Below, piece by piece: positions 1 to 64,000 of a stretch of DNA of 64,000 nt. Made by a program: the position numbers and the translations under genes. Within the stretch, counting starts at the first letter, position 1, and each line of letters opens with the position of its first letter. Source of the DNA: Lewinella sp. 4G2 (GTDB taxonomy: Bacteria; Bacteroidota; Bacteroidia; Chitinophagales; Saprospiraceae). The notes beneath the pieces are model-generated. The model had not been told where the DNA came from. It did no database searches and worked only from the letters and a program-made list of their open reading frames with translations. The DNA lies in assembly GCF_001625015.1 (NCBI RefSeq), contig NZ_LVWJ02000014.1, positions 1,860,001 through 1,924,000 of the forward strand. The letters run 5' to 3'.

Positions 1-2507
1 GTAAAGGCCGTGTCCGTACCGGTGTTCTGAAAGTGAAGCTCGTAGGTCAACCGGGTACCGGGCTGGACGTCATTATCCTCGCCGAGGCCGGTGGGGAAGA
101 CCAACTTCTCGTTAGGGTCGAAGCTACCCTGGTTGGTCCGGCAGTACGTGGCCCGCCCGAGTAGCTCGTTGTCGGAACTGATTTTGGTGGCGTTGCCCGT
201 CATTACACCGCCGCAGGATTCAATGATGGCGGAAGGGAAGATGGCCCCCGTAGCACCAGCCGCCGCGCTCTGGCGGGCGATCACCTGCACGGTTTCTCCC
301 GTCGCTGGGAAGGACAAGCGTAAGCTTTCCCCACCAGCTAGGCCGGGAACGATTTGTGAGTAGTCCTGAGAGAGCTGGCCGCTAACGTACACGTAATACT
401 CCAGGTCCTCCGTCATGGCCTCCGTCCCTACGTTGAGGATGTCGAAGAATAGGGAATCGGTCTCACAGCCGGCGCCACGGACGTCGATCAGGGCGATGCC
501 ATCACCCGGGTTGCAGGCATTATCTGCGGTGATTTGTGCTTCAATGCAGTGGAGCTGGCCAAAATCTGATTCGCAGCTGACGATGAAGTCGATTCGAATC
601 TGACCGTTGCCGAAGGCATTTATGTCGCTCAAATTGAAGGTCAGGGTGTCGCCTTCGCGAGTGAAGTCAGCCGTTGCGGTTACTTCTTCGAATAGCGGGT
701 CGACGGTGACTTTTAGCTCGGTGTTTTGGGCGGACCTGCTACCTCGATTCGCGTAGTTTACGTAGGCACTATTTTCGAAACAACGGCGGAAACGGCTGCT
801 GACAATCTCTACGTTTAAAGAAGCACAGTTCTGTACTTCTATCATAGGGGAAATAAGCATCGGAGGATCACCATCATCATCCGTACCGATCGCCCGAGTG
901 CCACAGCCTACTAATGAGCTGTCCAATGGAGCGAATGTCGTTACGGCGTAATCGCCAGCAAGCACAAGGCCCTCCCACTTTCCAGCGGAGTCAGTTACGA
1001 AATAATACTCCCGCGGCCCGTTGCTGAGACGGACGTTTATTCCCGGGATACCCACCCCGCTTAGATTCGGTGAAGCGTTACAGGTGCCGTCGTCATTGAG
1101 GCGAACGAAGCCGCTGACGTTCGGAGCAAAGTCGCAGGTATCGGGAATGGTAACGTCCAGGAACATGGTTGTATCTCCACAGGTGGTGCTCACCTCCACG
1201 GAGTAAGTGCCCACGTTGGCCTCTAAAAGCTCTGCAAATGAACGTTCGTTAGCATTAACCCTAATTTCAGCTGGTCCGAAGAAGTTGAAGGTGATGTCCG
1301 GAGACGTCAGGGAGCTCTCAGGGTTGAAGACGAATACGGTGGCCTCTTCCAGTAAGCAGTCGTCGGGTCTGCGCTGCTCAAATACGAGATTGTCAAGGCG
1401 GCCATCCTCGATTATTCCAAAACCTTCCACCCAGCAAGCCTCTTCTTCTACGGGTTCCACGAAGTAAGTAGTTGTAGTGTCGAACACAAACTCCGTTATG
1501 GTCACAGGATCATTAAGGCCTTCCAGTAATTGGAAACGAATGCCAGGGACAAATTCAACGGGTAAGCGAAAGGTGTCGGTCAGGATGGTGCAGTCCAACA
1601 GGCGAACGGTATCGGGGAAGACGACCTCAGTAGGTAGAACCTGGTAAGATGCTGAGGCTACGCAGCCGTTAGCAAAGGATACCGTTACGCTATACTCCTG
1701 CTGGTATTCCACCCCAACTAAAAAGGGTAGGGTGCTACCATCACTCCAGAGGTAACCCAACACCGGCGAAGCGTCGTCGTGGACAGCCTGGAGGGTTACT
1801 GCGCCGGGGTCAGTACAAAAAGATCCTATCTGTTCAATGCCCAGGAAAGGGTCCGGGGCGCTTACGTTGAAGGTAATGAAGGTCTGGCACCCATCGGCAA
1901 AAACGGCGGTAAGGTCGTTAAAACCGGGCTCCACGTTATTGATGAGGAAGGTGTCATTAATGGTTTCCCCGATCACTACCCCGTTTAGTGTTAGCGTTGC
2001 CTGACCAAGGCCGCGGGTTATGATCTCCAGATCGGCACTTGGGTTGTCACACGAAGGGGAACGGGTTTCTTGAAATGTCAGGTCACATCCAATTCCCGTG
2101 ACCCAGCCGATATCCGCCGCCGACGTTACGTCTTCCCCTTCGCCGAGCTGGATTTCTACAGCTACCGAACCGGGTAGTGGGTCGCTGTCAACCGTCGGGT
2201 CATCGCCCTGTTGGCTGAGCGTGAGCGATAGATTCTGATCTTGAGGTCCGAATTCAACGAGGTAATTGCCCGCCGCCAAATTAGGGTAGGTGTAGTTGCC
2301 GTCTTGGGTGAAGATGACGTACAGATTGCCTGTATTTATTTCCAATAGCCGCACATCGGTAGCTACCCCAGGCTCACCGACGTCGCGGATGCCATTTTCA
2401 TTCTCGTCCAACCAGCTGATGCCGGAGATGGAGCCGCAACCTTCAGTACAGTTTTGGGCGGATAGGCTGGCGCTAAAAAGCGCGAGGAGTAATAGGGTAA
2501 AACGCAC
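1..2507 (-). CDS. Giant secreted surface protein, 5' part (3' end outside window)
   Basis: The reading frame is open from a GTG at 2507 to the window edge (835 full codons, no stop). The N-terminus MRFTLLLLALFSASLSAQ is a signal peptide ending in SAQ. It is followed at about residues 20-120 by a SdrD/Cna-B-like segment (GSISGISWLDENENGIRDVGEPG), then Ig-like, cysteine-containing repeats. Near the window edge the protein reads SFDPNEKLVFPTG and then YELHFQNTGTDTAF, the hallmark of the repeated domain (DUF7619 type) found in large Bacteroidota surface proteins. Such proteins are normally exported by the type IX system, but the C-terminal sorting domain would lie outside the window. GTG is chosen because it starts exactly at the signal peptide and no ATG is nearby. 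TACCTTTA (minus strand, 2530-2537) resembles a -7 box. The hairpin array begins 38 bp upstream. The exact function is unknown. Confidence 0.85.
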   Translation of the reverse strand, partial: MRFTLLLLALFSASLSAQNCTEGCGSISGISWLDENENGIRDVGEPGVATDVRLLEINTGNLYVIFTQDGNYTYPNLAAGNYLVEFGPQDQNLSLTLSQQGDDPTVDSDPLPGSVAVEIQLGEGEDVTSAADIGWVTGIGCDLTFQETRSPSCDNPSADLEIITRGLGQATLTLNGVVIGETINDTFLINNVEPGFNDLTAVFADGCQTFITFNVSAPDPFLGIEQIGSFCTDPGAVTLQAVHDDASPVLGYLWSDGSTLPFLVGVEYQQEYSVTVSFANGCVASASYQVLPTEVVFPDTVRLLDCTILTDTFRLPVEFVPGIRFQLLEGLNDPVTITEFVFDTTTTYFVEPVEEEACWVEGFGIIEDGRLDNLVFEQRRPDDCLLEEATVFVFNPESSLTSPDITFNFFGPAEIRVNANERSFAELLEANVGTYSVEVSTTCGDTTMFLDVTIPDTCDFAPNVSGFVRLNDDGTCNASPNLSGVGIPGINVRLSNGPREYYFVTDSAGKWEGLVLAGDYAVTTFAPLDSSLVGCGTRAIGTDDDGDPPMLISPMIEVQNCASLNVEIVSSRFRRCFENSAYVNYANRGSRSAQNTELKVTVDPLFEEVTATADFTREGDTLTFNLSDINAFGNGQIRIDFIVSCESDFGQLHCIEAQITADNACNPGDGIALIDVRGAGCETDSLFFDILNVGTEAMTEDLEYYVYVSGQLSQDYSQIVPGLAGGESLRLSFPATGETVQVIARQSAAAGATGAIFPSAIIESCGGVMTGNATKISSDNELLGRATYCRTNQGSFDPNEKLVFPTGLGEDNDVQPGTRLTYELHFQNTGTDTAF

Positions 2508-2544
2508 GTTTCTAGGGTTTAATTCCCAATAAAGGTACGCCGCC

Positions 2545-3540
2545 GTCGTCGGACGATTCACCAGGGAACAAGCGCAGCTTGTTTGCTGGCATCGTCCGAC
2601 GACTTGATAGTTTACTGAAGGAAATTTCCCTTACCACGCACAGATGAAGTCGTCGGACGAAGCTGCTGATTTTCCCTTCGTAAAATCACCAGTGAATCGT
2701 CCGACGACTTAATAATTTACTGAAGGAAATTTCCCTTGCCACGCACAGATGAAGTCGTCGGACGAAGCTGCTGATTTTTCCTTCGTAAAATCACCAGTGA
2801 ATCGTCCGACGACTTACTAGTTTACTGAAGGAAATTTCACTTGCCACGCACAGATAAAGTCGTCGGACGAAACTGCTGATTTTCCTTCGTAAAATCACCA
2901 GTGAATCGTCCGACGACTTACTAATTTACTGAAGGAAATTTCCCTTGCCACGCACAGATGAAGTCGTCGGACGAAACTGCTAATTTTCCTTCGTAAAATC
3001 ACCAGTGAATCGTCCGACGACTTAATAGTCTACTGAAGGAAATTTCCCTTGCCACGCACAGATAAAGTCGTTGGACGAAACTGCTACTTTTCCTTCGTGA
3101 AATCACCAGTGAATCGTCCGACGACTTAGTAGTTTACTGAAGGAAATTTCCCTTGCTACGCACAGATAAAGTCGTCGGACGAACCTGCTAATTTTCCTTC
3201 GTAAAATCACCGGTGAATCGTCCGACGACTTAATAGTCTACTGAAGGAAATTTCCCTTGCCACGCACAGATAAAGTCGTCGGACGAAACTGCTACTTTTC
3301 CTTCGTGAAATCACCAGTGAATCGTCCGACGACTTAATAATTTACTGAAGGAATTTTCCCTTGCCACGCACAGATAAAGTCGTCGGACGAAACTGCTGAT
3401 TTTCCTTCGTAAAATCACCAGTGAATCGTTCGACGACTTACTAGTTTACTGAAAGAAATTTCCCTTGCCACGCACAGATGAAGTCGTCGGACGAACCTGC
3501 TAATTTTCCTTCGTAAAATCACCAGTGAATCGTTCGACGA
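2545..3540. repeat. Tandem array of long hairpins (family A), nine 104-105 bp units plus one divergent hairpin
   Basis: The 11-mer TCGTCGGACGA starts at 2650, 2755, 2860, 2964, 3068 (one mismatch), 3172, 3276, 3380 and 3484. Its partner TCGTCCGACGA starts at 2697, 2802, 2906, 3010, 3114, 3218, 3322, 3426 and 3530 (the last two with one mismatch). Each pair forms a 13-14 bp outer stem around a roughly 35-nt arm. That arm folds again in most units (ACTG, TGATTTT, loop CCTTCGT, AAAATCA, CAGT). The roughly 46-nt linker carries the palindrome GGAAATTTCC. The first hairpin (2545-2604) has the same outer stem but a different inner stem (CCAG, AACAAGC / GCTTGTT, CTGG). Blocks 3010-3124 and 3218-3332 are almost identical, which indicates duplication of two units at a time. 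The array lies between the divergent surface-protein gene and uvrA. Its function is unknown. Confidence 0.93.
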
Positions 3541-3553
3541 CAAAGAGGAGCTT

Positions 3554-3571
3554 GGCGCTGCCGCAGGTGCC
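3554..3571. repeat. REP-like element, family B copy 1
   Basis: GGCGCTGCCGCAGGTGCC lies just after the last hairpin of the array and before uvrA. It matches the family B consensus GGGCGCTGCCGCGGGTGCC seen about 15 times in the window. Confidence 0.8.
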
Positions 3572-3660
3572 AGGGAATGGGCGAGTAAAAATTATGACTG
3601 CCAAGCAACAGAATATCGTAAAAACGAATGGGTGGCCAACATTTTGTGCTAAAACCTAAG

Positions 3661-3668
3661 TAGATTTG
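3661..3668 (+). promoter_or_regulatory. Candidate -7 box for uvrA
   Basis: TAGATTTG matches the Bacteroidota -7 consensus TAnnTTTG. The TTTG at 3643-3646 is only 14 nt upstream, shorter than the usual 19-21, so the -33 element is doubtful. The implied leader to the ATG at 3746 is about 70 nt. Confidence 0.4.
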
Positions 3669-3745
3669 TAGCCGTTCCAACAAGCGCAGTGATGTCCTAA
3701 TAATTGGCGTTGCCCTTCCACCGAATAGTTCGTTCCCTCCCCCTT

Positions 3746-6685
3746 ATGGCTAAGTCCTCCGCCCCTACCACCTTTTCCTCTGCACCCGCGACAGCGCCCA
3801 AACCGGCGAAGCGGAAAAAGGCCAAGAAAAATGAGTTGCCGCACTCGGAGCGTTTCCTCACCGTGATCGGAGCGAAGGAGCATAATCTGAAGGACATCAA
3901 CGTGGAATTGCCCCGCAACGAATTGGTCGTGATCACCGGCCTCTCCGGATCGGGAAAATCGAGCCTGGCCTTTGACACCATTTACGCGGAAGGGCAGCGG
4001 CGCTACATGGAGACGTTTTCGAGCTACGCCCGGCAATTCATGGGCACGATGGAGCGGCCCGACGTGGAGCAAATTACCGGCCTCAGTCCCGTGATCTCCA
4101 TCGAGCAGAAGACGACCAACCGCAGCCCCCGCTCCACGGTGGGTACGGTGACCGAGATCTACGATTTCCTGCGCCTCCTCTACGCCCGGGCGGGAACGGC
4201 CTACTCCTACGTAACCGGCCTCCCGATGCTCCGGTACACCGAGGAGCAAATGAAGGACCAGATTGCGGAGACTTACGCCGGCAAAAAGATGATTGTGCTC
4301 GCCCCCCTCATCCGCGGGCGGAAGGGCCACTACCGCGAACTGTTCGAACAGGTGCGCAAACAGGGATACACCAAAGTACGGGTGGACGGTGAACTGCAGG
4401 ACCTCAAAGAAGGGATGCAGGTGAGCCGCTACAAAGTGCACGACATCGAACTGGTGGTGGACCGCATTAAAATGAGCCCCGAACGGGCCGACCGCCTCAG
4501 CCAAAGCCTTCAGACCGCCCTCAAAATGGGGGACGGACTCGTCTTCATCCAGGACGTCGACAGCGGCGAAGTATCGACTTTCTCCAAGAATCTGATGGAC
4601 CCGGAGAACAACATCAGTTACGAAGAGCCGAGCCCAAACACCTTCAGTTTCAACAGCCCCTACGGTTACTGTAAAACTTGCCGTGGACTGGGGAACCTGA
4701 ACAGCCCGGACATCGACAAGATCATCCCGGATCGCAAGAAAAGCATCAATAAGGGCGGGCTGGTACCGCTGGGCGAGAACCGCGATAACACCACCTTCAA
4801 GCAGGTAAAAGCCATCGCCAAAAAGTACAAATTCAAGCTCTCGGAGCCGATCGAAAAGATCAATCCCGAAGGCCTGAACGTCCTGCTCTACGGCGCTAAG
4901 AAAAAGGCCGGCCGCCAGAAGAAAAGCCGCTACGACAAGATCGCGAACGACATGGTCTGGGACGTAGAAAAGAACGGCCTCATCGCCATGATTGCCCGTT
5001 GGTACGAAGAAACGACGAGCGAACGCATCCGCACCTGGGCCGAGGACTTCATGACCATCGATACCTGCCCCACCTGCGAAGGCGACCGACTTCGGCTGGA
5101 AGCCCGCAACTACAAGATCAAGGGCATGACCATCAGCGACCTCGCCCGCATGGACCTGGGCGAACTCGGTGTCTGGATGGAAACCGCCGAGGAAGGCATG
5201 GACGAGCGGACGCGGCTGATTGCGACGGACATCCTCAAGGAAATTCGCTTCCGCCTCCGCTTCCTGCTGCACGTGGGCCTAGGCTACCTCAGCCTGGACC
5301 GCCCCGGCCGGACGCTCTCCGGCGGCGAAGCCCAACGGATCCGCCTCGCCACCCAGATCGGTAGCCAGCTGACGGGTATCACCTACATTCTGGACGAGCC
5401 GAGTATCGGCCTCCACCAACGGGATAACCAACGCCTGATCCAGGCCCTGCGGGATTTGACGGACATCGGCAACACCGTCCTGGTCGTAGAACACGATAAG
5501 GATATCATGATGGCCAGTGACTACCTACTTGACCTCGGCCCCGGCGCCGGCGTGAAGGGCGGCAAAGTGGTGACGGCCGGCAAGCCGAAGGAGTTCCTCC
5601 TCAAGAAAAACGCGGGGAGCATCACGAGTGACTATCTCTCGGGCCGACGGGAGATCGCCATCCCGGAAAAGCGGCGCAAGGGCCACGCCAAGCAGTACCT
5701 GGAACTGAAGGGAGCAATGGGTAATAACCTGAAGAACGTCAGTATCAAGATCCCCCTCGGCACCTTCACCTGCGTGACGGGCGTGAGTGGCTCCGGGAAG
5801 TCGACGCTGATCAACGAGACGCTGTACCCCATTTTGCGACAGCATTTCTACAACTCCGTTAAACGGCCCATGCCCTACAAATCGGTAAAGGGTTTGGAGC
5901 ATTTGGACAAGGTGATCGACATCGACCAATCGCCGATCGGGCGGACGCCACGGTCCAACCCGGCTACCTACACGGGGGTGTTTACGGATATCCGCGCCCT
6001 GTTTACCAAGCTCCCCGAATCGATGATCCGCGGCTACAAACCGGGTCGCTTCAGTTTTAATGTAAAGGGCGGCCGCTGCGAAACCTGCAAGGGCAGCGGG
6101 ATGCGGACGATCGAGATGAACTTTCTTCCGGACGTCGAGGTAGAATGCGAAACCTGCCAGGGCAAGCGCTTCAACCGGGAGACGCTGGAGATCCTCTACA
6201 AAGGCAAGAGCATCAATGACGTGCTGAATATGTCCGTCGCCGAAGCCGCGGAGTTCTTCGAGGCCATCCCCAAGATCTACCGGCGGATGAAAACGCTGAA
6301 GGATGTAGGCCTCGGCTACATCACCCTCGGCCAGCGGGCGACGACGCTTTCCGGAGGGGAAGCCCAGCGGGTAAAGTTGGCGGAGGAACTCTCCAAACGC
6401 GCCACCGGCCAGACAGTCTACATCCTCGATGAGCCAACGACCGGTCTTCACTTTGAGGATATCCAGTACTTACTACGCGTCCTGCAGGGCCTGGTAGAAA
6501 AGGGTAATACCGTCATCGTCATCGAGCACTCGATGGACGTCATCAAAGTCGCCGACTACCTCATTGATATGGGGCCGGAAGGTGGCCGGGGTGGTGGCAC
6601 CCTCGTTGCGAAGGGCACGCCGGAGCAGGTGGCGAAGGTGGCGGAGAGCCATACTGGGCGGTTTTTGGTGGAGGAGTTGGGGTGA
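3746..6685 (+). CDS. uvrA: UvrABC excinuclease subunit A
   Basis: This is the damage-recognition ATPase of nucleotide excision repair, which loads UvrB at DNA lesions in the cytoplasm. The predicted protein is 979 aa. It carries two ABC modules: Walker A GLSGSGKSS at about residue 65 and GVSGSGKST near 680, with signatures LSGGEAQRIRL and LSGGEAQRVKL and Walker B ILDEPSIGLH and ILDEPTTGLH. Zinc-finger cysteine pairs are visible in CKTCRG, CPTCEG, CETCKG and CETCQG. An N-terminal lysine/alanine-rich tail of about 30 aa precedes the family core, explaining why it is a little longer than the usual 940 aa. The ATG at 3746 is preferred to an in-frame TTG at 3704. It has no operon partner. The divergent surface-protein gene lies on the other side of the hairpin array. 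Confidence 0.97.
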   Translation: MAKSSAPTTFSSAPATAPKPAKRKKAKKNELPHSERFLTVIGAKEHNLKDINVELPRNELVVITGLSGSGKSSLAFDTIYAEGQRRYMETFSSYARQFMGTMERPDVEQITGLSPVISIEQKTTNRSPRSTVGTVTEIYDFLRLLYARAGTAYSYVTGLPMLRYTEEQMKDQIAETYAGKKMIVLAPLIRGRKGHYRELFEQVRKQGYTKVRVDGELQDLKEGMQVSRYKVHDIELVVDRIKMSPERADRLSQSLQTALKMGDGLVFIQDVDSGEVSTFSKNLMDPENNISYEEPSPNTFSFNSPYGYCKTCRGLGNLNSPDIDKIIPDRKKSINKGGLVPLGENRDNTTFKQVKAIAKKYKFKLSEPIEKINPEGLNVLLYGAKKKAGRQKKSRYDKIANDMVWDVEKNGLIAMIARWYEETTSERIRTWAEDFMTIDTCPTCEGDRLRLEARNYKIKGMTISDLARMDLGELGVWMETAEEGMDERTRLIATDILKEIRFRLRFLLHVGLGYLSLDRPGRTLSGGEAQRIRLATQIGSQLTGITYILDEPSIGLHQRDNQRLIQALRDLTDIGNTVLVVEHDKDIMMASDYLLDLGPGAGVKGGKVVTAGKPKEFLLKKNAGSITSDYLSGRREIAIPEKRRKGHAKQYLELKGAMGNNLKNVSIKIPLGTFTCVTGVSGSGKSTLINETLYPILRQHFYNSVKRPMPYKSVKGLEHLDKVIDIDQSPIGRTPRSNPATYTGVFTDIRALFTKLPESMIRGYKPGRFSFNVKGGRCETCKGSGMRTIEMNFLPDVEVECETCQGKRFNRETLEILYKGKSINDVLNMSVAEAAEFFEAIPKIYRRMKTLKDVGLGYITLGQRATTLSGGEAQRVKLAEELSKRATGQTVYILDEPTTGLHFEDIQYLLRVLQGLVEKGNTVIVIEHSMDVIKVADYLIDMGPEGGRGGGTLVAKGTPEQVAKVAESHTGRFLVEELG

Positions 6686-7040
6686 TCCTTATCAGTTATT
6701 AGATGCCCGCTATTGCGATCGGTCGTTCACGAAACACTAATACCGGATCGGGTGCTTGATCCACTGTTTGGTAGTTATATCCCCCGTGAACGCTCGTGGA
6801 TAATGGTAATGCGTGCCCTAACAACAACCCCCACCCCAAACCCATCTAAATTTTTAACTTTGTCACCCCTCGTTCGTCGAGAATCCATCCCAACCGGTCG
6901 GTGGGGGAGTGGATTGGTCGAGGTGGGGCCCTTGGGCCGGGCGGCGCCTTTACCCCGGGCGTACCTTAGGGTCATCAACAAGGGTCGATAACTTACTGGT
7001 TAAGCGCGCGATCCGCGAAACGCTTTAAACACTATACAAC
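6686..7040. other. Intergenic region, candidate promoter only
   Basis: These 355 bp between uvrA and the transport operon hold no convincing gene; two short overlapping ORFs on opposite strands have no recognisable features. TAACTTTG at 6855-6862 is a good -7 box for the downstream operon and would give a leader of about 170 nt. No clear -33 TTG precedes it, and no riboswitch was recognised. Confidence 0.5.
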
Positions 7041-8822
7041 ATGAGACTTACCACGCTTTCTAAATTACTGATCACCTTTCTCGTCGTCGGTATCGTCGGG
7101 TTCCTGATCTGGAAATTCTCCCCGGAGGTCGCCATCGAAGAATCCCAACAACTTGACGGGATCAACGTGGATGACAGTGACGTAAACAACATTACGGACG
7201 CCGCCAAGCTGCCCCTCGCCGGGGAATCCCGCTCCAGCAAAGTAGGTAACCTGCCCCTCACCCGAATGGCCGCTTACGCCTGGAACGCTCAGTCCGGTAT
7301 CATCGGCGCCAATGGTGGCCCCTTCACTACCCAGGGCTCCATGATGGAAGCCAACAATGTGAACCTGGAGATCATCCGCCAGGACTGGCTTTCGGAACTC
7401 CGGAACCTGCAGATGAAGTTCGTCCAGGAGTTTGACGCCGGTGAGGCTCACCCCGACCAGGGCGTTTTCGCCATCATGATGATGGGTGACGGCGCTCCCT
7501 ACTACATCTCCTCCGTCCAGCAAGCCCTTAACGATAAGTACGGGCAGGACAAGTACCACGTACAGGTAGTCGGTGCCGTCGGCCTCAGCTACGGCGAGGA
7601 CAAACTCATCGGCCCTCCCAAATGGAAGATGAACCCCAAAAGCATGAAGGGCGCCCTGATCTCCACCGTAATCGGTGACGGTGACTGGGTAACGACCGTT
7701 AACTACGCCTTCGCTAACGGCATCCCCGTCAACCCGGACCCCACCACCTACGACCCTGAAGCCGTCAACTTCTACGCTTCGGCGAACGACGACTACATCG
7801 AATCCGCCAAGGAACTCATCAAGTCAGTTAAGGAAGGCTGGACGATCCCCCTCAAGGAGATCAAGGATGGCCGTCTAACCGGCCGCACCGTCAACAAAAC
7901 CATCGACGGATGTGCCACCTGGACGCCCGGTGACAAGATGGTCTTCGACGCCATCGACGGCTACACCGACATCGTTTCCACCAAGGAATTCAACAACCAG
8001 ATGGCCACCACCGTCATCGCGGTCAAAGAATGGTGTGAGCGCAACCCCGAAACCGTGAGCAACATCCTCAAGGCTTCCTACACCAGCTCCAACCAGATGA
8101 AGCTCTTCAACGAGTGGCGCCGCCGCGCGGCCGAAGCCGTCACGTCCACCTACGAAATGGAGGATGCTGACTACTGGTACGGCATGTTCAAGGGCCAGCA
8201 GGGAGAGAAAAATGGCATCAGCTACAACATGGGTGGCTCGCGGGTCTTCAACCTCGCTGACGCCCGACAGTACTACGGTCTGGAGGACGGCGTAAATCGC
8301 TACAAGGCCGTGTACGACCAGGTATCCTACTACCTCAAGGAACTGAACCCCGCCGGCTTCAACCAGAACGTTAAGCGGATCATCCCCTACAACGAGGCGG
8401 TGAACCTGGACTACCTGAAGGCCGTCAAGGACATCGATGCGGGTGAGGCTTACGCTTCGGACTACTCCGAGACCACCAACAAGCCCCGGTCCGTACTCGC
8501 CGAGGGTGAGTTCAACATCAACTTCGCCTCCGGCCGCGCTACGCTGGCTCCCGGTGCCAAGGACCTGCTGGACAACATCTACAACATCCTCATCCAGGCG
8601 GAGGACGCCAAGCTCGAACTCGTCGGCCACACCGACCGGGACGGTGATGCGGACAGCAACTTCATCCTCAGCCAAGCGCGTGCCCAGGCGGTGAAGACCT
8701 ACATGATCCAGCGGGGCATCCCCAGTAGCCGTTTCCGCAAGGTCATTGGTAAGGGAGAATCCGAGCCAATCGGTAACAACAAGGCCGAAAATCGCCGGGT
8801 AGTCATCACCCTGCTGAACTAA
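7041..8822 (+). CDS. Membrane-anchored ABC substrate-binding protein fused to OmpA domain
   Basis: 593 aa. One N-terminal membrane segment (about residues 9-26, LLITFLVVGIVGFLIWKF) anchors the protein. Residues of about 75-440 look like a periplasmic substrate-binding domain of the NitT/TauT/phosphate superfamily. The C-terminus (about 490-593) is an OmpA-like peptidoglycan-binding domain: FNINFASGRATL, GHTDRDGDAD with the binding Asp, and NRRV with the binding Arg. It is followed by a TauC-type permease and an ATPase, so the three should form one importer-like complex whose receptor is tethered to both inner membrane and cell wall. The substrate cannot be read from the sequence. Similar fusions are usually annotated as phosphate ABC transporter substrate-binding/OmpA proteins (recalled, not searched). 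A strong terminator follows, so the downstream genes may have their own promoter. Confidence 0.85.
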   Translation: MRLTTLSKLLITFLVVGIVGFLIWKFSPEVAIEESQQLDGINVDDSDVNNITDAAKLPLAGESRSSKVGNLPLTRMAAYAWNAQSGIIGANGGPFTTQGSMMEANNVNLEIIRQDWLSELRNLQMKFVQEFDAGEAHPDQGVFAIMMMGDGAPYYISSVQQALNDKYGQDKYHVQVVGAVGLSYGEDKLIGPPKWKMNPKSMKGALISTVIGDGDWVTTVNYAFANGIPVNPDPTTYDPEAVNFYASANDDYIESAKELIKSVKEGWTIPLKEIKDGRLTGRTVNKTIDGCATWTPGDKMVFDAIDGYTDIVSTKEFNNQMATTVIAVKEWCERNPETVSNILKASYTSSNQMKLFNEWRRRAAEAVTSTYEMEDADYWYGMFKGQQGEKNGISYNMGGSRVFNLADARQYYGLEDGVNRYKAVYDQVSYYLKELNPAGFNQNVKRIIPYNEAVNLDYLKAVKDIDAGEAYASDYSETTNKPRSVLAEGEFNINFASGRATLAPGAKDLLDNIYNILIQAEDAKLELVGHTDRDGDADSNFILSQARAQAVKTYMIQRGIPSSRFRKVIGKGESEPIGNNKAENRRVVITLLN

Positions 8823-8840
8823 GGAGCCATCTCCCACGCC

Positions 8841-8881
8841 CACCGGTTACTGGATCACTCCGGTAGCCGGTGCGGTTTTTT
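8841..8881 (+). terminator. Rho-independent terminator after SBP-OmpA gene
   Basis: The stem CACCGG-TTACTGGA / TCCGGTAG-CCGGTG (with two G-T pairs and a TCAC loop) is followed by CGG and a run of six T. It lies 19 bp after the stop of the SBP-OmpA gene and separates it from the permease gene. Confidence 0.88.
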
Positions 8882-9026
8882 GTCTACCCTCAGCGTCCTG
8901 CTAATTACTGCCACTCAAAGAGGGAGCGGTAATTAAGCGCCACCGTAGGAATGTGGTTGTCCGGGATACAATGCGCTTGCCCTATCCATTCGGACGAATC
9001 AACGCTGAACCTTAACAATAATCGAG

Positions 9027-9812
9027 ATGCCCTCCCTCAATCCCAAATCCTGGTTCAAGCCCTTTGAACGGATCTCCAAGCAGCACACGGCCTTTATTTC
9101 GGCTGCGTGGGTGGTCCTGATCCTGGCAATTTGGTTCATCGGCACTTCTGGTTCCACCAAACTGTTCCCACCTCCTTCGTTGGTTTGGGCCGGTTTTGTG
9201 GACCTTTTCAACGAAGGGCTGGTCAGCCACATCGCTTCCAGCCTTTGGTTGTGCGCGCAGGCTACGGTGATCTCCGTAGTGCTCAGTCTCATTGTCGCTT
9301 ATCTATCGCCGATCCCGGCCATCCGGCCGCTGGCGGTCATGCTTTCACGGATGCGGTACCTGCCCCTGACAGGTATCACGTTTTACCTGGCCATGGCTGT
9401 TAATGGTCCGCGGGAAATGCAGATTTTGGTCCTCGTAGTCTTCATGAGCCTGTACTTCATCACTTCGCTGCTGGGCGTCATCGCGGCCATTCCGCAGGAG
9501 GAACTGGACCACGCCCGTTCCCTCCAGTGTTCGCGCTGGGAGGTGCTCTGGGAGGTCGTCATCAAGGGACGGCTGGATTACGTCATCGAAGTTCTCCGCC
9601 AGAACCTGGCCATCACCTGGATGATGCTCGTTACGGTGGAGTCCATCCTCATTGCTACCGGTGGGTTGGGCGTCCTCATCAAGAATTCGGATCGTTTCGG
9701 GAATCACGGCCGGATAGTCGCGCTGCAGATCGTCATCCTCCTCGTCGGTCTGGGCATCGATGTTTTCCTGAACTTCCTCCGCAGGATGCTTTTCCGTTAC
9801 TCTAAGATCTAG
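9027..9812 (+). CDS. ABC transporter permease, NitT/TauT type
   Basis: 261 aa inner-membrane permease with five or six hydrophobic segments (for example AAWVVLILAIWFIGTSG near residues 27-43 and LQIVILLVGLGIDVFLNFL near the C-terminus). The cytoplasmic EAA-type loop that contacts the ATPase is visible as EELDHARSLQCSRWEVLWEVV. The fold and length fit the BPD_transp_1 family of nitrate/taurine/sulfonate importers. The ATG follows an AT-rich leader (AACAATAATCGAG). It lies about 200 bp after the SBP-OmpA gene, behind a terminator, and 55 bp before the ATPase gene with a word hairpin in between. The substrate is not deducible. Confidence 0.88.
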   Translation: MPSLNPKSWFKPFERISKQHTAFISAAWVVLILAIWFIGTSGSTKLFPPPSLVWAGFVDLFNEGLVSHIASSLWLCAQATVISVVLSLIVAYLSPIPAIRPLAVMLSRMRYLPLTGITFYLAMAVNGPREMQILVLVVFMSLYFITSLLGVIAAIPQEELDHARSLQCSRWEVLWEVVIKGRLDYVIEVLRQNLAITWMMLVTVESILIATGGLGVLIKNSDRFGNHGRIVALQIVILLVGLGIDVFLNFLRRMLFRYSKI

Positions 9813-9863
9813 TGCTTTGGTGTTTTGGTCCTTTGGGCCAAAGCACCAAAGTACCAAAGCACT
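9811..9863. repeat. Word hairpin built from CCAAAGCA-like words
   Basis: AGTGCTTTGGTGTTTTGG on the left is almost perfectly complementary to CCAAAGTACCAAAGCACT on the right, around CCTTTGGGCCAAAG. The element begins at the permease stop codon and ends five bases before the ATPase ATG. The same word recurs at 59205-59315. Confidence 0.85.
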
Positions 9864-9867
9864 ATCT

Positions 9868-10713
9868 ATGCGCTACCAACACGCCGAAGCCATCCTCCAA
9901 GTCGACAACGTCGGCGTAGCCTACGGAGACAAGCAGATCATCCAGAACATCACGTTCAAGGAAATGGACGTCCTGCGGCCGGACAAGGTCCAGGGCCAGA
10001 CGATCGCTTTCGTGGGCCGCTCGGGCCGGGGTAAGTCCACCCTCTTCCGTTCGCTGGCCGGGCTCGAAAGGCCGACTGAAGGCACCATCCTGATCTCCGA
10101 CCTCGATGCGCAGGAAGGCGACACTCACCCGCCCCTCCGTGGCGTACGGGAGGGGGACGTCGGCTTCGTCAGCCAGAATTACGTGCTGTTCCGCCACAAG
10201 ACCATTCAGCAGGCGATGGAGTTCGCCATGCGTAAGCGGGAGGACGTTACTGACGCTGAAAAGCAAACCATCATCGACCAGCACCTGAAGGATTGGGGGC
10301 TGGAGCAGGTCCGGGACCAGTATCCCAACGAACTGTCTGGTGGCCAGCGGCAACGGACGGCTATTCTGGAGCAAGTCTTGAGCTCCACGAATTACATCAT
10401 TATGGATGAGCCCTTTTCGGGGCTGGACGTCGGAAATATTCAGAACGTCATCAACGCCTTCAAGCTCATCAACCTGAGCCACGAGTTGGCGACCATCATT
10501 TTCTGTACCCACGATATTGAGTTGGCCGTCGAGCTGGCGGATAGCCTTTACGTCATCGGTTACCCCACCAAGCCGGATGGGACGCTGGATAACGTCGGCA
10601 CCCTCGTCAAACACTTCGATATGAAGGCCCGGGGCGTTGCCTGGTCGGATCACTTCAGCCGCGAGCACCAGTTGCTTGTCGAGGAAGTGAAGCAGGCCAT
10701 TATGGAATCCTAA
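9868..10713 (+). CDS. ABC transporter ATP-binding protein, NitT/TauT type
   Basis: 281 aa cytoplasmic ATPase that energises the adjacent permease. Walker A is GRSGRGKST, the ABC signature LSGGQRQRTA, Walker B YIIMDEPFSGLD, the switch histidine CTHDIE, and the Q-loop SQNYVLF. The ATG at 9868 (MRYQHAEAILQ) is chosen over an upstream GTG because the upstream stretch is the translated word hairpin. Nucleotides 9811-9863 could fold over the translation initiation region. It is followed after 61 bp by a metallophosphoesterase gene, possibly co-transcribed. Confidence 0.9.
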   Translation: MRYQHAEAILQVDNVGVAYGDKQIIQNITFKEMDVLRPDKVQGQTIAFVGRSGRGKSTLFRSLAGLERPTEGTILISDLDAQEGDTHPPLRGVREGDVGFVSQNYVLFRHKTIQQAMEFAMRKREDVTDAEKQTIIDQHLKDWGLEQVRDQYPNELSGGQRQRTAILEQVLSSTNYIIMDEPFSGLDVGNIQNVINAFKLINLSHELATIIFCTHDIELAVELADSLYVIGYPTKPDGTLDNVGTLVKHFDMKARGVAWSDHFSREHQLLVEEVKQAIMES

Positions 10714-10774
10714 CCGTACTCGAACATAGCTTACCCGAAGTGCCGTTATACCGTCACCGCAACCAACCCCACCT

Positions 10775-11530
10775 TTGTTAAAGATCGCGCAAATCACGGA
10801 CCTCCACCTACTACCTCCGGGCGAGTGCCTCATGGGTTTGGACGTGGTCGCCCGATTTGAGCGAGTGATGGCCCACGCGGCTAAGTTTCAGCCGGACGTC
10901 TATTTTTTTACCGGTGATTTCTGTGCCGCCATGCCGGAAGAACGGGAGATTTTCTGGCTCGGTAATCGCCTCTTCGAGCTGGAGGTGCCCTACTTCGTCG
11001 TTCCGGGAAATCACGACGATCGTACGATGCTTCGCAATGCCTTTGAGTTGCCGGGAGACGGAGACGAACCAATTCTTCAGCGGGTTACCATCAAGGATCG
11101 GACCTTTTTGTTACTCGACACCCGCTACGCTAAGGTTGGAGACGCTCAGATCAACTGGCTACGCGAGCAGTTGAAAGATCTTGGCTCGGCAAACATCATC
11201 ATGCACCACCCGCCGCTCAAAGTGGGCAAGCCGTTCATGGACGATAATTATTCCCTGGACGAGGCCCAGAAGGTCTTACAGGTGCTTCAAGAACACGATG
11301 CCCCGGTAGTGGTATACTGCGGCCACTACCATTCTTCGCGCACGATCATTGACGGTAACGTAACCGTCCATATCTGCCCGCCCACCAGCTTTTTTATTAA
11401 GCCGGATGCGGCCGTTTTCGAACAGGATGAACTGCCGCCCGCCTACCAGCAAATCGTGTACGTCGGGACCGGCAAACGCACCGTAACCCCTTTCTACCTA
11501 TCCGAAAGCCCGTCGGTACCACCCCAATAG
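10775..11530 (+). CDS. Calcineurin-like metallophosphoesterase (CpdA-like)
   Basis: 251 aa, starting at a TTG (MLKIAQITDLHLL). The dinuclear-metal signature is complete: DLH, GDF (GDxx), GNHDD, and HH plus GHYHSS towards the C-terminus. The family hydrolyses phosphodiesters such as cyclic nucleotides or lipid-linked phosphates. The layout resembles 3',5'-cyclic AMP phosphodiesterase CpdA, but the substrate cannot be fixed. No signal peptide is seen, so it is probably cytoplasmic. It follows the ABC genes on the same strand and ends 33 bp inside the convergent glycosyltransferase gene. Confidence 0.82.
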   Translation: MLKIAQITDLHLLPPGECLMGLDVVARFERVMAHAAKFQPDVYFFTGDFCAAMPEEREIFWLGNRLFELEVPYFVVPGNHDDRTMLRNAFELPGDGDEPILQRVTIKDRTFLLLDTRYAKVGDAQINWLREQLKDLGSANIIMHHPPLKVGKPFMDDNYSLDEAQKVLQVLQEHDAPVVVYCGHYHSSRTIIDGNVTVHICPPTSFFIKPDAAVFEQDELPPAYQQIVYVGTGKRTVTPFYLSESPSVPPQ

Positions 11531-12220
11531 TCGATCGTTTTTGGCTCCCAATCGGTAAGCGAGGTAAAGCCCCACGAAGACCAATTGCGTATAAACTACC
11601 CCGTGTTTTCGGTACTTCCTGGCCGAAGTCGTCACCGTTGCGCCCAGCAAGTGAAAGCCGCCGCAATGCTGTTTCAAGCGACGGATCAGATCGTTGTCTT
11701 CCAATAACTCCATCCCTTCGTCGAACCCTCCAACGGACTTGAAATCAGCGCTGGCTACCAAAAGCGACTGGTCGCCAAAGCGAAAAGCTTGCAGGTCAAA
11801 ACGGCTTAAGTACCCATATAACCGGAGGGGAGAATACCGTTTTTGATAATCAAACCGCAGCCGAAATGCCGCCGGTAGACCCAGATCTATCGCATCCCTC
11901 AGCTCGCTTTCCCAGTTTGGAGGAACGATGGTATCGGCGTGCAGGAACCAAAGAAAAGGTCCTTTTGCAATCATAGCTCCCGCATTCATTTGTCGGGCGC
12001 GGCCGCGGGTGCCAAGCAAAGTGGAGCAACCGTAGGACCGAGCGACGGCTAGGGTACTATCCTCACTTCCTCCGTCGACAACGATCACCTCCAGACCTCC
12101 CTCACCTTGAACGTCGCCCAAAGCTTCGAGGGTCGCTGGCAGGGTAGCCGCCTCGTTCAACGTAGGAATGATGACGGAACACCAGGGAGAAGAAGATTGG
12201 AATGAAGGAATAGCTTCCAA
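11498..12220 (-). CDS. Family 2 glycosyltransferase, TIGR04283 (arsenosugar/rSAM-associated) type
   Basis: 240 aa GT-A enzyme. It carries SVIIPTLNEAATL, VIVVDGGSEDST, GRARQMNAGA, the DXD-like FLHADT, the acceptor segment FDEGMELLEDNDLIRRLKQ and the C-terminal TTSARKYRKHGVV. This pattern is that of transferases labelled arsenosugar biosynthesis or rSAM/selenodomain-associated transferase 2. No radical-SAM partner is visible here, so the acceptor is unknown. The only usable start is a TTG at 12220, 17 bp after the galM stop. The 3' end overlaps the convergent phosphoesterase gene. A family B REP-like sequence (11995-12013) encodes GTRGRAR at the conserved GRARQ motif. Confidence 0.8.
   Translation of the reverse strand: MEAIPSFQSSSPWCSVIIPTLNEAATLPATLEALGDVQGEGGLEVIVVDGGSEDSTLAVARSYGCSTLLGTRGRARQMNAGAMIAKGPFLWFLHADTIVPPNWESELRDAIDLGLPAAFRLRFDYQKRYSPLRLYGYLSRFDLQAFRFGDQSLLVASADFKSVGGFDEGMELLEDNDLIRRLKQHCGGFHLLGATVTTSARKYRKHGVVYTQLVFVGLYLAYRLGAKNDRLLGWYRRAFG
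11995..12013. repeat. REP-like sequence, family B (inside CDS)
   Basis: GGGCGCGGCCGCGGGTGCC differs from the family B consensus at one position. It encodes GTRGRAR on the minus strand, part of a motif conserved in this transferase family, so chance resemblance is possible. Confidence 0.5.
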
Positions 12221-12237
12221 TTTAATGGGTATTCCAG

Positions 12238-13272
12238 TTAGCTGAACCGGTAAACCGTCTTGGTTTCGTACATCAAATTTTTACCGAGATATGGGGTGCG
12301 GAAGTTGGCTTGATTGGGGGAGTTGGGGAAGTGCTGGGTTTCCAAACAGATGGCGCCATTCGTAGGAAAGGCCTGGCCGTCGCGCCCCGTAAACTGGCCC
12401 GCAGCGAAATTGGCCGTGAAGACCTGTAGCCCCGGCTCGGTAGTGAAACAGCTAAGCTGCCGGCCGGTCTCCGGGTCACGCAGATGAGCTACCTTCCGAA
12501 GGGTGCCATCATAATCATCAACTACAAAGTTGTGGTCGTACCCGTTTGTTCGTTGTACCTGCGGGTGCTCACCGTGGAGGTCCTTGTCGATGGGTTTTGC
12601 CACCCTAAAATCAAAAGGAGTACCGTCAACTGGCTGAATTTCTCCCGTAGGAATGCCTTCATCATCGATGGGCGTGTATTGGCTCGCCCAGAGCTGCATC
12701 TCCTGGCCCCGAACGGTAGGCGCCGCTCCGATATTGAAATAGGCGTGGTTCGTGAGATTAAGAATCGTGTCCTGGTCCGAGGTGGCGGAGTAATCAATCG
12801 TCAGTGCGTTATCGTCATCCCAGGTATAGGAACAGAGTACGGTGAGTCGACCGGGGAACCCCATGTGCCCATCCTCACTCACGTGCTTGAGCACCAAGGT
12901 AGTGCCGGCCATATCGGTGGTGCCCTCCACCATCCAGACTTGTTTGTCGAAGCCTTCCGGCCCGCCGTGCAATTGGTGAATTCCTTCGTTGGGGACGAGT
13001 TCGTAGGTATGCCCGTTCAGTGAAAACTGAGCTTTGGCGATCCGGTTACCGTACCTGCCGATGCAGGCTCCAAAGTAGGGGTGGTCACCGAGGTAACCTT
13101 CCAAGTTATCGTACCCGATTACCATTTCGGCACCGTCGATAACGATTGATGTGATCGTAGCTCCGTAGGTGCTGATCTTTACGGTGTTACCGTGGCGGTT
13201 GATCAGCGTGAAAAGGTCTGCGTTGCCCTGACCGGGGACGACGCCAAAGTCGTCTTTTTTAATTGAACTCAT
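12238..13272 (-). CDS. galM: Aldose 1-epimerase (mutarotase)
   Basis: 344 aa. It interconverts the alpha and beta anomers of galactose or glucose, the entry step of the Leloir pathway. Diagnostic residues are visible: GRYGNRI, the substrate-binding His in QLHGG, the catalytic-acid His in NHAYFN, and the catalytic base Glu in CLETQHFPNSPNQ. No signal peptide is seen. ATG at 13272. It lies 17 bp upstream of the glycosyltransferase gene on the same strand and is probably co-transcribed with it. Other galactose genes are not nearby. Confidence 0.95.
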   Translation of the reverse strand: MSSIKKDDFGVVPGQGNADLFTLINRHGNTVKISTYGATITSIVIDGAEMVIGYDNLEGYLGDHPYFGACIGRYGNRIAKAQFSLNGHTYELVPNEGIHQLHGGPEGFDKQVWMVEGTTDMAGTTLVLKHVSEDGHMGFPGRLTVLCSYTWDDDNALTIDYSATSDQDTILNLTNHAYFNIGAAPTVRGQEMQLWASQYTPIDDEGIPTGEIQPVDGTPFDFRVAKPIDKDLHGEHPQVQRTNGYDHNFVVDDYDGTLRKVAHLRDPETGRQLSCFTTEPGLQVFTANFAAGQFTGRDGQAFPTNGAICLETQHFPNSPNQANFRTPYLGKNLMYETKTVYRFS

Positions 13273-13320
13273 TAGCTGGGATAGAAAGCGAAAGGTGGTC
13301 CCATAACTTAAGCGAGTTCG

Positions 13321-14400
13321 CTAAAGTTCAACCGCCGTGGCAAAGCCTCCCTGCTCCACCAAAGATTGATATTCCGACCAAACGGCTTCCGTTAGTGCTG
13401 AGGTGACGGTCGCTAACTGAGTTTCAACTGCTTGTAGGTCGGCGTCGCTCCCTTGGCTGCGGTGTACGTCGATGGCGTAATTTCTTGCCCTTACGGTTGG
13501 GGTATCATCAACTTGCTCCAGCGGGGTAAGGAAGGCAACGTCCGCACCGCCCAGGGCCATGGACCGCGCTTGCTGCAAAAGCAGTTCCTGATTCTCTTCC
13601 CAGTCACCCGTCATGGTGGTGATGTCCGTATGCGCCCCGATCTGGGTAGCTACGGTGTCGGATACGCCGAACTCGGCCAGTACCTTTGGCCACAGCGCGC
13701 GCAGCGTTCGCAACTTGGCTACATCTCCGTGAAAGGAAGTGCCAACGGTTACCGCAAATTTCAGGTGTTGAGCCGCAATAGTCGGTGAGTAACCGTGATC
13801 CTGAATAGCCTTTAGGTAGGCGGCCCCTTTGGATAGCGCAAGGGCGATTTCGGCGTCCGCCACGTCCGTACCGTTATTGAAACCGGCGGCGTTCACCTGG
13901 AGGACGGCAAAGCCAGGCATCCACCGGTTCACGAAACTAAGGAGGCGCACGAGTGGCGGAAAAGGAGCGTCGGACCAATCCAGTAAAGGATCAAAGTCGA
14001 TAGAACCTCTCACTTTGCTCAGGTCTATTCCTTCCGCCCGGAGGTAGGTGATGAGGTCCCGGAATAACTCCGCGGGGTCCTGACCGGGGTAGCGCAGACT
14101 ACAGTGAAGTTCCGTAACCGTCGGGTCGATATTTTTCAAGATCCGCCGAATTGCGGCCGTATCCGGTTGCCGGTAAAGCCGGAAAAGTAAAGCTTCCGCT
14201 CCTCGCTCGATCTCCGCCTGGGCGTAGCGGTTCATTTCCCCGTAGGAACCTTCGTCGATGTAAGCACCAACGCGGTAGGGTAATTGCTGTGTGCCGGGGA
14301 GTGCCGAAAGGTCATCATCCAAATCGTAGATAGACTTCCCGGATAATTGATCCGACAAAGTCGTCGTCCAGGAATCAAAGTTTAAATCGGATAAGGACAT
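13321..14400 (-). CDS. Methylmalonyl-CoA mutase small-subunit-like protein
   Basis: 359 aa, related to the TIM-barrel half of methylmalonyl-CoA mutase (recognised from YRVGAYIDEGSYGEMNRYA, VNAAGFNNGTDVADAEIALALSKGAAYL and the IGAHTDITTMTGDWEENQELLLQQARSMALGGAD region). It lacks the C-terminal cobalamin-binding domain (no DxHxxG). That fits the non-catalytic MutA-type small subunit, which pairs with a catalytic MutB. MutB normally follows directly; here no large-subunit gene lies in the window and the next gene downstream is galM. The start ATG at 14400 follows a leader with mutually exclusive hairpins. A split operon, or a reduced paralogue, are both possible. Confidence 0.75.
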   Translation of the reverse strand: MSLSDLNFDSWTTTLSDQLSGKSIYDLDDDLSALPGTQQLPYRVGAYIDEGSYGEMNRYAQAEIERGAEALLFRLYRQPDTAAIRRILKNIDPTVTELHCSLRYPGQDPAELFRDLITYLRAEGIDLSKVRGSIDFDPLLDWSDAPFPPLVRLLSFVNRWMPGFAVLQVNAAGFNNGTDVADAEIALALSKGAAYLKAIQDHGYSPTIAAQHLKFAVTVGTSFHGDVAKLRTLRALWPKVLAEFGVSDTVATQIGAHTDITTMTGDWEENQELLLQQARSMALGGADVAFLTPLEQVDDTPTVRARNYAIDVHRSQGSDADLQAVETQLATVTSALTEAVWSEYQSLVEQGGFATAVEL

Positions 14401-14772
14401 ACGCTGGGGCAGTTAAGTCAGTTCGGCCGTGGCGGGGGGAGGAGGGCCTTCCCAAAAGAAAGCATAAAAGATTCTTCCAGCCACGTTGCTGGCTGGGAGC
14501 CAGCCGTTGATGTTGGAAAGTTACGGTACCGCTACTCAATTTTCCGGATATCGATTCGCAAATGCGTGGGTAACAATTGTTAGGGATGCGATTTTTTGCC
14601 AAGGCACTTTTTAAGCTACGTCAAGAATGTGTTGATCACTTCATTTGAGTTGATAATGTCGGCGTAAAGCAGGAAGAAGCTCAGTAATATTTGTTTCCTT
14701 AACTTGAGGGTACGAAGCCTTTGCTTCTGGTTCTTTTGGGTCAGGACCCATGTTTATAGTGTCAGCGATTTC
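14401..14772. other. Divergent intergenic region with competing hairpins
   Basis: These 372 bp hold no gene. CCAGCC (14477-14482), GGCTGG (14491-14496) and CCAGCC (14500-14505) can form two mutually exclusive stems. A further outer pair is TTCCA / TGGAA (14475-14479 with 14514-14518). On the minus strand they lie about 75-120 nt ahead of the MutA-like gene, a layout reminiscent of an attenuator. No cobalamin riboswitch core was found. Confidence 0.5.
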
Positions 14773-17700
14773 ATGCAATACAGATTTCAATTAATTTTCC
14801 TCCTAATCGTGGGGTGGTGGGCGTTTGCACACGCTCAGCAACCAACGCTCACCTTCGTTAACTACAATACGGAGGATGGGCTGCGGAACAACTCCATCAA
14901 CAGCCTGGCCAAAGACCAAACGGGTTATCTCTGGCTAGCCACCAGCCGGGGACTCTACCGTTTCGATGGTTACCGTTTCAAAGAGTTCCTGCACTCCAGT
15001 ACCGACTCCACCTCATTGCCAGACAACTCCGTATCGGTTGTATTTGCCGACGATCAGGATCGGGTATGGGTCGGTACCCAGGAGGGCGGCGTAGCGCTCT
15101 ACGACCGGTCACTAGACCAATTCACCAGCTTCAACAACGCCGACCGGCCCCGGAAACGGATCAGCCATAATCAGATCACCGGCATCGACCAATTGAGTGA
15201 CGGCACCATCATCGTCACTACCGCGGCGGGGTACAATTTATTCGACGAGGGCACCCGTACGTTTCGGATGCGAGTGGAAGCCGGAGGGGTGGGTTTATTA
15301 GAGTTGTCCGGCCCCGCGTTGGCGGATACCCTGCGGTCAATCGTTGCCCGTTCCCATTTGCCCGCACCTGCGCGAGCGCCCAACTCGTCCCGTATTATAT
15401 CGGGAGCAGCGCCCAAATCCGAGGAATCGACCTACGCCAGACTCGTCCGGTGGAGTGGTTACGTCTATTACGATAGCCGGCAGGCCTACGCCAGTTTTGA
15501 AAAGCATTTTACGCAGGAAGAAACCCGGCACCTCTGGCCCCTCATTCAACCGCATTTGGAACCGGAGGTAAAGAAGAATACGGGGCTGAACGGTTACGCG
15601 GACATCTCTGCCCTCCACGTTGACGACGAGGATAATATCTTTTTGGGTTACAAATGTGGTGGGATTGGCATCATCAAACCGGGGGCGAGTGAGCCGGAGA
15701 TTCTCCGCCATAACATGCGGAGTACCACCCTGGAGTGCGAACAGGTGAACGGTCTGTACCGGGATGGGGATACCCTTTACGCCGGTTTATTACGCAATGG
15801 GTTGATTACGCTGGACCTCCCGACCGGCCGGGAAAGTAAACCCGCAATGAGTAGTGCGGCCGCGACATTCTACGGTGTGGCCGGCAGGGGAGAGGACCTC
15901 TACTTCGCAACGACCTCCGGGCTGATCATCTACCACAAAAAGACGGGATCGTACGAGCAACTACAACGAGCACACAACCACGACTGGACCATCATTGCCA
16001 GCGAATGCGCTGCCGTACTACCAGATGAAGAAGGCGTAATTTGGGTTGGGCACTACGCTTTTGGCCTGAGTAAAGCGACGCCCGCACAGGCGATCCGAAG
16101 TAATCCAGAACCAGGTGGAGAACCCCTTCCGGAAGGTATGCGCTCCGCCAGTACCTTCCTGCAGGATGCTCACGGTAACCTCTGGGTAGGTTACTTTGAA
16201 GGCGGCCTACGAAAGCTGGACGCCACCACTCTCGAAGAACGAGGGCTCTACCTGATCGACAACGCCAATGGTATCCGACGTTCTTCCATCTTCACCCTCC
16301 ACGAAGGGCGGGATGGTACCCTGTGGGCGGGTGGGTACGATAGCGGCTTACTGCGGTACGATGTTGCGGAGGACACCTGGTCGGTCTATCCCAACAGCCG
16401 CGCCATCTTTGGGGGGAATGACATTCGGAGTATCGTAGAAGACGAGCGTGGAAGACTTTACGTCGCCGTCCACGGGGTAGGCGTGACGGAACTGAACCCA
16501 CAAACGGGAGAGCACCGCAGCTTCCCAGCGGATCTCGGTGCCCGGTACACCCCGTACATTTTTGACCTGATGATTGACCGCCAGGATCGACTCTGGATGG
16601 CGGGCGTTGGCGGAGTATTTCGGCTGGACGCGGAGCGGGAATCCATCGTAGCTCTGATTAGGCCCAGTGAAACGGGCAGCCAATCTTTCTTCCACCGAGC
16701 GAACACCATTGCGCAGTCAGCGGATGGTAACATTTGGGTAGGCACTCAGGAAGGCCTTTTGAGTCTGAATGAAGCCGGTGAGCACCGAGCGGACCTATCC
16801 ATCCCAGAACAGCTCCAGGCACACGCCGTTCTCAACCTCCAGTTTGAAGGGGCCGGGGGAACGGGCCGGCTCTGGATGGATCAGGAAGAACAGCTTTGCG
16901 CCTTCGACCCGACGACGGGCGCCTTCAGTTTGTACGAGCCACCGGCTCACTACCAGGCGACGCTCTATCGCAAAGGCGCCAGCGCACGCTTAGGCGACGG
17001 TGATCTGCTGTTTGGGTACAATAATGGACTGTTGCGATTCACCCCCACTAAATTGGCCGAACCGGGCATCCCCGCTACTCCGAGCATCACCAGTGCCGAA
17101 TTATTCCAAACCGGGCAGCAGAAAGAATTCATTGCTTTAGCACCGGGAGAGACCCTGAGCTTACCCAACGATAATCAAGGTTTTTCCCTCAACCTGAGTA
17201 CTTTTTATTACCCACAACCTTCGGCGGTAGAGTACGAAGTGCGGCTGCAGCCCCTTGGCGGAGAGTGGCAAAATCTGACGGGCGACGCGCCGGAATATTC
17301 CCTTTATCACCTTCCACCGGGGGAACATACGGTGGAATTCCGCGCCTCACTGGCCAGTAGAAAAGCCTACTCCGACGTTGCTACGCTGAACATCGAGGTG
17401 GCGGCGCCCTGGTACGCTAGTAACTGGGCTTACGCACTGTACGGCTTCGCTATTTTGCTGGCGCTGTATGGCTACCAACGCTTCATCAAAACGCGGGAGG
17501 CCCTGCGGCAATCCGTCACCATTGCCCGGCTGAAAACGGAGAACACTCAGGAAATGGCCACGTCGAAGGCGCGGTTTTTCGTGAACGTCAGCCACGAACT
17601 ACGGACGCCACTGACGCTCATCAACGGCCCACTTACGGAACTGATGAAACCCACCGAACCAACGAGTGGGCAGCGGCAAAAACTCTACCGGCTGATGCAC

Positions 17701-19086
17701 CGGAATACCCAACGCCTACAACGTTTGGTGGACCGGTTGCTTGACATCCAGAAGATCGAAAATGAATCGCCGGACCTCCGCTTTGAAGAGGGGGATATTG
17801 TGGCTTACCTCCGGTTGTTGGTGGAGTCCTTTCACCCACGCGCTCAATCCGCCGGGGTGGAACTTAGAGAAAGTCTGCCGGAGATGATCACCCGCGTTAA
17901 CTACAGCCCGGAAGTAGTGGATCGCATTTGCACCAATCTGCTCTCCAATGCCATCAAGTTCACGCCTGAAGGGGGGACCGTACAATTTCGCGCATTGATC
18001 CTGGAGGGAGAAAGTGGCCGCGAACTCCTCATCAACGTGATCGACGATGGCCCCGGCATCCCGAAGGACGAGCAGCAGTACCTGTTTGAACGCTTCTACC
18101 GAGGAACTAACGGGCAAAAAATCGCCGGATCCGGTGTCGGCCTCTCCATCGTGAAGCAATACACGGAACAGATTGGTGGTGAAGTTTCCTGCCTGAGTGA
18201 CGTGGGGCAGGGAGCCACCTTCAAGGTCCGGTTACCGCTTCACCCCGCCGTTGTCAAAGCCAACCCCACTATCGACGAGGAAACTTTAGGCCAGGTGACT
18301 ATCGATAAAGTTGACGATCAACGACCCCACGTTTTGATCATTGACGACGACGCGGACGTACGCGAACTGCTCCGCTTCGGTTGCGAGACCACCTACCAGG
18401 TAAGTGAAGCAGCCGACGGCCTGGAAGCGCTGGAACGCGCCGAAGCCCTTCAACCCGATTTGATCTTGACCGACCTGATGATGCCCGGCCTAGACGGTAT
18501 TGGGGTATGCAAAGCCATCAAAGAAAACCCGCGGACGAGCCACTTACCGGTGATCCTCCTCACGGCGCGGCACAGCGATTCCGCCCGGACCCTGGCTTTG
18601 GAGGCGGGGGCTAACGATTTTCTCACGAAACCCTTTGAGCTTGACCACGTCCTCAACAAGATTGAGAACACACTCCAGACCCTGGCCGCCGCCCGGCGAA
18701 AGTGGGTCGCCGAACCCGAAACGCTCCAACCGGAAGACTTCCCCGTCGTGGATACTGACGTTGTTTTCCTGCGGCAGTTGCGGGAATACGTAGAGGAGAA
18801 TATGGACGCTCCCGAAATGAGTACTGATGCGCTCTTCCGCCACCTGGCCGTGAGCCGATCCGTTTGCTACACGAAGGTGAAGGCACTGACGGGGCTGCCC
18901 CTGCAGGCTTACATCAAGGAACTACGCATCGGCCGGGCCCGGCAGTTGCTGGAGATGACGGACATCCCCGTGGGGGAGGTTGCCTTCCGAACTGGATTTA
19001 AAACAACACAGCACTTTAGCCGGAGCTTTAAGGAAGTGGCGGGGAGTAGCCCCACTAAGTTTCGGGCCATGCACCGGCCGGAGTGA
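14773..19086 (+). CDS. Hybrid two-component sensor/response regulator (HTCS) with AraC output
   Basis: 1437 aa single-chain regulator typical of Bacteroidota. Order: signal peptide (residues 1-22); two periplasmic beta-propellers (about 25-790, repeated motifs such as DQTGYLWLATSRGLYRFDG); Y_Y_Y domain (about 800-870); membrane segment (about 885-905); HisKA with SHELRTPLT (His near 942); HATPase with NLLSNAIKF, DDGPGIP and GSGVGLSIV; receiver with acceptor Asp near 1234 in DLMMPG; AraC-type HTH (about 1340-1437). It senses an extracellular ligand, usually a glycan, and controls a neighbouring utilisation locus. No such locus is adjacent, so its target is unknown. ATG 14773 opens the signal peptide and is preferred to a TTG at 14704. 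A family B element is inserted in frame near residues 197-215. Confidence 0.95.
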   Translation: MQYRFQLIFLLIVGWWAFAHAQQPTLTFVNYNTEDGLRNNSINSLAKDQTGYLWLATSRGLYRFDGYRFKEFLHSSTDSTSLPDNSVSVVFADDQDRVWVGTQEGGVALYDRSLDQFTSFNNADRPRKRISHNQITGIDQLSDGTIIVTTAAGYNLFDEGTRTFRMRVEAGGVGLLELSGPALADTLRSIVARSHLPAPARAPNSSRIISGAAPKSEESTYARLVRWSGYVYYDSRQAYASFEKHFTQEETRHLWPLIQPHLEPEVKKNTGLNGYADISALHVDDEDNIFLGYKCGGIGIIKPGASEPEILRHNMRSTTLECEQVNGLYRDGDTLYAGLLRNGLITLDLPTGRESKPAMSSAAATFYGVAGRGEDLYFATTSGLIIYHKKTGSYEQLQRAHNHDWTIIASECAAVLPDEEGVIWVGHYAFGLSKATPAQAIRSNPEPGGEPLPEGMRSASTFLQDAHGNLWVGYFEGGLRKLDATTLEERGLYLIDNANGIRRSSIFTLHEGRDGTLWAGGYDSGLLRYDVAEDTWSVYPNSRAIFGGNDIRSIVEDERGRLYVAVHGVGVTELNPQTGEHRSFPADLGARYTPYIFDLMIDRQDRLWMAGVGGVFRLDAERESIVALIRPSETGSQSFFHRANTIAQSADGNIWVGTQEGLLSLNEAGEHRADLSIPEQLQAHAVLNLQFEGAGGTGRLWMDQEEQLCAFDPTTGAFSLYEPPAHYQATLYRKGASARLGDGDLLFGYNNGLLRFTPTKLAEPGIPATPSITSAELFQTGQQKEFIALAPGETLSLPNDNQGFSLNLSTFYYPQPSAVEYEVRLQPLGGEWQNLTGDAPEYSLYHLPPGEHTVEFRASLASRKAYSDVATLNIEVAAPWYASNWAYALYGFAILLALYGYQRFIKTREALRQSVTIARLKTENTQEMATSKARFFVNVSHELRTPLTLINGPLTELMKPTEPTSGQRQKLYRLMHRNTQRLQRLVDRLLDIQKIENESPDLRFEEGDIVAYLRLLVESFHPRAQSAGVELRESLPEMITRVNYSPEVVDRICTNLLSNAIKFTPEGGTVQFRALILEGESGRELLINVIDDGPGIPKDEQQYLFERFYRGTNGQKIAGSGVGLSIVKQYTEQIGGEVSCLSDVGQGATFKVRLPLHPAVVKANPTIDEETLGQVTIDKVDDQRPHVLIIDDDADVRELLRFGCETTYQVSEAADGLEALERAEALQPDLILTDLMMPGLDGIGVCKAIKENPRTSHLPVILLTARHSDSARTLALEAGANDFLTKPFELDHVLNKIENTLQTLAAARRKWVAEPETLQPEDFPVVDTDVVFLRQLREYVEENMDAPEMSTDALFRHLAVSRSVCYTKVKALTGLPLQAYIKELRIGRARQLLEMTDIPVGEVAFRTGFKTTQHFSRSFKEVAGSSPTKFRAMHRPE
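15361..15417. repeat. Paired REP-like element, family B (in frame inside HTCS gene)
   Basis: Two family B halves lie here: GCACCTGCGCGAGCGCCC at 15364-15381 and GGGAGCAGCGCCC at 15402-15414. They are separated by a 20-nt arm containing TCCCG and CGGGA. The whole element is nearly identical to the reverse complement of 21381-21434, which is intergenic. Here it is translated as an alanine/proline-rich insert in the propeller. Confidence 0.85.
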
Positions 19087-19120
19087 TTTGAGGTGCTGTC
19101 CCTTTTCCAGTCTTCCTAAG

Positions 19121-20668
19121 CTAAGAACCTTGCGCCTTCAGTAAGCTGGACCCCGACATAGCGGCTGGTTGCTCTACGCGCATCAGTTCGAGGAGGGTGG
19201 GGGCAACGTCTCCCAATTTGCCGTTCTGGGCCAACTTAGCGTCCGCCCGGGGGCCTACGTAGATGACGGGTACAGGGTTGGTCGTATGTGCAGTCTGTAC
19301 GGAGCCATCGGGGTTGCGCATCTCGTCGGAGTTGCCGTGGTCGGCGATGACGAGGACGTGGTAGCCCAGTTCTTCCGTGACGCGGAGGATGTCGCCCAGG
19401 CATTCATCCACCACTTCGGCGGATTTGACGGCGGCGGCGAAGTTGCCCGTGTGACCCACCATATCAGTGTTGGCGAAGTTGAGGCAGATGAAGTCTGGTT
19501 GATTTTCCCGGAGGTCCTGAACAATCGCGTCGCGGATGCCGTAGGCGCCCATTTCCGGCTTTTCGTCGTAGGTCTGGACGTCGCGGGGGGAATCGATGAG
19601 GATGCGGCGTTCGCCGGGGAACTCATCTTCCTGGCCGCCGCTGAAGAAGAAGGTGACGTGGGCGTACTTTTCTGTTTCCGCGATCCGAACCTGGGTTTTG
19701 CCCGCTTTACTGACGACTTCACCGATGGTTTCGTTGAGGTCGTCCGGCGTGAAGAGGACGTCCACGCCGGTGAATTTTTCGTCGTACTGCGTCAGGCAGA
19801 CGTACCGGAGATTGGGGATGGGTACCATCGCTTGGTCCGGAAATGGCTCCTGCGTCAGCGCCCTCGTGATTTGGCGGGGGCGATCGGTGCGGAAGTTAAA
19901 GTTGATGACGACGTCGCCGGGTTCGATGGTCGCGACGGGGCTGCCGTCAGCGTTCGTCATGACGATCGGGTCCGCAAACTCATCCGTGTTGCCGGCGTCG
20001 TACCAGGCTTGCAGACTGTTGACAGCATCGCGCGAAGGCGTGCCGATACCTTGGACCATGAGATCGTAGGCCTTGCGGATGCGTTCCCAGCGAGTGTCGC
20101 GGTCCATGGCGTAGAAGCGGCCGATAACCGAGGCCAGTTGGGTGGGTTTACCAGCGAGGTGCTGATTCATCTGTTGCAAGTAACCCGTGCCGGAGGTCGG
20201 GGAAACGTCGCGGCCGTCCATGAAGGCATGAATGAAGATCTTTTCGTTGCCGGCTTCGGTCGCAATGTCAGTGAGCCGTAAGAGGTGCTTGATGTGGGAG
20301 TGGACACCACCGTCGCTCAGCAGGCCGATGAAGTGAACGTTCTTATCGTTGACGCGGGCGTAGGTCAGGGCGTCCTGTAGGACTTTGAGGTGCTGTAATT
20401 CCCCGTCGCGAATACTCTTATTGATGCGCGCGAAGCTCTGGTAGACGACCCGGCCGGCCCCGATGTTGAGGTGACCTACTTCGGAATTTCCCATCTGGCC
20501 TTCGGGCAGGCCGACTTCTTCCCCGTAGGTGATGAGCGTCGCGTGGGGGCAATCGCGGTAGATGCGGTCGTAAACGGGCGTGCTGGCCTGGGCGATGGCG
20601 TCGTCTTCCGGGCGGGCTCCGATGCCCCAACCGTCGAGGATGATGAGAAATGCTTTGTCGTTCGTCAT
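19121..20668 (-). CDS. gpmI: 2,3-bisphosphoglycerate-independent phosphoglycerate mutase
   Basis: 515 aa glycolytic enzyme converting 3-phosphoglycerate to 2-phosphoglycerate with two metal ions (usually Mn). Alkaline-phosphatase-like motifs are visible: ILDGWG, the nucleophile Ser in GNSEVGHLNIGAGR, HAFMDGRDVSP, NFRTDRPRQ, and the metal-binding NFANTDMVGHTG and IADHGNSDEM. MTNDKAFLIILDGWG at 20668 is taken as the start; the upstream TTG start would translate the low-complexity hairpin. The promoter appears to be TTG (20714-20716), 18 nt, TATCTTCG (20688-20695), reaching into the word repeats shared with divergent rsmD. Confidence 0.96.
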   Translation of the reverse strand: MTNDKAFLIILDGWGIGARPEDDAIAQASTPVYDRIYRDCPHATLITYGEEVGLPEGQMGNSEVGHLNIGAGRVVYQSFARINKSIRDGELQHLKVLQDALTYARVNDKNVHFIGLLSDGGVHSHIKHLLRLTDIATEAGNEKIFIHAFMDGRDVSPTSGTGYLQQMNQHLAGKPTQLASVIGRFYAMDRDTRWERIRKAYDLMVQGIGTPSRDAVNSLQAWYDAGNTDEFADPIVMTNADGSPVATIEPGDVVINFNFRTDRPRQITRALTQEPFPDQAMVPIPNLRYVCLTQYDEKFTGVDVLFTPDDLNETIGEVVSKAGKTQVRIAETEKYAHVTFFFSGGQEDEFPGERRILIDSPRDVQTYDEKPEMGAYGIRDAIVQDLRENQPDFICLNFANTDMVGHTGNFAAAVKSAEVVDECLGDILRVTEELGYHVLVIADHGNSDEMRNPDGSVQTAHTTNPVPVIYVGPRADAKLAQNGKLGDVAPTLLELMRVEQPAAMSGSSLLKAQGS

Positions 20669-20687
20669 GCGGGAATGCTTTGTGGCG

Positions 20688-20716
20688 CGAAGATAGTTGC
20701 GAGTGTCGAGTTGCAA
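20688..20716 (-). promoter_or_regulatory. Candidate gpmI promoter
   Basis: On the minus strand TTG (20714-20716) is followed after 18 nt by TATCTTCG (20688-20695), one mismatch from the Bacteroidota -7 consensus. The -33 element is part of the CTTGCAACTCG word repeat. Confidence 0.5.
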
Positions 20717-20780
20717 GTGTCAAGTAGCGAGTGTCGAGTGCGCTACTCGCCACTTGCAACTCGCCACTTGCAACTCACCA
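20697..20780. repeat. Word hairpin of ACTTGCAACTCG-type words between gpmI and rsmD
   Basis: The left half repeats GCGAGTGTCGAGTTGCAAGTG. The right half repeats its complement (ACTCGCCACTTGCAACTCGCC). The two arms meet at GTGCGCTACTCGCCAC. The words match the GCAACTC array at 42895-43048. It fills the divergent promoter region of gpmI and rsmD. Confidence 0.85.
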
Positions 20781-20819
20781 TTATCTTAGCGCCCCTCCTC
20801 TTACCCAACACCTCCAGCT

Positions 20820-21380
20820 ATGCGCATCATTTCCGGAAAATACAAAGGCCGCCGCTTCAGCCCCCCCGCCGATAAATGGCCCACGCGGCCCACGACGGAC
20901 TACGCCAAGGAAGGCCTGTTCAACGTGCTGAACAACTGGTTTTACTTTGAGGACCAGCGCTTTCTCGATCTGTTTGGCGGGACGGGTTCCCACGATTACG
21001 AGTTCCTCAGCCGTGGGTGCACGGACGTGACTTACGTAGATAAGCACGGCCCGGCCGTCAAATTTGTCGAGCGCACGATCGCAGCCCTGGGCGAGGAGGA
21101 GCACATCAAGATCTTCCGGATGGACGTATTTCAGTTCATCAAGCGGCCGGTGCGGCAGCCTTATACCTACATTTTTGCGGGGCCGCCGTACCCGTTGCCC
21201 AACATCCCGGAGATCCCCGATCTCGTTTTTGCGGCGGGCTTACTGGCGCCGGGCGGGCTCTTCGTCCTCGAAACCAACCCCCACCATGATTTTGCGGATG
21301 ACCCGCGCTGCGTGGAGAAACGGAATTATGGGAAGACGATCTTTTGGTTTTTTGAGCACCCGAAGGGGGAGGAGGAGTAG
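20820..21380 (+). CDS. rsmD: RsmD-like 16S rRNA (guanine966-N2)-methyltransferase
   Basis: 186 aa SAM-dependent methyltransferase that modifies G966 of 16S rRNA in the assembled 30S subunit. The N-terminus MRIISGKYKGRRF and the pattern RPTTDYAKEGLFNVL are typical of RsmD. Motif I is DLFGGTGS (SAM binding). The catalytic motif IV, normally DPPY, reads AGPPYPL here, so the Asp is Gly; the GGG codon is not a single-base change from an Asp codon. This may reduce or change activity. Divergent from gpmI; the stop codon directly abuts a family B element. Confidence 0.88.
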   Translation: MRIISGKYKGRRFSPPADKWPTRPTTDYAKEGLFNVLNNWFYFEDQRFLDLFGGTGSHDYEFLSRGCTDVTYVDKHGPAVKFVERTIAALGEEEHIKIFRMDVFQFIKRPVRQPYTYIFAGPPYPLPNIPEIPDLVFAAGLLAPGGLFVLETNPHHDFADDPRCVEKRNYGKTIFWFFEHPKGEEE

Positions 21381-21434
21381 GGCGCTGCTCCCGATATAAT
21401 GCGGGACGAGTTGGGCGCTCGCGCGGGTGCGGGG
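21381..21434. repeat. Paired REP-like element, family B (intergenic twin of 15361-15417)
   Basis: It starts immediately after the rsmD stop. GGCGCTGCTCCCG, an AT-rich centre (ATATAATGCGGGACGAG) and GGGCGCTCGCGCGGGTGC (21413-21430) reproduce the HTCS-internal element in inverse orientation with about two differences in 54 bp. Confidence 0.87.
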
Positions 21435-21536
21435 TGATTGGGAGATGCTAGGTAAAAAGGACGCGAAAATCCATAATAGAAAGCCTCATCATGGAATATC
21501 ACCTCGAAGGTTTATTTCGAAAACTCAATGTGGTAA

Positions 21537-21618
21537 TAACACGAAAGCCCAGGGTCGTCGGTCCTGCGGACCTTGGGACCCTGGGCTTATGGGGACCCTT
21601 TCAGGGTCTGGCGTGTTA
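21537..21618. terminator. Nested hairpin between convergent rsmD and fadD
   Basis: The stem AAGCCCAGGGTC (21545-21556) pairs with GACCCTGGGCTT (21577-21588). Inside it GGTCC-TGC-GGACC (21560-21572) folds again. The outermost TAACACG (21537-21543) can pair with CGTGTTA (21612-21618). Neither strand has a long T run. The position between two gene ends suggests bidirectional termination or mRNA 3'-end protection. Confidence 0.6.
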
Positions 21619-21626
21619 ATTCGGGA

Positions 21627-23291
21627 TTACTCGCGGAGCATGCGGCGGAGGATCTTGCCGACGTTGGATTTGGGGAGGTCTTCGCGGAATTCGATGGCCT
21701 TGGGCACCTTGTAGCCGGTGAGGTTCTCGCGGGCGTATTCGGTGACCTCCTTTTCCGTGAGGGACTTGTCCTTTTTGACGACGAAGAGCTTGACGACCTC
21801 GCCCGATTTTTCGCTGGGGATACCGACGGCGGCACACTCGAGGATCTTGGGGTGGCCGGCCATGACGTCTTCCACCTCGTTGGGGAAGACGTTGAAGCCG
21901 GAGACGAGGATCATGTCCTTTTTACGATCGACGATGCGGAAGAAGCCGTCTTCGCTCATCATGCCGATGTCGCCGGTCTTGAGCCAACCGTCCTGCATGA
22001 CCTTGGCGGTTTCGTCCGGGCGGTTGTAGTAGCCCTTCATGACCTGGGGGCCTTTGACCTGGATCTCGCCCCGTTCCTCGGAGGTGGCGACGCGGTTTTC
22101 GTCCTCATTCCAGATGCGCATGTCGGTGCTGGACATGGGGAGGCCGATGGTGCCAATCCGTTGGTTTTCGTTGAGGGGGTTCATGTTGGTGCAGGGGCTG
22201 GCCTCCGTCAGGCCGTACCCTTCGCTGAGGGGGACGCCCGTCAGTTTCTGCCAGGCTTCGGCGACGGGGCGCTGCACAGCCATCCCGCCCCCAACGGCGA
22301 GTTGGAGGTGGCGGAAGTCCAGTTTCTGGAAGCCCGGGTTATTGAGCATACCGTTGAAAAGGGTATTAACCCCGGTGAGGCCGGCAATCTTGTTATCCTT
22401 GAAGGCCTTGACGAGTGAGGACATATCCCGCGGGTTGGTGATCAACACGTTGGCAATCCCGTGGGTGAAGAGCCCGAAACAATTGACGGAGAGCGCGAAG
22501 ATGTGGTAGAGGGGCAGGGGGCAGAGCAGCCGGCCGTCCGTTGCCTCTTCCATTTTGGAGGCGAGCCAGGTTTTGGCCTGGAGGGCATTGGCAACGAGGT
22601 TCTTATTGGTGAGCATGGCGCCCTTAGAGACGCCGGTGGTGCCACCAGTGTACTGAAGGGCAACCGTATCGTCGGGATTGGCCTCAAATTGTGGAAGTTC
22701 GTGCTTCGTCCCTTCGTCGAGGGCAGTAGAGAACGTGACGGCGCCGGGTAGGTCGTACTTGGGCACCATGTTCTTCACGTTGCGTACGACGAAGTTGGTA
22801 ATGCCACCTTTCAGGAAGCCGAGGAGCTCACCGATGCTCGTAGTGATGACGGTATTGATCTCCGTATCCTTAATGATCTGTTGCAGGTTAGCCGCAAAGT
22901 TTTCGGCAATGAGAATGCCCTTCACGCCGGCGTCGGTGAACTGGTGTTTCATCTCCCGGGGCGTGTAGAGTGGGTTCGTATTCACGATCACCAGGCCAGC
23001 TTTGAGGATGCCGTGTAGCGCGATGGGGTACTGCAACAGGTTGGGCATCATCAGCGCCACTTTATCCCCCGGCTGAAGGCCCCGGTAGTGGAGGTAGGCC
23101 CCGAAGGCGGTTGATTTCTTGTCCAGTTCCTTATAGGTCAGGTCCTTTCCCATGCAGTGGAAGGCTACCCGGTTGGCGTACTTTTTGGTAGAGGCCGCCA
23201 GAAGGTCTTTGAGGGCGGGGTAAGGGGAGGTGTCAATATTGGCGGGGATCCCGGCGGGGTACTGCGCTAACCAGGGGCGTTGATCGGACAT
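21627..23291 (-). CDS. fadD: Long-chain fatty acid-CoA ligase
   Basis: 554 aa. It activates free fatty acids to acyl-CoA with ATP at the membrane for beta-oxidation or phospholipid synthesis. ANL-superfamily motifs are complete: YTGGTTGVSKGAML (P-loop), EGYGLTEASP (A5), GWLKTGDIG (A7), RKKDMILVSGFNVFPNEVE (A8, typical of FadD) and the C-terminal catalytic lysine in PKSNVGKILRR. No fatty-acid operon surrounds it; it is convergent with rsmD. Confidence 0.96.
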   Translation of the reverse strand: MSDQRPWLAQYPAGIPANIDTSPYPALKDLLAASTKKYANRVAFHCMGKDLTYKELDKKSTAFGAYLHYRGLQPGDKVALMMPNLLQYPIALHGILKAGLVIVNTNPLYTPREMKHQFTDAGVKGILIAENFAANLQQIIKDTEINTVITTSIGELLGFLKGGITNFVVRNVKNMVPKYDLPGAVTFSTALDEGTKHELPQFEANPDDTVALQYTGGTTGVSKGAMLTNKNLVANALQAKTWLASKMEEATDGRLLCPLPLYHIFALSVNCFGLFTHGIANVLITNPRDMSSLVKAFKDNKIAGLTGVNTLFNGMLNNPGFQKLDFRHLQLAVGGGMAVQRPVAEAWQKLTGVPLSEGYGLTEASPCTNMNPLNENQRIGTIGLPMSSTDMRIWNEDENRVATSEERGEIQVKGPQVMKGYYNRPDETAKVMQDGWLKTGDIGMMSEDGFFRIVDRKKDMILVSGFNVFPNEVEDVMAGHPKILECAAVGIPSEKSGEVVKLFVVKKDKSLTEKEVTEYARENLTGYKVPKAIEFREDLPKSNVGKILRRMLRE

Positions 23292-23615
23292 GCATCGAAA
23301 TTTAAGTTCGCGTAAATATATACCTGAACCAAAGTGCTTAGGCAGTTTGGCTTAGTTCTTTTCTCACCCTATCCCGTAGCAAAATGGGTGACGGAATGAC
23401 CGCCGGGCAGGGTGACGTGGATGTTTTGACGTCTTTTATCGGTCTCCCACTTCAACTATCCGGAGTGCCGGGGTGTTTATTTTTAGTTAGCATACTGTTG
23501 CCAAATCCTTCTCGAGGAGGCTGTAGTATCTTTCCCCCGCGAACTTCACTTTCACCCGGCGCGACTTTGCAGACCGCCCGCTTATTTGACTCAAGCAACA
23601 AACCACCCAAGACAC
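23292..23615. other. Intergenic region without clear features
   Basis: 324 bp between divergent fadD and the following small gene. TATCTTTC at 23527-23534 is a weak -7 candidate without a correctly spaced TTG. Short reading frames across it show no recognisable protein features. No repeat of families A or B is present. Confidence 0.4.
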
Positions 23616-24005
23616 ATGGAAAACGGAATTCTCACCGAAGGACAACAGAAAGACGCCGACCTGATCGAGAAGCTACTCGAGAAGATCGTCAAGAAAAAAG
23701 GTTTCGAAAACATTTGTGCCAACGCCGAAGGTTACGAAACCCCCGCCAAGATCCGCCGCGGTAAGGATACCGAAGAGTTTTTTATTCCGGACGTAACCGG
23801 TGAGGTGAACGGCCGCAAGTCCTACTTCGAGTTAGGCATGAAAACGGGCGACGAACGCCAATTGGTCACCAAATGGCGTCTCCTTTCCACCATCGCTCAA
23901 CTCAAGCACGGCAAGCTTTACCTCGCCGTCCCGCGTGGCCACATGGCCTTCACCAACCGCATCCTGAATGACTACCCGATCAACGCGGAAGTGGTTAAGA
24001 TCTGA
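23616..24005 (+). CDS. Conserved hypothetical protein, 129 aa
   Basis: A small soluble, charged protein (MENGILTEGQQKDADLIEKL) with no signal peptide or membrane segment. The middle part (DTEEFFIPDVTGEVNGRKSYFELGMK) and the later strand-rich segment (LSTIAQLKHGKLYLAVPRGH) have a loose resemblance to small restriction-endonuclease-like folds, but no catalytic motif can be assigned. ATG 23616 is preferred to an upstream TTG at 23586 because the region upstream has no coding character. It is monocistronic, closed by a strong bidirectional terminator. Function unknown. Confidence 0.75.
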   Translation: MENGILTEGQQKDADLIEKLLEKIVKKKGFENICANAEGYETPAKIRRGKDTEEFFIPDVTGEVNGRKSYFELGMKTGDERQLVTKWRLLSTIAQLKHGKLYLAVPRGHMAFTNRILNDYPINAEVVKI

Positions 24006-24023
24006 GTCTAACCCGACTTACTT

Positions 24024-24059
24024 AAAAGCCCCAATCACAGTTAAGTGGTTGGGGCTTTT
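24024..24059. terminator. Bidirectional rho-independent terminator
   Basis: AAAAGCCCCAA (24024-24034) pairs with TTGGGGCTTTT (24049-24059) around a 14-nt loop. It has an A tract on one side and a T tract on the other, and sits between two convergent genes. Confidence 0.9.
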
Positions 24060-24124
24060 GTGCGTAAGGTTTTAGGTGTTTAACGGCGAAGTACTGCTAT
24101 TGCGGGCAACGGTAGCCACTAGCC

Positions 24125-25693
24125 CTACTGCTTTAGTTTGATCAGGATGGCTCTGTCGTGGTCGGTGCCAAAACCGAGCGCCTTGACTTTGTCCTTGCCC
24201 TTGATGACGTCGATGCTCTCAATCTCGTCGGGCTGGATCTTCTTCCCTTCCGCGGCGTCAATCATTTTGCCGTCTACTACCCAGAGGATACCCTGCATTG
24301 ATGGCTCTTCCGAACTGTTGGGCGTGGTTTTGATTGTGATGGCTGACCCATCACTTGGAGTGAACGTGGCACTTCCCGAACCGGCACCCTCTTCCTCCGG
24401 AAACATGAAGACATTCGTAGCGGAATTCTCCGTTGGAGCCGACAACTCCAACGTTTCGTAGCCCACGTAAGAGATGACCAGTTTCTGGTCGCCATCTGGG
24501 ATGCGGATGGAGAAATTACCGTCAAAGTCTGTGATGCTCCCCACCTCAGTGTCTTTTACTACGATGACAGCCCCAATGAGCGGCTTCTTGGTGGTACCGT
24601 CGACTATCGTACCGGTGAGGACCCGTTCCGCCATTGGCGAGGCACCCGTAGTCGGGAGGGCCGTCAGTAACTCTTGCTTGGGCCCGGTAGAACCATAAGC
24701 AAGGGTAAGGCAAAGCGGGACGATGGCCAGCGCCGCGAGTAGGAAGGAGCGGCGGCGGGTGAAGCCGGTGAAGGGTGCGGCAGCGCTCTTCGGCGAGAAT
24801 AAGCGCTGAATGCGCTGGGTAAAGGTTTGTTGGTCGGTTGCGGCCATGGTAAAGGGTTGTTTAGGAGATAAAGAAAATTGTGCTACGCGCAAGAGCGCCC
24901 GGGCGTAAACGGCCTTCCCCGTGTGGGGTGTGACGGCGTCGTCACAAGCGTACTCGCGTTCAAGATCGATTTGGCTGGATAACCAGTGGACCAGCGGATG
25001 GTAGAAGAATAACCTGACGGTCAGTTCCTGGACGGCATTCCAGACCGGGTCGTTCCGGCGAATGTGCATCAGCTCGTGCCGGAGGACGGCCAGTACTTCC
25101 TCTTCCGTGAGGTTATTCAGCAGGCCAACCGGGAAGAGGATCACGGGGCGAAAGATGCCAACCGTCAACACTTCCAGTACCCGGTTGCTAAGTTGCCAGC
25201 GGATTTCCGGGCTGACGCCCATTTTTGCTTTCAAATCCGTAAAGGCAAGCCGGGACGCTGGCAGGGGCAGTAAGCCTCCGCGCCTGGCCAGAATGGTCTG
25301 CCAGTAACGGTAAGCCCCGTGGCTCAGGTAGATCAATAAACCTGCCAGGTAAATGATCGATAAATATTCTTGCCAACCAGCCCGCAAATTCAGGCCGAGC
25401 TTTTCCAGATTGCTCGTCAAGGTTAGGGTGGCTTCCCTGCCTACGCTTTCCGTCAACAGGGCTGCTTCCGACCAGGCTTCCGCTGCGGACCACCACGCCG
25501 AAAGGAATACTACGCCGAAAACGAGGGGGAGACTCACGAGCGTAGCCACGTAAACCGAGTGGCGTCCCGCTGCCGTCTTGGACAGCCCTGAGAGCAGGTA
25601 GCCACTTCCAATCAAGAGGGTGAAGATCCAGATTGAGTGGAGCAGGCTGGTGGCCAGCCCCTCCAGGAGGGGGGAGGTGAGGAGTGCATTCAT
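24125..25693 (-). CDS. BlaR1/MecR1-like M56 family peptidase with C-terminal carboxypeptidase-D-like domain
   Basis: 522 aa. The N-terminal third has several membrane segments (HSIWIFTLLIGSGYLL, VYVATLVSLPLVFGVVFLS, IIYLAGLLIYLSHG). The zinc-protease motif HELMH (LRHELMHIRRND) with a downstream ECDD-like segment (REYACDDAV) marks family M56. A further membrane segment (LLAALAIVPLCLTLAYG) leads to a periplasmic CarboxypepD_reg-like beta-sandwich (GTIVDGTTKKPLIGAVIVVKD) and a TonB-plug-like tail, the usual Bacteroidota layout. On signal it should cleave or inactivate the BlaI repressor. ATG 25693 overlaps the blaI stop by 4 bp (ATGA), indicating translational coupling. Confidence 0.9.
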   Translation of the reverse strand: MNALLTSPLLEGLATSLLHSIWIFTLLIGSGYLLSGLSKTAAGRHSVYVATLVSLPLVFGVVFLSAWWSAAEAWSEAALLTESVGREATLTLTSNLEKLGLNLRAGWQEYLSIIYLAGLLIYLSHGAYRYWQTILARRGGLLPLPASRLAFTDLKAKMGVSPEIRWQLSNRVLEVLTVGIFRPVILFPVGLLNNLTEEEVLAVLRHELMHIRRNDPVWNAVQELTVRLFFYHPLVHWLSSQIDLEREYACDDAVTPHTGKAVYARALLRVAQFSLSPKQPFTMAATDQQTFTQRIQRLFSPKSAAAPFTGFTRRRSFLLAALAIVPLCLTLAYGSTGPKQELLTALPTTGASPMAERVLTGTIVDGTTKKPLIGAVIVVKDTEVGSITDFDGNFSIRIPDGDQKLVISYVGYETLELSAPTENSATNVFMFPEEEGAGSGSATFTPSDGSAITIKTTPNSSEEPSMQGILWVVDGKMIDAAEGKKIQPDEIESIDVIKGKDKVKALGFGTDHDRAILIKLKQ

Positions 25694-26073
25694 GGCTGAT
25701 CTTTTTGCGAGGCGATCCAACGCTCCAGTTCGTTGAGCTCTTCCGCCGTTGGCTTGTCATTACCTAAGGCCCGGATGGCCAGCCGAATGGGAGAGCCTGC
25801 AAAGGCCGTGCGGGAAAGCTTCTCCACGAGCGCCGCTTCGGTAGTTGCCCGGTCGGTTACGGCGGAGTAACGATGTTGCTTTCCGTCCCGCTTACGCGAA
25901 ACGAGACCCTTGCGGTGCATCCGTTGCAATTGGGTGAGGACGGTGGTGTAGCCTACTTCGCGTCCGGTACGCTTGCCCCAATCGTGGACTTCCTGTACGG
26001 TCGATTCAGGCCCCTCCCACAGGGCTTGGAGGAGGGCTAACTCGGCGTCGGAGGGTAAATAGTTATCAGCCAT
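25690..26073 (-). CDS. BlaI/MecI-family transcriptional repressor
   Basis: 127 aa winged-helix repressor. The helix-turn-helix region (AELALLQALWEG through GYTTVLTQLQRMHRKGLVSRKRDGKQHRYSA) is characteristic, followed by a C-terminal dimerisation helix. It should bind the two dyads immediately upstream and repress itself and the coupled M56 protease gene. ATG 26073 is preferred to the TTG at 26079 and lies only 3 nt after a -7 box, so the message may be leaderless. No beta-lactamase gene is adjacent. Regulon unknown. Confidence 0.93.
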   Translation of the reverse strand: MADNYLPSDAELALLQALWEGPESTVQEVHDWGKRTGREVGYTTVLTQLQRMHRKGLVSRKRDGKQHRYSAVTDRATTEAALVEKLSRTAFAGSPIRLAIRALGNDKPTAEELNELERWIASQKDQP

Positions 26074-26076
26074 GTA

Positions 26077-26107
26077 CAAAACTACGACTCGTGTAGTAGT
26101 TGTGCAA
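26077..26107 (-). promoter_or_regulatory. Promoter of the BlaI-M56 operon
   Basis: On the minus strand TTG (26105-26107) is followed after exactly 20 nt by TAGTTTTG (26077-26084), a full match to the Bacteroidota consensus. The box ends 3 nt before the BlaI ATG, which predicts a leaderless transcript. Confidence 0.8.
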
Positions 26108-26131
26108 GTATTTTACGACACTTGTCGTAAA
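26081..26131. promoter_or_regulatory. Two BlaI-type operator dyads
   Basis: Dyad 1, ACTACGACTCGTGTAGTAGT (26081-26100), overlaps the -7 box and fills the promoter spacer. Dyad 2, TTTACGACACTTGTCGTAAA (26112-26131), lies upstream of the -33 element. Their centres are 31 bp apart, three helical turns, and they share the half-site TACGAC. Placement and symmetry fit autorepression by BlaI. Confidence 0.82.
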
Positions 26132-26215
26132 TATTATGGGGCATACCTGATTTGGGGATAGTTGGGTAGCCTCCGTAATTTGCAGTGCCTAACTTTTATA
26201 CCTAACCCTACACTG

Positions 26216-27607
26216 ATGAAACAAGGCTATTGGCTTTTTCTTCTCCTCCTAATAAGCTATACTTCCTCTCTCACCGCCCAGGAAGTAGACCGCGAGCTCC
26301 TGATCAGCTTCGACCGGACCAAGCTCAATCTGGTACAAGTCCCTCACCGTATTACGGAGATCATTAGTTTGGGAGACGACTTTGCGCCGCTTGGCGTTGG
26401 GTACCGGGGGCTCGACTATACGCCTTACCTACTGTTTTTGCGAGAGGGGAGGAACTGGTCCTTCAACGACCTACTGAGCCGGACGATCCAGAACCAGCAA
26501 GCGCCGGAAGCCGTCTTGCGTATTACCGGTCTGACGGCCAATCAGCAGATCGGTTTTTCAGCCGTACGAATCAAAGTAGAGTTGGAAGCCGAGCTGCTTA
26601 TCCCGCAGCCTGATGGTGATTACCTGGCGTACGGGCCGGTACGTCACGTACAAATGCAAACCGGTGGTGGAGTCATCCGTAAGGGTGCCCCCCGGGAAAT
26701 TGCGGAACTATTGAAAGTAGTGGTGACGGAACTTTCCGCTATCGCTACGGCTGAAGAAGGGGGAACCCATCTGGCCAAAAGTGAACTTACCTCCGTACGG
26801 TCCACGTACCCCATTTCGGAAATACGAGCAAGTGACTTACCCAACGGTATCTTCCACACCTACATGGATTTCCGGGCCGGCGCGGTGGATACGACGCACG
26901 ACATTCAAATGCGCCACCAAAAGACCATCTATACGGACGATCAGGAGCAGGGTTTTGGCAAACTCGATTTCGATCGTCCGGAAACCCTGGATAAATCCGA
27001 ATTTCGGGGAATCTGGGGCGTGCAATACGAAGGCCAGACTGCGATCAATCTCATCGACGGGAACTTTTACAACCTTCGGCAAATGGAGGACGGTCGCTTT
27101 TACACGATGATCCCACCCAACTTCCTCACCTCGCGCTACGAGGGAAGCGGTAGCGTGGCTGCCATGAGCGGAGCGTTCGGGCTACTCGGTGGGCTAACGG
27201 CAGCCGCCTTCAATCAAATACGAGAAAAGAGTGAGATCACCTGGTTCGATTACGACCTGGCTTCTGGCCAACTCATTTCCGAGAATAGTGCAAGGGAGGC
27301 CGCCGGCGGAAAGTCCAGCCTTTACGTGGCCAGCTCTCACTTCAGTAAGACGAAGTTGAAATTGAACGTGGAAAGGGAGAACGGCGAAATGGTACCCATC
27401 AGCCCGGATGGCATGATTGAAGTAGGCGATTTACAATCTTTCCGCTTCCAGATTGGAGATGGGAAAATCATCACCGAAGCCGTACCGCCCGCCGAGGTAA
27501 ATGAAACCGTCAGGTTTGCACGGATTCTCGTAAAAGGCAATGGTAGTTACCGCATCGATTGGTTAGGGGGCGAATCCGCCGAAGCGGAAGTGGATAAACT
27601 TCGGTAG
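26216..27607 (+). CDS. Secreted hypothetical protein, 463 aa
   Basis: The signal peptide MKQGYWLFLLLLISYTSSLTAQ ends in a typical TAQ cleavage site. The mature part is a soluble, beta-rich protein of no family I recognise. A short hydrophobic glycine/alanine-rich stretch (SVAAMSGAFGLLGGLTAAAF, about residues 320-340) could be a membrane hairpin or an amphipathic segment. ATG 26216 is chosen because it opens the signal peptide; the upstream TTG is unlikely. It is transcribed divergently from the BlaI operon, so the dyads could also influence it. The gene ends 27 bp before a family B element. Function unknown. Confidence 0.75.
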   Translation: MKQGYWLFLLLLISYTSSLTAQEVDRELLISFDRTKLNLVQVPHRITEIISLGDDFAPLGVGYRGLDYTPYLLFLREGRNWSFNDLLSRTIQNQQAPEAVLRITGLTANQQIGFSAVRIKVELEAELLIPQPDGDYLAYGPVRHVQMQTGGGVIRKGAPREIAELLKVVVTELSAIATAEEGGTHLAKSELTSVRSTYPISEIRASDLPNGIFHTYMDFRAGAVDTTHDIQMRHQKTIYTDDQEQGFGKLDFDRPETLDKSEFRGIWGVQYEGQTAINLIDGNFYNLRQMEDGRFYTMIPPNFLTSRYEGSGSVAAMSGAFGLLGGLTAAAFNQIREKSEITWFDYDLASGQLISENSAREAAGGKSSLYVASSHFSKTKLKLNVERENGEMVPISPDGMIEVGDLQSFRFQIGDGKIITEAVPPAEVNETVRFARILVKGNGSYRIDWLGGESAEAEVDKLR

Positions 27608-27634
27608 CCCTCATTTTCTACCTCCCATCACTCC

Positions 27635-27652
27635 GCACCCGCGCCAGCGCCC
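27635..27652. repeat. REP-like element, family B
   Basis: GCACCCGCGCCAGCGCCC, followed by AAAT, lies between two convergent gene ends, a classic position for REP elements. Confidence 0.82.
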
Positions 27653-27671
27653 AAATGAACTTCCGCTAAAC

Positions 27672-28286
27672 CTACTGGATCAATCGCTCCATCTTCGCCC
27701 GGTTAAGCTGAGATGGGCGCTTAACGTCCCGCTCCGAAGTGCCGTCGGGCTTTACGATAGCGTAGAAGGGGTAGAAATTGCTGCGGAACGACTGCATGAT
27801 CTTGCTGTGCGTGAGGCGATCCACGAAGACGTGGGTGCCGGGGATCTCCTTGCTCTTGACGATGGATTCCCACCGTGCCTGGGTGCCCTTCGACGAGGTG
27901 CAGAGGTAGACGAATTCGACGGGCAGGCCGGCCGTCTCCGCGTGGAGGGCCTTGCTGGCGGGGAATTCGCCGATGCAGGGCATGCACCAAACGGCCCAGA
28001 GGTCGAGGTAGAGCGCCTTGCCCGGGTGGGCGTCGCGGATGCTGGATAGGATTTGCTCGGCCGTTACGTCCGCCGAGGGCGCGTACATGGCCGCGCCGAA
28101 ATCGTTCGGGATGGCACTACCGAGGCCGGCAACCGGCGTGGCCACGACGTGGTCATCCCCCGGGCTGGGAGGGTGCACAGTAGTGACGGGGCCTTCTTCG
28201 GCGGGGACGTCAGCAGCTTTAGGTGTACAGGCCGCGGTGGTGAGAAGAGCTAAAAGAAGGAAGGGGAGGAAGTACTGGTGACGCAT
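27672..28286 (-). CDS. TlpA/thioredoxin-like lipoprotein
   Basis: 204 aa. The N-terminus MRHQYFLPFLLLALLTTAAC contains a lipobox (TAAC), so the protein is probably membrane-anchored in the periplasm. The thioredoxin core reads ALYLDLWAVWCMPCIGEFPASKAL with the redox pair CMPC, and later the cis-Pro region FYPFYAIVKPDG. It would act as a thiol-disulphide reductase of exported proteins or cytochrome maturation. A -7-like TATCTTTA (28304-28311, minus strand) lies about 17 nt upstream. It is followed upstream by a second, longer thioredoxin-domain protein with the same core, suggesting duplication. Confidence 0.88.
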   Translation of the reverse strand: MRHQYFLPFLLLALLTTAACTPKAADVPAEEGPVTTVHPPSPGDDHVVATPVAGLGSAIPNDFGAAMYAPSADVTAEQILSSIRDAHPGKALYLDLWAVWCMPCIGEFPASKALHAETAGLPVEFVYLCTSSKGTQARWESIVKSKEIPGTHVFVDRLTHSKIMQSFRSNFYPFYAIVKPDGTSERDVKRPSQLNRAKMERLIQ

Positions 28287-28340
28287 GGGAATAAGTTGGT
28301 CGGTAAAGATAACGCGGGGCTAAAGAAGATGTGCGGCTAC

Positions 28341-29900
28341 TTATTTGGTGAGCGCCTCCCGCAGTTTCTCCCGTGTCAGGCCGGAGGGGCGGCCAACGTT
28401 GAGGTTCATTTCCCCATCGGGTGAGATCAGTACGTAAGTGGGGTAACCCGTGCTGTTAAACAGACTCAGCAACTCGTCGTGGAGCTCCCGGTCCACCAGT
28501 AAATGGGTGCCGGCGAGTTTATACTTATCCGTGAGTTCCTTCCACTTACCCTCAGTCGTTTTGCCGTACTGGGCGCAGAGGTAGATGAACTCGACGGGTA
28601 GATCCGTCGCTGCTTCGTGCAAGTCGTGGCTGGAGGGGAATTCCCCGACGCAGGGCCCGCACCAGGTCGCCCACAGATCGAGGTAGAGGTACTTGCCGGG
28701 GAAGGCCGCGCGGAGGTTGGCAACGAGGGTGGCGGCGGACTGGTTGTTGTCCTGAAAGTAGCGTTTGGCGTTGTAATCGGTGGAGTCGATTAGGCGGGCG
28801 AAATCACCGAGGGTTTGGCTGGTGGCCTGAATATCCTTTGCGGATTCAAGTAGAGTGATTTTGGCCGCTAGCCGATCCCGCTCCGCAGCCATTTCTGCCG
28901 CTACCCACGGTGTCGTGACGGTCGGGAGGGTAGCGTCGATGTAGGCCTTGTGCTCGTACGGGTCGTTGCTGGAAGGGAAGATCTTAAAGAGGTCGGTATT
29001 TTTTACACCAAAGTCTTGCGCCACGGCAGCACGGGTTCTTGCGTTGGCCTCCAGCATAGTTTCCTCAGGCAGTGGCTTGCCATCCGGATCCTCCGGTCGT
29101 TTTGCGTGTCGGTAGTAAAGGCCTCTGTAAAAGGCCGTCCCTTCGTGGTTAATTACTTGCGGCACGAACGCCAGAACGCGCTTTTGCAGGTCCGCCGGGA
29201 GGGGTTCCTCCGAACTACGGTAGGCGGAAACGATGAAGTAGAGATGGGCCCCTTTGAAGGAATTCCGCCAGTATTCCGCCGCGAGCGGGTGCGCCTTTTT
29301 TAGGGCGGGTTCTTCGGTGTCGTACCGGTCCTGGTACAACGAATCAATTTTGCGGAGCTTTTCTTCCAGTGGTAAATCCTCATCGAACGCGGTAGTAATA
29401 CCGTTACTGTTATAGTACTGGTATGGCCTCAATTCGATGCTATCATAAATGGCCAGGTAGCCGGCGCTCAGGTCGGCGCTTTCGCCGGAGAGTTTGGTAA
29501 CCGTGAGCTTAGCGTCGTCCTCCTCCGTAGCGGCGATGTACGCCATCTCAACGTGCAAATCGCCGGAGAGCACGTAGCCTTCGAAGAACAACTCACCTAT
29601 TTGCAGGTACAGATCGGCCAGTGGGTAACTGACCGGCAGCGGGTAGCTAAAGGTGCCATCCTCCGCTAAAGCAACCTCTTCGGAAATCTGGGTGCCGTTT
29701 GAGAAGGAGCTCGTGTACACGTCCAATTTGAGGTTCCCCAAGAGGCTATCCGGTAAGCCACTTATCCGTCCCGATAAAACGTGCGGAATATCGAGGGTCA
29801 CTTCCTGGTAGGCGGGGAGGTACGGGGCGGGGTAGGTGGTTTGGGCGCTGCCGCAGGTGCCAAGCAATAGGACGAATAAGCCAAGTAAGGCGATACGCAT
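28341..29900 (-). CDS. Exported thioredoxin-domain protein with N-terminal extension, 519 aa
   Basis: Signal peptide MRIALLGLFVLLLGTCGSAQ. The hydrophobic core is followed by GTCGSAQ, which could serve either as a signal peptidase I site (SAQ) or a poor lipobox (LGTC). The C-terminal 140 aa form a TlpA-like thioredoxin (KYLYLDLWATWCGPCVGEFPSSHDL, redox pair CGPC). The roughly 350-aa N-terminal part resembles the DUF4369-like and helical regions of Bacteroidota periplasmic thioredoxins. GTCGSAQ is encoded by a family B REP-like sequence (29843-29861). It lies head-to-tail with the smaller paralogue. Confidence 0.87.
   Translation of the reverse strand: MRIALLGLFVLLLGTCGSAQTTYPAPYLPAYQEVTLDIPHVLSGRISGLPDSLLGNLKLDVYTSSFSNGTQISEEVALAEDGTFSYPLPVSYPLADLYLQIGELFFEGYVLSGDLHVEMAYIAATEEDDAKLTVTKLSGESADLSAGYLAIYDSIELRPYQYYNSNGITTAFDEDLPLEEKLRKIDSLYQDRYDTEEPALKKAHPLAAEYWRNSFKGAHLYFIVSAYRSSEEPLPADLQKRVLAFVPQVINHEGTAFYRGLYYRHAKRPEDPDGKPLPEETMLEANARTRAAVAQDFGVKNTDLFKIFPSSNDPYEHKAYIDATLPTVTTPWVAAEMAAERDRLAAKITLLESAKDIQATSQTLGDFARLIDSTDYNAKRYFQDNNQSAATLVANLRAAFPGKYLYLDLWATWCGPCVGEFPSSHDLHEAATDLPVEFIYLCAQYGKTTEGKWKELTDKYKLAGTHLLVDRELHDELLSLFNSTGYPTYVLISPDGEMNLNVGRPSGLTREKLREALTK
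29843..29861. repeat. REP-like element, family B (in signal-peptide codons)
   Basis: GGGCGCTGCCGCAGGTGCC followed by AAG matches the consensus with one change. On the minus strand it encodes GTCGSAQ at the end of the signal peptide. Confidence 0.8.
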
Positions 29901-30028
29901 AACGAAAGGTGTTCAGATTCAGTAATAGGGTAGCCTAAAGTTACAAAACCGGTGGGGCTACCGTTGAGTCTTAAGGCGGGAAGAATAGCCCGGTCACCCC
30001 CTTTCCCCCGCTCCTCCCCCAAAACCTC

Positions 30029-30046
30029 GCACCCGCGGGAGCGCCC
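30029..30046. repeat. REP-like element, family B
   Basis: GCACCCGCGGGAGCGCCC followed by AAATT lies in the 284-bp divergent region between the thioredoxin gene and purF. Confidence 0.82.
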
Positions 30047-30112
30047 AAATTCCTAACATCTCACAAGTGACAATGTGAACAATCAACCCGTCTAAAGCCC
30101 GCAACGTTAAGC

Positions 30113-30120
30113 TATCTTTG
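30113..30120 (+). promoter_or_regulatory. Candidate -7 box for purF transcript
   Basis: TATCTTTG is a full match to TAnnTTTG. No TTG is visible at the expected distance upstream. It lies 8 nt ahead of the leader ORF start at 30129. Confidence 0.5.
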
Positions 30121-30128
30121 CACCCTAG

Positions 30129-30188
30129 ATGAGCGAGCCTGGAGACCGACTACGGACTACAGACTACAGACTACAGACTACTACATGA
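30129..30188 (+). CDS. Possible 19-codon leader ORF overlapping purF start
   Basis: ATG at 30129 opens MSEPGDRLRTTDYRLQTTT, and its TGA (30186-30188) overlaps the purF ATG (30185-30187) as ATGA. The body is the translated word repeat GACTACA. The first eight bases, ATGAGCGA, are identical to the start of purF, as if the start region had been duplicated around the repeat. It could couple translation to purF, or be accidental; there is no protein-level evidence. Confidence 0.35.
   Translation: MSEPGDRLRTTDYRLQTTT
30148..30183. repeat. GACTACA word repeat before purF
   Basis: GACTACGGACTACAGACTA and three further GACTACA-type words run directly up to the purF ATG. It is related in style to the ACTACCCG hairpin at 60040-60118. 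Confidence 0.8.
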
Positions 30189-32074
30189 GCGACGTAATCC
30201 ACCACGAATGCGGCCTGGCCATGGTCCGGCTCCGCAAACCGTTAAGTTATTACCAGGAAAAATACGGGACGCCGATCCACGGCCTCAAGTGCCTCCAACT
30301 GCTCATGCGCAAGATGCGGAACCGCGGGCAGGACGGCGCCGGCATCGCCACCATCAAGCTCGACCACCCGCCCGGCAAGAAGTTCATTAGCCGCAAACGG
30401 AGTAACGACAAGAACTACCTCGACCACCTCTGGAAGGGCGTCTACCGCCGCTTCGACGAGCTGACGCCCGAGCAACTGCAGGACGGCGACTACCTCAAAA
30501 AGAACCTCCCCTACACCGGGGAACTGATGATGGGCCACCTCCGCTACGGGACGCACGGCAGCAACGACATTGAAACCTGCCACCCCTTCCTCCGCCAGAG
30601 TAACTGGAAGACCCGCTGCCTCATCGTCGCGGGCAACTTCAACCTGACGAACGTGGACGAACTCTTCCAGGAACTCGTCGAACTCGGCCAGTTCCCCAAG
30701 GAAAAATCCGATACCGTAACGGTACTCGAAAAGATCGGCCACTTCCTCGACGACGAGGTGCAGCGCATCCACCAGTGGCACAAGCCGGATGGCTACACCA
30801 ACATCCAGATCAACGACATCATCGCCAAGGAACTCGACGTGCAACGCCTCCTTAAACGGGCCAGCAAGAAGTTCGATGGCGGTTACGTCATGGGCGGTAT
30901 GATCGGCCACGGCGACGGCTTCGTGATGCGAGACCCCGCCGGCATCCGCCCCGCCTTTTACTTCGAAAACGAGGAATTCGTAGCGGTGGCCTCCGAACGG
31001 CCCGCCTTGCAGACGACCTTCAACGTGCCCTTCGAATCCATCAAGGAAGTCACTCCCGGCCACGCCCTCATCATTAAGAAGGACGGTAAGGTCACGATGG
31101 AGCGCTTCATCAAGCCCATCCCCCGCGCCGCCTGCTCCTTTGAGCGGATCTACTTCAGCCGCGGCACTGACCGCGACATTTACCTGGAGCGGAAAGACCT
31201 CGGCCGCCTCCTCGCCCGCCAAGTCGCCGAAGCGATTGATTACGACTTCAACAACACCGTCTTCAGCTACATCCCCAACACCGCCGAGACGGCCTACATG
31301 GGCATGATCGAAGGCCTCGAGCAGGAGCTCACCGACTGGAAAGAGAAGGAGATCGCCAAACGCCAGAAGAAGGGCAAGAACGGGTTCAACAAGATCCTAA
31401 ATACGAAAGTCCGCAACGAAAAGATCGTCGTCAAGGACGGCAAGGCCCGCACTTTCATCGCCGATACCCAGAGCCGGGGCGATATGGTGAGCCACGTTTA
31501 CGACGTCACCTACGGCATCGTAAAGGATAACGTCGATACCCTCGTGCTACTCGACGATTCCATCGTCCGCGGCACCACGATGCGGGATTCCATCATCAAG
31601 ATCGTAAGCCGCCTCAAGCCGAAGCGCATCATCATTGTTTCTTCCGCGCCCCAGATCCGCTTCCCGGATTGTTACGGCATCGATATGTCCCGCATGGGCG
31701 AGTTCGTGGCCTTCCGCGCCATGGAGAACCTCCTCAAGGCGAAGGGCAAGAAGAAGTTGATGGACAAGGTCTACCGCAAGGCCCTCAAGGAATTGGAGAA
31801 GCCCAAGGAAAAGATGGTTAACGTCGTCAAAGAGCTCTACGACCAGTTCGACTACGCCGACGTCAGCGCCGAGATCGCCCGCATCATGACGCCCAAAGGC
31901 ACCATCCCGCAGGTGGACGTGATCTACCAAACCATCCCCGACCTCCACAAAGCCTGCCCCAACAACAATGGTGACTGGTATTTCTCCGGCAACTACCCCA
32001 CGCCGGGTGGCTTCAAGGTGGTGAACCGCGCGTTCGTGAATTATATGGAGGGGAGTGATGCGCGGGCTTACTGA
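30185..32074 (+). CDS. purF: Amidophosphoribosyltransferase (Bacteroidota long form)
   Basis: 629 aa. It catalyses the first committed step of purine synthesis, PRPP plus glutamine to phosphoribosylamine. The N-terminal Ntn glutaminase has its nucleophile at Cys9 (HHECGLAMVRL) after a short propeptide, with NRGQDGAGIA and GHLRYGTHGSND. The phosphoribosyltransferase half has the PRPP loop VLLDDSIVRGTTMRDS. Insertions (for example around residues 380-420, lysine-rich) make it longer than the roughly 500-aa enteric enzyme, as in other Bacteroidota. A leader ORF overlaps its start. The downstream region holds word repeats and an IS element. Confidence 0.93.
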   Translation: MSDVIHHECGLAMVRLRKPLSYYQEKYGTPIHGLKCLQLLMRKMRNRGQDGAGIATIKLDHPPGKKFISRKRSNDKNYLDHLWKGVYRRFDELTPEQLQDGDYLKKNLPYTGELMMGHLRYGTHGSNDIETCHPFLRQSNWKTRCLIVAGNFNLTNVDELFQELVELGQFPKEKSDTVTVLEKIGHFLDDEVQRIHQWHKPDGYTNIQINDIIAKELDVQRLLKRASKKFDGGYVMGGMIGHGDGFVMRDPAGIRPAFYFENEEFVAVASERPALQTTFNVPFESIKEVTPGHALIIKKDGKVTMERFIKPIPRAACSFERIYFSRGTDRDIYLERKDLGRLLARQVAEAIDYDFNNTVFSYIPNTAETAYMGMIEGLEQELTDWKEKEIAKRQKKGKNGFNKILNTKVRNEKIVVKDGKARTFIADTQSRGDMVSHVYDVTYGIVKDNVDTLVLLDDSIVRGTTMRDSIIKIVSRLKPKRIIIVSSAPQIRFPDCYGIDMSRMGEFVAFRAMENLLKAKGKKKLMDKVYRKALKELEKPKEKMVNVVKELYDQFDYADVSAEIARIMTPKGTIPQVDVIYQTIPDLHKACPNNNGDWYFSGNYPTPGGFKVVNRAFVNYMEGSDARAY

Positions 32075-32197
32075 GTAACGATTAACGATTAGTGAATAGT
32101 GATTAACGATTTGGCTGCCGCTGTTTCGTGCTGCCGCCGTTTCGTGCTGCCGCTGTTTCACGCTGCCGCTGTTTCGTGCTGCCGCTGTTTCGTGCTG
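32074..32197. repeat. Left half of an IS-split hairpin, with 16-bp tandem repeats
   Basis: A 22-nt word (32074-32095, TAACGATTAACGATT type) has its exact reverse complement at 33573-33594, on the other side of the IS. Next come five tandem copies of GCTGCCGCTGTTTCGT (32114-32193, with 1-2 changes per copy) and a partial sixth, cut by the insertion. Confidence 0.85.
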
Positions 32198-33528
32198 GAG
32201 AGTGTTCAGTGAACTGTGTCTGGTGATCAATTAAAATGCTTGGTGTACCGTTCCCCGAACGTTTCGCATAGTTCGCGGTGGATACTCGACCAACCTAGCA
32301 CGGACTTATTCCAGCTATCGCGTTTGCGATCCAAGGAGTGATAGAGTTGGATGAGCAGGGATCGGTCGTTCGGCCAGGCGCCCTTCGTTTTGACAACTCG
32401 CCGGATTTCACGGTTAAGGTTCTCGATCGCATTGGTCGTGTAGGTTAACTTCTTCAACGCCGGACTCAGCTTCATACACGTCATCAGCTCGTCCCAGTCC
32501 TTGCGCCAAAGTGCAACCACTAGATCATACTTACCCTGCCAGTAGTTACCGAAGTCCTCCAACCGGCGGCTTGCCTCGGCTTCGTTAACGGCATTGTAAA
32601 CCTCTTTTAGTTGACGCAGGACCTGTTTAGAGTCCTTGTCATCCAGTAAACGGAAGGTATTGCGGATCTTATGGACGACACAGCGCTGGATTTGCGTCTG
32701 TGGCCATGTCTGTGCAATCACACTTTTGAGTCCCGCCAGGCCGTCGCTGCAAGTAATCAGTACGTCCTCCAGCCCGCGCTGTTTGAACGACTCTAGACAG
32801 CGCGCCCACTCAACGGCGCCCTCGGTGCCCTGACCAGGGATAAGACCGATTACCTCACGCTTGCCTTCCAAAGTAATCCCATATGCGACGTAAAGGGCCA
32901 CTTTAGCTACCCCGTGTTCACGACGCACATCGATATGAATGGCATCGATAAATAGTACGACTAGGCAGGCTGGCAAGCGCCGCCTGTGCCAGTCTTCGAC
33001 CGTCTGCCAGGTCGCATTGATGACGCTCGAGATACGAGCCGTGCTCATCTCAGCACCATAGAGCTTGCTCAGCGTTCGGGTAATATCTTCCAAAGAAGAA
33101 CCGGAAGCGTAGAGTTCAATGATCTGCTCTTCGAAACCCAGGGCGAGTTGCCGACTACGTTTGCGCACCGTAACGGGCTCAAAGCGTCCGGCACGGTCGC
33201 GCGAGTAGTCGATGTCAACCGCACCGAGCGTGGTCTGCACCTCTTTAGTCAACTGTCCGTTGCGCTTGTTCGTCAAGCCTCGCTGTGCTTCGTCAGCCAG
33301 GTGGTCGTCCATCTCAGCGGCCAAGGCGGCTTCGATAAACTGAGCGATGAGGGGCTTAAGTAGCCCATCTTGCCCCGTAAGGGCTTGGCCTTTGATAAGT
33401 CCCTGGACAACTTGAGTGCGGTAGGCCTCGAAGTCAAACTCGGAGGCTTTGGTTTTTGATTTAGCTTGTGCCATAATCTGATATAACAAGTTTTGTCAGA
33501 CACAGTTCCTAGAACACTCTCCGTGCTG
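32191..33528. mobile_element. IS256-family insertion sequence with inverted repeats and target duplication
   Basis: The element runs from 32198 to 33521. Ends match over 26 nt at 23 positions: left GGAGAGTGTTCAGTGAACTG (from 32197), right (reverse complement, from 33522) GGAGAGTGTTCTAGGAACTG. CGTGCTG occurs on both sides (32191-32197, 33522-33528) as a probable 7-bp target duplication. Its exact length is blurred because the target is itself a GCTGCCG repeat. One transposase gene fills the element. Complete ends suggest recent, possibly active insertion. Confidence 0.9.
32227..33474 (-). CDS. IS256-family (mutator-type) transposase
   Basis: 415 aa DDE transposase. The catalytic acids appear in LFIDAIHIDV (first Asp), ITCSDGLAGL (second Asp) and TTNAIENLNREIRR (Glu), with the family signature GLIPGQGTEGAVEW and C..H in CVVHKIRNTFR. 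The N-terminal part (residues 1-110) is the DNA-binding region. ATG 33474 (MAQAKSKTKASEF) is preferred to a TTG at 33489. The frame is intact, with no internal stop. It lies within inverted repeats as expected for a single-gene IS. Confidence 0.96.
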   Translation of the reverse strand: MAQAKSKTKASEFDFEAYRTQVVQGLIKGQALTGQDGLLKPLIAQFIEAALAAEMDDHLADEAQRGLTNKRNGQLTKEVQTTLGAVDIDYSRDRAGRFEPVTVRKRSRQLALGFEEQIIELYASGSSLEDITRTLSKLYGAEMSTARISSVINATWQTVEDWHRRRLPACLVVLFIDAIHIDVRREHGVAKVALYVAYGITLEGKREVIGLIPGQGTEGAVEWARCLESFKQRGLEDVLITCSDGLAGLKSVIAQTWPQTQIQRCVVHKIRNTFRLLDDKDSKQVLRQLKEVYNAVNEAEASRRLEDFGNYWQGKYDLVVALWRKDWDELMTCMKLSPALKKLTYTTNAIENLNREIRRVVKTKGAWPNDRSLLIQLYHSLDRKRDSWNKSVLGWSSIHRELCETFGERYTKHFN

Positions 33529-33612
33529 CCGCCATTTCACGCTATCGTAACGAGCCATTCGTTACTCGTCAATCACTAATCGTTAATCGTTACTTAAAAC
33601 AGTCGTTAATCG
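33529..33612. repeat. Right half of the IS-split hairpin
   Basis: It continues the GCTGCCGCC word and then, at 33573-33594, carries the exact complement of 32074-32095, followed by another CGTTAATCG word. Before the insertion the two halves would have formed one intergenic hairpin between purF and the sigma-factor gene. Confidence 0.82.
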
Positions 33613-33643
33613 ATTATTCCCCCACGCTCGCCGATCAAATTGC

Positions 33644-33662
33644 GGGCGCTGCCGCGGGTGCC
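33644..33662. repeat. REP-like element, family B (consensus copy)
   Basis: GGGCGCTGCCGCGGGTGCC followed by A is an exact consensus copy, preceded by AAATTGC, 30 bp ahead of the sigma-factor gene. Confidence 0.85.
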
Positions 33663-33692
33663 ATGATATTGGGAACATAAAAGATCAAGCTT

Positions 33693-34184
33693 ATGTCTCC
33701 CCAGGAAATCAACCACCTCAGTAACGGCTTCTACCCCGAGTACCGACCCTTCGCACTAACGCTTACGCGGGACGAGGACAAGGCGATGGACCTCTTACAG
33801 GAAGCCATCTACCTCGTACTAAAGAACCACGAACGCTTTGTATCGGGCACCAATATTCAGGCCTGGATCAAAACGATTATCCGCAACGTCTTCATCACCG
33901 GCTACCGGAAGGGTAAGCGTCGGCAGGAGATCGTGACGGAAGAAGTACCCGTTTCCAACTGGAGCAACCGCACCATCGAGGACAACCCCGCACTGGCCGA
34001 ACTCAGCGCCGAGGACATCATGAACCGGGTCGAAGCCCTGTCTCCCATCTACCGCCGCGCCTTCAAGCTCTACAACAACGGCCTGAAATACCAGGAGATC
34101 GCCAACATCACCGGCGTCCCGATCGGCACGGCCAAATCCCGCGTTTGGACCGCCCGCCAACAGTTGCGGGATGGCGTTCGGTAG
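33693..34184 (+). CDS. ECF-type sigma-70 family RNA polymerase sigma factor
   Basis: 163 aa. Region 2 (about residues 10-80) includes FALTLTRDEDKAMDLLQEAIYLVLKNHERF and TNIQAWIKTIIRNVFITGYRK. Region 4 (about 105-160) has LSPIYRRAFKLYNNGLKYQEIANITGVPIGTAKSRVWTARQQLR, a clear HTH. No anti-sigma factor follows; the next gene is a TonB-dependent receptor-like protein 170 bp downstream. This ECF form without a FecR partner is common in Bacteroidota. It may be controlled at the level of expression. ATG 33693. Confidence 0.93.
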   Translation: MSPQEINHLSNGFYPEYRPFALTLTRDEDKAMDLLQEAIYLVLKNHERFVSGTNIQAWIKTIIRNVFITGYRKGKRRQEIVTEEVPVSNWSNRTIEDNPALAELSAEDIMNRVEALSPIYRRAFKLYNNGLKYQEIANITGVPIGTAKSRVWTARQQLRDGVR

Positions 34185-34354
34185 AGAGCTAAAACGTACG
34201 ACTAAAGATCCCGGAGGACCACGCAGTAGACGCGCAGCGCATCACCATGATAGGCCGGGATCATATTTGGCCGAAGGCCAAATCGATTCCGGACTTCTAG
34301 GTCGTGCAACCCCACCCGCATCCCCTCGTCCCTACCCGTACACTCACTTCAACA

Positions 34355-36772
34355 ATGCCACACCTAGCTACACTTCTACCAACCTCCCTCTGCTTTGCCC
34401 TCTTCCTTTTCTCCCCCATACTCTCCGCCCAGGAGGGAAGTGGTTCCATTGAGGGAAAGGTCACCGACGCCGGCCAGGCGGTGGAGTTCACGAACATCCT
34501 CCTGCTGGCCGCCGCCGATAGTGCCGTCGTCAAACTGGAACTGACCGACGAAATGGGCACCTTCCGTTTCACCGACGTACCCGCGGCGGATTACCTCATC
34601 AAAACCAGCGGCATCGGCTACGGAGAAAAGATGCACCCGGTCTTCACCCTTGCGGACGGGCAGGAACTGCAATTGGCCGATTACGACCTGAAGGGTAGTG
34701 GAACTACCTTAGAAACAGTGGAGGTCACCGCCCGCAAACCCTTCCTCGAGCAAAAAGCAGGCATGCTCGTCGTGAATGTCGACCAGAGCATTACCGGACA
34801 GGGCGGCTCAGTGATTGATTTGCTGCGTAAGGTCCCGGGCGTTGTCGTGGCGGGTAATCGTATCCAAATGGCGGGCAAGTCCGGCCTAACGATCCTCATC
34901 GACGGGCGGCCGACGCGCTACATGGACATCCAGAGTTTGCTGCGGGATATGCCGGCGGACAACATCAAATCCATCGAGGTAATCAGCCAACCCGGCGCGC
35001 AGTACGATGCGGAGGGGAATGGTGGCGTCATCAACATCGTCCTCAAGAAAAATAGCCTGCTTGGTACGAACGGGCAGGTGTACGTCGGTGGCGGCTACGG
35101 CGAATTACCCAAGGCCAGAGCGGGCGCCTCCCTCAGCCACCGCGTCGGGAAGTGGAACCTCACCGGTGGGGCCACCTACAACCATAACACCTGGGTGGAA
35201 GGGCTGGACCTCATCCGCCGCTTCGACGCCCAAACATTTGACCAGACCAGCCGCACGGAGGCGACGCCCCACAGCTACTCCCTCCGCTCCGGGGTGGATT
35301 ACGACATTACCGACCGGCAGCGCATCGGCGTCAACGCCCGCTACGCCTGGGGAGAAAGCGACCGCTTCGGCCGCAACCTCACCCGGGTACTGGACCCCTC
35401 CGACGGGAACGTCCTGCAAGAGTTCACGACCAATCGCGACGTCGAGCGTCCCTGGATGAGCCTCAATACGGACGTGTTTTACAAGTACCAATTGGACACC
35501 TCCGGCCAGGAAATCAACCTCGACCTCAGCTACAACCGCTTTACCCGCGACGGATTGGAAGAACTAAAAACGGTCGGCGACGGCGGCTTCCCCGATCGCA
35601 TCAACCAAGAGCCAAGCGAAGCCGATATTCTCAGCGCACAGATCGACTACAAAAAGCCGCTGAATAAAGAATTCGTCCTGCGGGCCGGCGCCAAGGCCAG
35701 CCGTGCGGAATTGGACAACGAACTGCGTGCCCTCGTCGAAAGCGGAGAAGAAATGATCATCGACGCCGGATTGAGTAATCGATTCCTGTACGATGAAGAC
35801 ATCCGTGCCGTCTACTCAAGCATCACCTGGGAGAAGGGCGATTTTGGGGCCAACCTCGGTCTCCGTTACGAAGCGACCAGTATGGATGGGTTCAACGTGA
35901 CGACGGACAGTTTCAACCGTAGGGATTTTAGCCAACTGTTCCCCAGCCTCAGTTTCAATGCACCCCTCACTGGGCCGCTCGGGGTTTCCCTGGCTTACAG
36001 CTACCGGATTGAACGACCAAGCTACTATGACCTGAACCCCTTCATTTCTTTCCTGGATCCACTGACCTTCCAGAAGGGAAACCCCTTCCTACAACCTGAA
36101 TTGGTCCACTCCGGGCAATTCAGCCTGACCTACGAGAAGCAACCTTTTTTCAACCTGAGTTACGATTACACCAGCGACGTCATCGCCGACGTGACCGAAC
36201 AGCTCACCATGGCCGAGGGGCAGTTTGAGGCGGGGACGGCCTTCCAGAATACCATCAACCTGGACCGGTACATTCGCTACGGGGGCAGCCTTTTCGCACC
36301 GCTTGACTTTATCGGCAAGGGGATTTCCGGCTACGCGGGGTTCATGTTGTACTACAACGACTACTCCTCTCAGTTCCTGGGTGACCAATTAGATCAGGAC
36401 CAGTGGAGCCTAACGGGCTTCTTTCAGATCAACGCCAAACTTCCGTACGAATGGAAGGGCGAAGTCTCCGGCTGGTACCAGGGTAAGGGGATTGAAGGCA
36501 TTATTCGTTCCAACCCGCTCTATGGTGTTTCCGCCGGCGTGGAACGCGACTTCTTTGATGACCGGATGAACCTCGTCCTCTCGGCCGACGGCATTGTCCA
36601 GGAGTTTTTCTCCGGCACCATCCGTTTCCAAGAGCAAAATCTGGACATTCTTTCGACTTGGGAAGCCCCCGTTTTCTCCGCCAAGTTGACCTATAAATTC
36701 GGCAACCGCTTCCTCAAAAAGGGAGAGCGTCGGAAGAGTGCTGCGCAGGAAGAGCGGGGTCGGTTGAATTAG
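34355..36772 (+). CDS. TonB-dependent receptor-like outer-membrane beta-barrel protein
   Basis: 805 aa. The signal peptide ends FLFSPILSAQ. A carboxypeptidase-D-like domain (residues about 28-110, GSIEGKVTDAGQAVEFTNILLL) precedes a plug (VVNVDQSITGQGGSVIDLLRKVPGVVV, then GLTILIDGRPTRY, IKSIEVISQPGAQYDAEGNGGVINI). The remainder is an outer-membrane barrel of the OMP_b-brl_3 type with aromatic, alternating strands. Substrate unknown. ATG 34355 opens the signal peptide; an upstream start would add a histidine/proline leader. The 3' end overlaps the convergent higA gene by 4 bp. Confidence 0.92.
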   Translation: MPHLATLLPTSLCFALFLFSPILSAQEGSGSIEGKVTDAGQAVEFTNILLLAAADSAVVKLELTDEMGTFRFTDVPAADYLIKTSGIGYGEKMHPVFTLADGQELQLADYDLKGSGTTLETVEVTARKPFLEQKAGMLVVNVDQSITGQGGSVIDLLRKVPGVVVAGNRIQMAGKSGLTILIDGRPTRYMDIQSLLRDMPADNIKSIEVISQPGAQYDAEGNGGVINIVLKKNSLLGTNGQVYVGGGYGELPKARAGASLSHRVGKWNLTGGATYNHNTWVEGLDLIRRFDAQTFDQTSRTEATPHSYSLRSGVDYDITDRQRIGVNARYAWGESDRFGRNLTRVLDPSDGNVLQEFTTNRDVERPWMSLNTDVFYKYQLDTSGQEINLDLSYNRFTRDGLEELKTVGDGGFPDRINQEPSEADILSAQIDYKKPLNKEFVLRAGAKASRAELDNELRALVESGEEMIIDAGLSNRFLYDEDIRAVYSSITWEKGDFGANLGLRYEATSMDGFNVTTDSFNRRDFSQLFPSLSFNAPLTGPLGVSLAYSYRIERPSYYDLNPFISFLDPLTFQKGNPFLQPELVHSGQFSLTYEKQPFFNLSYDYTSDVIADVTEQLTMAEGQFEAGTAFQNTINLDRYIRYGGSLFAPLDFIGKGISGYAGFMLYYNDYSSQFLGDQLDQDQWSLTGFFQINAKLPYEWKGEVSGWYQGKGIEGIIRSNPLYGVSAGVERDFFDDRMNLVLSADGIVQEFFSGTIRFQEQNLDILSTWEAPVFSAKLTYKFGNRFLKKGERRKSAAQEERGRLN

Positions 36773-37170
36773 GCTTCCGCCTTTTCGCTCCTGGTAAGTG
36801 GATATTCTTGCACCAAAGTCGCTACGGGGATTTGAAGAAATTTGTGTAGCTCTCGTACCATGGCAAGCGTAAGTTTTTTCTTGCCATTTAAGACTTCAGA
36901 TACTCGACTTTTAGTTCCAATTATTCCTACTAAATCCTGCTGCTTCAGATTCTTGTCCGCCAATCGAATCTTAATCGCATCAATCGGGTGGGGTAACTCA
37001 ATTTGATGGTGATCGTTTTCGTAAGCTTCAATCAGTAGCCCGAGAATTTGTGCTTCATCTCGTTCGGGCGTGCCAGCTTTTGCTTGGAAAATATTTCGTA
37101 AGCGACTAAGAGCTGCCTCGTAATCGGTTTTGTTATTAATCGGTCTTACTAATACTTTATCAGAGATCAT
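36769..37170 (-). CDS. higA: HigA-family antitoxin
   Basis: 133 aa. The C-terminal half is a Xre-type helix-turn-helix (AIKIRLADKNLKQQDLVGIIGTKSRVSEVLNGKKKLTLAMVRELHKFLQI). The N-terminal half (NNKTDYEAALSRLRNIFQAKAGTPERDEAQILGLLIEAYENDHH) is the usual HigA extension that wraps around the toxin. It should neutralise HigB and repress the operon. It starts inside the last codons of higB (11-bp overlap), toxin-first order as normal for higBA. The region is clearly AT-richer than its neighbours, a sign of transfer. Confidence 0.92.
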   Translation of the reverse strand: MISDKVLVRPINNKTDYEAALSRLRNIFQAKAGTPERDEAQILGLLIEAYENDHHQIELPHPIDAIKIRLADKNLKQQDLVGIIGTKSRVSEVLNGKKKLTLAMVRELHKFLQIPVATLVQEYPLTRSEKAEA

Positions 37171-37453
37171 CGATTATTATTTTGTCGTATTCTTTGTGCG
37201 TGCCGATAAACAGAACGAAGACGCTCGAGTATTCATAGTTGACTTCAACAATCAAACGAAATTGATTTCCTTTTATGTTGAATACAATACGTCTTCCGCC
37301 AGTAATGCTAGCAGTCGCGTAGGTTTCTTTTACATCAAAGGGGGATTCCCAGTCGGCATGTTTTACGGTATCGTGCCATACCTTCAATACGCTCTCAGTT
37401 TCTGGATACTGTTCCCAAAACGTTCTTAAAGTACTCTTAGAAAAAATTCGCAT
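37160..37453 (-). CDS. higB: HigB-family toxin (mRNA interferase)
   Basis: 97 aa. The RelE-like fold of the HigB type is seen in MRIFSKSTLRTFWEQYPETESVLKVWHDTVKHADWESPFDVKETY and the C-terminal NQFRLIVEVNYEYSSVFVLFIGTHKEYDKI. Such toxins cut mRNA on translating ribosomes. ATG 37453 (MRIFSK) matches the family start better than the upstream TTG at 37471. Overlap with higA and a low GC content support an acquired addiction module. Confidence 0.92.
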   Translation of the reverse strand: MRIFSKSTLRTFWEQYPETESVLKVWHDTVKHADWESPFDVKETYATASITGGRRIVFNIKGNQFRLIVEVNYEYSSVFVLFIGTHKEYDKIIIDDL

Positions 37454-37521
37454 TTGCGTCAGTTGATTCACCTTCCCAGGTGGTCTCTGTAAAGGTAAGG
37501 GAAGTTCTCTAAACGAGAACT

Positions 37522-38319
37522 CTACTCACTAATCACCCCCCTAACACTCCCCACCTCCAACAAGCGCCGTTTCGCCTCCGCGTAGTCGATCCCAAGGGCA
37601 TCGACGATCATTTTGGCGCCGCGATCCACGAGTTTGGCGTTGCTGAGTTGCATATCGACCATGCGGTTGTCTTTGACGCGGCCGAGGCGGATCATTGTGG
37701 CGGTCGTGATCATATTGAGGATCAGTTTTTGGGCGGTGCCGGACTTCATCCGGGTAGAGCCCGTTACAAACTCCGGGCCGACGACGGCTACGATGGGATG
37801 GTCCGCGTGTTCCGTGACCGGGGCGCCCGGGTTACAGGTGACACAAGCCGTAAGGATGTTTCGACGGCGAGCTTCGCGGAGGCCGCCAATTACGTAGGGA
37901 GTCGTTCCCGACGCGGCGATGCCAATCAGTACGTCCTTATCGTCAATGCTGTGCGCTTCGAGGTCGCGCCAGCCCTGACCTTCGGCGTCTTCGGCCGATT
38001 CTACGGGGTGGCGCAGGGCGTGGTCGCCGCCGGCAATCAAACCTACCACCATGCCCGGGGGGACGCCGAAAGTGGGTGGGCATTCACTGGCGTCCAGCAC
38101 ACCCAGGCGGCCACTGGTGCCGGCACCGATGTAGAAGATACGCCCGCCGGCTCGGAGGCGGGGGACGATCCCTTCCACTAATTCCGTAATGACGGGAATG
38201 CACAGCTCCACGGCCAAGGCAACCTTTTGGTCTTCCTGATTGATGCGGGTGAGGAGGTCTTCCGTCGTCCGGTTTTCCAGGTCCCGGTGGAGGCCCGGTT
38301 GTTCGGTAATCTTTTCCAT
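37522..38319 (-). CDS. murQ: N-acetylmuramic acid 6-phosphate etherase
   Basis: 265 aa SIS-domain enzyme that removes D-lactate from MurNAc-6-phosphate during recycling or use of peptidoglycan sugars. Family motifs: MEKITEQPGLHRDLENRTTEDLL, GRIFYIGAGTSGRLGVLDASECPPTFG, the Glu of ESAEDAEGQG, IAASGTTPYVIGGL and GSTRMKSGTAQKLILNMITT. ATG 38319 matches the conserved N-terminus. No muropeptide kinase gene is adjacent. It lies 39 bp downstream of the FG-GAP protein gene on the same strand and may be co-transcribed. Confidence 0.95.
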   Translation of the reverse strand: MEKITEQPGLHRDLENRTTEDLLTRINQEDQKVALAVELCIPVITELVEGIVPRLRAGGRIFYIGAGTSGRLGVLDASECPPTFGVPPGMVVGLIAGGDHALRHPVESAEDAEGQGWRDLEAHSIDDKDVLIGIAASGTTPYVIGGLREARRRNILTACVTCNPGAPVTEHADHPIVAVVGPEFVTGSTRMKSGTAQKLILNMITTATMIRLGRVKDNRMVDMQLSNAKLVDRGAKMIVDALGIDYAEAKRRLLEVGSVRGVISE

Positions 38320-38358
38320 TCCGCAAGGTAAACCGCGGCGGGACAAGTCAAGCTGGCT

Positions 38359-40647
38359 TTACTGGCGGACGATCCTCCGTGTAGCCGTTCCGTCCGGACC
38401 GGAAAGGCGGACGAAATAGACGCCGGGGGCAGCTCCCTCCCCATTCCACCGCACCTGCGGCAGCGCCCTGATCCCGCTGCGCTGGTAGATCCGTTTACCC
38501 GAAACATCGAAGATTTCCAGATCGCTTACGGAACCCGTCGGCCAGCCGGAAATGACGACCGGGCCTTTGCTGGGGTTTGGGCTGACGTTGAAATCAAAAG
38601 CCTGGAGATCAGGTGCGCGGGCGGAGACCAGCCCTTCGGAAGTCAGATTACTGACGAAGAATTCGAGACCGCCGCGTTCGTTACCTACAACGGCTTCCAG
38701 CAGGCCGTCGCCGTCGAAATCCCCTAAAGTTGGGTCACTGAAGCTGCCAAACTGTAAGTCACTGATGGCCTTCGTCAGGAGCGTAAATTCTTCATCCAGG
38801 GGAGTGCCGGGGGCGAACTCGTAGGCTTCCAGGGTGCCGGAACGATTGCCGGTGATAAGTAGCGTCTTATTGGGACTTTGAATGACGTGCGGGGTCGGGT
38901 GGCCGGAGCTTACGCCGGGCGCGTTCGTATTGATCTTGCCAAGTTGGAGGATGTTGGGCGCCTCCCGATCGCTGGCCACGAAGGCGGGCTCGGTGGCCGT
39001 GCCGGTATTTTTGAAAAAGCGAATGCGGCCATCGGCACCGCCGGCGATGATGTCGTTCAGACCATCCCGGTCCAGGTCCACTATGAAGGGTTTGGAGCGC
39101 TGGTTAGCATCCATTCCGAACCACTCAAACACGGGGCGGGCGAAAACGGCGGTAGCTCCGGGGCCGGCCGTATTCTCTAGGAACATGAACTTGCCGTTAC
39201 GGACGCCGATCACAGCATCCTGATCGCCGTCTCCATCCAAATCGCCGAAACTGGGCGCAAAAGCCCAGGTACCATTGAAAAACTCACTTAGGCCGAGGTA
39301 GTCTTCATCAATCAGTTCGAATCGCAGGTCCTCATCTACCGTCACGTTACGAAAGAGGCGCAACCGGCTGTCAAAAAAGTTGGTGCCAGTGTATTCATCG
39401 TTGTTGCCTACCACCAGGTCTAGCCGCCCGTCACCATCGTAGTCGAAGGTGGTCACGTTTGCCATCGTACCCACGTCGATCGCCTGATCGATCAGGAATT
39501 GCGAGGTCTTAAACTCAAAATTAGGGCTGGCGTCGGAGCCGGTATTTTCGTACCACCAGGCGACTTCCACGTCTCCGGCATTGAGCGCATTGGTGGGTGC
39601 GCCGAGGATGTCATTGTCGCCATCGTCATCCACGTCCAGATGAAAAGCGGCGGGGAAGGAGGGGATTTGGGCCACTACGCCCCCGGTTTGCCATTCGGCG
39701 TCCTGGCTACCGATCCAGGCCTGGTCCTGGCTGCCTTCGTTAATGCCCAGCGTCAGTTGGGAGTAGGAAATATCGCCGAGCATGACATCCATCAAGCCGT
39801 CACCATTATAATCCAAATTGAGGACCGTAGAGCCGGAATGGCGGCTTACGCCCCCTCCCCGAAGGCCTTCCTGAAAGCATTCGCCGGGGCCGGAGGATAG
39901 ATCGAGGCTGGTGGAAAGTCCGTTCTCAAAAAAGCCACCCCAGCAGCGGTCCTGGAGTTCGTACACCAGGGTATCGGCGCCGAGGCCGCGCTCCACGCCC
40001 ACGTTTTTAAAGAAGTCGAGGTAGCCGCCAAGGACGTTGAAGGTGAGAATATCCAGGTCGCCGTCCGCGTCGGCGTCGACGATGGAGGGGTAGTCGATGG
40101 CGGAGACGAAGATGCTCAGGCGCTGGTTTTCGAATTCAAAATAGAGGGCGGGATCGGGGTCACCGAAATCTACCAGATCGAAGGCCAGCAGCCCGTCCGG
40201 TTGTCGGCGGCCGCGCAATACCTGAATGCCGGTGACGTCGGGAGCGAAGGTGAATAGGTCGGGGACACCGTCGAGGTTGTAGTCCCGCACGGCCATCCAG
40301 TCGCTGACCGTCGGGAAGTGCTCGAGTAGCTCGGGGGCGGGTTCGAATTTATTACCGGCTAGCCGGCGGACGGCGACGAACACTTGCCCGGCGCGGTCGT
40401 AAAGCAGCAGGTCTTCGAGCCCGTCATCATCCAGATCGGCAGCTTGAAACTGGGCGGCGTTAAGGCCACCGAGCCAGGCGAGGTCCATTACTTCTCCATT
40501 CTGCTCAACGATGGGGAAGACGCGCTCCAATTCAATGGCCTGGGCGCTGGCGCGGGTGCCAAGATCGAAGGGCAAGAAAACCGGACCGATCCAGGCGACG
40601 GACAACACCAGAAACAGGAGGAATGGAAACGAGCGGAGGATTAGCAT
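38359..40647 (-). CDS. T9SS-secreted FG-GAP/VCBS repeat protein
   Basis: 762 aa. The signal peptide starts at MLILRSFPFLLFLVL and ends in GTRASAQ. The body carries repeated FG-GAP/VCBS units with Ca-binding-like patterns (DLDDDGLEDLLLYD, DADADGDLDILTF, DFDGDGLLEAVVGN), predicting an integrin-like beta-propeller. The C-terminus (FNVSPNPSKGPVVISGW through APGVYFVRLSG and RRIVRQ) is a type A T9SS sorting domain, so the protein is exported and anchored or released at the surface. Two family B sequences lie in the gene: one codes GTRASAQ (40542-40560), the other lies within the sorting domain (38451-38468). ATG 40647 is preferred to the upstream GTG. Confidence 0.92.
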   Translation of the reverse strand: MLILRSFPFLLFLVLSVAWIGPVFLPFDLGTRASAQAIELERVFPIVEQNGEVMDLAWLGGLNAAQFQAADLDDDGLEDLLLYDRAGQVFVAVRRLAGNKFEPAPELLEHFPTVSDWMAVRDYNLDGVPDLFTFAPDVTGIQVLRGRRQPDGLLAFDLVDFGDPDPALYFEFENQRLSIFVSAIDYPSIVDADADGDLDILTFNVLGGYLDFFKNVGVERGLGADTLVYELQDRCWGGFFENGLSTSLDLSSGPGECFQEGLRGGGVSRHSGSTVLNLDYNGDGLMDVMLGDISYSQLTLGINEGSQDQAWIGSQDAEWQTGGVVAQIPSFPAAFHLDVDDDGDNDILGAPTNALNAGDVEVAWWYENTGSDASPNFEFKTSQFLIDQAIDVGTMANVTTFDYDGDGRLDLVVGNNDEYTGTNFFDSRLRLFRNVTVDEDLRFELIDEDYLGLSEFFNGTWAFAPSFGDLDGDGDQDAVIGVRNGKFMFLENTAGPGATAVFARPVFEWFGMDANQRSKPFIVDLDRDGLNDIIAGGADGRIRFFKNTGTATEPAFVASDREAPNILQLGKINTNAPGVSSGHPTPHVIQSPNKTLLITGNRSGTLEAYEFAPGTPLDEEFTLLTKAISDLQFGSFSDPTLGDFDGDGLLEAVVGNERGGLEFFVSNLTSEGLVSARAPDLQAFDFNVSPNPSKGPVVISGWPTGSVSDLEIFDVSGKRIYQRSGIRALPQVRWNGEGAAPGVYFVRLSGPDGTATRRIVRQ
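38451..38468. repeat. REP-like element, family B (in sorting-domain codons)
   Basis: GCACCTGCGGCAGCGCCC encodes ALPQVR in the T9SS sorting domain, in the opposite orientation to the GTxxSAQ copies. Confidence 0.7.
40542..40560. repeat. REP-like element, family B (in signal-peptide codons)
   Basis: GGGCGCTGGCGCGGGTGCC followed by AAG encodes GTRASAQ on the minus strand, exactly at the predicted cleavage site. Confidence 0.78.
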
Positions 40648-40713
40648 TGGCAAAGCGGTGAACCCTTGATTGATGGCGGAGCGGTGTATCTTACCGCGGA
40701 CCAAGATTACGCT

Positions 40714-42687
40714 ATGCCCACCCCAAAGTTTACGCTCCCCGCCCTATTAGTTGGTCTGTTACTCGCCATTTGCCCCCTTTCCGCCCAGGACACCGACGCC
40801 AGCGAATGGCTCCACGAACTGTCGTTTGGTACGGAAGGCCTCTACTTCCCCGCCAATGCGGAGGGCGTAACCATCAACGGAGACGCCATCGAGCTACGGA
40901 GTTTGGCGGATGGTAAAAAGGTCACCATCATCAAGCCGGGTTTGCAATTGGTTCGCTCCGGGGAAGGCCTTGCGCTGTACCACCTGAGTGATGAGCTGGG
41001 GACGGACCCAAATCGTTTGCGGCGGATTCCCCTTTGGCTATCCATCCTGCCGCCGTTGGTGGCCATTGGGTTGGCGCTGATCTTTAAGGAGGTGATCATC
41101 AGCCTCTTCGCCGGGGTCTGGGTGGGGGCCTTCATCGCGGGCGGACTCAGGTTTGAGGGATTCCTCGGTATCATCAAGTCCTTACTCGAAGCCGTGGAAA
41201 CCTACGTGATCCGAGCCCTGAACGACGGTGGGCACCTTTCCATCATCGTTTTCTCCTTGCTGATTGGTGGCATGGTCGCCATCATCTCCCGCAACGGGGG
41301 GATGGCCGGCGTAGTGAAGCGGCTGACGAAGTATGCGACGACGCCCAAAAGCGCGCAGTTCATCACCTGGGTACTGGGTGTGGGGATCTTTTTTGACGAC
41401 TACGCCAATACCCTCATCGTGGGCAATACGATGCGGTCGGTGACGGATAAGTTCCGTATCAGCCGGGAGAAGTTGGCCTACGTGGTCGATTCTACGGCGG
41501 CGCCGGTAGCCTCGATTGCCTTCATTACCACTTGGATCGGAGCCGAACTCGGCTACATTGGGGATGGCATCAAGAATGTGGAGGCGCTGGCGGACCAGAC
41601 GCCTTACGCCATCTTCATCGAGAGCCTTAAGTACAGTTTCTACCCGGTGCTGACGTTGGCCTTCATTTTGATGCTCATCCTCAACAAAAAGGACTACGGC
41701 CCCATGCTGAAGGCCGAACGCCGCGCCCGGGATACTGGCGCCGTAAAGGCAACTAATGCCGACAAGGCCGTCGTCGAAGAGCAAGAGGACCTGAGCCCGT
41801 TGGAGGGTGCACCGCTAAGAGCGCGCAACGCCATTATCCCCGTCGTGACGGTAATCATCATGACCATCCTCGGTCTGCTGACGACCGGTTTCGCCTCGGC
41901 CTACGGTGACCTGGCTACCCCTCCGGCTTCGGACGGTTGGGGAGCCATCTGGAACGCCATGGAAGGCGGCTTCTTCACCAAACTGGGAGAGATCGTCGGG
42001 GCGGCGGATTCCTACGTAGCGCTGTTGTGGGCTAGTATCTCTGGCGTTGTGGTCGCCATTATCCTGAGCGTTGGCCAACGGATCATGAACGTGGGGCAAT
42101 CGATGGGGACGATGACCTCCGGCTTCAAAGCCATGTTCTCCGCGGTGATGATTCTGACCCTGGCGTGGGCCCTGGCCATCACGACGGAAGAGTTGCATAC
42201 GGCTGATTTCCTGGTGGAACTGCTAGGGTCAAGCGTCAACCCTTACCTGTTGCCTCCGATCATTTTTGTCCTGGCCGCTCTGGTAAGTTTTTCTACCGGC
42301 TCAAGTTGGTCGACAATGGCTATTCTGTACCCCATTGCTATTCCCTTGACCTGGGCGGTGGCCAGCCAGTCGGGTTGGGACCTCGCTTCCTCCAATGGGT
42401 TGATTTACAACGTCATCTCCATCGTCCTGGCGGCGAGCGTGCTGGGCGACCACTGTTCACCGATCTCCGATACAACGATCCTCTCCAGCCTCGCTTCGGA
42501 CTGTAACCACATCGACCACGTTCGTACCCAGATGCCCTACGCCCTGACGGTGGGGGCGGTCGCCATCACCTGCGGAACTTTGTCCTCAGCGCTGGGCGGC
42601 GGCTGGCTCGTCTGCGGCCTGTTGATGCTGGCGGGGTTGGGTGTGCTTTACGGGGTGGTGATGGGGTTGGGGGAGGTGGTGGAATGA
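40714..42687 (+). CDS. NhaC-family Na+/H+ antiporter
   Basis: 657 aa. A signal-like N-terminus (MPTPKFTLPALLVGLLLAICPLSAQ) precedes a short extracytoplasmic domain (about 90 aa) and then about a dozen membrane helices (LWLSILPPLVAIGLALIF, IISLFAGVWVGAFIAGGL, GGMAGVVKRLTKYA, VGIFFDDYANTLIVGNTMRS). The FFDDYAN and SDTTILSS segments are typical of NhaC/YuiF-type antiporters. It exports Na+ against protons, fitting a marine or halotolerant host (inference). ATG 40714 opens the leader. It is divergent from the FG-GAP gene; TATCTTAC at about 40687 is only a weak -7 match. Confidence 0.9.
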   Translation: MPTPKFTLPALLVGLLLAICPLSAQDTDASEWLHELSFGTEGLYFPANAEGVTINGDAIELRSLADGKKVTIIKPGLQLVRSGEGLALYHLSDELGTDPNRLRRIPLWLSILPPLVAIGLALIFKEVIISLFAGVWVGAFIAGGLRFEGFLGIIKSLLEAVETYVIRALNDGGHLSIIVFSLLIGGMVAIISRNGGMAGVVKRLTKYATTPKSAQFITWVLGVGIFFDDYANTLIVGNTMRSVTDKFRISREKLAYVVDSTAAPVASIAFITTWIGAELGYIGDGIKNVEALADQTPYAIFIESLKYSFYPVLTLAFILMLILNKKDYGPMLKAERRARDTGAVKATNADKAVVEEQEDLSPLEGAPLRARNAIIPVVTVIIMTILGLLTTGFASAYGDLATPPASDGWGAIWNAMEGGFFTKLGEIVGAADSYVALLWASISGVVVAIILSVGQRIMNVGQSMGTMTSGFKAMFSAVMILTLAWALAITTEELHTADFLVELLGSSVNPYLLPPIIFVLAALVSFSTGSSWSTMAILYPIAIPLTWAVASQSGWDLASSNGLIYNVISIVLAASVLGDHCSPISDTTILSSLASDCNHIDHVRTQMPYALTVGAVAITCGTLSSALGGGWLVCGLLMLAGLGVLYGVVMGLGEVVE

Positions 42688-42713
42688 TTCTCGAATCTCG
42701 ATACTCGATTAGC

Positions 42714-42830
42714 GAGGACTGATTGGCTGCCGCTAAAATCTGCTCACTGCGTTCGTGGGATATGTGATATTTGATAGGTGATATTTGAGGACTGATTTTG
42801 CTGCCGCATGGCTATGCTCACTTCGTTCGT
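42714..42830. repeat. Direct repeat pair GAGGACTGATT...GCTGCCGC...TTCGT
   Basis: Copies at 42714-42756 and 42787-42830 share GAGGACTGATT, GCTGCCGC, GCTCACT and CGTTCGT with short unrelated inserts. The stretch between them repeats GATATTTGATAGGTGATATTTG. Confidence 0.75.
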
Positions 42831-42894
42831 AACGAATCCCCATTAAAATTTAGTCGGATTTATGGGGCTAGATATAAGTAGGATTTTAAATTTC

Positions 42895-43048
42895 GCAACT
42901 CGCAACTCGCAACTCGCAACTCGCAACTCGCAACTCGCAACTCGCAACTCGCAACTCGCAACTCGCAACTCGCAACTCGCAACTCGCAACTCGCAACTCG
43001 CAACTCGCAACTCGCAACTCGCAACTCGCAACTCGCAACTCGCAACTC
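42895..43048. repeat. Perfect heptamer array (GCAACTC)22
   Basis: 154 bp equal exactly 22 copies of GCAACTC without a single change. Perfect identity indicates very recent expansion or active maintenance. The same word appears in the hairpin between gpmI and rsmD. Confidence 0.95.
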
Positions 43049-43054
43049 AACCCC

Positions 43055-43073
43055 GGCACCCGCGGCAGCGCCC
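43055..43073. repeat. REP-like element, family B (consensus copy)
   Basis: GGCACCCGCGGCAGCGCCC is the reverse complement of the consensus, 6 bp after the heptamer array. Confidence 0.85.
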
Positions 43074-43109
43074 TCCGTCCACGTAAAGCGTAGATTGATC
43101 TAAAGCACC

Positions 43110-43140
43110 TTGGGGGGCGAGGCGGCCCGGCGTACATTTG
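43110..43140 (+). promoter_or_regulatory. Promoter of the coiled-coil gene pair
   Basis: TTG (43110-43112), then exactly 20 nt, then TACATTTG (43133-43140), a full match to the Bacteroidota pattern. The ATG lies 19 nt downstream. Confidence 0.8.
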
Positions 43141-43159
43141 TACACAACGAAAAATTGAT

Positions 43160-43711
43160 ATGTCTAAACTCGCAAACGCATTTGATACGATGGCACAGGA
43201 TGACGAACGCTTCGCTAATGTCTTGATGAAAGCCCTGGAGGATAAGAACCTCGAAGGATTTGATTATTTGGAATTCAAGCAATCCGTCGCCAAGTTGCAG
43301 GAGATCGGGATGGATCACGATACGGCCCTCCGTTCCGCGTTCGCGACCGGGAGCACCGTTGGGCTGACGCTGGAAAAACTGGTCAAGACCGCCCGCTACT
43401 ACACGGATGTGTTGCAGGATGAGAAGTCCAAGTTCATGAACTCAATGGAGAAACACCTGATGAGTAACGTGGAGGGTAAAGCCAAGCAGACTGGTGAACT
43501 GAAAAAGAAGATCGCCAACTACGAAGCGAAGATTGAGCAGCTGCGTGCGGAGGTAGAAAAGGCCAAAGCGAAGATTGCAGAATCCACCAATCTGATCAAC
43601 ACCGCCAAAGAAAAGGCCGCCACCAACCAGAAAGGATTTGACGATGCGCTGGAAGTCATCACCTCCGTCATCAAGCAGGACGTTGCGGATATCACGCGCG
43701 TTTTGGGGTAA
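43160..43711 (+). CDS. Coiled-coil protein of unknown function, 183 aa
   Basis: Soluble protein. Residues 1-85 are helical (MSKLANAFDTMAQDDERFANVLMKALEDKNLEGFDYLEFKQSV). Residues of about 88-165 form a long charged coiled coil (KKKIANYEAKIEQLRAEVEKAKAKIAES). No signal peptide or membrane segment is present. A strong promoter precedes it, and a membrane-anchored coiled-coil protein follows 118 bp downstream, so the two may work together. The pattern recalls PspA/ESCRT-III-like or cell-envelope stress partners, but I recognise no catalytic or binding motif. Confidence 0.8.
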   Translation: MSKLANAFDTMAQDDERFANVLMKALEDKNLEGFDYLEFKQSVAKLQEIGMDHDTALRSAFATGSTVGLTLEKLVKTARYYTDVLQDEKSKFMNSMEKHLMSNVEGKAKQTGELKKKIANYEAKIEQLRAEVEKAKAKIAESTNLINTAKEKAATNQKGFDDALEVITSVIKQDVADITRVLG

Positions 43712-43829
43712 AGGCAATTGTGTCCGCCAGCTTCAGCAACCGGCTGGTAGTTGGTGTCGTTCTCAAGTGGAAGGGCTACTATGGTAGTCTCTTTCACAAT
43801 TAGTATTGTAAAAGTCTACCGCCTCCCTG

Positions 43830-44888
43830 ATGGCAGAATTTCCCAACGAAGCGCTGAGTAAAAAATCTTTCTGGAAACGCCCGGAAGGTATCACCGGTCT
43901 GCTGTTCCTTATCGCCGTGCTGGCGGGAGGGGCATTTCTGGTGAGCAGTTTCTGGGGCCTGATCCTGCCCTTTATCACGACGACGATCGGCCTCGTGGTT
44001 TCCCTGGCCGTGCTGGCCAGCATCCTTTTTGCGGTGATTGACCCACGGACGCGCGCCCTCATTTCCTACATGTACAAGAGCGCCATGCGCTCCGTAACGG
44101 GCGTCTTCGTGAATATCGACCCCATTGGTATTCTGAAATCCTACGTGGAGGAACTGGAGGGCAACCTTCAGGAAATGCGCAAGCAGATCGGTAAGCTCCG
44201 TGGCCAGGTCCGCCACCTCTCCACCTTGATGGATACCAATAACTCGGAGATCCAGAAGCAATTGAAGCTGGCCCAATTGGCGCAAAAGACCAACAAGAAA
44301 CAGCAGATGATCCTCTCCAGCCGGCGGGCGGCGCGGCTCAAGGAATCCAACGAAAAGTACCAGGTCCTCCTCACGAAAATGGAGGTCCTCAATCGCGTCC
44401 TCAACCGGATGCACGATAACTCCGAGATCCTGCTGGAAGACACCCGTGACCAGGTGGACCTCAAGATTCAGGAGCGCAAAGCCATCCGGGCTAGCCACGG
44501 GGCCATGTCCTCCGCCATGTCCGTCATTAATGGCAATCCCGACCAACGTGCCATGTTCGACGCCGCCCTGGAGCACATTGCCGATGATGTGGCCAACAAG
44601 GTGGGGGAGATGGAAAGAATGATGGAGCTCAGTTCCGACTTCATGTCCTCCGTAGACCTCCAAAATGGCGTCTTCGCCGATGAGGGCCTCCGCATGCTCG
44701 AAGAATGGGAGAAAAAGAGCGACCTCATGCTCGCCGGTGGCCACCTCGACGTGGAAACGCCGGCTGCCCTAAAACCGGGCACCACCCAAACCTCGGGCTC
44801 CTTGGACCTCGACTCCATCCCGCGGCGGGAGAAGGATGCGCAGCCGCGGTCGGGGAAGGCTGGGGGATATGATCAATTTTTTGAGTAG
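43830..44888 (+). CDS. Membrane-anchored coiled-coil protein, 352 aa
   Basis: Two hydrophobic segments lie at about residues 20-42 (ITGLLFLIAVLAGGAFLVSSF) and 45-70 (LILPFITTTIGLVVSLAVLASILFAVI). The rest is cytoplasmic or periplasmic helix: a long coiled coil (about 105-235, SYVEELEGNLQEMRKQIGKLRGQVRHL and onward) and a second helical block with methionine-rich turns (about 230-300). The acidic/proline tail ends GGYDQFFE. The family is unknown to me. Order and spacing suggest co-transcription with the preceding coiled-coil gene. A structural role in envelope organisation is an inference only. Confidence 0.8.
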   Translation: MAEFPNEALSKKSFWKRPEGITGLLFLIAVLAGGAFLVSSFWGLILPFITTTIGLVVSLAVLASILFAVIDPRTRALISYMYKSAMRSVTGVFVNIDPIGILKSYVEELEGNLQEMRKQIGKLRGQVRHLSTLMDTNNSEIQKQLKLAQLAQKTNKKQQMILSSRRAARLKESNEKYQVLLTKMEVLNRVLNRMHDNSEILLEDTRDQVDLKIQERKAIRASHGAMSSAMSVINGNPDQRAMFDAALEHIADDVANKVGEMERMMELSSDFMSSVDLQNGVFADEGLRMLEEWEKKSDLMLAGGHLDVETPAALKPGTTQTSGSLDLDSIPRREKDAQPRSGKAGGYDQFFE

Positions 44889-44905
44889 GAGGAGTATTGG
44901 AGCTG

Positions 44906-45071
44906 CGACCTCTGGTCGCGGTTATCTCTTTTATGAATAACTCGGTATTTTGTTTCGCAGGAGTCGGGGAGTAAGGGGAGGCCTGCGGCGCACGGGCTTC
45001 GGAGCCGTGACCTCTGGTCGCGGTATTTCAAGGGTTAATTAGGATTGTCATAAACCCGACCAGAGGTCGGG
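44906..45071. repeat. Three palindromes with core GACCTCTGGTC between convergent genes
   Basis: CGACCTCTGGTCG (44906-44918), TGACCTCTGGTCG (45008-45020) and the perfect 17-mer CCCGACCAGAGGTCGGG (45055-45071, inverse orientation) share one core. GGCTTCGGAGCC (44996-45007) is a further small hairpin. They fill the region between two gene ends and may act as terminators or REP-like elements. Confidence 0.8.
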
Positions 45072-45090
45072 TCTCCATTGAAGCCGTAGG

Positions 45091-45621
45091 CTACAACCCC
45101 CCCAAAACCTTCAACCCCCGATTCCGAAATCCCGGGCTAGCCGTCCCCTCCTCCAATTCCACCTGGATCAACCCGCGGAGTTCGTCCTTCAATTCCGGGT
45201 AGAGCGCCGCAAAGGCCGCCAATGTCGACATGGAGAAAACGCGGATGGCGACGGGGACATCCCCATCCGCCAAAAACCGGAAGGATAGATCCAGGAGCAC
45301 CCCCTGGTTTACTTCCGACACCTGCTCCACTGGCAATTCCGAAAAGTAACGGGTAACGGCCCGGGGCAGGGCGGGGTGGGTAGCCGTAGCCGCCAACTCC
45401 AATAGGTTAGCGTGGTAGGGGAGGAGCCAATTTGGGTGTTTGCGGCCGAGGTCCCCCAGCACCATGCAGGCGCGCTGCCTCACCTTTGCCATTTTGGGAT
45501 CGGGGTCATTAATGACGTCCATTAGCAAGGGAGTACGAGTCTCGTCCGCTTCCAACCATTCCAGGATCACATCGGCGTTGGCCCGTGAGTGAATGATGGC
45601 AAGTTGTTGGCGCAAATCCAT
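45091..45621 (-). CDS. HEAT-repeat-like protein, 176 aa
   Basis: All-helical protein with repeated helix pairs (HSRANADVILEWLEADETRTPLLMDVINDPDPKMAKVRQRACMVLGDLGRKHP; YHANLLELAATATHPALPRAVTRYFSELP; IRVFSMSTLAAFAALYPELKDELRGLIQVELEEG) resembling HEAT/ARM scaffolds. There is no catalytic motif. ATG 45621 (MDLRQQLAII) is favoured because a perfectly spaced promoter lies just before it; the TTG at 45663 would be inside the terminator. It is a scaffold or adaptor by analogy; partner unknown. Confidence 0.75.
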   Translation of the reverse strand: MDLRQQLAIIHSRANADVILEWLEADETRTPLLMDVINDPDPKMAKVRQRACMVLGDLGRKHPNWLLPYHANLLELAATATHPALPRAVTRYFSELPVEQVSEVNQGVLLDLSFRFLADGDVPVAIRVFSMSTLAAFAALYPELKDELRGLIQVELEEGTASPGFRNRGLKVLGGL

Positions 45622-45624
45622 TGC

Positions 45625-45655
45625 TAAATGTAAGACGTGGCCCAAAAAAAGCCAA
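45625..45655 (-). promoter_or_regulatory. Promoter of the HEAT-like gene, inside M23 terminator
   Basis: On the minus strand TTG (45653-45655), 20 nt, TACATTTA (45625-45632). The TTG is part of the upstream terminator stem. The -7 box ends 3 nt before the ATG, predicting a leaderless message. Confidence 0.7.
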
Positions 45656-45679
45656 GCCTCCAAAAGTGGGAGCTTGGCT
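45644..45679 (-). terminator. Rho-independent terminator after M23 peptidase
   Basis: On the minus strand AGCCAAGCTCCC pairs with GGAGGCTTGGCT, followed by seven T. It lies 37 bp past the peptidase stop. Confidence 0.88.
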
Positions 45680-45715
45680 GAATCGTTTTGAGTGAGTTGG
45701 CCGGTGGCCGATATA

Positions 45716-46702
45716 CTAGTGAGAGTCGAAACTCATATTATTCTGCTGGGAAGCTTCCACCAGCGCGGCGTATTCCTTCGTGCTCAGCCCGTCGTAACAA
45801 TACTGGATGGGGTCCACCCGAACGCCGTTCTTACGTACTTCGTAGTGGAGGTGGTCGCCGGTAGAGGAACCCGTACTACCAACCGTTCCGATCTGGGCAC
45901 CGCGGGCGATCTCCTGTCCGCGCTTCACCTCGATCTTATCCATGTGCCCGTAGAGGCTTTCGAAACCGAAGCCGTGGTCGATGATGACCGTGTTGCCAAA
46001 GTCACCCTTGCGGCCGGCCCAGACAACTTTGCCCTTACCAGTTGACTGGATGGGCGTGCCTTTTTTACAGTTGAAGTCGATCCCGTAGTGCATCTTCTGC
46101 ACCTTGTGGATGGGGTGGAGGCGGTACCCAAAACCAGAGAGGTTTTCAATCTTCCGGCTGTAAAGGTCGCGGCGGATGGGCTTGATGCTGGGGATGGCGG
46201 CCAGCATCTCTTCCTTCTGTTGAGCCATCACCATGATGCTATCGAGACTGCGGGATTGCAGGTCAAGCTGGTGCTTAAAGCGGTCCATTTTCTCGCGCAT
46301 ACCGGCGATCTGCTCGCCGCTCATGGGGAGGGAGCGCAGGTCTTCGTAGGAATCGTGACCACCACGGCCACCCTGCCATACGTCTTCGTCAATCGGCTCC
46401 ATGCCAAAAACCACCCGGTGGGCGGAAGCATCGCGCTGTTGGATGTTTTCCAGGACGGACGTGTACAGGTCCAATTCCCCTTCCAGCTCCGCCAATTGGC
46501 TGCGGAGGATCTCATTCTCCTGCCGGGCCATCTTTTCCGATGGGCTGGGGTAGAAGTGGTGGATCAATACGGTAAAACCTGCGGCGACGAGCAGCGCCCC
46601 ACAAAGCATGGTTCCGTAACGAAGGAGGGTGTAACGCAGCGGTTCAACCATCCGGTCATACTGCAACGTCTGTTTATTAAAGACGAACTTTTCGCGTCTC
46701 AT
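45716..46702 (-). CDS. M23-family peptidoglycan DD-metalloendopeptidase
   Basis: 328 aa. A cytoplasmic N-terminus, one membrane helix (about 30-52, TMLCGALLVAAGFTVLIHHFY) and a coiled coil (about 55-100) precede the C-terminal LytM domain (about 185-300). That domain has GYRLHPIHKVQKMHYGIDFNCKKGTPI (first zinc ligands His and Asp) and GDHLHYEVRKNG (HxH). It cuts stem-peptide cross-links during wall growth or division, or acts as an activator if degenerate; the ligands look intact here. The 404-bp upstream region is AT-rich. A terminator follows. Confidence 0.93.
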   Translation of the reverse strand: MRREKFVFNKQTLQYDRMVEPLRYTLLRYGTMLCGALLVAAGFTVLIHHFYPSPSEKMARQENEILRSQLAELEGELDLYTSVLENIQQRDASAHRVVFGMEPIDEDVWQGGRGGHDSYEDLRSLPMSGEQIAGMREKMDRFKHQLDLQSRSLDSIMVMAQQKEEMLAAIPSIKPIRRDLYSRKIENLSGFGYRLHPIHKVQKMHYGIDFNCKKGTPIQSTGKGKVVWAGRKGDFGNTVIIDHGFGFESLYGHMDKIEVKRGQEIARGAQIGTVGSTGSSTGDHLHYEVRKNGVRVDPIQYCYDGLSTKEYAALVEASQQNNMSFDSH

Positions 46703-47106
46703 AAAGTGTCAATTAGATGAAAAAGAACGACTCGGCTAAGTGATGATGAAAGCGAAAGTGAAAGACTGGAAAACGCATTGAGTGGCCGAACCGCCGCAAC
46801 TAAAGTGGCCCAATCGCCTGAGCCTTAGTAACGTGGCGTAAAAGTACGCAGGGAAAAAACGCTCCAGGTGAATTTGAGTTGAAAACTTATCCACATTGAG
46901 CCTTATTTGGTGATTAAGTGCAATTAGATGGCGGTAATCACTAATTTGATGGCGCTATTTTGTGGCAATAAATTGTGTTTATTTGGAAAATTTACATATG
47001 ATTTGTTGCGCAATGGTGTTTGATTTGTTGCCTCATACATCAGAAACAAGAAATGACTGTCAAGTCTTCCTTACAGCCATCTTAAGACCTGTTTGAGACA
47101 TTTTCA
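46703..47106. other. AT-rich intergenic region with one perfect DnaA box
   Basis: 404 bp without a gene, clearly AT-richer than its surroundings. TTATCCACA at 46887-46895 is an exact E. coli-type DnaA box. GATTTGTTGC occurs twice (about 46999 and 47027), and GATGGCG twice. No box cluster or neighbouring replication gene supports an origin. The M23 promoter should lie at the left edge, but no good -7/-33 pair was found. Confidence 0.5.
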
Positions 47107-48120
47107 TTACTGAAACATCCGAAAGCACTCACTGTAGCGCCGCTTAAAGCGTTCCCGCTGCAGCTTTTTCGAATCCCCAAAATCAACCGCCAGGCTGAGT
47201 TCAAAGGTGGGCCCCAGGCCACCCGTCACGTTCCGCAGGTCGGAGACGACCGCATCGTAACTGAAACCTACCCGCAGCACATCCTTACGGGCCGATATTG
47301 ATAGGATCAGCGCATCCGCATTCTCAAAGGCGTGGCGGTACCATCCACCAATGGCTACCGGTCCGTAACCGAAATAGCTACCAATGTTGAGCTGCTGGAA
47401 CCGGGCCTGGCTGGAGTACAAAAAATTGGGCGTGATGTACGCGGGCCGCTTAACGTTGCGCCCCTTGATCAGGTCGATCTGCGCACCACCGGTAAGGGTT
47501 AACCGCATTGGGCGGCCAGCGTAGAGTTGTTCGTTGAGTTGGAGTAGGTTTTCGTCGGGCCGGTTGAGGTGGTCAAAGCTAAAGCCTCCGTAAAAAGGAC
47601 CGCCGTAGAGGATAACGCCGGCGCCAAAATCCGCAGCAATCCGCGATACGGCTTCCAATCGTTCCCGGCTTACCTCGTTCCCGGCGCCAGTGAGCGGATC
47701 AATGACGTCGCCAAAAACTAGTCGATTAAAATCCAGCGAGGTATTCAAGATGCCCGCCGAGAGCCCTAGCCGGGCCTGGAAATTATTCGAAAATTTGACG
47801 TTGTAGCTGTACACCAACGCTGCTTCGGTGTTCCGGTAGGCCCCTTCCAGTTGGCGGTCGCTCATTACCCGGAAGGCGAAGTTGGACGGCGTTTTATGGA
47901 CGGGCTGCTCGTAGCTCATCGCCATCGTCGTGAAGGCACTGGGGAAGGCGGCGTGCTGCGCCCGGTAGTTGAGGGTGATGCGTGGCGCCGTACTAACGCC
48001 CGCCAGCGCGGGGTTCAACCGCACGGGGGAAGCGTAGAACTGGGAGAAAACCGGGTCCTGCGCGGAGAGGTCACCCACAGCAAAACTCAGAATCAACAGG
48101 AAGGTGGCCAGTAGCCGCAT
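47107..48120 (-). CDS. PorP/SprF-family type IX secretion outer-membrane protein
   Basis: 337 aa. The signal peptide MRLLATFLLILSFAVGDLSAQ precedes the family hallmark DPVFSQFYASPVRLNPALAG and a predicted outer-membrane barrel (SYNVKFSNNFQARLGLSAGI, GGFSFDHLNRPDENLL, AYITPNFLYSSQ, ISARKDVLRVGFSYD). PorP/SprF proteins help secretion and surface attachment of T9SS cargo. ATG 48120 is used. It is divergent from porU, which fits a shared T9SS role. Confidence 0.9.
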   Translation of the reverse strand: MRLLATFLLILSFAVGDLSAQDPVFSQFYASPVRLNPALAGVSTAPRITLNYRAQHAAFPSAFTTMAMSYEQPVHKTPSNFAFRVMSDRQLEGAYRNTEAALVYSYNVKFSNNFQARLGLSAGILNTSLDFNRLVFGDVIDPLTGAGNEVSRERLEAVSRIAADFGAGVILYGGPFYGGFSFDHLNRPDENLLQLNEQLYAGRPMRLTLTGGAQIDLIKGRNVKRPAYITPNFLYSSQARFQQLNIGSYFGYGPVAIGGWYRHAFENADALILSISARKDVLRVGFSYDAVVSDLRNVTGGLGPTFELSLAVDFGDSKKLQRERFKRRYSECFRMFQ

Positions 48121-48286
48121 CGCGCTCAAGTTTTAGGAGAGGACGGCCAACTTACGAAACTCCCGGCCACGCAAACGTTAATTCCGCCAGCGTGCCGCCG
48201 CTTACCGTCACCGGTACGACAAGCCAGGCCCAAAGGTGTTCAACCAGCGTGGCCGCGAACAACGTTTTCCCTACTCCCCCGTATCG

Positions 48287-48294
48287 TATTTTTG
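48287..48294 (+). promoter_or_regulatory. Candidate -7 box for porU
   Basis: TATTTTTG matches TAnnTTTG; TTTTCC near 48265 sits where a -33 box is expected. The ATG follows 17 nt later. Confidence 0.55.
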
Positions 48295-48311
48295 TCCTTC
48301 ACCCCCTCCCT

Positions 48312-51300
48312 ATGCGCCACCTTTTTGCCCTGCTGCTCATCCTTGGTTTTACGACTTTGTCCGCTCAGCAGCGGTTGCAGCGTACGTTGCAGTGGGCGCC
48401 CGAGCCTCAGGTCGTCACCTGGGGCGGCGAACGCCAGGTCCAGTACGGCTTTCAGGCGGTGGAGACGGTGTCATCTGCGGTCCTGTTGAATACGGGCGCT
48501 GCCGCGGGTGCTATGGAATGGTCGCCCGTACCCACCTTCTTGGAAAGTTTCGTCGCCGAACCGGGAAGGGCCTACGCAGTGGAGGTGATCAACCTTGCGA
48601 CGGAGAATGTGAAGGGGTCCGTCCCCGACGCTACCGTGTTCCCCACCGAATTTGCGTTCAGCGTCAGCGTATCCCGCCAACCCGAGGGCTATCTTGGCAA
48701 AATAGCCGTACCGGCCATCATCCGGACGGTCACCGGGCTCCAGCGCCTCACTTCTTTGGACGTCCGAATCATCGCATCCGGCGGCAGCGCCCAGAAAAGA
48801 ATGGGTTTCGCAACGGCCTCTGCCCTCCGCGAAGGGCAGTGGTTTCGGATCGCCGTAGAAGAGGAAGGCGTCCATAAACTCAGCCGTTCCTTCCTCACCG
48901 AAACGCTCGGGGCTAACCTCGACGGCGTGGACCCCCGCAACATCGCTATCTACGGCCAACCCGTTTCCGGCAAACTACCCGAAACGACTAATATCGCCCC
49001 ACCGGACGACCTCACCGAGATGGCCATTTCCATCGAAGGAGAAAGCGACGGAAGTTTCGACGGTGGTGACTTCATCCTCTTCCACGCCCTCGGGCCGGAC
49101 GCGCGGACCTACGATACCGTATTAGATCGCTTCAGCTACGAGAAGAACATTTACAGTACCCGGAACTACTACTACCTCCGAGTCGGTGGTAGCCGCGGCA
49201 GGCGCGTCGGTAACCTGGCCAGCGCCAGCAACGGGACGCCGGCATCGAGCTACGACGCCCTGTACCACTTTGAGGAGGACGAAAACAATATTCTCCACGA
49301 ACTGCCCGGCAACGCCCACGGCTCCGGCCAGACTTGGTACGGAGAATTTTTCAAAGTAGCCCGGGAAAAGAACTATAACAACCTCTTCTCCGTACCCGGC
49401 CTCGAACCAGGTTCCACGGCCCGGCTGACGGTGGAAATGGGATTACGGACGGAAGTCAACAGCCGCTTCTCCGCCGTTGTGGAGGGGCAACGGCTTCAGA
49501 GTTCCAGCGCTTCCCGCGTATTCATTGGGGAACAGGAGCAAAGCCCGGCGATCCGCCCGGCGCGTATTTCCTCCACGCTGACGCTGAACGATGAAAACGT
49601 TTCCGTCCTTATCGATTACCCCATCCCGGCCGGGGCGGGAACGAGTGAGGCCTACCTGGACTATATCTCCCTGCGCGCCCGCCGCCGCCTGGCCTTCGCG
49701 GGGTTGGACCAATTTGGATTTCGTAGTACCGAGACCCGGAATGCCGCCGCCACCCAGTTCAACCTGAATGACCTCCCGTCCGACGCCCGCGTCTGGCGCG
49801 TGGACGGAGCCGACGTGCGCGCGGCCACTCTCAATGGTAACTCCTTCACCGCCAGCAACGACAACCGGCTGAACGAATACGTGGCCTTCCGCGCCAATGC
49901 CGGATTACTGCAACCCGTCGGCGGCGAGGCGGTAGAAAACCAGGACCTGCACGGTGTGACCGGAGCGGATATGGTCATCATCACCCACCCCGAATTCCTG
50001 AGTCAGGCCGAAGAACTGGCGGATCACCGCCGCAGCTTCAACGGCCACCGGGTGGTTGTGGCCACTACGGCTCAGGTCTACAATGAATTCAGCAGTGGCC
50101 GGGACGATGCCGGAGCGCTCCGCAACTTCGCCCGCATGATTCACGAGCGGGATCCAAATTTCCGATACCTCCTCCTGTTTGGCGACGGAAGCTTTGACCA
50201 CCGAAATATTTTGGGCTTGGGCACCAACTTCGTCCCCGCCTACGAGCACGATGGACTGCCAACGGAAGTGGCCAGCTTCCCCGCTGATGATTTCTACGGC
50301 ATCTTCGGCCCGGCCACCAACGGCCAGCCCCTGGAGCCCGACCTGAACATCGCCGTTGGCCGCCTTCCCGTCAAGACGGGCGACGAAGCGCGGGAAATTG
50401 TGGCCAAGCTCATCCGCTACGACTCCGACCCCAGCATCTTCGGTGATTGGAGAACCCGGATGGCTTTTGTCGGTGACGATGAAGATGGTGGTCAGCACAC
50501 CCGCGACGTCAACCGGGTAGCTACGGCCGTACAGGACCTCAAGCCCGACCTCAACTTCGACAAACTTTACTTCGATCTCTTTCCCCAGCAAAGCCTTTCC
50601 GCCGGGGATCGCTATCCGGACATTTCGGAGGGGCTCGACCGGGCCATCTTCCGCGGCGCCCTGGCGGTGACCTACCTCGGCCACGGTGGGCCCCGCGGCT
50701 GGGGTCAGGAGCGGGTACTGACGATTGAGCAAATCCGCAACTGGAACCGCCCGGCGGCGGCGGAGGACCCCATCCAACCGCCGGTTTTCGTGACGGCGAC
50801 CTGCACGTTTTCTAATTACGACGATGCGTCCTTCGTCTCGGCCGGTGAGGAAGCCCTGCTTACGCCGAACGGCGGGGTATCCGCCCTGCTGACGACGACG
50901 CGGCCGGTTTTCGCTACCCGCAACTTTACCCTGACCAACAACACCATGCAGGCCATGCTGGAACGTGAGAACGGCAAGTGGCGGACGGTGGGGGACGTGA
51001 TCCGGATTGCCAAGAACCAAATCTCCCGCCCGGTGAATTCCTCCGTGCTGGACCGCGATACGGAGAACGCCCGCAAGTTTACCCTGCTGGGTGACCCGGC
51101 GATGCGCATCGCCTTCCCCGAACACGCCGTCCGCACCACCTCAGTAGACGGACAGGCGGTGGACGGGGTACGCGTCGACACTGCCCGCGCCCTCCAACAA
51201 ATGAAGATCAGCGGTGAGGTAACCGACTTGAATGGTAACCTCCTGGAAAACTTCAACGGGCAGGTCTTCCCCACCATTTACGATAAGCCCGTAGAGGTGC

Positions 51301-52217
51301 AGACACTCGGCCAGGGTTCCCCCGTCCTCGACATTGAAGTACAACGGAACATCGTTTTCCGCGGCCGGGCTACCGTAACGAACGGGAAGTTCAGTTTTGA
51401 ATTTGTGGTGCCTCGCGACATCAACTACGCCTTTGGGGCGGGTAAGATCAGCTACTATGCTTCTGACCGGTCCCAATTCACGGATGCCGCCGGCTTCTAC
51501 GATAAACTAATCATTGGTGGCACCGCCGAAGGCATTACCGGCAACGACGAAGGCCCCACGGTGGAGGTATTCCTGGAAGATGAAGACTTCGTCTCCGGCG
51601 GAACGGTGGATGAGGATCCCATCCTGCTCGTCAATCTGACGGATGATTTGGGGATCAACGTAACCGGCAACAGCATTGGCCACGACCTAGAAGCCGTCCT
51701 GGATGAAGACACTCGTAATGCCATTGTCCTTAATGATTACTACGAAGCGGACGCGGACGATTTCCGCAGCGGGAAGGTCCGCTACCCGCTTTTCGATCTC
51801 GAGTCCGGCTTGCATACAGTAACCGTGCGTGCTTGGGACGTAGCCAACAACAGCTCCCAGGCGAAAACGGAGTTCCTGGTAGCGACGGATGCGGCCGATG
51901 CCGTTACCCGCGTGCTGAATTATCCCAACCCCTTCACGGACCGAACTTGTTTCCAATTCGATCACACTTTAGTGGGCCAGGAGGTGGAGGCCATCGTCCA
52001 GATCTATACGGTCACGGGCAAACTCGTCAAGACGCTTCAGCAGGATTTTCCTTTCAGCGATGGTACCGTCCGCCGCGACGACTGCGTAGAGTGGGACGGA
52101 CTTGATGATTTTGGTGACCAATTGGCGCGTGGTGTATACCTGTTCCAAGTCCGCCTTCGCGGCGATGGCGTCAACGTCGTGAATAGCGACCTGGAGAAAT
52201 TGGTGATCCTAAAGTAA
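48312..52217 (+). CDS. porU: Type IX secretion system sortase
   Basis: 1301 aa surface protease-like sortase that removes the T9SS C-terminal signal and attaches cargo to the anchor. The signal peptide is MRHLFALLLILGFTTLSAQ. The N-terminal 600 aa are beta-rich. The gingipain-type C25 domain (about 555-930) has the catalytic pair His791 (TYLGHGGPRGWG) and Cys831 (VTATCTFSNYDD). The C-terminus carries its own CTD-like domain (VLNYPNPFTDRTCFQFDH, then GVYLFQVRLRGDG), as in known PorU. A family B sequence encodes GAAAGA near residue 63. Three family A hairpins begin 11 bp after the stop. ATG 48312 replaces an upstream in-frame start that lacks a signal peptide. Confidence 0.96.
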   Translation: MRHLFALLLILGFTTLSAQQRLQRTLQWAPEPQVVTWGGERQVQYGFQAVETVSSAVLLNTGAAAGAMEWSPVPTFLESFVAEPGRAYAVEVINLATENVKGSVPDATVFPTEFAFSVSVSRQPEGYLGKIAVPAIIRTVTGLQRLTSLDVRIIASGGSAQKRMGFATASALREGQWFRIAVEEEGVHKLSRSFLTETLGANLDGVDPRNIAIYGQPVSGKLPETTNIAPPDDLTEMAISIEGESDGSFDGGDFILFHALGPDARTYDTVLDRFSYEKNIYSTRNYYYLRVGGSRGRRVGNLASASNGTPASSYDALYHFEEDENNILHELPGNAHGSGQTWYGEFFKVAREKNYNNLFSVPGLEPGSTARLTVEMGLRTEVNSRFSAVVEGQRLQSSSASRVFIGEQEQSPAIRPARISSTLTLNDENVSVLIDYPIPAGAGTSEAYLDYISLRARRRLAFAGLDQFGFRSTETRNAAATQFNLNDLPSDARVWRVDGADVRAATLNGNSFTASNDNRLNEYVAFRANAGLLQPVGGEAVENQDLHGVTGADMVIITHPEFLSQAEELADHRRSFNGHRVVVATTAQVYNEFSSGRDDAGALRNFARMIHERDPNFRYLLLFGDGSFDHRNILGLGTNFVPAYEHDGLPTEVASFPADDFYGIFGPATNGQPLEPDLNIAVGRLPVKTGDEAREIVAKLIRYDSDPSIFGDWRTRMAFVGDDEDGGQHTRDVNRVATAVQDLKPDLNFDKLYFDLFPQQSLSAGDRYPDISEGLDRAIFRGALAVTYLGHGGPRGWGQERVLTIEQIRNWNRPAAAEDPIQPPVFVTATCTFSNYDDASFVSAGEEALLTPNGGVSALLTTTRPVFATRNFTLTNNTMQAMLERENGKWRTVGDVIRIAKNQISRPVNSSVLDRDTENARKFTLLGDPAMRIAFPEHAVRTTSVDGQAVDGVRVDTARALQQMKISGEVTDLNGNLLENFNGQVFPTIYDKPVEVQTLGQGSPVLDIEVQRNIVFRGRATVTNGKFSFEFVVPRDINYAFGAGKISYYASDRSQFTDAAGFYDKLIIGGTAEGITGNDEGPTVEVFLEDEDFVSGGTVDEDPILLVNLTDDLGINVTGNSIGHDLEAVLDEDTRNAIVLNDYYEADADDFRSGKVRYPLFDLESGLHTVTVRAWDVANNSSQAKTEFLVATDAADAVTRVLNYPNPFTDRTCFQFDHTLVGQEVEAIVQIYTVTGKLVKTLQQDFPFSDGTVRRDDCVEWDGLDDFGDQLARGVYLFQVRLRGDGVNVVNSDLEKLVILK
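48494..48511. repeat. REP-like element, family B (inside porU)
   Basis: GGGCGCTGCCGCGGGTGC is an exact consensus stretch, coding GAAAGA in the opposite orientation to the GTxxSAQ copies. Confidence 0.78.
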
Positions 52218-52227
52218 GTCCTCGCCG

Positions 52228-52479
52228 TCGTCGGACGATTCACCAGCACAAAGGCGCAGCCGTGTGGTGGCATCGTCCGACGACTTGGTTGTGATTCTCT
52301 AAAGTCGTCGGACGATTCACCAGCACAAAGGCGCGGCCGCGTGATGGCATCGTCCGACGACTTGGTAATCATTCTCTAAAGTCGTCGGACGAAGCTGAGG
52401 TGCTTGCTATCGCAATCACCTCAGTGAATCGTCCGACGACTTGCTTGTCATCGCAATCACCCCGTGAATCCTCCAACGA
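52228..52479. repeat. Three family A hairpins and a decayed fourth, directly after porU
   Basis: TCGTCGGACGA starts at 52228, 52305 and 52382; TCGTCCGACGA at 52273, 52350 and 52429. A degenerate half (TCCTCCAACGA) is at 52469-52479. The outer stem equals that of the 2.5-3.5 kb array. The first two inner arms contain CCA and CAC pairing with GTG and TGG. The third has CTGAGGTG pairing with CACCTCAG. The flank CGCCGTCGTCGGACGATT is identical to the start of the first array (2541-2558). The 346-bp region 52218-52563 holds no gene. Confidence 0.9.
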
Positions 52480-52563
52480 AGCAAATGGCCACATCTTTCA
52501 GAAATAAATGAAACTTTAGCCAACGCCAGCTATTCTATTGGCGACCACCCCGCTAGACAAACT

Positions 52564-53538
52564 ATGGCCAGGAGCTTGGATGCCATAAAACAACCCATCG
52601 TAAAAGAACTGGCAGCTTTTGAAAGCCGCTTTCGGGATACCCTGCGCTCGCCGGTGGCGCTCATGGACCGCATCACCTACTACATTGTTAGGCGCAAGGG
52701 GAAGCAGGTCCGGCCCATGTTCGTCTTCTTAGCGGCCAAAGCTTGCGGGGAGATCAACGACAATTCCTACGTAGCGGCCTCCCTGATCGAGATTCTGCAT
52801 ACCGCCAGCCTGGTGCACGATGACGTCGTAGATGAATCCTACGAACGCCGCGGTTTCTTCAGCATCAATGCCCTCTGGAAGAATAAAATTGCCGTTCTCG
52901 TTGGCGATTATTTCTTGTCCAAAGGACTGCTGATTGCGCTACGACACAAACAGTACCGGATCCTGGAGATCACTTCTAACGCCGTCCAGGCCTTGAGTGA
53001 AGGGGAATTATTGCAAATCGAGAAAGCCCGCCGGCTGGACATTGACGAGGCCATCTACTTCGACGTCATTCGCCAAAAGACGGCCAGCCTCATTGCAGCT
53101 GCGTGTGAAGCCGGTGCTGCATCGGTGACGGACGACGAGCAAACCCTCCAACTCCTCCACGGCTTCGGCGAAAAAATTGGCATCGCCTTCCAGATCCGGG
53201 ATGACCTCTTCGATTTCGGTACGGATAAGGTGGGGAAGCCACTGGGCATCGATATCAAGGAAAAGAAGATGACGCTGCCGCTCATCCATGCTTTAAATCA
53301 GGCATCCAAAAGCGACCGCCGCCGCATCATCCGCACCATCAAAAAGCATTCCGATAAGCCGGACCGGGTGGCGGAGGTGATCGCTTTCGTCCACGCCAGT
53401 CAGGGCATTCAGTACGCCGAAGCAGCGATGCATCGCTACCGCGATGAAGCCTTTGCGTTGTTGCACCAGTTACCGGAAAGCCCGGCCCGGAATGGACTGG
53501 AGGAACTCGTCAATTACGTAGTGGACCGGAAGTACTGA
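52564..53538 (+). CDS. Polyprenyl diphosphate synthase (IspB-like)
   Basis: 324 aa trans-isoprenyl synthase that extends farnesyl or geranylgeranyl diphosphate with isopentenyl units to make the menaquinone side chain. First Asp-rich motif DDVVDE (LVHDDVVDESYERRG), second DDLFDFG (FQIRDDLFDFGTDKVGKPLGIDIKEKKMTLPLI), GKQVRPM at the substrate site. No bulky residue blocks the tunnel just before the first motif (ILHTASLVHDD), which fits a long-chain product. The N-terminus is at the ATG after the hairpins. It is not in an obvious operon; a GT2 gene follows 77 bp on. Confidence 0.93.
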   Translation: MARSLDAIKQPIVKELAAFESRFRDTLRSPVALMDRITYYIVRRKGKQVRPMFVFLAAKACGEINDNSYVAASLIEILHTASLVHDDVVDESYERRGFFSINALWKNKIAVLVGDYFLSKGLLIALRHKQYRILEITSNAVQALSEGELLQIEKARRLDIDEAIYFDVIRQKTASLIAAACEAGAASVTDDEQTLQLLHGFGEKIGIAFQIRDDLFDFGTDKVGKPLGIDIKEKKMTLPLIHALNQASKSDRRRIIRTIKKHSDKPDRVAEVIAFVHASQGIQYAEAAMHRYRDEAFALLHQLPESPARNGLEELVNYVVDRKY

Positions 53539-53615
53539 GTTAGGAGAACCGAAGCGGAGATTTCGGCTTCTGTTGAGGAAGTAATTAATCTCCTTTCTTC
53601 GTCAGTCTCCCCCCC

Positions 53616-54476
53616 ATGCCCACTGTCTCCTTGCTCACCATCGTCAAAGGCCGCCGACAAAACCTTCACAACCAAATGCGCGGCATCAGGGCGCTGACGC
53701 AGGTGCCGGGTGAAGTGATTGTGGTACACATGAATGAACCGACCGATCCCGACCTACCGGATCCAGGTTGTAAACTGGTGGAAGTAACCATAAAGAGCAA
53801 AGGGGAGGACCAACTACCCATCGCACGCGCCCGTAACCACGCCGCTACGCTGGCCACCGGAGAAATCCTCGTATTCCTGGACGTAGACTGCATCCCTGCC
53901 CCTACTTATCCGGAGAATTTGGTCCCCGTAGTGGAATTCACCCGAGGCCTCGTGATGGGTAATCCACTATACCTACCGGTAGATAGTGGTCGTGACGATT
54001 GGGCGGCTGACGAACTGGCCGCCGCCGCGATGGTGCACCCCCGTCGGCCACCCATCCCGTCGGGTGGATACGTGCCTAGTGAAGAGTACCATTTGTTTTG
54101 GTCCCTCTGCTTCGGAATCTACAAAGAGACCTTCCTCGAAACGGGTGGCTTCGACGAAAACTACCGGGGTTACGGCGGTGAGGACACTGATTTTGCGTTC
54201 ACCGCCCGAGCGGCGGGAATACGCTTCTTCCTGGCCGACGCACGGGTATACCACCAGCACCACGTAACCCATAGCCCTCCACTTAATCACGTTGAGGACT
54301 TGGTCGTCAACGCCAACGCCTTCCGGAAAAAGTGGGGGGGGTGGCCAATGGAAGGCTGGTTAAGAGCCTTCCAAGATGCCGGACTCATCAAGTGGACGGA
54401 GGATGAACTAAGCCTGTTGCGCTTGCCCACCGAAGGGGAGATCCAAAATAGCCGGAGCGTCGATCCGTTTGCCTGA
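53616..54476 (+). CDS. Family 2 glycosyltransferase with C-terminal Glyco_transf_7C-like segment
   Basis: 286 aa GT-A enzyme: PTVSLLTIVKGR at the nucleotide site, LVFLDVDCIPAP (DXD), and GIYKETFLETGGFDENYRGYGGEDTDFAFTARAAGIRF, the galactosyltransferase-like acceptor segment. No membrane segment. It begins a run of four sugar transferases, two directions, probably for a surface glycan or glycolipid. Its last 69 bp overlap the convergent next gene. ATG 53616. Confidence 0.87.
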   Translation: MPTVSLLTIVKGRRQNLHNQMRGIRALTQVPGEVIVVHMNEPTDPDLPDPGCKLVEVTIKSKGEDQLPIARARNHAATLATGEILVFLDVDCIPAPTYPENLVPVVEFTRGLVMGNPLYLPVDSGRDDWAADELAAAAMVHPRRPPIPSGGYVPSEEYHLFWSLCFGIYKETFLETGGFDENYRGYGGEDTDFAFTARAAGIRFFLADARVYHQHHVTHSPPLNHVEDLVVNANAFRKKWGGWPMEGWLRAFQDAGLIKWTEDELSLLRLPTEGEIQNSRSVDPFA

Positions 54477-55601
54477 GTACCGTTCTGCGAGTTGGTCGAC
54501 GGCAACTTTAAACTTGGCCGTACGGCGTAAGCGGCGCCAGCGGCTGGGCTGAAGGTCATTCGCCCGGCGTAGCCATTTTCGCCAATCCTTCGGGTCCGTT
54601 TCCGATTCGACGATCCGGGTGAGGCCGTACTTCGCTAGCGCCTTCATTTTGTAGACTTGCTCTCCGTAGGGGCGTTCTTCCGGTAAGCTGAGGAAACGGC
54701 CGCTAGCCGCGCCGATCTCGCCCATTGTGTTAGTCCCCCCGCTGCCAATGATGATGTCCGCACCACGCAAGTAGGGAAAGGTGTCGGATAGGTAACCGAC
54801 GATGGTCAGGTTTTCGACCTCCGAGGTTTTACGGTCCAACCTGCCGAGGAGATGGAAGTGGTGGTCCGCATTGTGGCGGGCGACCTGCTCCCAATAATCG
54901 ATGTTTTGGTCCTTACCTCCGCTGCCATTGACGACGGCCACGTGACGTTGCCAACGGAGGCGGCGGGCTAGTTCAGGTTCAGGGGAGGGGTAAGCACGAC
55001 CAAGCATTTGATCGTAACACGCCTCGCGGGTTTCTTTACGGCCGTCGTACCGGCTGAAGAGCCCGAGGTAAATGGTTTTGTCCTTCACCCAATCCGGTGT
55101 GTGGTCATCCTCCAGACAAGGAGGGAAGGGAGCCAGCAAAGTATCGGCGAGGCGAAAGGCTGCCGTGTGGGCGGGGTCCTTCCGGTAACCGTGCAACCGC
55201 ACCAGGGCTACGTTGACGCCGCAGAGGCGGGCGAAAAGGGCAACCTCACACGAGAGATCGACGATGAATAATTTAGGATCGTTCTCCGCCATCCAATTGG
55301 CCATGGTGGCCATACGATTGGTGACGGAACGCATGCCAACCGGCGCGTAGTGAAATACTTCTCCAGTCAGCAGGTCCTGATTGGGATCACGCCCTTCCTC
55401 CACGTCGGGTGGGAGGGTGTGGACGGTCCCACCTTTCCAACCCGCAAAGTATTTCGGGGCCGAGGTGAAAACGTGGATAGGGCTGTCATCCGGCCAGGCT
55501 GCAGCGATCTGCCTACACCGCGTTGCGTGCCCGCTCCCGTGGTGGTGGACGTAGAAACCAATGGGCGCCAACTGGGGTGCGCTGGGGAGATTAAGCGACA
55601 T
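54408..55601 (-). CDS. GT-B glycosyltransferase (MurG/MGT-like)
   Basis: 397 aa. The N-terminal half has the donor-independent fold start (APIGFYVHHHGSGHATRCRQIAAAWPDDSPIHVFTSAP). The C-terminal half has the glyco_tran_28_C-like nucleotide-sugar site: NLTIVGYLSDTFPYLRGADIIIGSGGTNTMGEIGAASGRFLSLPEE. The GHATR motif recalls MurG (GH box). No membrane segment. ATG 55601 overlaps the end of the upstream GT4 gene by 11 bp, showing translational coupling. Acceptor unknown. Confidence 0.85.
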   Translation of the reverse strand: MSLNLPSAPQLAPIGFYVHHHGSGHATRCRQIAAAWPDDSPIHVFTSAPKYFAGWKGGTVHTLPPDVEEGRDPNQDLLTGEVFHYAPVGMRSVTNRMATMANWMAENDPKLFIVDLSCEVALFARLCGVNVALVRLHGYRKDPAHTAAFRLADTLLAPFPPCLEDDHTPDWVKDKTIYLGLFSRYDGRKETREACYDQMLGRAYPSPEPELARRLRWQRHVAVVNGSGGKDQNIDYWEQVARHNADHHFHLLGRLDRKTSEVENLTIVGYLSDTFPYLRGADIIIGSGGTNTMGEIGAASGRFLSLPEERPYGEQVYKMKALAKYGLTRIVESETDPKDWRKWLRRANDLQPSRWRRLRRTAKFKVAVDQLAERYSGKRIDAPAILDLPFGGQAQQA

Positions 55602-56700
55602 AAACGGCGGAACTGGACGCCGTAGCCCGGGCGCTGGTTTTAGAGAGTTTAACGTACAGGTTTTCGTATTCCTCGATCATCTTTTCAATGGGGAAGTGGT
55701 CCGTCGAGCGCAACCGGCAATCTTCCCGGCGGAGGGCAGCGGCCTGGGGGATGGCCTGCGCCATAGCTACGTAGTCCCGCATGGGGACGATTACGCCGCA
55801 GTCGTCGCAAATGATTTCGCGGGCGGCACCACTGTCAAACGAGACAATTGGGGTTCCGCAGGCCAGCATTTCAGTGAGGACGAGGCCGAAGGGTTCTTCC
55901 CAAGTGGAAGTGAAGAGCCCTACTTCGGATTCGCCGATCAATTCGCAGAGGCCGTTGTGGTCGAGGTGGCCGACTACTTCAACGTCAGGGCCCAGCCGGG
56001 GAGCAATCTTTTGGTCGAAGTAAGCTTGGTCGTAGATAGAGCCCGCCATCTTGAGGTGGTAACCGGCAAGACGAGCAGCTTCGATGGCATATTCCGGTCC
56101 TTTTTCCGGGCAGAACCGACCAATCCAAACGGCCGTTTTCGGCTTTGGCGATTCGGAGAACGACCAGGCTCTGGCATTCACCCCGTTGTAAATCACTTCG
56201 TAGCGGTTGACGAAATCCTTCCACCCCCGGCCAAGGCTCTCACTAACGGCAACAAAGTGGTTGCCGAGGTAGGATTTAGCCAGGATGGCGCCACTCTGCA
56301 GGGAAGGGAAGGGCGGCGTGTGCAGTGCCGTCACCATCGGGCAGGGGAGGGTGTGAGCCATGGCCAGCGGAATAAAGTGCAGGCTGTTGTTGTGCACCAC
56401 ATCGTATCCACCTTCGCTGACCATGCGCATGATGTCCATGTAAGCGTGCATCTTGTCAACGAACCGGTTGTTGAAGTCCGCTTCCCCTTCAAAAAGGTCG
56501 TTCCCTAAGCCCATGCGGATGACGGATAGTTGGGGTTGCTTCACCTTAAACTCGGGGTCCGAATCAGCGAGGGCGTACAACGTGACGTCGTGGCCCCTCG
56601 CCATGAGCCGTTTCGTGAGGATGTGGGTATGCATCTCCAATCCACCGTGGAAGGGCTCAACGATGGGGAATTTGAGATGCGCAATAATGGCAATTTTCAT
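55591..56700 (-). CDS. Family 4 glycosyltransferase (paralogue 1)
   Basis: 369 aa GT-B: MKIAIIAHLKFPIVEPFHGGLEMHTHILTKRL at the acceptor side, HTPPFPSLQ, YNGVNARAW, IGRFCPEKGPEYAIEAARLAG, and the retaining-transferase motif EEPFGLVLTEMLACGTPIVSFDSGAAREII (EX7E). It shares these segments with the gene at 56993, so the two arose by duplication. It is coupled by overlap to the downstream GT-B gene. Likely role in surface polysaccharide or glycolipid synthesis (inference). Confidence 0.9.
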   Translation of the reverse strand: MKIAIIAHLKFPIVEPFHGGLEMHTHILTKRLMARGHDVTLYALADSDPEFKVKQPQLSVIRMGLGNDLFEGEADFNNRFVDKMHAYMDIMRMVSEGGYDVVHNNSLHFIPLAMAHTLPCPMVTALHTPPFPSLQSGAILAKSYLGNHFVAVSESLGRGWKDFVNRYEVIYNGVNARAWSFSESPKPKTAVWIGRFCPEKGPEYAIEAARLAGYHLKMAGSIYDQAYFDQKIAPRLGPDVEVVGHLDHNGLCELIGESEVGLFTSTWEEPFGLVLTEMLACGTPIVSFDSGAAREIICDDCGVIVPMRDYVAMAQAIPQAAALRREDCRLRSTDHFPIEKMIEEYENLYVKLSKTSARATASSSAVYVA

Positions 56701-56992
56701 GCTGGTTGGTTAGCTTACTGTACACATCAGGGCACGGCAAAAGCCGGATCTCCTGTTTAAATTGATAGCACCCCCTCAAAGTCCAAATTCGCGCATTCGG
56801 TTTTTCTAACAATTAATTTCCACGCTAAGAATAAGCTTGTTTAGACGGCCTTTAATTTTCACTCTTAGCGAACACGCTACCATTCAGGAAAGTGGGAAGG
56901 CGGAACCGTGAAGGGGATAAACCACCGAATTAATAACACCTTAGTTCTCTATAATCGGTAGTTCAGTCCTGCCTTAAAGGAGTCAATTTGGA

Positions 56993-58045
56993 TCAATTGT
57001 TGACCAAACTACCGTACAAGTTGGCGTAGCGTTGCACCATTGTTTTTAGGGAAAACTCTTCCGCTCTGGCCCGGCACGCGGTTGGGGGGAGCTTGGCCAC
57101 TTCACTCAGCACCCGCGCCAGCGCCTCCGTATCTGCCTGGTCGACGAGGCGCCCACAGCTTGCGTCGATGATCTCCGGAATGGCGCCGTTCCGAAACGCC
57201 GCGACCGGGGTGCCGCAGGCCAGCATCTCGATGCAAACGAGGCCAAAGGGCTCCTCCCACTGCGGGGTGACGAGGCCCACGGATGCCGCGGCGACCAAAC
57301 TGGCCAACTCCGACTGGGTACGGCGACCGAGGTACTGAATCTGATTATTGAGCAAAGGCGCGACCTCCCGATCGAAGTAATCCTGATCGTCGATGGTGCC
57401 GACAATTTGTAGAGAGAATCCGGCTGCCCGGGCAGCCATGGCGGCGAAGTGAGTCCCCTTATCGGGCAGGATACGACCGTACCAGATGGCGGTCTTTTCC
57501 GTAGCCTGAGTCTCGGTTGGCGAAGATGGAGCTGCAACCGCAGTGGAAAATCGTTCCAAATCGACCCCGTTGTGAATGACCGTGGATACCCCGCCGTACA
57601 CCTCCCACACCCGCGCAATGTGGTGGCTGATACTTACGTAGCGGTGGTTCTTCACCCGGCAGGTCATCCCCGCCGTAGCTTGGTGGGACCGGTAGGGTGG
57701 GGTGTGGCGCGTCGTGACCATCGGCACGGAGAGAAAGCGCGCCATGAGAGGCGGGAAGAAGTGGATGGTGTTATTCTGAATGAGGTCGTACCCTCCCTCC
57801 TTGAGCCGGCGAATGACCGTTCGGTAAGCCTTGAGCGACTCCCAGAAAGAAGGATTCTCGTCAAGGGAAAAAGGAACAATGGGGAAGGACGAATCCGAAT
57901 CTGGATGGGCAAACAGCGTCACCTCGTGGCCCAATTCCCGCAACCCGATGGCCAGTTGGTGGGTATGCGCCTCCAGCCCCCCGGCGTAGGGTTCAGCGAT
58001 GGGAAACCGCAAAGGGGCAAGCATGGCAATCCGCAGTGGTTCCAA
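56993..58045 (-). CDS. Family 4 glycosyltransferase (paralogue 2)
   Basis: 350 aa GT-B enzyme: MEPLRIAMLAPLRFPIAEPYAGGLEAHTHQLAIGL, TTRHTPPYRSHQ, IHNGVDLERFS, YGRILPDKGTHFAAMAARAAG, EEPFGLVCIEMLACGTPVAAFRNGAIPEII (EX7E). It starts at a TTG (58045); the ATG at 58024 would cut into the first beta strand. The 292-bp gap to paralogue 1 is AT-rich and holds no gene or recognised RNA. A family B-like stretch (57109-57125) encodes EALARVLSE near the C-terminus. Confidence 0.9.
   Translation of the reverse strand: MEPLRIAMLAPLRFPIAEPYAGGLEAHTHQLAIGLRELGHEVTLFAHPDSDSSFPIVPFSLDENPSFWESLKAYRTVIRRLKEGGYDLIQNNTIHFFPPLMARFLSVPMVTTRHTPPYRSHQATAGMTCRVKNHRYVSISHHIARVWEVYGGVSTVIHNGVDLERFSTAVAAPSSPTETQATEKTAIWYGRILPDKGTHFAAMAARAAGFSLQIVGTIDDQDYFDREVAPLLNNQIQYLGRRTQSELASLVAAASVGLVTPQWEEPFGLVCIEMLACGTPVAAFRNGAIPEIIDASCGRLVDQADTEALARVLSEVAKLPPTACRARAEEFSLKTMVQRYANLYGSLVNN
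57109..57125. repeat. REP-like sequence, family B (inside GT4 gene)
   Basis: GCACCCGCGCCAGCGCC lies in codons for ALARVL, a region where this family often has an alanine/leucine-rich helix, so convergence by chance is possible. Confidence 0.45.
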
Positions 58046-58110
58046 AATTGGTTGGTTAATGCCGAGGTGTAACGCTCTAAAATCGAGCGTCTAAAATCTA
58101 AAATTTGACC

Positions 58111-59124
58111 TTAGACAGCCATTAATTTATAAGTCAATTCCTTCAGGAGTTCATTCTCTCCCTTCCCGCCGAGGTTGGAGTGGACGCCTTTGGATTTGAG
58201 GTCGTACTCCCGCAGCAGCGCAAAGATGGCGGGCATTTTCGCGTGGGGGTAGTTGCGGGCGACGGTCACGTACTCATCGAAAAAGTAGGGGTTCACCTTT
58301 ACCTGTTTGGCCAGGTCCTGGCGGGAAGTCCGTTTGGCCAGCCCTTCGATGACCTGGAACACCTTGCTGAAGTAATTGTAGAGGCTGCCCGTCACCATCG
58401 GCAGGGGTCCGGCCTTGGGGTTTGCCTTGAAGTAGTTGACGATCCGCGCCACTTTTACTTTATCCCGCAAACCGATGGCCCGCTGGAGTTCGAAGGCGTT
58501 ATAGTCCTTACTCACCCCGACCTGGTCTTCGACAATGGCCGTAGTGATGGTGGTGCCGGGCGCGAGGTTGATGGTCAGCTTATCGATCTCGTTGGTGATC
58601 TTGCTGAGGGAAGTGCCGAGAAATTCTGCCAGGAGTTGCGCGGCCTGTTGCTCGATGCTGTACTTCTTTCCCTTCAGGTAGTTGTTGATCCAGGCGGGGA
58701 TCTTATTATCGTAAAGTGGCTTGGCTTCAAAGACCACGCCGTTCGCCTTGATGTTCTTGAACAACTTCGTGTTCGCGTTCAGCTTTTTGTGCTTGTGGCT
58801 GATCACCAGCAGGGTAGTGGGGGAGGGCTTGCTGGCGTACACCTCCAACTGTTTGAGGGAGCGCATATCCTGGGCTTCCCGCAGCAAAACGAGTTGGCGT
58901 TCGGCCATCATCGGGTAGCGGCTGGCGGCGTCGACGATCTGCAGGTATTCGGTGTCCTTCCCGTAGGCGATGGTCTCGTTGAAGGCCCGCTCGTGGTCCT
59001 GCAACGCGTGTTTTTGGATCTCGGCTTCCAGCTGGTCGATGAAGTAGGTCTCTTCCCCGTGGAGCAGGTAAATGGGGGCAAATTCCTTGTCCTTGATCGA
59101 CTTTTTTAGGGAGGTGAAGTCCAT
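58111..59124 (-). CDS. holA: DNA polymerase III subunit delta
   Basis: 337 aa. The delta subunit of the clamp loader opens the beta clamp during replication. MDFTSLKKSIKDKEFAPIYLLHGEETYFIDQLEAEI is the typical N-terminus. The AAA+-like core and helical collar follow (KKYSIEQQAAQLLAEFLGTSLSKITNEIDKLTINL; YNAFELQRAIGLRDKVKVARIVNYF). It lacks Walker A, as expected for delta. TACCTTCG (minus strand, 59129-59136) sits 4 nt before the ATG, suggesting a short or absent leader. Confidence 0.93.
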   Translation of the reverse strand: MDFTSLKKSIKDKEFAPIYLLHGEETYFIDQLEAEIQKHALQDHERAFNETIAYGKDTEYLQIVDAASRYPMMAERQLVLLREAQDMRSLKQLEVYASKPSPTTLLVISHKHKKLNANTKLFKNIKANGVVFEAKPLYDNKIPAWINNYLKGKKYSIEQQAAQLLAEFLGTSLSKITNEIDKLTINLAPGTTITTAIVEDQVGVSKDYNAFELQRAIGLRDKVKVARIVNYFKANPKAGPLPMVTGSLYNYFSKVFQVIEGLAKRTSRQDLAKQVKVNPYFFDEYVTVARNYPHAKMPAIFALLREYDLKSKGVHSNLGGKGENELLKELTYKLMAV

Positions 59125-59204
59125 GGGGCGAAGGTACGTAGGGGCGGTGGGTCGGTTGCTATTCTCGAGGGTGTTATGGAGTTGTGAATTTCGCTTCGCG
59201 GTTT

Positions 59205-59315
59205 CGGTGCTTTGATACTTTAGCTTCGCTGCTACTTCGTGGTAGTGCTTTGGGCTGCCGCACGGGCATCACGCCGGCAACCAAAGCACCAACATACCAA
59301 AGCACCAAAGCACCG
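59205..59315. repeat. Word hairpin of CCAAAGCA-type words before lipoprotein gene
   Basis: CGGTGCTTTGATACTTT on the left pairs with CCAAAGCACC words on the right (59280-59315). The loop holds TTCGCTGCTACTTCGTGG and GGGCTGCCGC. The word is the same as in the hairpin at 9811-9863, 49 kb away. Confidence 0.82.
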
Positions 59316-59318
59316 TAT

Positions 59319-59326
59319 TACCTTTG
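59319..59326 (+). promoter_or_regulatory. -7 box abutting lipoprotein start
   Basis: TACCTTTG matches TAnnTTTG and ends 4 nt before the ATG at 59331, predicting a leaderless transcript. The word hairpin occupies the -33 region. Confidence 0.55.
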
Positions 59327-59330
59327 CACC

Positions 59331-60035
59331 ATGTCCCGACCAATCTCATCCCTTTCCCTCCTGATCTTGGCTTTCACCCTTCTCGCTACTTCCGCCTGCA
59401 CCGATCCGAAACCCGGCACCCGCGGCAGCGCCCAGGAAACGGATGGCCAGGGGCGAATTGACGGCGTGGAATATACCGACGCTTTCGCCGCCTACCCCGG
59501 GCAGGATACGATGGCGTACCGACCCTTCTACCTCCACCCCATCCCTGAAGACGACGTGCTAAACGACAGCGTAACCCCCTTCGGCGCCTACGGTCAACTC
59601 CTTCCCCCGATGATGTCGGATGCGCGCGTGCAGTTGCTGACGACCAACCTCTGGGCCGTGGAATACTACATCAACGAGGAGGGGACGCCCCGTCAGAATA
59701 TCTACGGTACCGGGCAGTGGATGCAGTTCTTCCCCGACGGCCATTTCATCGCCGGGCACTGGGACCGCCAAACCCACGCCGGCGCGTATTACGTGGACCT
59801 CAGCGGCAAGTACCCCATGGTAACCTTCGACTCAAACGTTGACCGAATGGACACCGTCTGGGAAATGCAACGCATCTCCGATGACCGGGAAAATATGGCC
59901 TGGCGGCGCGCCATCGAAAAAGGCTTCGGGCCGAAGAGCCGCTCGATCGTCCTCCGCCTGAATAAGCTGTACGACCGGCCTACGCGGGAGCAGTACCGGA
60001 ACGTGTTTGCGGCGCTGGAGAGGGTAGTGGATTAG
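59331..60035 (+). CDS. Lipoprotein of unknown function, 234 aa
   Basis: The N-terminus MSRPISSLSLLILAFTLLATSAC has a lipobox (TSAC) and is followed by TDPKPGTRGSAQETDG. The mature part is soluble and beta-rich (MQFFPDGHFIAGHWDRQTHAGAYYVDLSGKYPMVTFDSNVDRMDTVWEMQ, lipocalin-like in feel, but I recognise no family). GTRGSAQ is encoded by a family B element (59415-59433). ATG 59331 is chosen since the upstream frame is the translated hairpin. Confidence 0.78.
   Translation: MSRPISSLSLLILAFTLLATSACTDPKPGTRGSAQETDGQGRIDGVEYTDAFAAYPGQDTMAYRPFYLHPIPEDDVLNDSVTPFGAYGQLLPPMMSDARVQLLTTNLWAVEYYINEEGTPRQNIYGTGQWMQFFPDGHFIAGHWDRQTHAGAYYVDLSGKYPMVTFDSNVDRMDTVWEMQRISDDRENMAWRRAIEKGFGPKSRSIVLRLNKLYDRPTREQYRNVFAALERVVD
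59415..59433. repeat. REP-like element, family B (in lipoprotein N-terminus)
   Basis: GGCACCCGCGGCAGCGCCC is the exact inverse consensus and encodes GTRGSAQ just after the lipobox. Confidence 0.8.
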
Positions 60036-60039
60036 TTTT

Positions 60040-60118
60040 TAGTCGGGTAGTCGGGTAGTACGGTAGTCGGGTAGTACCGCACTACCATACTACCCGACTA
60101 CCGTACTACCCGACTACC
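60040..60118. repeat. Word hairpin of ACTACCCG words between convergent genes
   Basis: Left arm GTCGGGTAGTACGGTAGTCGGGTAGT, right arm ACTACCATACTACCCGACTACCG and a second ACTACCCGACTACC. The arms are complementary over most of their length. It lies directly between the stop codons of two convergent genes. Confidence 0.88.
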
Positions 60119-61292
60119 CCAGTGCTTTCAGCACGATCTCACACCCCTTCCGAATCTCCTCCTCCGTAATCACCAGCGGCGGGGCAATTCGTAAACTGCG
60201 TTCGTTCCAGAGGAACCAATCGGTGATCATTCCTGCTTCCAGGCACTTCGCGATGGTGGCGCGGATCTCGTCAAAATCGGTGAGTTCCACGGCCATCCAA
60301 AGACCGGCGGAGCGGACTTCTTTGATCTTGGGGTGGACGAGTAATTCGTGAAAGAGGGCTTCTTTTTGGTGAACGTTACCGATGATTTCGGGATGCTCCA
60401 GCAAGTAAGTCAGGGTGGCCAAACCGGCGGCGCAACTTACCGGGTGGCCTCCGAAAGTCGTGATGTGGCCGAGGACGGGTTCGCGCGTCAGCAGATCCAT
60501 CACCTCCTTACGGGCTACGAAGGCGCCGAGGGGCATGCCGCCACCGAAGCCCTTGGCCAGCAACAATATATCCGGAATGACGCCGTACTGTTCAAAGGCC
60601 CAGAGCGTGCCCGTGCGGCCCATGCCGGCCTGGATCTCGTCGAGAATCAGCAAGGCGCCCACCTCGGTGCAGCGGTTGCGCACGGCCTGGATCCATTCCT
60701 TCCGCGGCTTGCGAATGCCCCATTCCGCCTGGACGGTTTCGATGATGACGGCGGCCGTCCGCTCGGTGATGCGGTGCAGGCAGTAATCGCAGTTGAAATC
60801 CAGGTGGGCCACGTCGGGCAGGAGGGGTTGGAAGGCCTCGGTAAAATCGTGGGGATACTGCAAGCTCGCCGCCCCCTGGGTGCTCCCGTGGTAGCTGCGG
60901 ATGGCCGAAATGATCTCCCGCCGGCCGGTGGCGCGTTTGGCCAGCTTCATCGCCCCTTCGCAGGCCTCGGCGCCGGAATTGACGAAGTAGACGTTGTCCA
61001 ATCCCTCCGGTAAATTATCCGCCAGCAAGCGCGCGTACTGTGCCTGGGGGGCCAGGACGAACTCGCCGTACACCAGCGTGTGCATGTACTTCCCGGCCTG
61101 TTCCCGCACGGCTTCCACGACGGTGGGGTGGTTGTGGCCGAGCACGGAAACGCCGATCCCAGCGATCAGATCGAGGTATTCTTTGCCGTCCGTATCCACC
61201 AAGTAACAGCCGTGGCCGCTGGCAATCTCGAGGCCCATCGGGGCGGGCGAGGTTTGGGCTACGTGGCTGAGGAAGTTGGCTCGTTGAGACAT
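60114..61292 (-). CDS. Class III aminotransferase (acetylornithine/ornithine type)
   Basis: 392 aa PLP enzyme. Cofactor-binding segments: NSGAEACEGAMKLAKRAT, SYHGSTQGAASL, LLILDEIQAGMGRTGTLWAFEQYG, and the Schiff-base lysine in LLLAKGFGGGMPLGAF. ITTFGGHPVSCAAGLA completes the family pattern. The enzyme moves an amino group between an omega-amino acid and 2-oxoglutarate. Acetylornithine, ornithine or 4-aminobutyrate are all possible; no arginine genes are nearby to decide. ATG 61292; a TACCTTCG box lies upstream next to a family B element. Confidence 0.88.
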   Translation of the reverse strand: MSQRANFLSHVAQTSPAPMGLEIASGHGCYLVDTDGKEYLDLIAGIGVSVLGHNHPTVVEAVREQAGKYMHTLVYGEFVLAPQAQYARLLADNLPEGLDNVYFVNSGAEACEGAMKLAKRATGRREIISAIRSYHGSTQGAASLQYPHDFTEAFQPLLPDVAHLDFNCDYCLHRITERTAAVIIETVQAEWGIRKPRKEWIQAVRNRCTEVGALLILDEIQAGMGRTGTLWAFEQYGVIPDILLLAKGFGGGMPLGAFVARKEVMDLLTREPVLGHITTFGGHPVSCAAGLATLTYLLEHPEIIGNVHQKEALFHELLVHPKIKEVRSAGLWMAVELTDFDEIRATIAKCLEAGMITDWFLWNERSLRIAPPLVITEEEIRKGCEIVLKALG

Positions 61293-61306
61293 CGGATGAG
61301 GTTTTA

Positions 61307-61323
61307 GGCGCTTACGCGGGTGC
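61307..61323. repeat. REP-like element, family B
   Basis: GGCGCTTACGCGGGTGC lies 14 bp upstream of the aminotransferase ATG and just downstream of its probable -7 box. It would be in the 5' leader. Confidence 0.65.
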
Positions 61324-61369
61324 GAAGGTACGGTGGGAAGGAGCGGGGCGGGAGCGGCAAAGACCGGCC

Positions 61370-62515
61370 TCAGAATGCTTCACCGAGACCCAGGTAAATA
61401 CCGGTCCCCGAACTAACCCCAAAGCCGTAGCCAAAATCGATCCGCAGGTTGATGTTTTCCTTGGGGATGACGGCCGCGCGGATGCCCGTCCCAACGTTGT
61501 ACCGCAATTCGTCGAAGGCCAGCTTACTGCTGCTGGAAGCCACTTCGCCAGCCCCGCCGAAGAAGACGAAGCCAATGCTCTTCCAGGTTTGCCAGCGGTA
61601 TTCCAGTTGGGCGTAGGCCGCCAGGTTATCCCGGAACCTAAACTCCTGGAACCCGCGTAGGAGGTCGGGCCCACCGAGCGAACTCAGTTCCTGGATGGGT
61701 GCCCCGGGCGTGGAGTGCCGTAGGTAAAACTGCCCCCCGACGACGCCCTTCGGGTTGACACGGTGGTAGGTTCGCAAATCTAGCTTACTGAGGCGGAAGG
61801 TGTTGGAGCCACCCAGCACTTCGCCGTAGAAGCCCTGGGTGAATTCCGCTAGTATTCCCCGCGTAGCGTTCACGACGTTGTCCCGATCATCGTAGGAAGC
61901 CGCGAACTCAAGGCCGACGCTTTTGCTGCCGAGGGTATCCTGCAGGCTGGCCCCCGCTTCCAGGAGTTCCGTATCCTCAATCAGTTCGTTGTTGTAGTAG
62001 GTATTGTACCGAAACCCGCCGCCGACGAAGAGGTGAGGGATGGCCTGCCGCAACAGTAAAGGTTCGATCAGCAGGCGCTGGTAGGTGATTTCAATGCCGT
62101 CCTCATCCCGCGTTCCGTTGCCCACCCCGAAGTAGGTTTGGGGGAAATCCGAGTAGCCGATGTTGCCGCGGAGGAGCCACTTTTCTTCGGGGAAAAAGAT
62201 CGTCGGGCTGGCACTAAAGAACACCTGGTTCTTGAGCGTATAGCTGATCCCGATGGGTATGTTAGAGGTCCGCGTTTCCGCCCCGGCCCCCTTCGGTTTA
62301 AAGAGGAGACTGGCCCCGAAGCCAAACCCAAAGCTGGTGTTCGGCTCGAAGAAGACGATGGGTGCCATCACAATCTTGGGTTGGAACTCAGTCGTATCCG
62401 TCTTGGCCTTGCCGAGGTTGAATTCCATCAGGTCCGCCACCTTTTCGATAAGACCCTGGGCGGGTAGGCTGAGGGAAAGGGAGGTACAGAGTAATAGGGT
62501 GAATAGGGTGCGCAT
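61370..62515 (-). CDS. BamA/TamA-like outer-membrane surface-antigen barrel, 381 aa
   Basis: Signal peptide MRTLFTLLLCTSLSLSLPAQ. After a short linker the protein is an outer-membrane barrel with the surface-antigen (D15) C-terminal pattern: GASLLFKPKGAG, LSSLGGPDLLRGFQEFRFRDNLAAYAQLEYRW (the LRGF and YAQLEYR motifs), GTGIRAAVIPKENINLRIDFGYG. It lacks POTRA domains and is half the length of BamA, so it is more like the patatin-linked or stand-alone bacterial surface antigen proteins. Transport or anchoring role unknown. Confidence 0.85.
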   Translation of the reverse strand: MRTLFTLLLCTSLSLSLPAQGLIEKVADLMEFNLGKAKTDTTEFQPKIVMAPIVFFEPNTSFGFGFGASLLFKPKGAGAETRTSNIPIGISYTLKNQVFFSASPTIFFPEEKWLLRGNIGYSDFPQTYFGVGNGTRDEDGIEITYQRLLIEPLLLRQAIPHLFVGGGFRYNTYYNNELIEDTELLEAGASLQDTLGSKSVGLEFAASYDDRDNVVNATRGILAEFTQGFYGEVLGGSNTFRLSKLDLRTYHRVNPKGVVGGQFYLRHSTPGAPIQELSSLGGPDLLRGFQEFRFRDNLAAYAQLEYRWQTWKSIGFVFFGGAGEVASSSSKLAFDELRYNVGTGIRAAVIPKENINLRIDFGYGFGVSSGTGIYLGLGEAF

Positions 62516-62576
62516 GCGCGGTAAACGCCTGGCTGATTGGTTTGTGCTTGGAGGTTGATGATTTTCACCCCAAAAT

Positions 62577-62638
62577 CCCCGTCCCGAAGGGCCGGCCTGG
62601 GTAGTGGTGGCACACCGTTAGGTGGCCTGCTCTACAAT
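62577..62638. repeat. Dispersed direct repeat, about 60 bp, copy 1
   Basis: CCCCGTCCCGAAGGGC, then GTGGTGGCACACCGTTAGG, then CTCTACAA. The same sequence with few changes is at 63909-63969. It lies in the divergent region between the barrel and TonB-C genes. Confidence 0.85.
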
Positions 62639-62744
62639 TATTTCACCGCGGCTTAGACTCTTGGCCTCGAAGACAAACGAAAAGTAATTCAGATATAATG
62701 CGTCAAAACAGCGGTAGCGAAGCATCTGATCCAAAACCTGTTAA

Positions 62745-63611
62745 ATGCTTCTTGCGCTGCTATTGAGTTCTTGCTTAAGTGTTGGTGTTGATACCATCCC
62801 GCCCCCACCGCCTACACCTGGGTTAGTCGAGCTTATAGGTATACGAGAGCAGTCTCCTCTATTTCCTGGTTGTTCGGATATAGCGAACTTCAGTAAACGT
62901 AAATCCTGTTCCGACTCTTTGCTGATGCAATACGTATACTGTAATGCGGACTATCCTCCCCAGGCGGTTGCCGCAAAGGTGGAAGGGATTGCGGTCATTT
63001 CGTTCAAAGTTGAAGTGGATGGTCGAATCAATGATCCCAAACTTTTACGTGACCCAGGGTATGGACTCGGCAAGGCAGCTTTAGCTCCCTTCCAGAAAAT
63101 GATCAACGATGATCTCAGGTGGGAACCGGCCAGAACGTATTACGGAGGGGAGAAACCCGTTAAGGTTCAATTCAATTTTCCCGTCAGGTTTAGCCTCTCG
63201 CCCACGCCGCTGGAGGATGGACGGCCGGCAGTGAGGCCGCCGGCTGAAAGGATTTACTTAATTGCGGATGAAATGCCCATATTCCCCGGGTGCGACAAAT
63301 TCCCCGCAAGCGAGCGAAAGCAATGCTCAGATCAAGCGCTTATCAAGTTTATTTTAGGAGAACTGATAATACCAGAAGTAATTAGGCAAAATTGTTTTTC
63401 CGGGTCAACTGTCGTCAGCTTCGTGGTCAATAAGGTTGGTCACATAGAGCAGGCAGAAATTCTTCGGGGGCCGATTGCTGGGCTCGGCAATGAAGTCATT
63501 CGCGCAATTGGATTGATGAATAAGCGCCAAATGGTGTGGGCACCAGGGAGGAACGGAGGTAAGGCAGTAAACGTCAGACTGACCTTTCCGCTTCACATAA
63601 ATCTCAAATAA
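62745..63611 (+). CDS. Lipoprotein with two TonB C-terminal-like domains
   Basis: 288 aa. The start MLLALLLSSC gives a lipobox (LSSC); an in-frame TAA directly precedes the ATG. Two copies of an energy-transducer TonB C-terminal-like domain follow (about 35-145 and 170-285). Each begins with the Bacteroidota signature FPGC (SPLFPGCSDI; MPIFPGCDKFP) and a CSD segment, then the beta-sheet core (VEGIAVISFKVEVDGRINDPKLLRDPGYGLG; SGSTVVSFVVNKVGHIEQAEILRGPIAGLG). It lacks the transmembrane anchor and proline-rich bridge of a true TonB. Codon use is AT-richer than in neighbours, and the gene is bracketed by direct repeats, hinting at acquisition. Confidence 0.85.
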   Translation: MLLALLLSSCLSVGVDTIPPPPPTPGLVELIGIREQSPLFPGCSDIANFSKRKSCSDSLLMQYVYCNADYPPQAVAAKVEGIAVISFKVEVDGRINDPKLLRDPGYGLGKAALAPFQKMINDDLRWEPARTYYGGEKPVKVQFNFPVRFSLSPTPLEDGRPAVRPPAERIYLIADEMPIFPGCDKFPASERKQCSDQALIKFILGELIIPEVIRQNCFSGSTVVSFVVNKVGHIEQAEILRGPIAGLGNEVIRAIGLMNKRQMVWAPGRNGGKAVNVRLTFPLHINLK

Positions 63612-63712
63612 CAGCAATCAATTATTCAGTCTAGTTCCTTGGCGTCTTTAAACCGTAATGAGACCAATCGCAAACAAGACCCCACCCGTTCTACCAGAAA
63701 CCACCACCTCAG

Positions 63713-63907
63713 ATGCGAGAAATCTTCATGGCCATCGTTGAGTTCCTATTCGGAGAGGCCATCGAAAATTTCCTGGCACGCATCTTCGGCCCCTCCTTCA
63801 AGAAACTGGCCCGCGCCGATAAATTCTGGACCATCCTGACCATCATCCTGCTTTTGGTGGGCACGGCTTTCCTTCTAATGACTGCCTATACCTGGCTCAC
63901 CACCTAA
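63713..63907 (+). CDS. Small membrane protein, 64 aa
   Basis: MREIFMAIVEFLFGEAIENFLARIFGPSFKKLARADK is amphipathic or helical; WTILTIILLLVGTAFLLMTAYTWL is a clear membrane helix. An internal ATG at 63728 is an alternative start. I recognise no family. It lies between the TonB-C lipoprotein and the second copy of the direct repeat. Confidence 0.6.
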   Translation: MREIFMAIVEFLFGEAIENFLARIFGPSFKKLARADKFWTILTIILLLVGTAFLLMTAYTWLTT

Positions 63908-63908
63908 T

Positions 63909-64000
63909 CCCCGCCCCAAAGGGCAGGCCTGCGTAGCGGTGGCACACCGTCAGGTGGCCCACTCTACAAAACGTCAGGTGGCCCCCTCTACCCTACAAAA
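63909..64000. repeat. Dispersed direct repeat copy 2, with partial tandem copy
   Basis: 63909-63969 matches 62577-62638 in the same orientation. Its last part (CGTCAGGTGGCCC...CTCTAC) is repeated again at 63971-63999, reaching the window edge. Confidence 0.85.

Follow-up and report, generated by a model that had tools for sequence, protein, structure and literature searches.

The window analyzed here, that is, the whole 64,000-nt stretch of DNA from Lewinella sp. 4G2, contains close to one end a surface-protein gene and uvrA, which are transcribed divergently from a shared intergenic space bounded by the GTG start of the former at 2507 and the ATG start of the latter at 3746, as the original prediction had described it. 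The surface protein (~1,031 aa, with SdrD_B, DUF7619 and Por_Secre_tail domains) is large, not "giant" as it was initially called, and its GTG start is supported by the surface-gene ortholog in locus L109. The space between the two genes holds an array of hairpins at 2545-3541, which were scored with R1, a covariance model trained on 29 distinct elements of the same genome. The features at the locus are as follows:

3..2507, minus strand: surface-protein gene with a GTG start at 2507, running past the window edge (domain matches)
2545..2603, plus strand: hairpin 1, forward, with its own inner stem and perfect 13-bp arms (R1, 75.9 bits)
2604..2648, no strand: first of nine 45-bp linkers (unit alignment)
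2649..2708, minus strand: reversed unit 1 (R1, 72.8 bits)
2754..2813, minus strand: reversed unit 2 (R1, 71.6 bits)
2859..2917, minus strand: reversed unit 3 (R1, 76.9 bits)
2963..3021, minus strand: reversed unit 4 (R1, 75.8 bits)
3067..3125, minus strand: reversed unit 5, one arm of which is TCGTTGGACGA (R1, 63.3 bits)
3171..3229, minus strand: reversed unit 6 (R1, 70.5 bits)
3275..3333, minus strand: reversed unit 7, with the same inner part as unit 5 (R1, 69.1 bits)
3379..3437, minus strand: reversed unit 8 (R1, 71.6 bits)
3483..3541, minus strand: reversed unit 9 (R1, 69.2 bits)
3554..3571, plus strand: copy of a separate 18-bp repeat family, adjoining the array
3654..3661, plus strand: TAGATTTG, a possible -7 box for uvrA, between the array and uvrA
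3746..6685, plus strand: uvrA, with orthologs 82-93% identical in 19 of 20 congeners, one of them (locus L126) cut off at its 3' end

The sequence TAGATTTG may correspond to the -7 consensus of Bacteroidota-type promoters, in which case uvrA could have a promoter of its own outside the array. Window positions 1-20000 were scanned for sigma-70 promoters and terminators with nothing above shuffled sequences, and an Rfam search of positions 1-8000 gave nothing near cut-off, with two sub-threshold microRNA matches at 29.9/70 and 22.1/100 bits.

A regular array of nine hairpin units had been predicted in this space. Indeed, the array and its 104-105 bp spacing are real, but R1 resolved ten hairpins, the first one on the plus strand and the following nine on the minus strand. 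Start-to-start distances among the nine reversed hairpins are 105, 105 and then 104 bp six times, all nine linkers are 45 bp long, and Tandem Repeats Finder described 2591-3541 as a 104-bp repeat of 9.1 copies with 93% matches. Seventeen of the twenty arms are exact (nine TCGTCGGACGA and eight TCGTCCGACGA), and the other three are one base off. The palindrome GGAAATTTCC, which had been described for each linker, is present but exact in only six of the nine. When one array unit was folded as single-stranded DNA, a free energy of -19.7 kcal/mol was obtained (z -6.4), which none of 200 shuffled sequences equalled. Among the nine reversed units, the identity is 98% and 97% in the two arms and 92% in the linkers, and the inner parts of the seven equal-length units are 94% identical. 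Since the linkers are nearly as alike as the stems, the regularity of the array is best read as the result mainly of recent tandem duplication rather than of kept spacing, and the 45-bp linker would belong to the duplicated unit as much as the hairpin does. The flanks of other clusters differ from the array linker as judged by eye. The dismissal of a CRISPR in the original prediction was borne out, as the repeats are not split by unrelated spacers and the linkers are 92% identical to one another. An assembly artefact is an unlikely origin of the array, because arrays of the same kind are present in other assemblies.

Each unit is a hairpin of mostly 57-60 nt with two inverted 12-nt arms, each of which is almost palindromic. 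Across the alignment of 29 elements, there is almost no variation in the outer 12 bp (GTCGTCGGACGA / TCGTCCGACGAC) or in the adjoining TTCAC, and TTCAC is present on one side only, giving an asymmetric internal loop. The inner stem of ~13 bp, closed by a small loop, varies in sequence between loci while its pairing is kept. Changes on both sides were found in 11 of its 13 pairs; double-change cells numbered 88 against a shuffled mean of 29.8, and the covariation score was 0.279 compared with 0.101 in shuffles and a maximum of 0.127 when the partner strand was slid. As these 29 elements were a choice out of 45, the count was repeated on all 47 main-type hairpins (45 distinct) of the genome. In this full set, 89.9% of the cells were paired against 79.1% in shuffles, double changes numbered 130 against 46.0, and the score was 0.271 against 0.104 (maximum 0.119 when slid). 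Two of the five measures were not decisive on the full set: 39 of 500 shuffles had at least as many doubly changed pairs (12), and 26 of 500 at least as many further pair types (33). Elements within one cluster are related, so the covariation counts overstate independence, and changes were also seen between loci. The apical triloop, read on the TTCAC strand, is GNA in 15 of the 29 elements and TNC in none, and stem wobbles on this strand include 24 G-T against 13 A-C. The GNA loops and the G-T excess suggest that folding takes place on the TTCAC strand, and the predicted energies differ little by strand (TTCAC lower in 18/29 as RNA and in 17/29, with one tie, as DNA). Two further readings of the hairpin were rejected. 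The R boxes at the foot of an integron attC hairpin are RYYYAAC and GTTRRRY, and both were present in none of 50 units; as for intrinsic terminators, TTTT occurs within 10 nt in four of the 50.

The 11-mer stem word occurs in 103 copies (53 and 50 by strand) in the 5.2-Mb genome, against 5 (3 and 2) of a reversed control, and the exact word pair in 37 copies against none. The genome-wide search proposed in the original prediction thus revealed a family, and the alternative that the words are no more frequent than expected by chance did not hold. With R1 at E<=0.01, the loci examined in this genome contain at least 60 hairpins in at least 18 clusters, the weakest matches counted scoring 20-22 bits; these loci were chosen from the word-search matches listed, with one place added from the R1 search of the genus, so the counts are lower bounds. 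Besides the main type, a shorter 39-nt hairpin with the same arms is present. A second cluster of three hairpins, missing from the original prediction, lies in the same window at 52227-52440:

52227..52284, plus strand: hairpin 1 of the second cluster (R1)
52304..52361, plus strand: hairpin 2 (R1)
52381..52440, minus strand: hairpin 3 (R1)

Its first hairpin begins 9 nt after the stop codon of the neighbouring gene, which has a weak Por_Secre_tail match below the family cut-off.

Across the genus, R1 matches at E<=0.001 were found in 11 of 21 genomes, this one included (10 of 20 congeners), and the exact pair in 5 of 21, again with this one. At the family level and under stricter filters, R1 matched at E<=1e-4 in 3 of 150 genomes including this one, two of the three being Neolewinella, and at the phylum level the two-word pattern (with S at mid-word) was found in 2 of 395 genomes, also including this one. 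The distribution of the family is patchy. Arrays of another period and linker occur in other genomes, with three units each in loci L243, L244 and L247, and also in L259. Among genome contigs, the exact pair was present in 35 stretches, some of them from Neolewinella and others from high-GC organisms; in the latter the word probably codes for Ser-Ser-Asp, and cross-phylum homology is not claimed. The same 11-bp arms with other inner parts were also seen in six contigs of the Bacteroidetes MAG GSL.Bin13 (L034, L037, L046, L048, L051 and L064) and in five contigs of a Thermoanaerobaculia MAG (L038, L044, L052, L061 and L065). A phage or plasmid origin was considered and rejected, since searches of 50,697 phage records and 72,556 plasmid records gave no match, and a viral contig collection contained no exact pair. 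In a literature search, no paper on such repeats in Lewinella or Neolewinella was recognised, and the 11-mer occurred in eight papers, all unrelated by title.

In this genome, 17 of the 18 clusters contain several hairpins, and in 14 of these 17, the array at 2545-3541 included, both outermost TTCAC ends point outward. A neighbouring open frame has its stop codon no more than 50 nt away from 19 of the cluster ends, and for 14 of these the distance is 15 nt at most; gene ends were taken from long open frames found by a simple script, many with Pfam matches, rather than from a gene caller. The hairpins at 18 of the 19 near-stop ends are in sense orientation; for some short-type elements and for one symmetric element, only 5-7 bits support the strand. 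This orientation and the outward-facing TTCAC express one and the same fact and are not independent. Among eight clusters between genes of the same direction, five start within 15 nt after the stop codon, compared with 1.2 expected at random (P 0.001); this count left out L074 and L084, whose neighbour is unclear, as well as convergent and divergent clusters, and between facing stop codons there is so little free space that the distance carries no information. In the congeners G007, G013 and G019 the sense rule is not clearly obeyed and the relation is weaker, with three sense and two antisense among ends 0-15 nt from a stop codon (n=5, one overlapping end omitted). The exceptions to the stop-codon rule are the array at 2545-3541 and L086, both of which lie between divergent genes. 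The DNA-repair genes uvrA, mutS and a photolyase gene adjoin hairpin clusters (at C14:1862546, C14:2051717 and C19:210453), an adjacency that was noticed after the fact and is possibly due to chance.

To trace how the site came about, uvrA orthologs and the 1.5 kb upstream of them were compared in 20 of the 21 genus genomes, this one included, the 21st giving a fragment only. In the nearest relative, G002, uvrA is 93% identical and belongs to the same divergent pair, and the intergenic space of 213 bp contains no stem word; its flanks align in part, including the 18-bp word found beside the array in strain 4G2. No stem word with up to one mismatch was found upstream of uvrA in 16 of the 19 congeners. 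Among the others, locus L124 has a single such word, and in G007 two one-mismatch words form a short palindrome that lies 100 bp before uvrA (L118 1377-1406; R1, 26 bits). In G003, two blocks (L259 521-989 and 1608-1978) together contain 28 words with other arms, and the nearer block begins, in our reading, ~40 bp before the uvrA start. In both G003 and G007, a PorZ-like gene replaces the surface gene beside uvrA. The uvrA-front arrays of two species can be read as having grown independently at a site that tolerates or favours them, and an old presence before uvrA with losses may also account for them. Because related words precede uvrA in G003 and G007, the lack of the array in G002 speaks less strongly for a recent gain. 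The 110 nt behind mutS in G002 are likewise without the hairpin that follows mutS in strain 4G2. Just after the mutS stop codon of G004 (L196), a hairpin of similar plan was seen with other arms, GTCGCCAG ... CTGGCGAC, and a GCGAAGC apex, hinting that the stem word of this kind of element may differ between species.

Several other repeats were noticed. The 18-bp word GGCGCTGNCGCAGGTGCC occurs in 362 and 363 copies on the two strands of the genome with up to one mismatch, against none of the reversed control, the strands being alike. Its copies in the window are at 3554-3571, 29844-29861 and 53690-53707, with 12 more places at 1-2 mismatches, and at the two loci looked at it lies in-frame in a long open frame, reading GADAGA. 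Among the matches listed, G002 mostly carries the dialect GGCGCGGNCGCGGGTGCC, and the joint pattern of both has exact counts of 170 and 170 in this genome, 114 and 130 in G002, 24 and 25 in G001, and 35 and 25 in G013, with none of the control. This word looks like an uptake sequence or an intragenic palindromic repeat. The window also contains a perfect heptamer repeat, TCGCAAC, at 42893-43048 (22.3 copies), a candidate phase-variation tract, and facing octamer arrays, TAGTCGGG and ACTACCCG, at 60040-60119, whose word recurs near two RAYT loci (L088 6872-7000 and L091 5507-5600).

A possible mobiliser was sought among Y1_Tnp genes, of which this genome has six matches and 11 genus genomes together have 45; 33 of these loci were examined with flanks of up to 1.5 kb. 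The exact stem word was present in the flanks of none of the 33 loci, and a lone one-mismatch word in those of two, while other 14-nt inverted matches between the flanks were found at 21. The classical REPtron arrangement was therefore not seen at these 33 loci. Two RAYT-like genes of this genome (L066/L088 and L069/L091) carry other flanking inverted repeats, among which a 36-bp arm, TGTAGAATGGGCCACC..., and a GTAG-starting repeat, GTAGCGAGGGGATGCTTCCCCTCG, were noted. A lone stem word ~2.3 kb from one RAYT sits inside a long open frame. RAYT genes of subclass 2.6, which are mostly from Bacteroidetes, are described in PMC6006769 as flanked by atypical structures without the GTAG word, and these untagged structures leave room for a RAYT acting in trans.

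Taken together, the array in our judgement probably arose by local multiplication from one copy of a dispersed, palindromic REP/REPIN-like family of Neolewinella. Among the roles that had been proposed for it, the REPIN-like option fits best, given the dispersed sites, the inverted palindromic arms, the inverted clusters and the absence from G002. A competing view takes the hairpins as cis-acting 3'-UTR RNAs, whose outer arms and TTCAC would be read by a host protein to tune termination or mRNA stability, with clusters that are selected and not selfish. The covarying inner stem, the GNA loops and G-T bias that point to the TTCAC strand as the folded one, and the sense-oriented position behind stop codons would all be expected of such RNAs, but ten of the 20 congeners have no R1 match, the uvrA and mutS sites of G002 are empty, and the neighbours scanned with Pfam share no evident function. 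Moreover, TTTT follows within 10 nt in only 4 of 50 units, so that these are not ordinary intrinsic terminators, no Rfam match came near cut-off in window positions 1-8000, and the array and L086 lie between divergent genes. This view is thus possible but rather doubtful, and the structured-RNA role originally proposed for the array itself, although in line with the covariation and with the post-stop position elsewhere, is at odds with two neighbours that both face the array by their 5' ends. We give a similarly low chance to true REPINs moved in trans by a RAYT (TnpA_REP) of the strain itself, as atypical untagged REPs of the kind in Bacteroidetes subclass 2.6: the stem flanks no RAYT locus examined, and the two RAYT-like genes of this genome have other inverted repeats, against which stand the paired inverted palindromic words, the six Y1_Tnp matches and the untagged atypical structures described beside subclass 2.6 genes (PMC6006769).

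The remaining alternatives concern the double-stranded DNA and the mutational process. The 11-bp arm, TCGTC-S-GACGA, could be the operator of a dimeric protein, which would make the 1-kb array a platform or insulator of twenty sites. No part of the unit is better conserved than the arms, which are near-perfect palindromes, and related word arrays also precede uvrA in G003; however, such a platform predicts neither the TTCAC nor the place behind stop codons, and the role proposed earlier leaves an inner stem that is paired yet variable in sequence unexplained, which makes it very improbable. As long palindromes are corrected by template switching during replication, the pairing of the inner stem might also be kept by mutation perfecting palindromes rather than by structural selection, and the outer arms, being inverted repeats, would suit this process. 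The strand-biased GNA loops and wobbles and the constant asymmetric TTCAC bulge are unexpected from a symmetric correction, and we hold this explanation to be unlikely.

Returning to the REP/REPIN-like family, its copies would spread as a single-strand structure through a factor acting in trans, and most insertions would survive just behind stop codons. There, by analogy with the REPs of E. coli, a hairpin could act on the 3' end of the mRNA or on translation termination; it might make mRNA ends more stable or impede ribosomes at the stop codon. The array would go back to the insertion of two paired hairpins between the divergent genes, followed by tandem duplication of one hairpin with its 45-bp flank. 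Since neither neighbour ends at the array, a post-stop role cannot apply there, and the array at 2545-3541 is most likely a by-product of duplication without a dedicated function. If the promoter of the surface gene lies beyond the array, its mRNA would have a long hairpin leader, which could lower expression. Recent copying from one master is not obvious, judging from inner stems that differ greatly between loci. A bolder version, to which we assign only a small chance, is a new class of mobile or selected single-strand element that is recognised by its fixed arms and TTCAC and spread by a factor other than a flanking RAYT, whose inner stem is free cargo, and which settles behind stop codons, grows into kilobase arrays and is drawn repeatedly to the front of uvrA. 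The presence of arrays of the word before uvrA in two species raises the question of why this site is involved. The family also offers a test case: its arms are constant, the covariation of its inner stem speaks for a folded single strand, and it is present in some congeners and absent from others. It further allows one to ask about the effects of stop-proximal hairpins on translation and mRNA ends outside the gamma-proteobacteria.

Compared with known systems, the family resembles REPINs and BIMEs in its dispersed intergenic inverted pairs of short palindromic words (at least 60 hairpins in at least 18 clusters), in its several inverted units per cluster, mostly between tandem or convergent genes, and in its patchy presence among relatives. 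Unlike them, the Neolewinella hairpin has no GTAG tag at its foot (GTAG or CTAC within 10 nt of the end in 7 of 50 units), its arms are near-invariant while the inner stem is variable yet paired, and no RAYT locus examined lies beside the hairpins (0 of the 33 Y1_Tnp loci covered among 45 matches). The family is therefore REPIN/BIME-like but not a proven member of the REPIN/RAYT system, as two of the features tested, the tag and, at the loci examined, a flanking RAYT, are lacking.

The CGTC-tagged REPs described by Di Nocera et al. 2013 (PMC3733652) also occur in Bacteroidetes among other phyla, are mostly dimers and are reported there without an association with transposase genes, and REP-like repeats without a known mobiliser, such as this super-family, are an open problem. 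The REPs of that report are mostly found behind coding regions, and the CGTC-tagged ones are given an unpaired CGTC tag, 8-9 bp stems that start from A-T pairs, 4-5 nt loops and a CCA-like tail; in the family studied here, in contrast, the CGTC is paired inside a 12-bp outer stem, and the hairpin is mostly 57-60 nt. In E. coli, REPs located no more than 15 nt from a stop codon are reported to hinder ribosomes or to affect the mRNA 3' end (Liang 2015, as described in PMC12306157). The Neolewinella hairpin is unrelated to them in sequence, and such a function has been shown only in E. coli, but the two are alike in position, with the hairpin right behind the stop codon and 14 of the 19 near ends within 15 nt of it.
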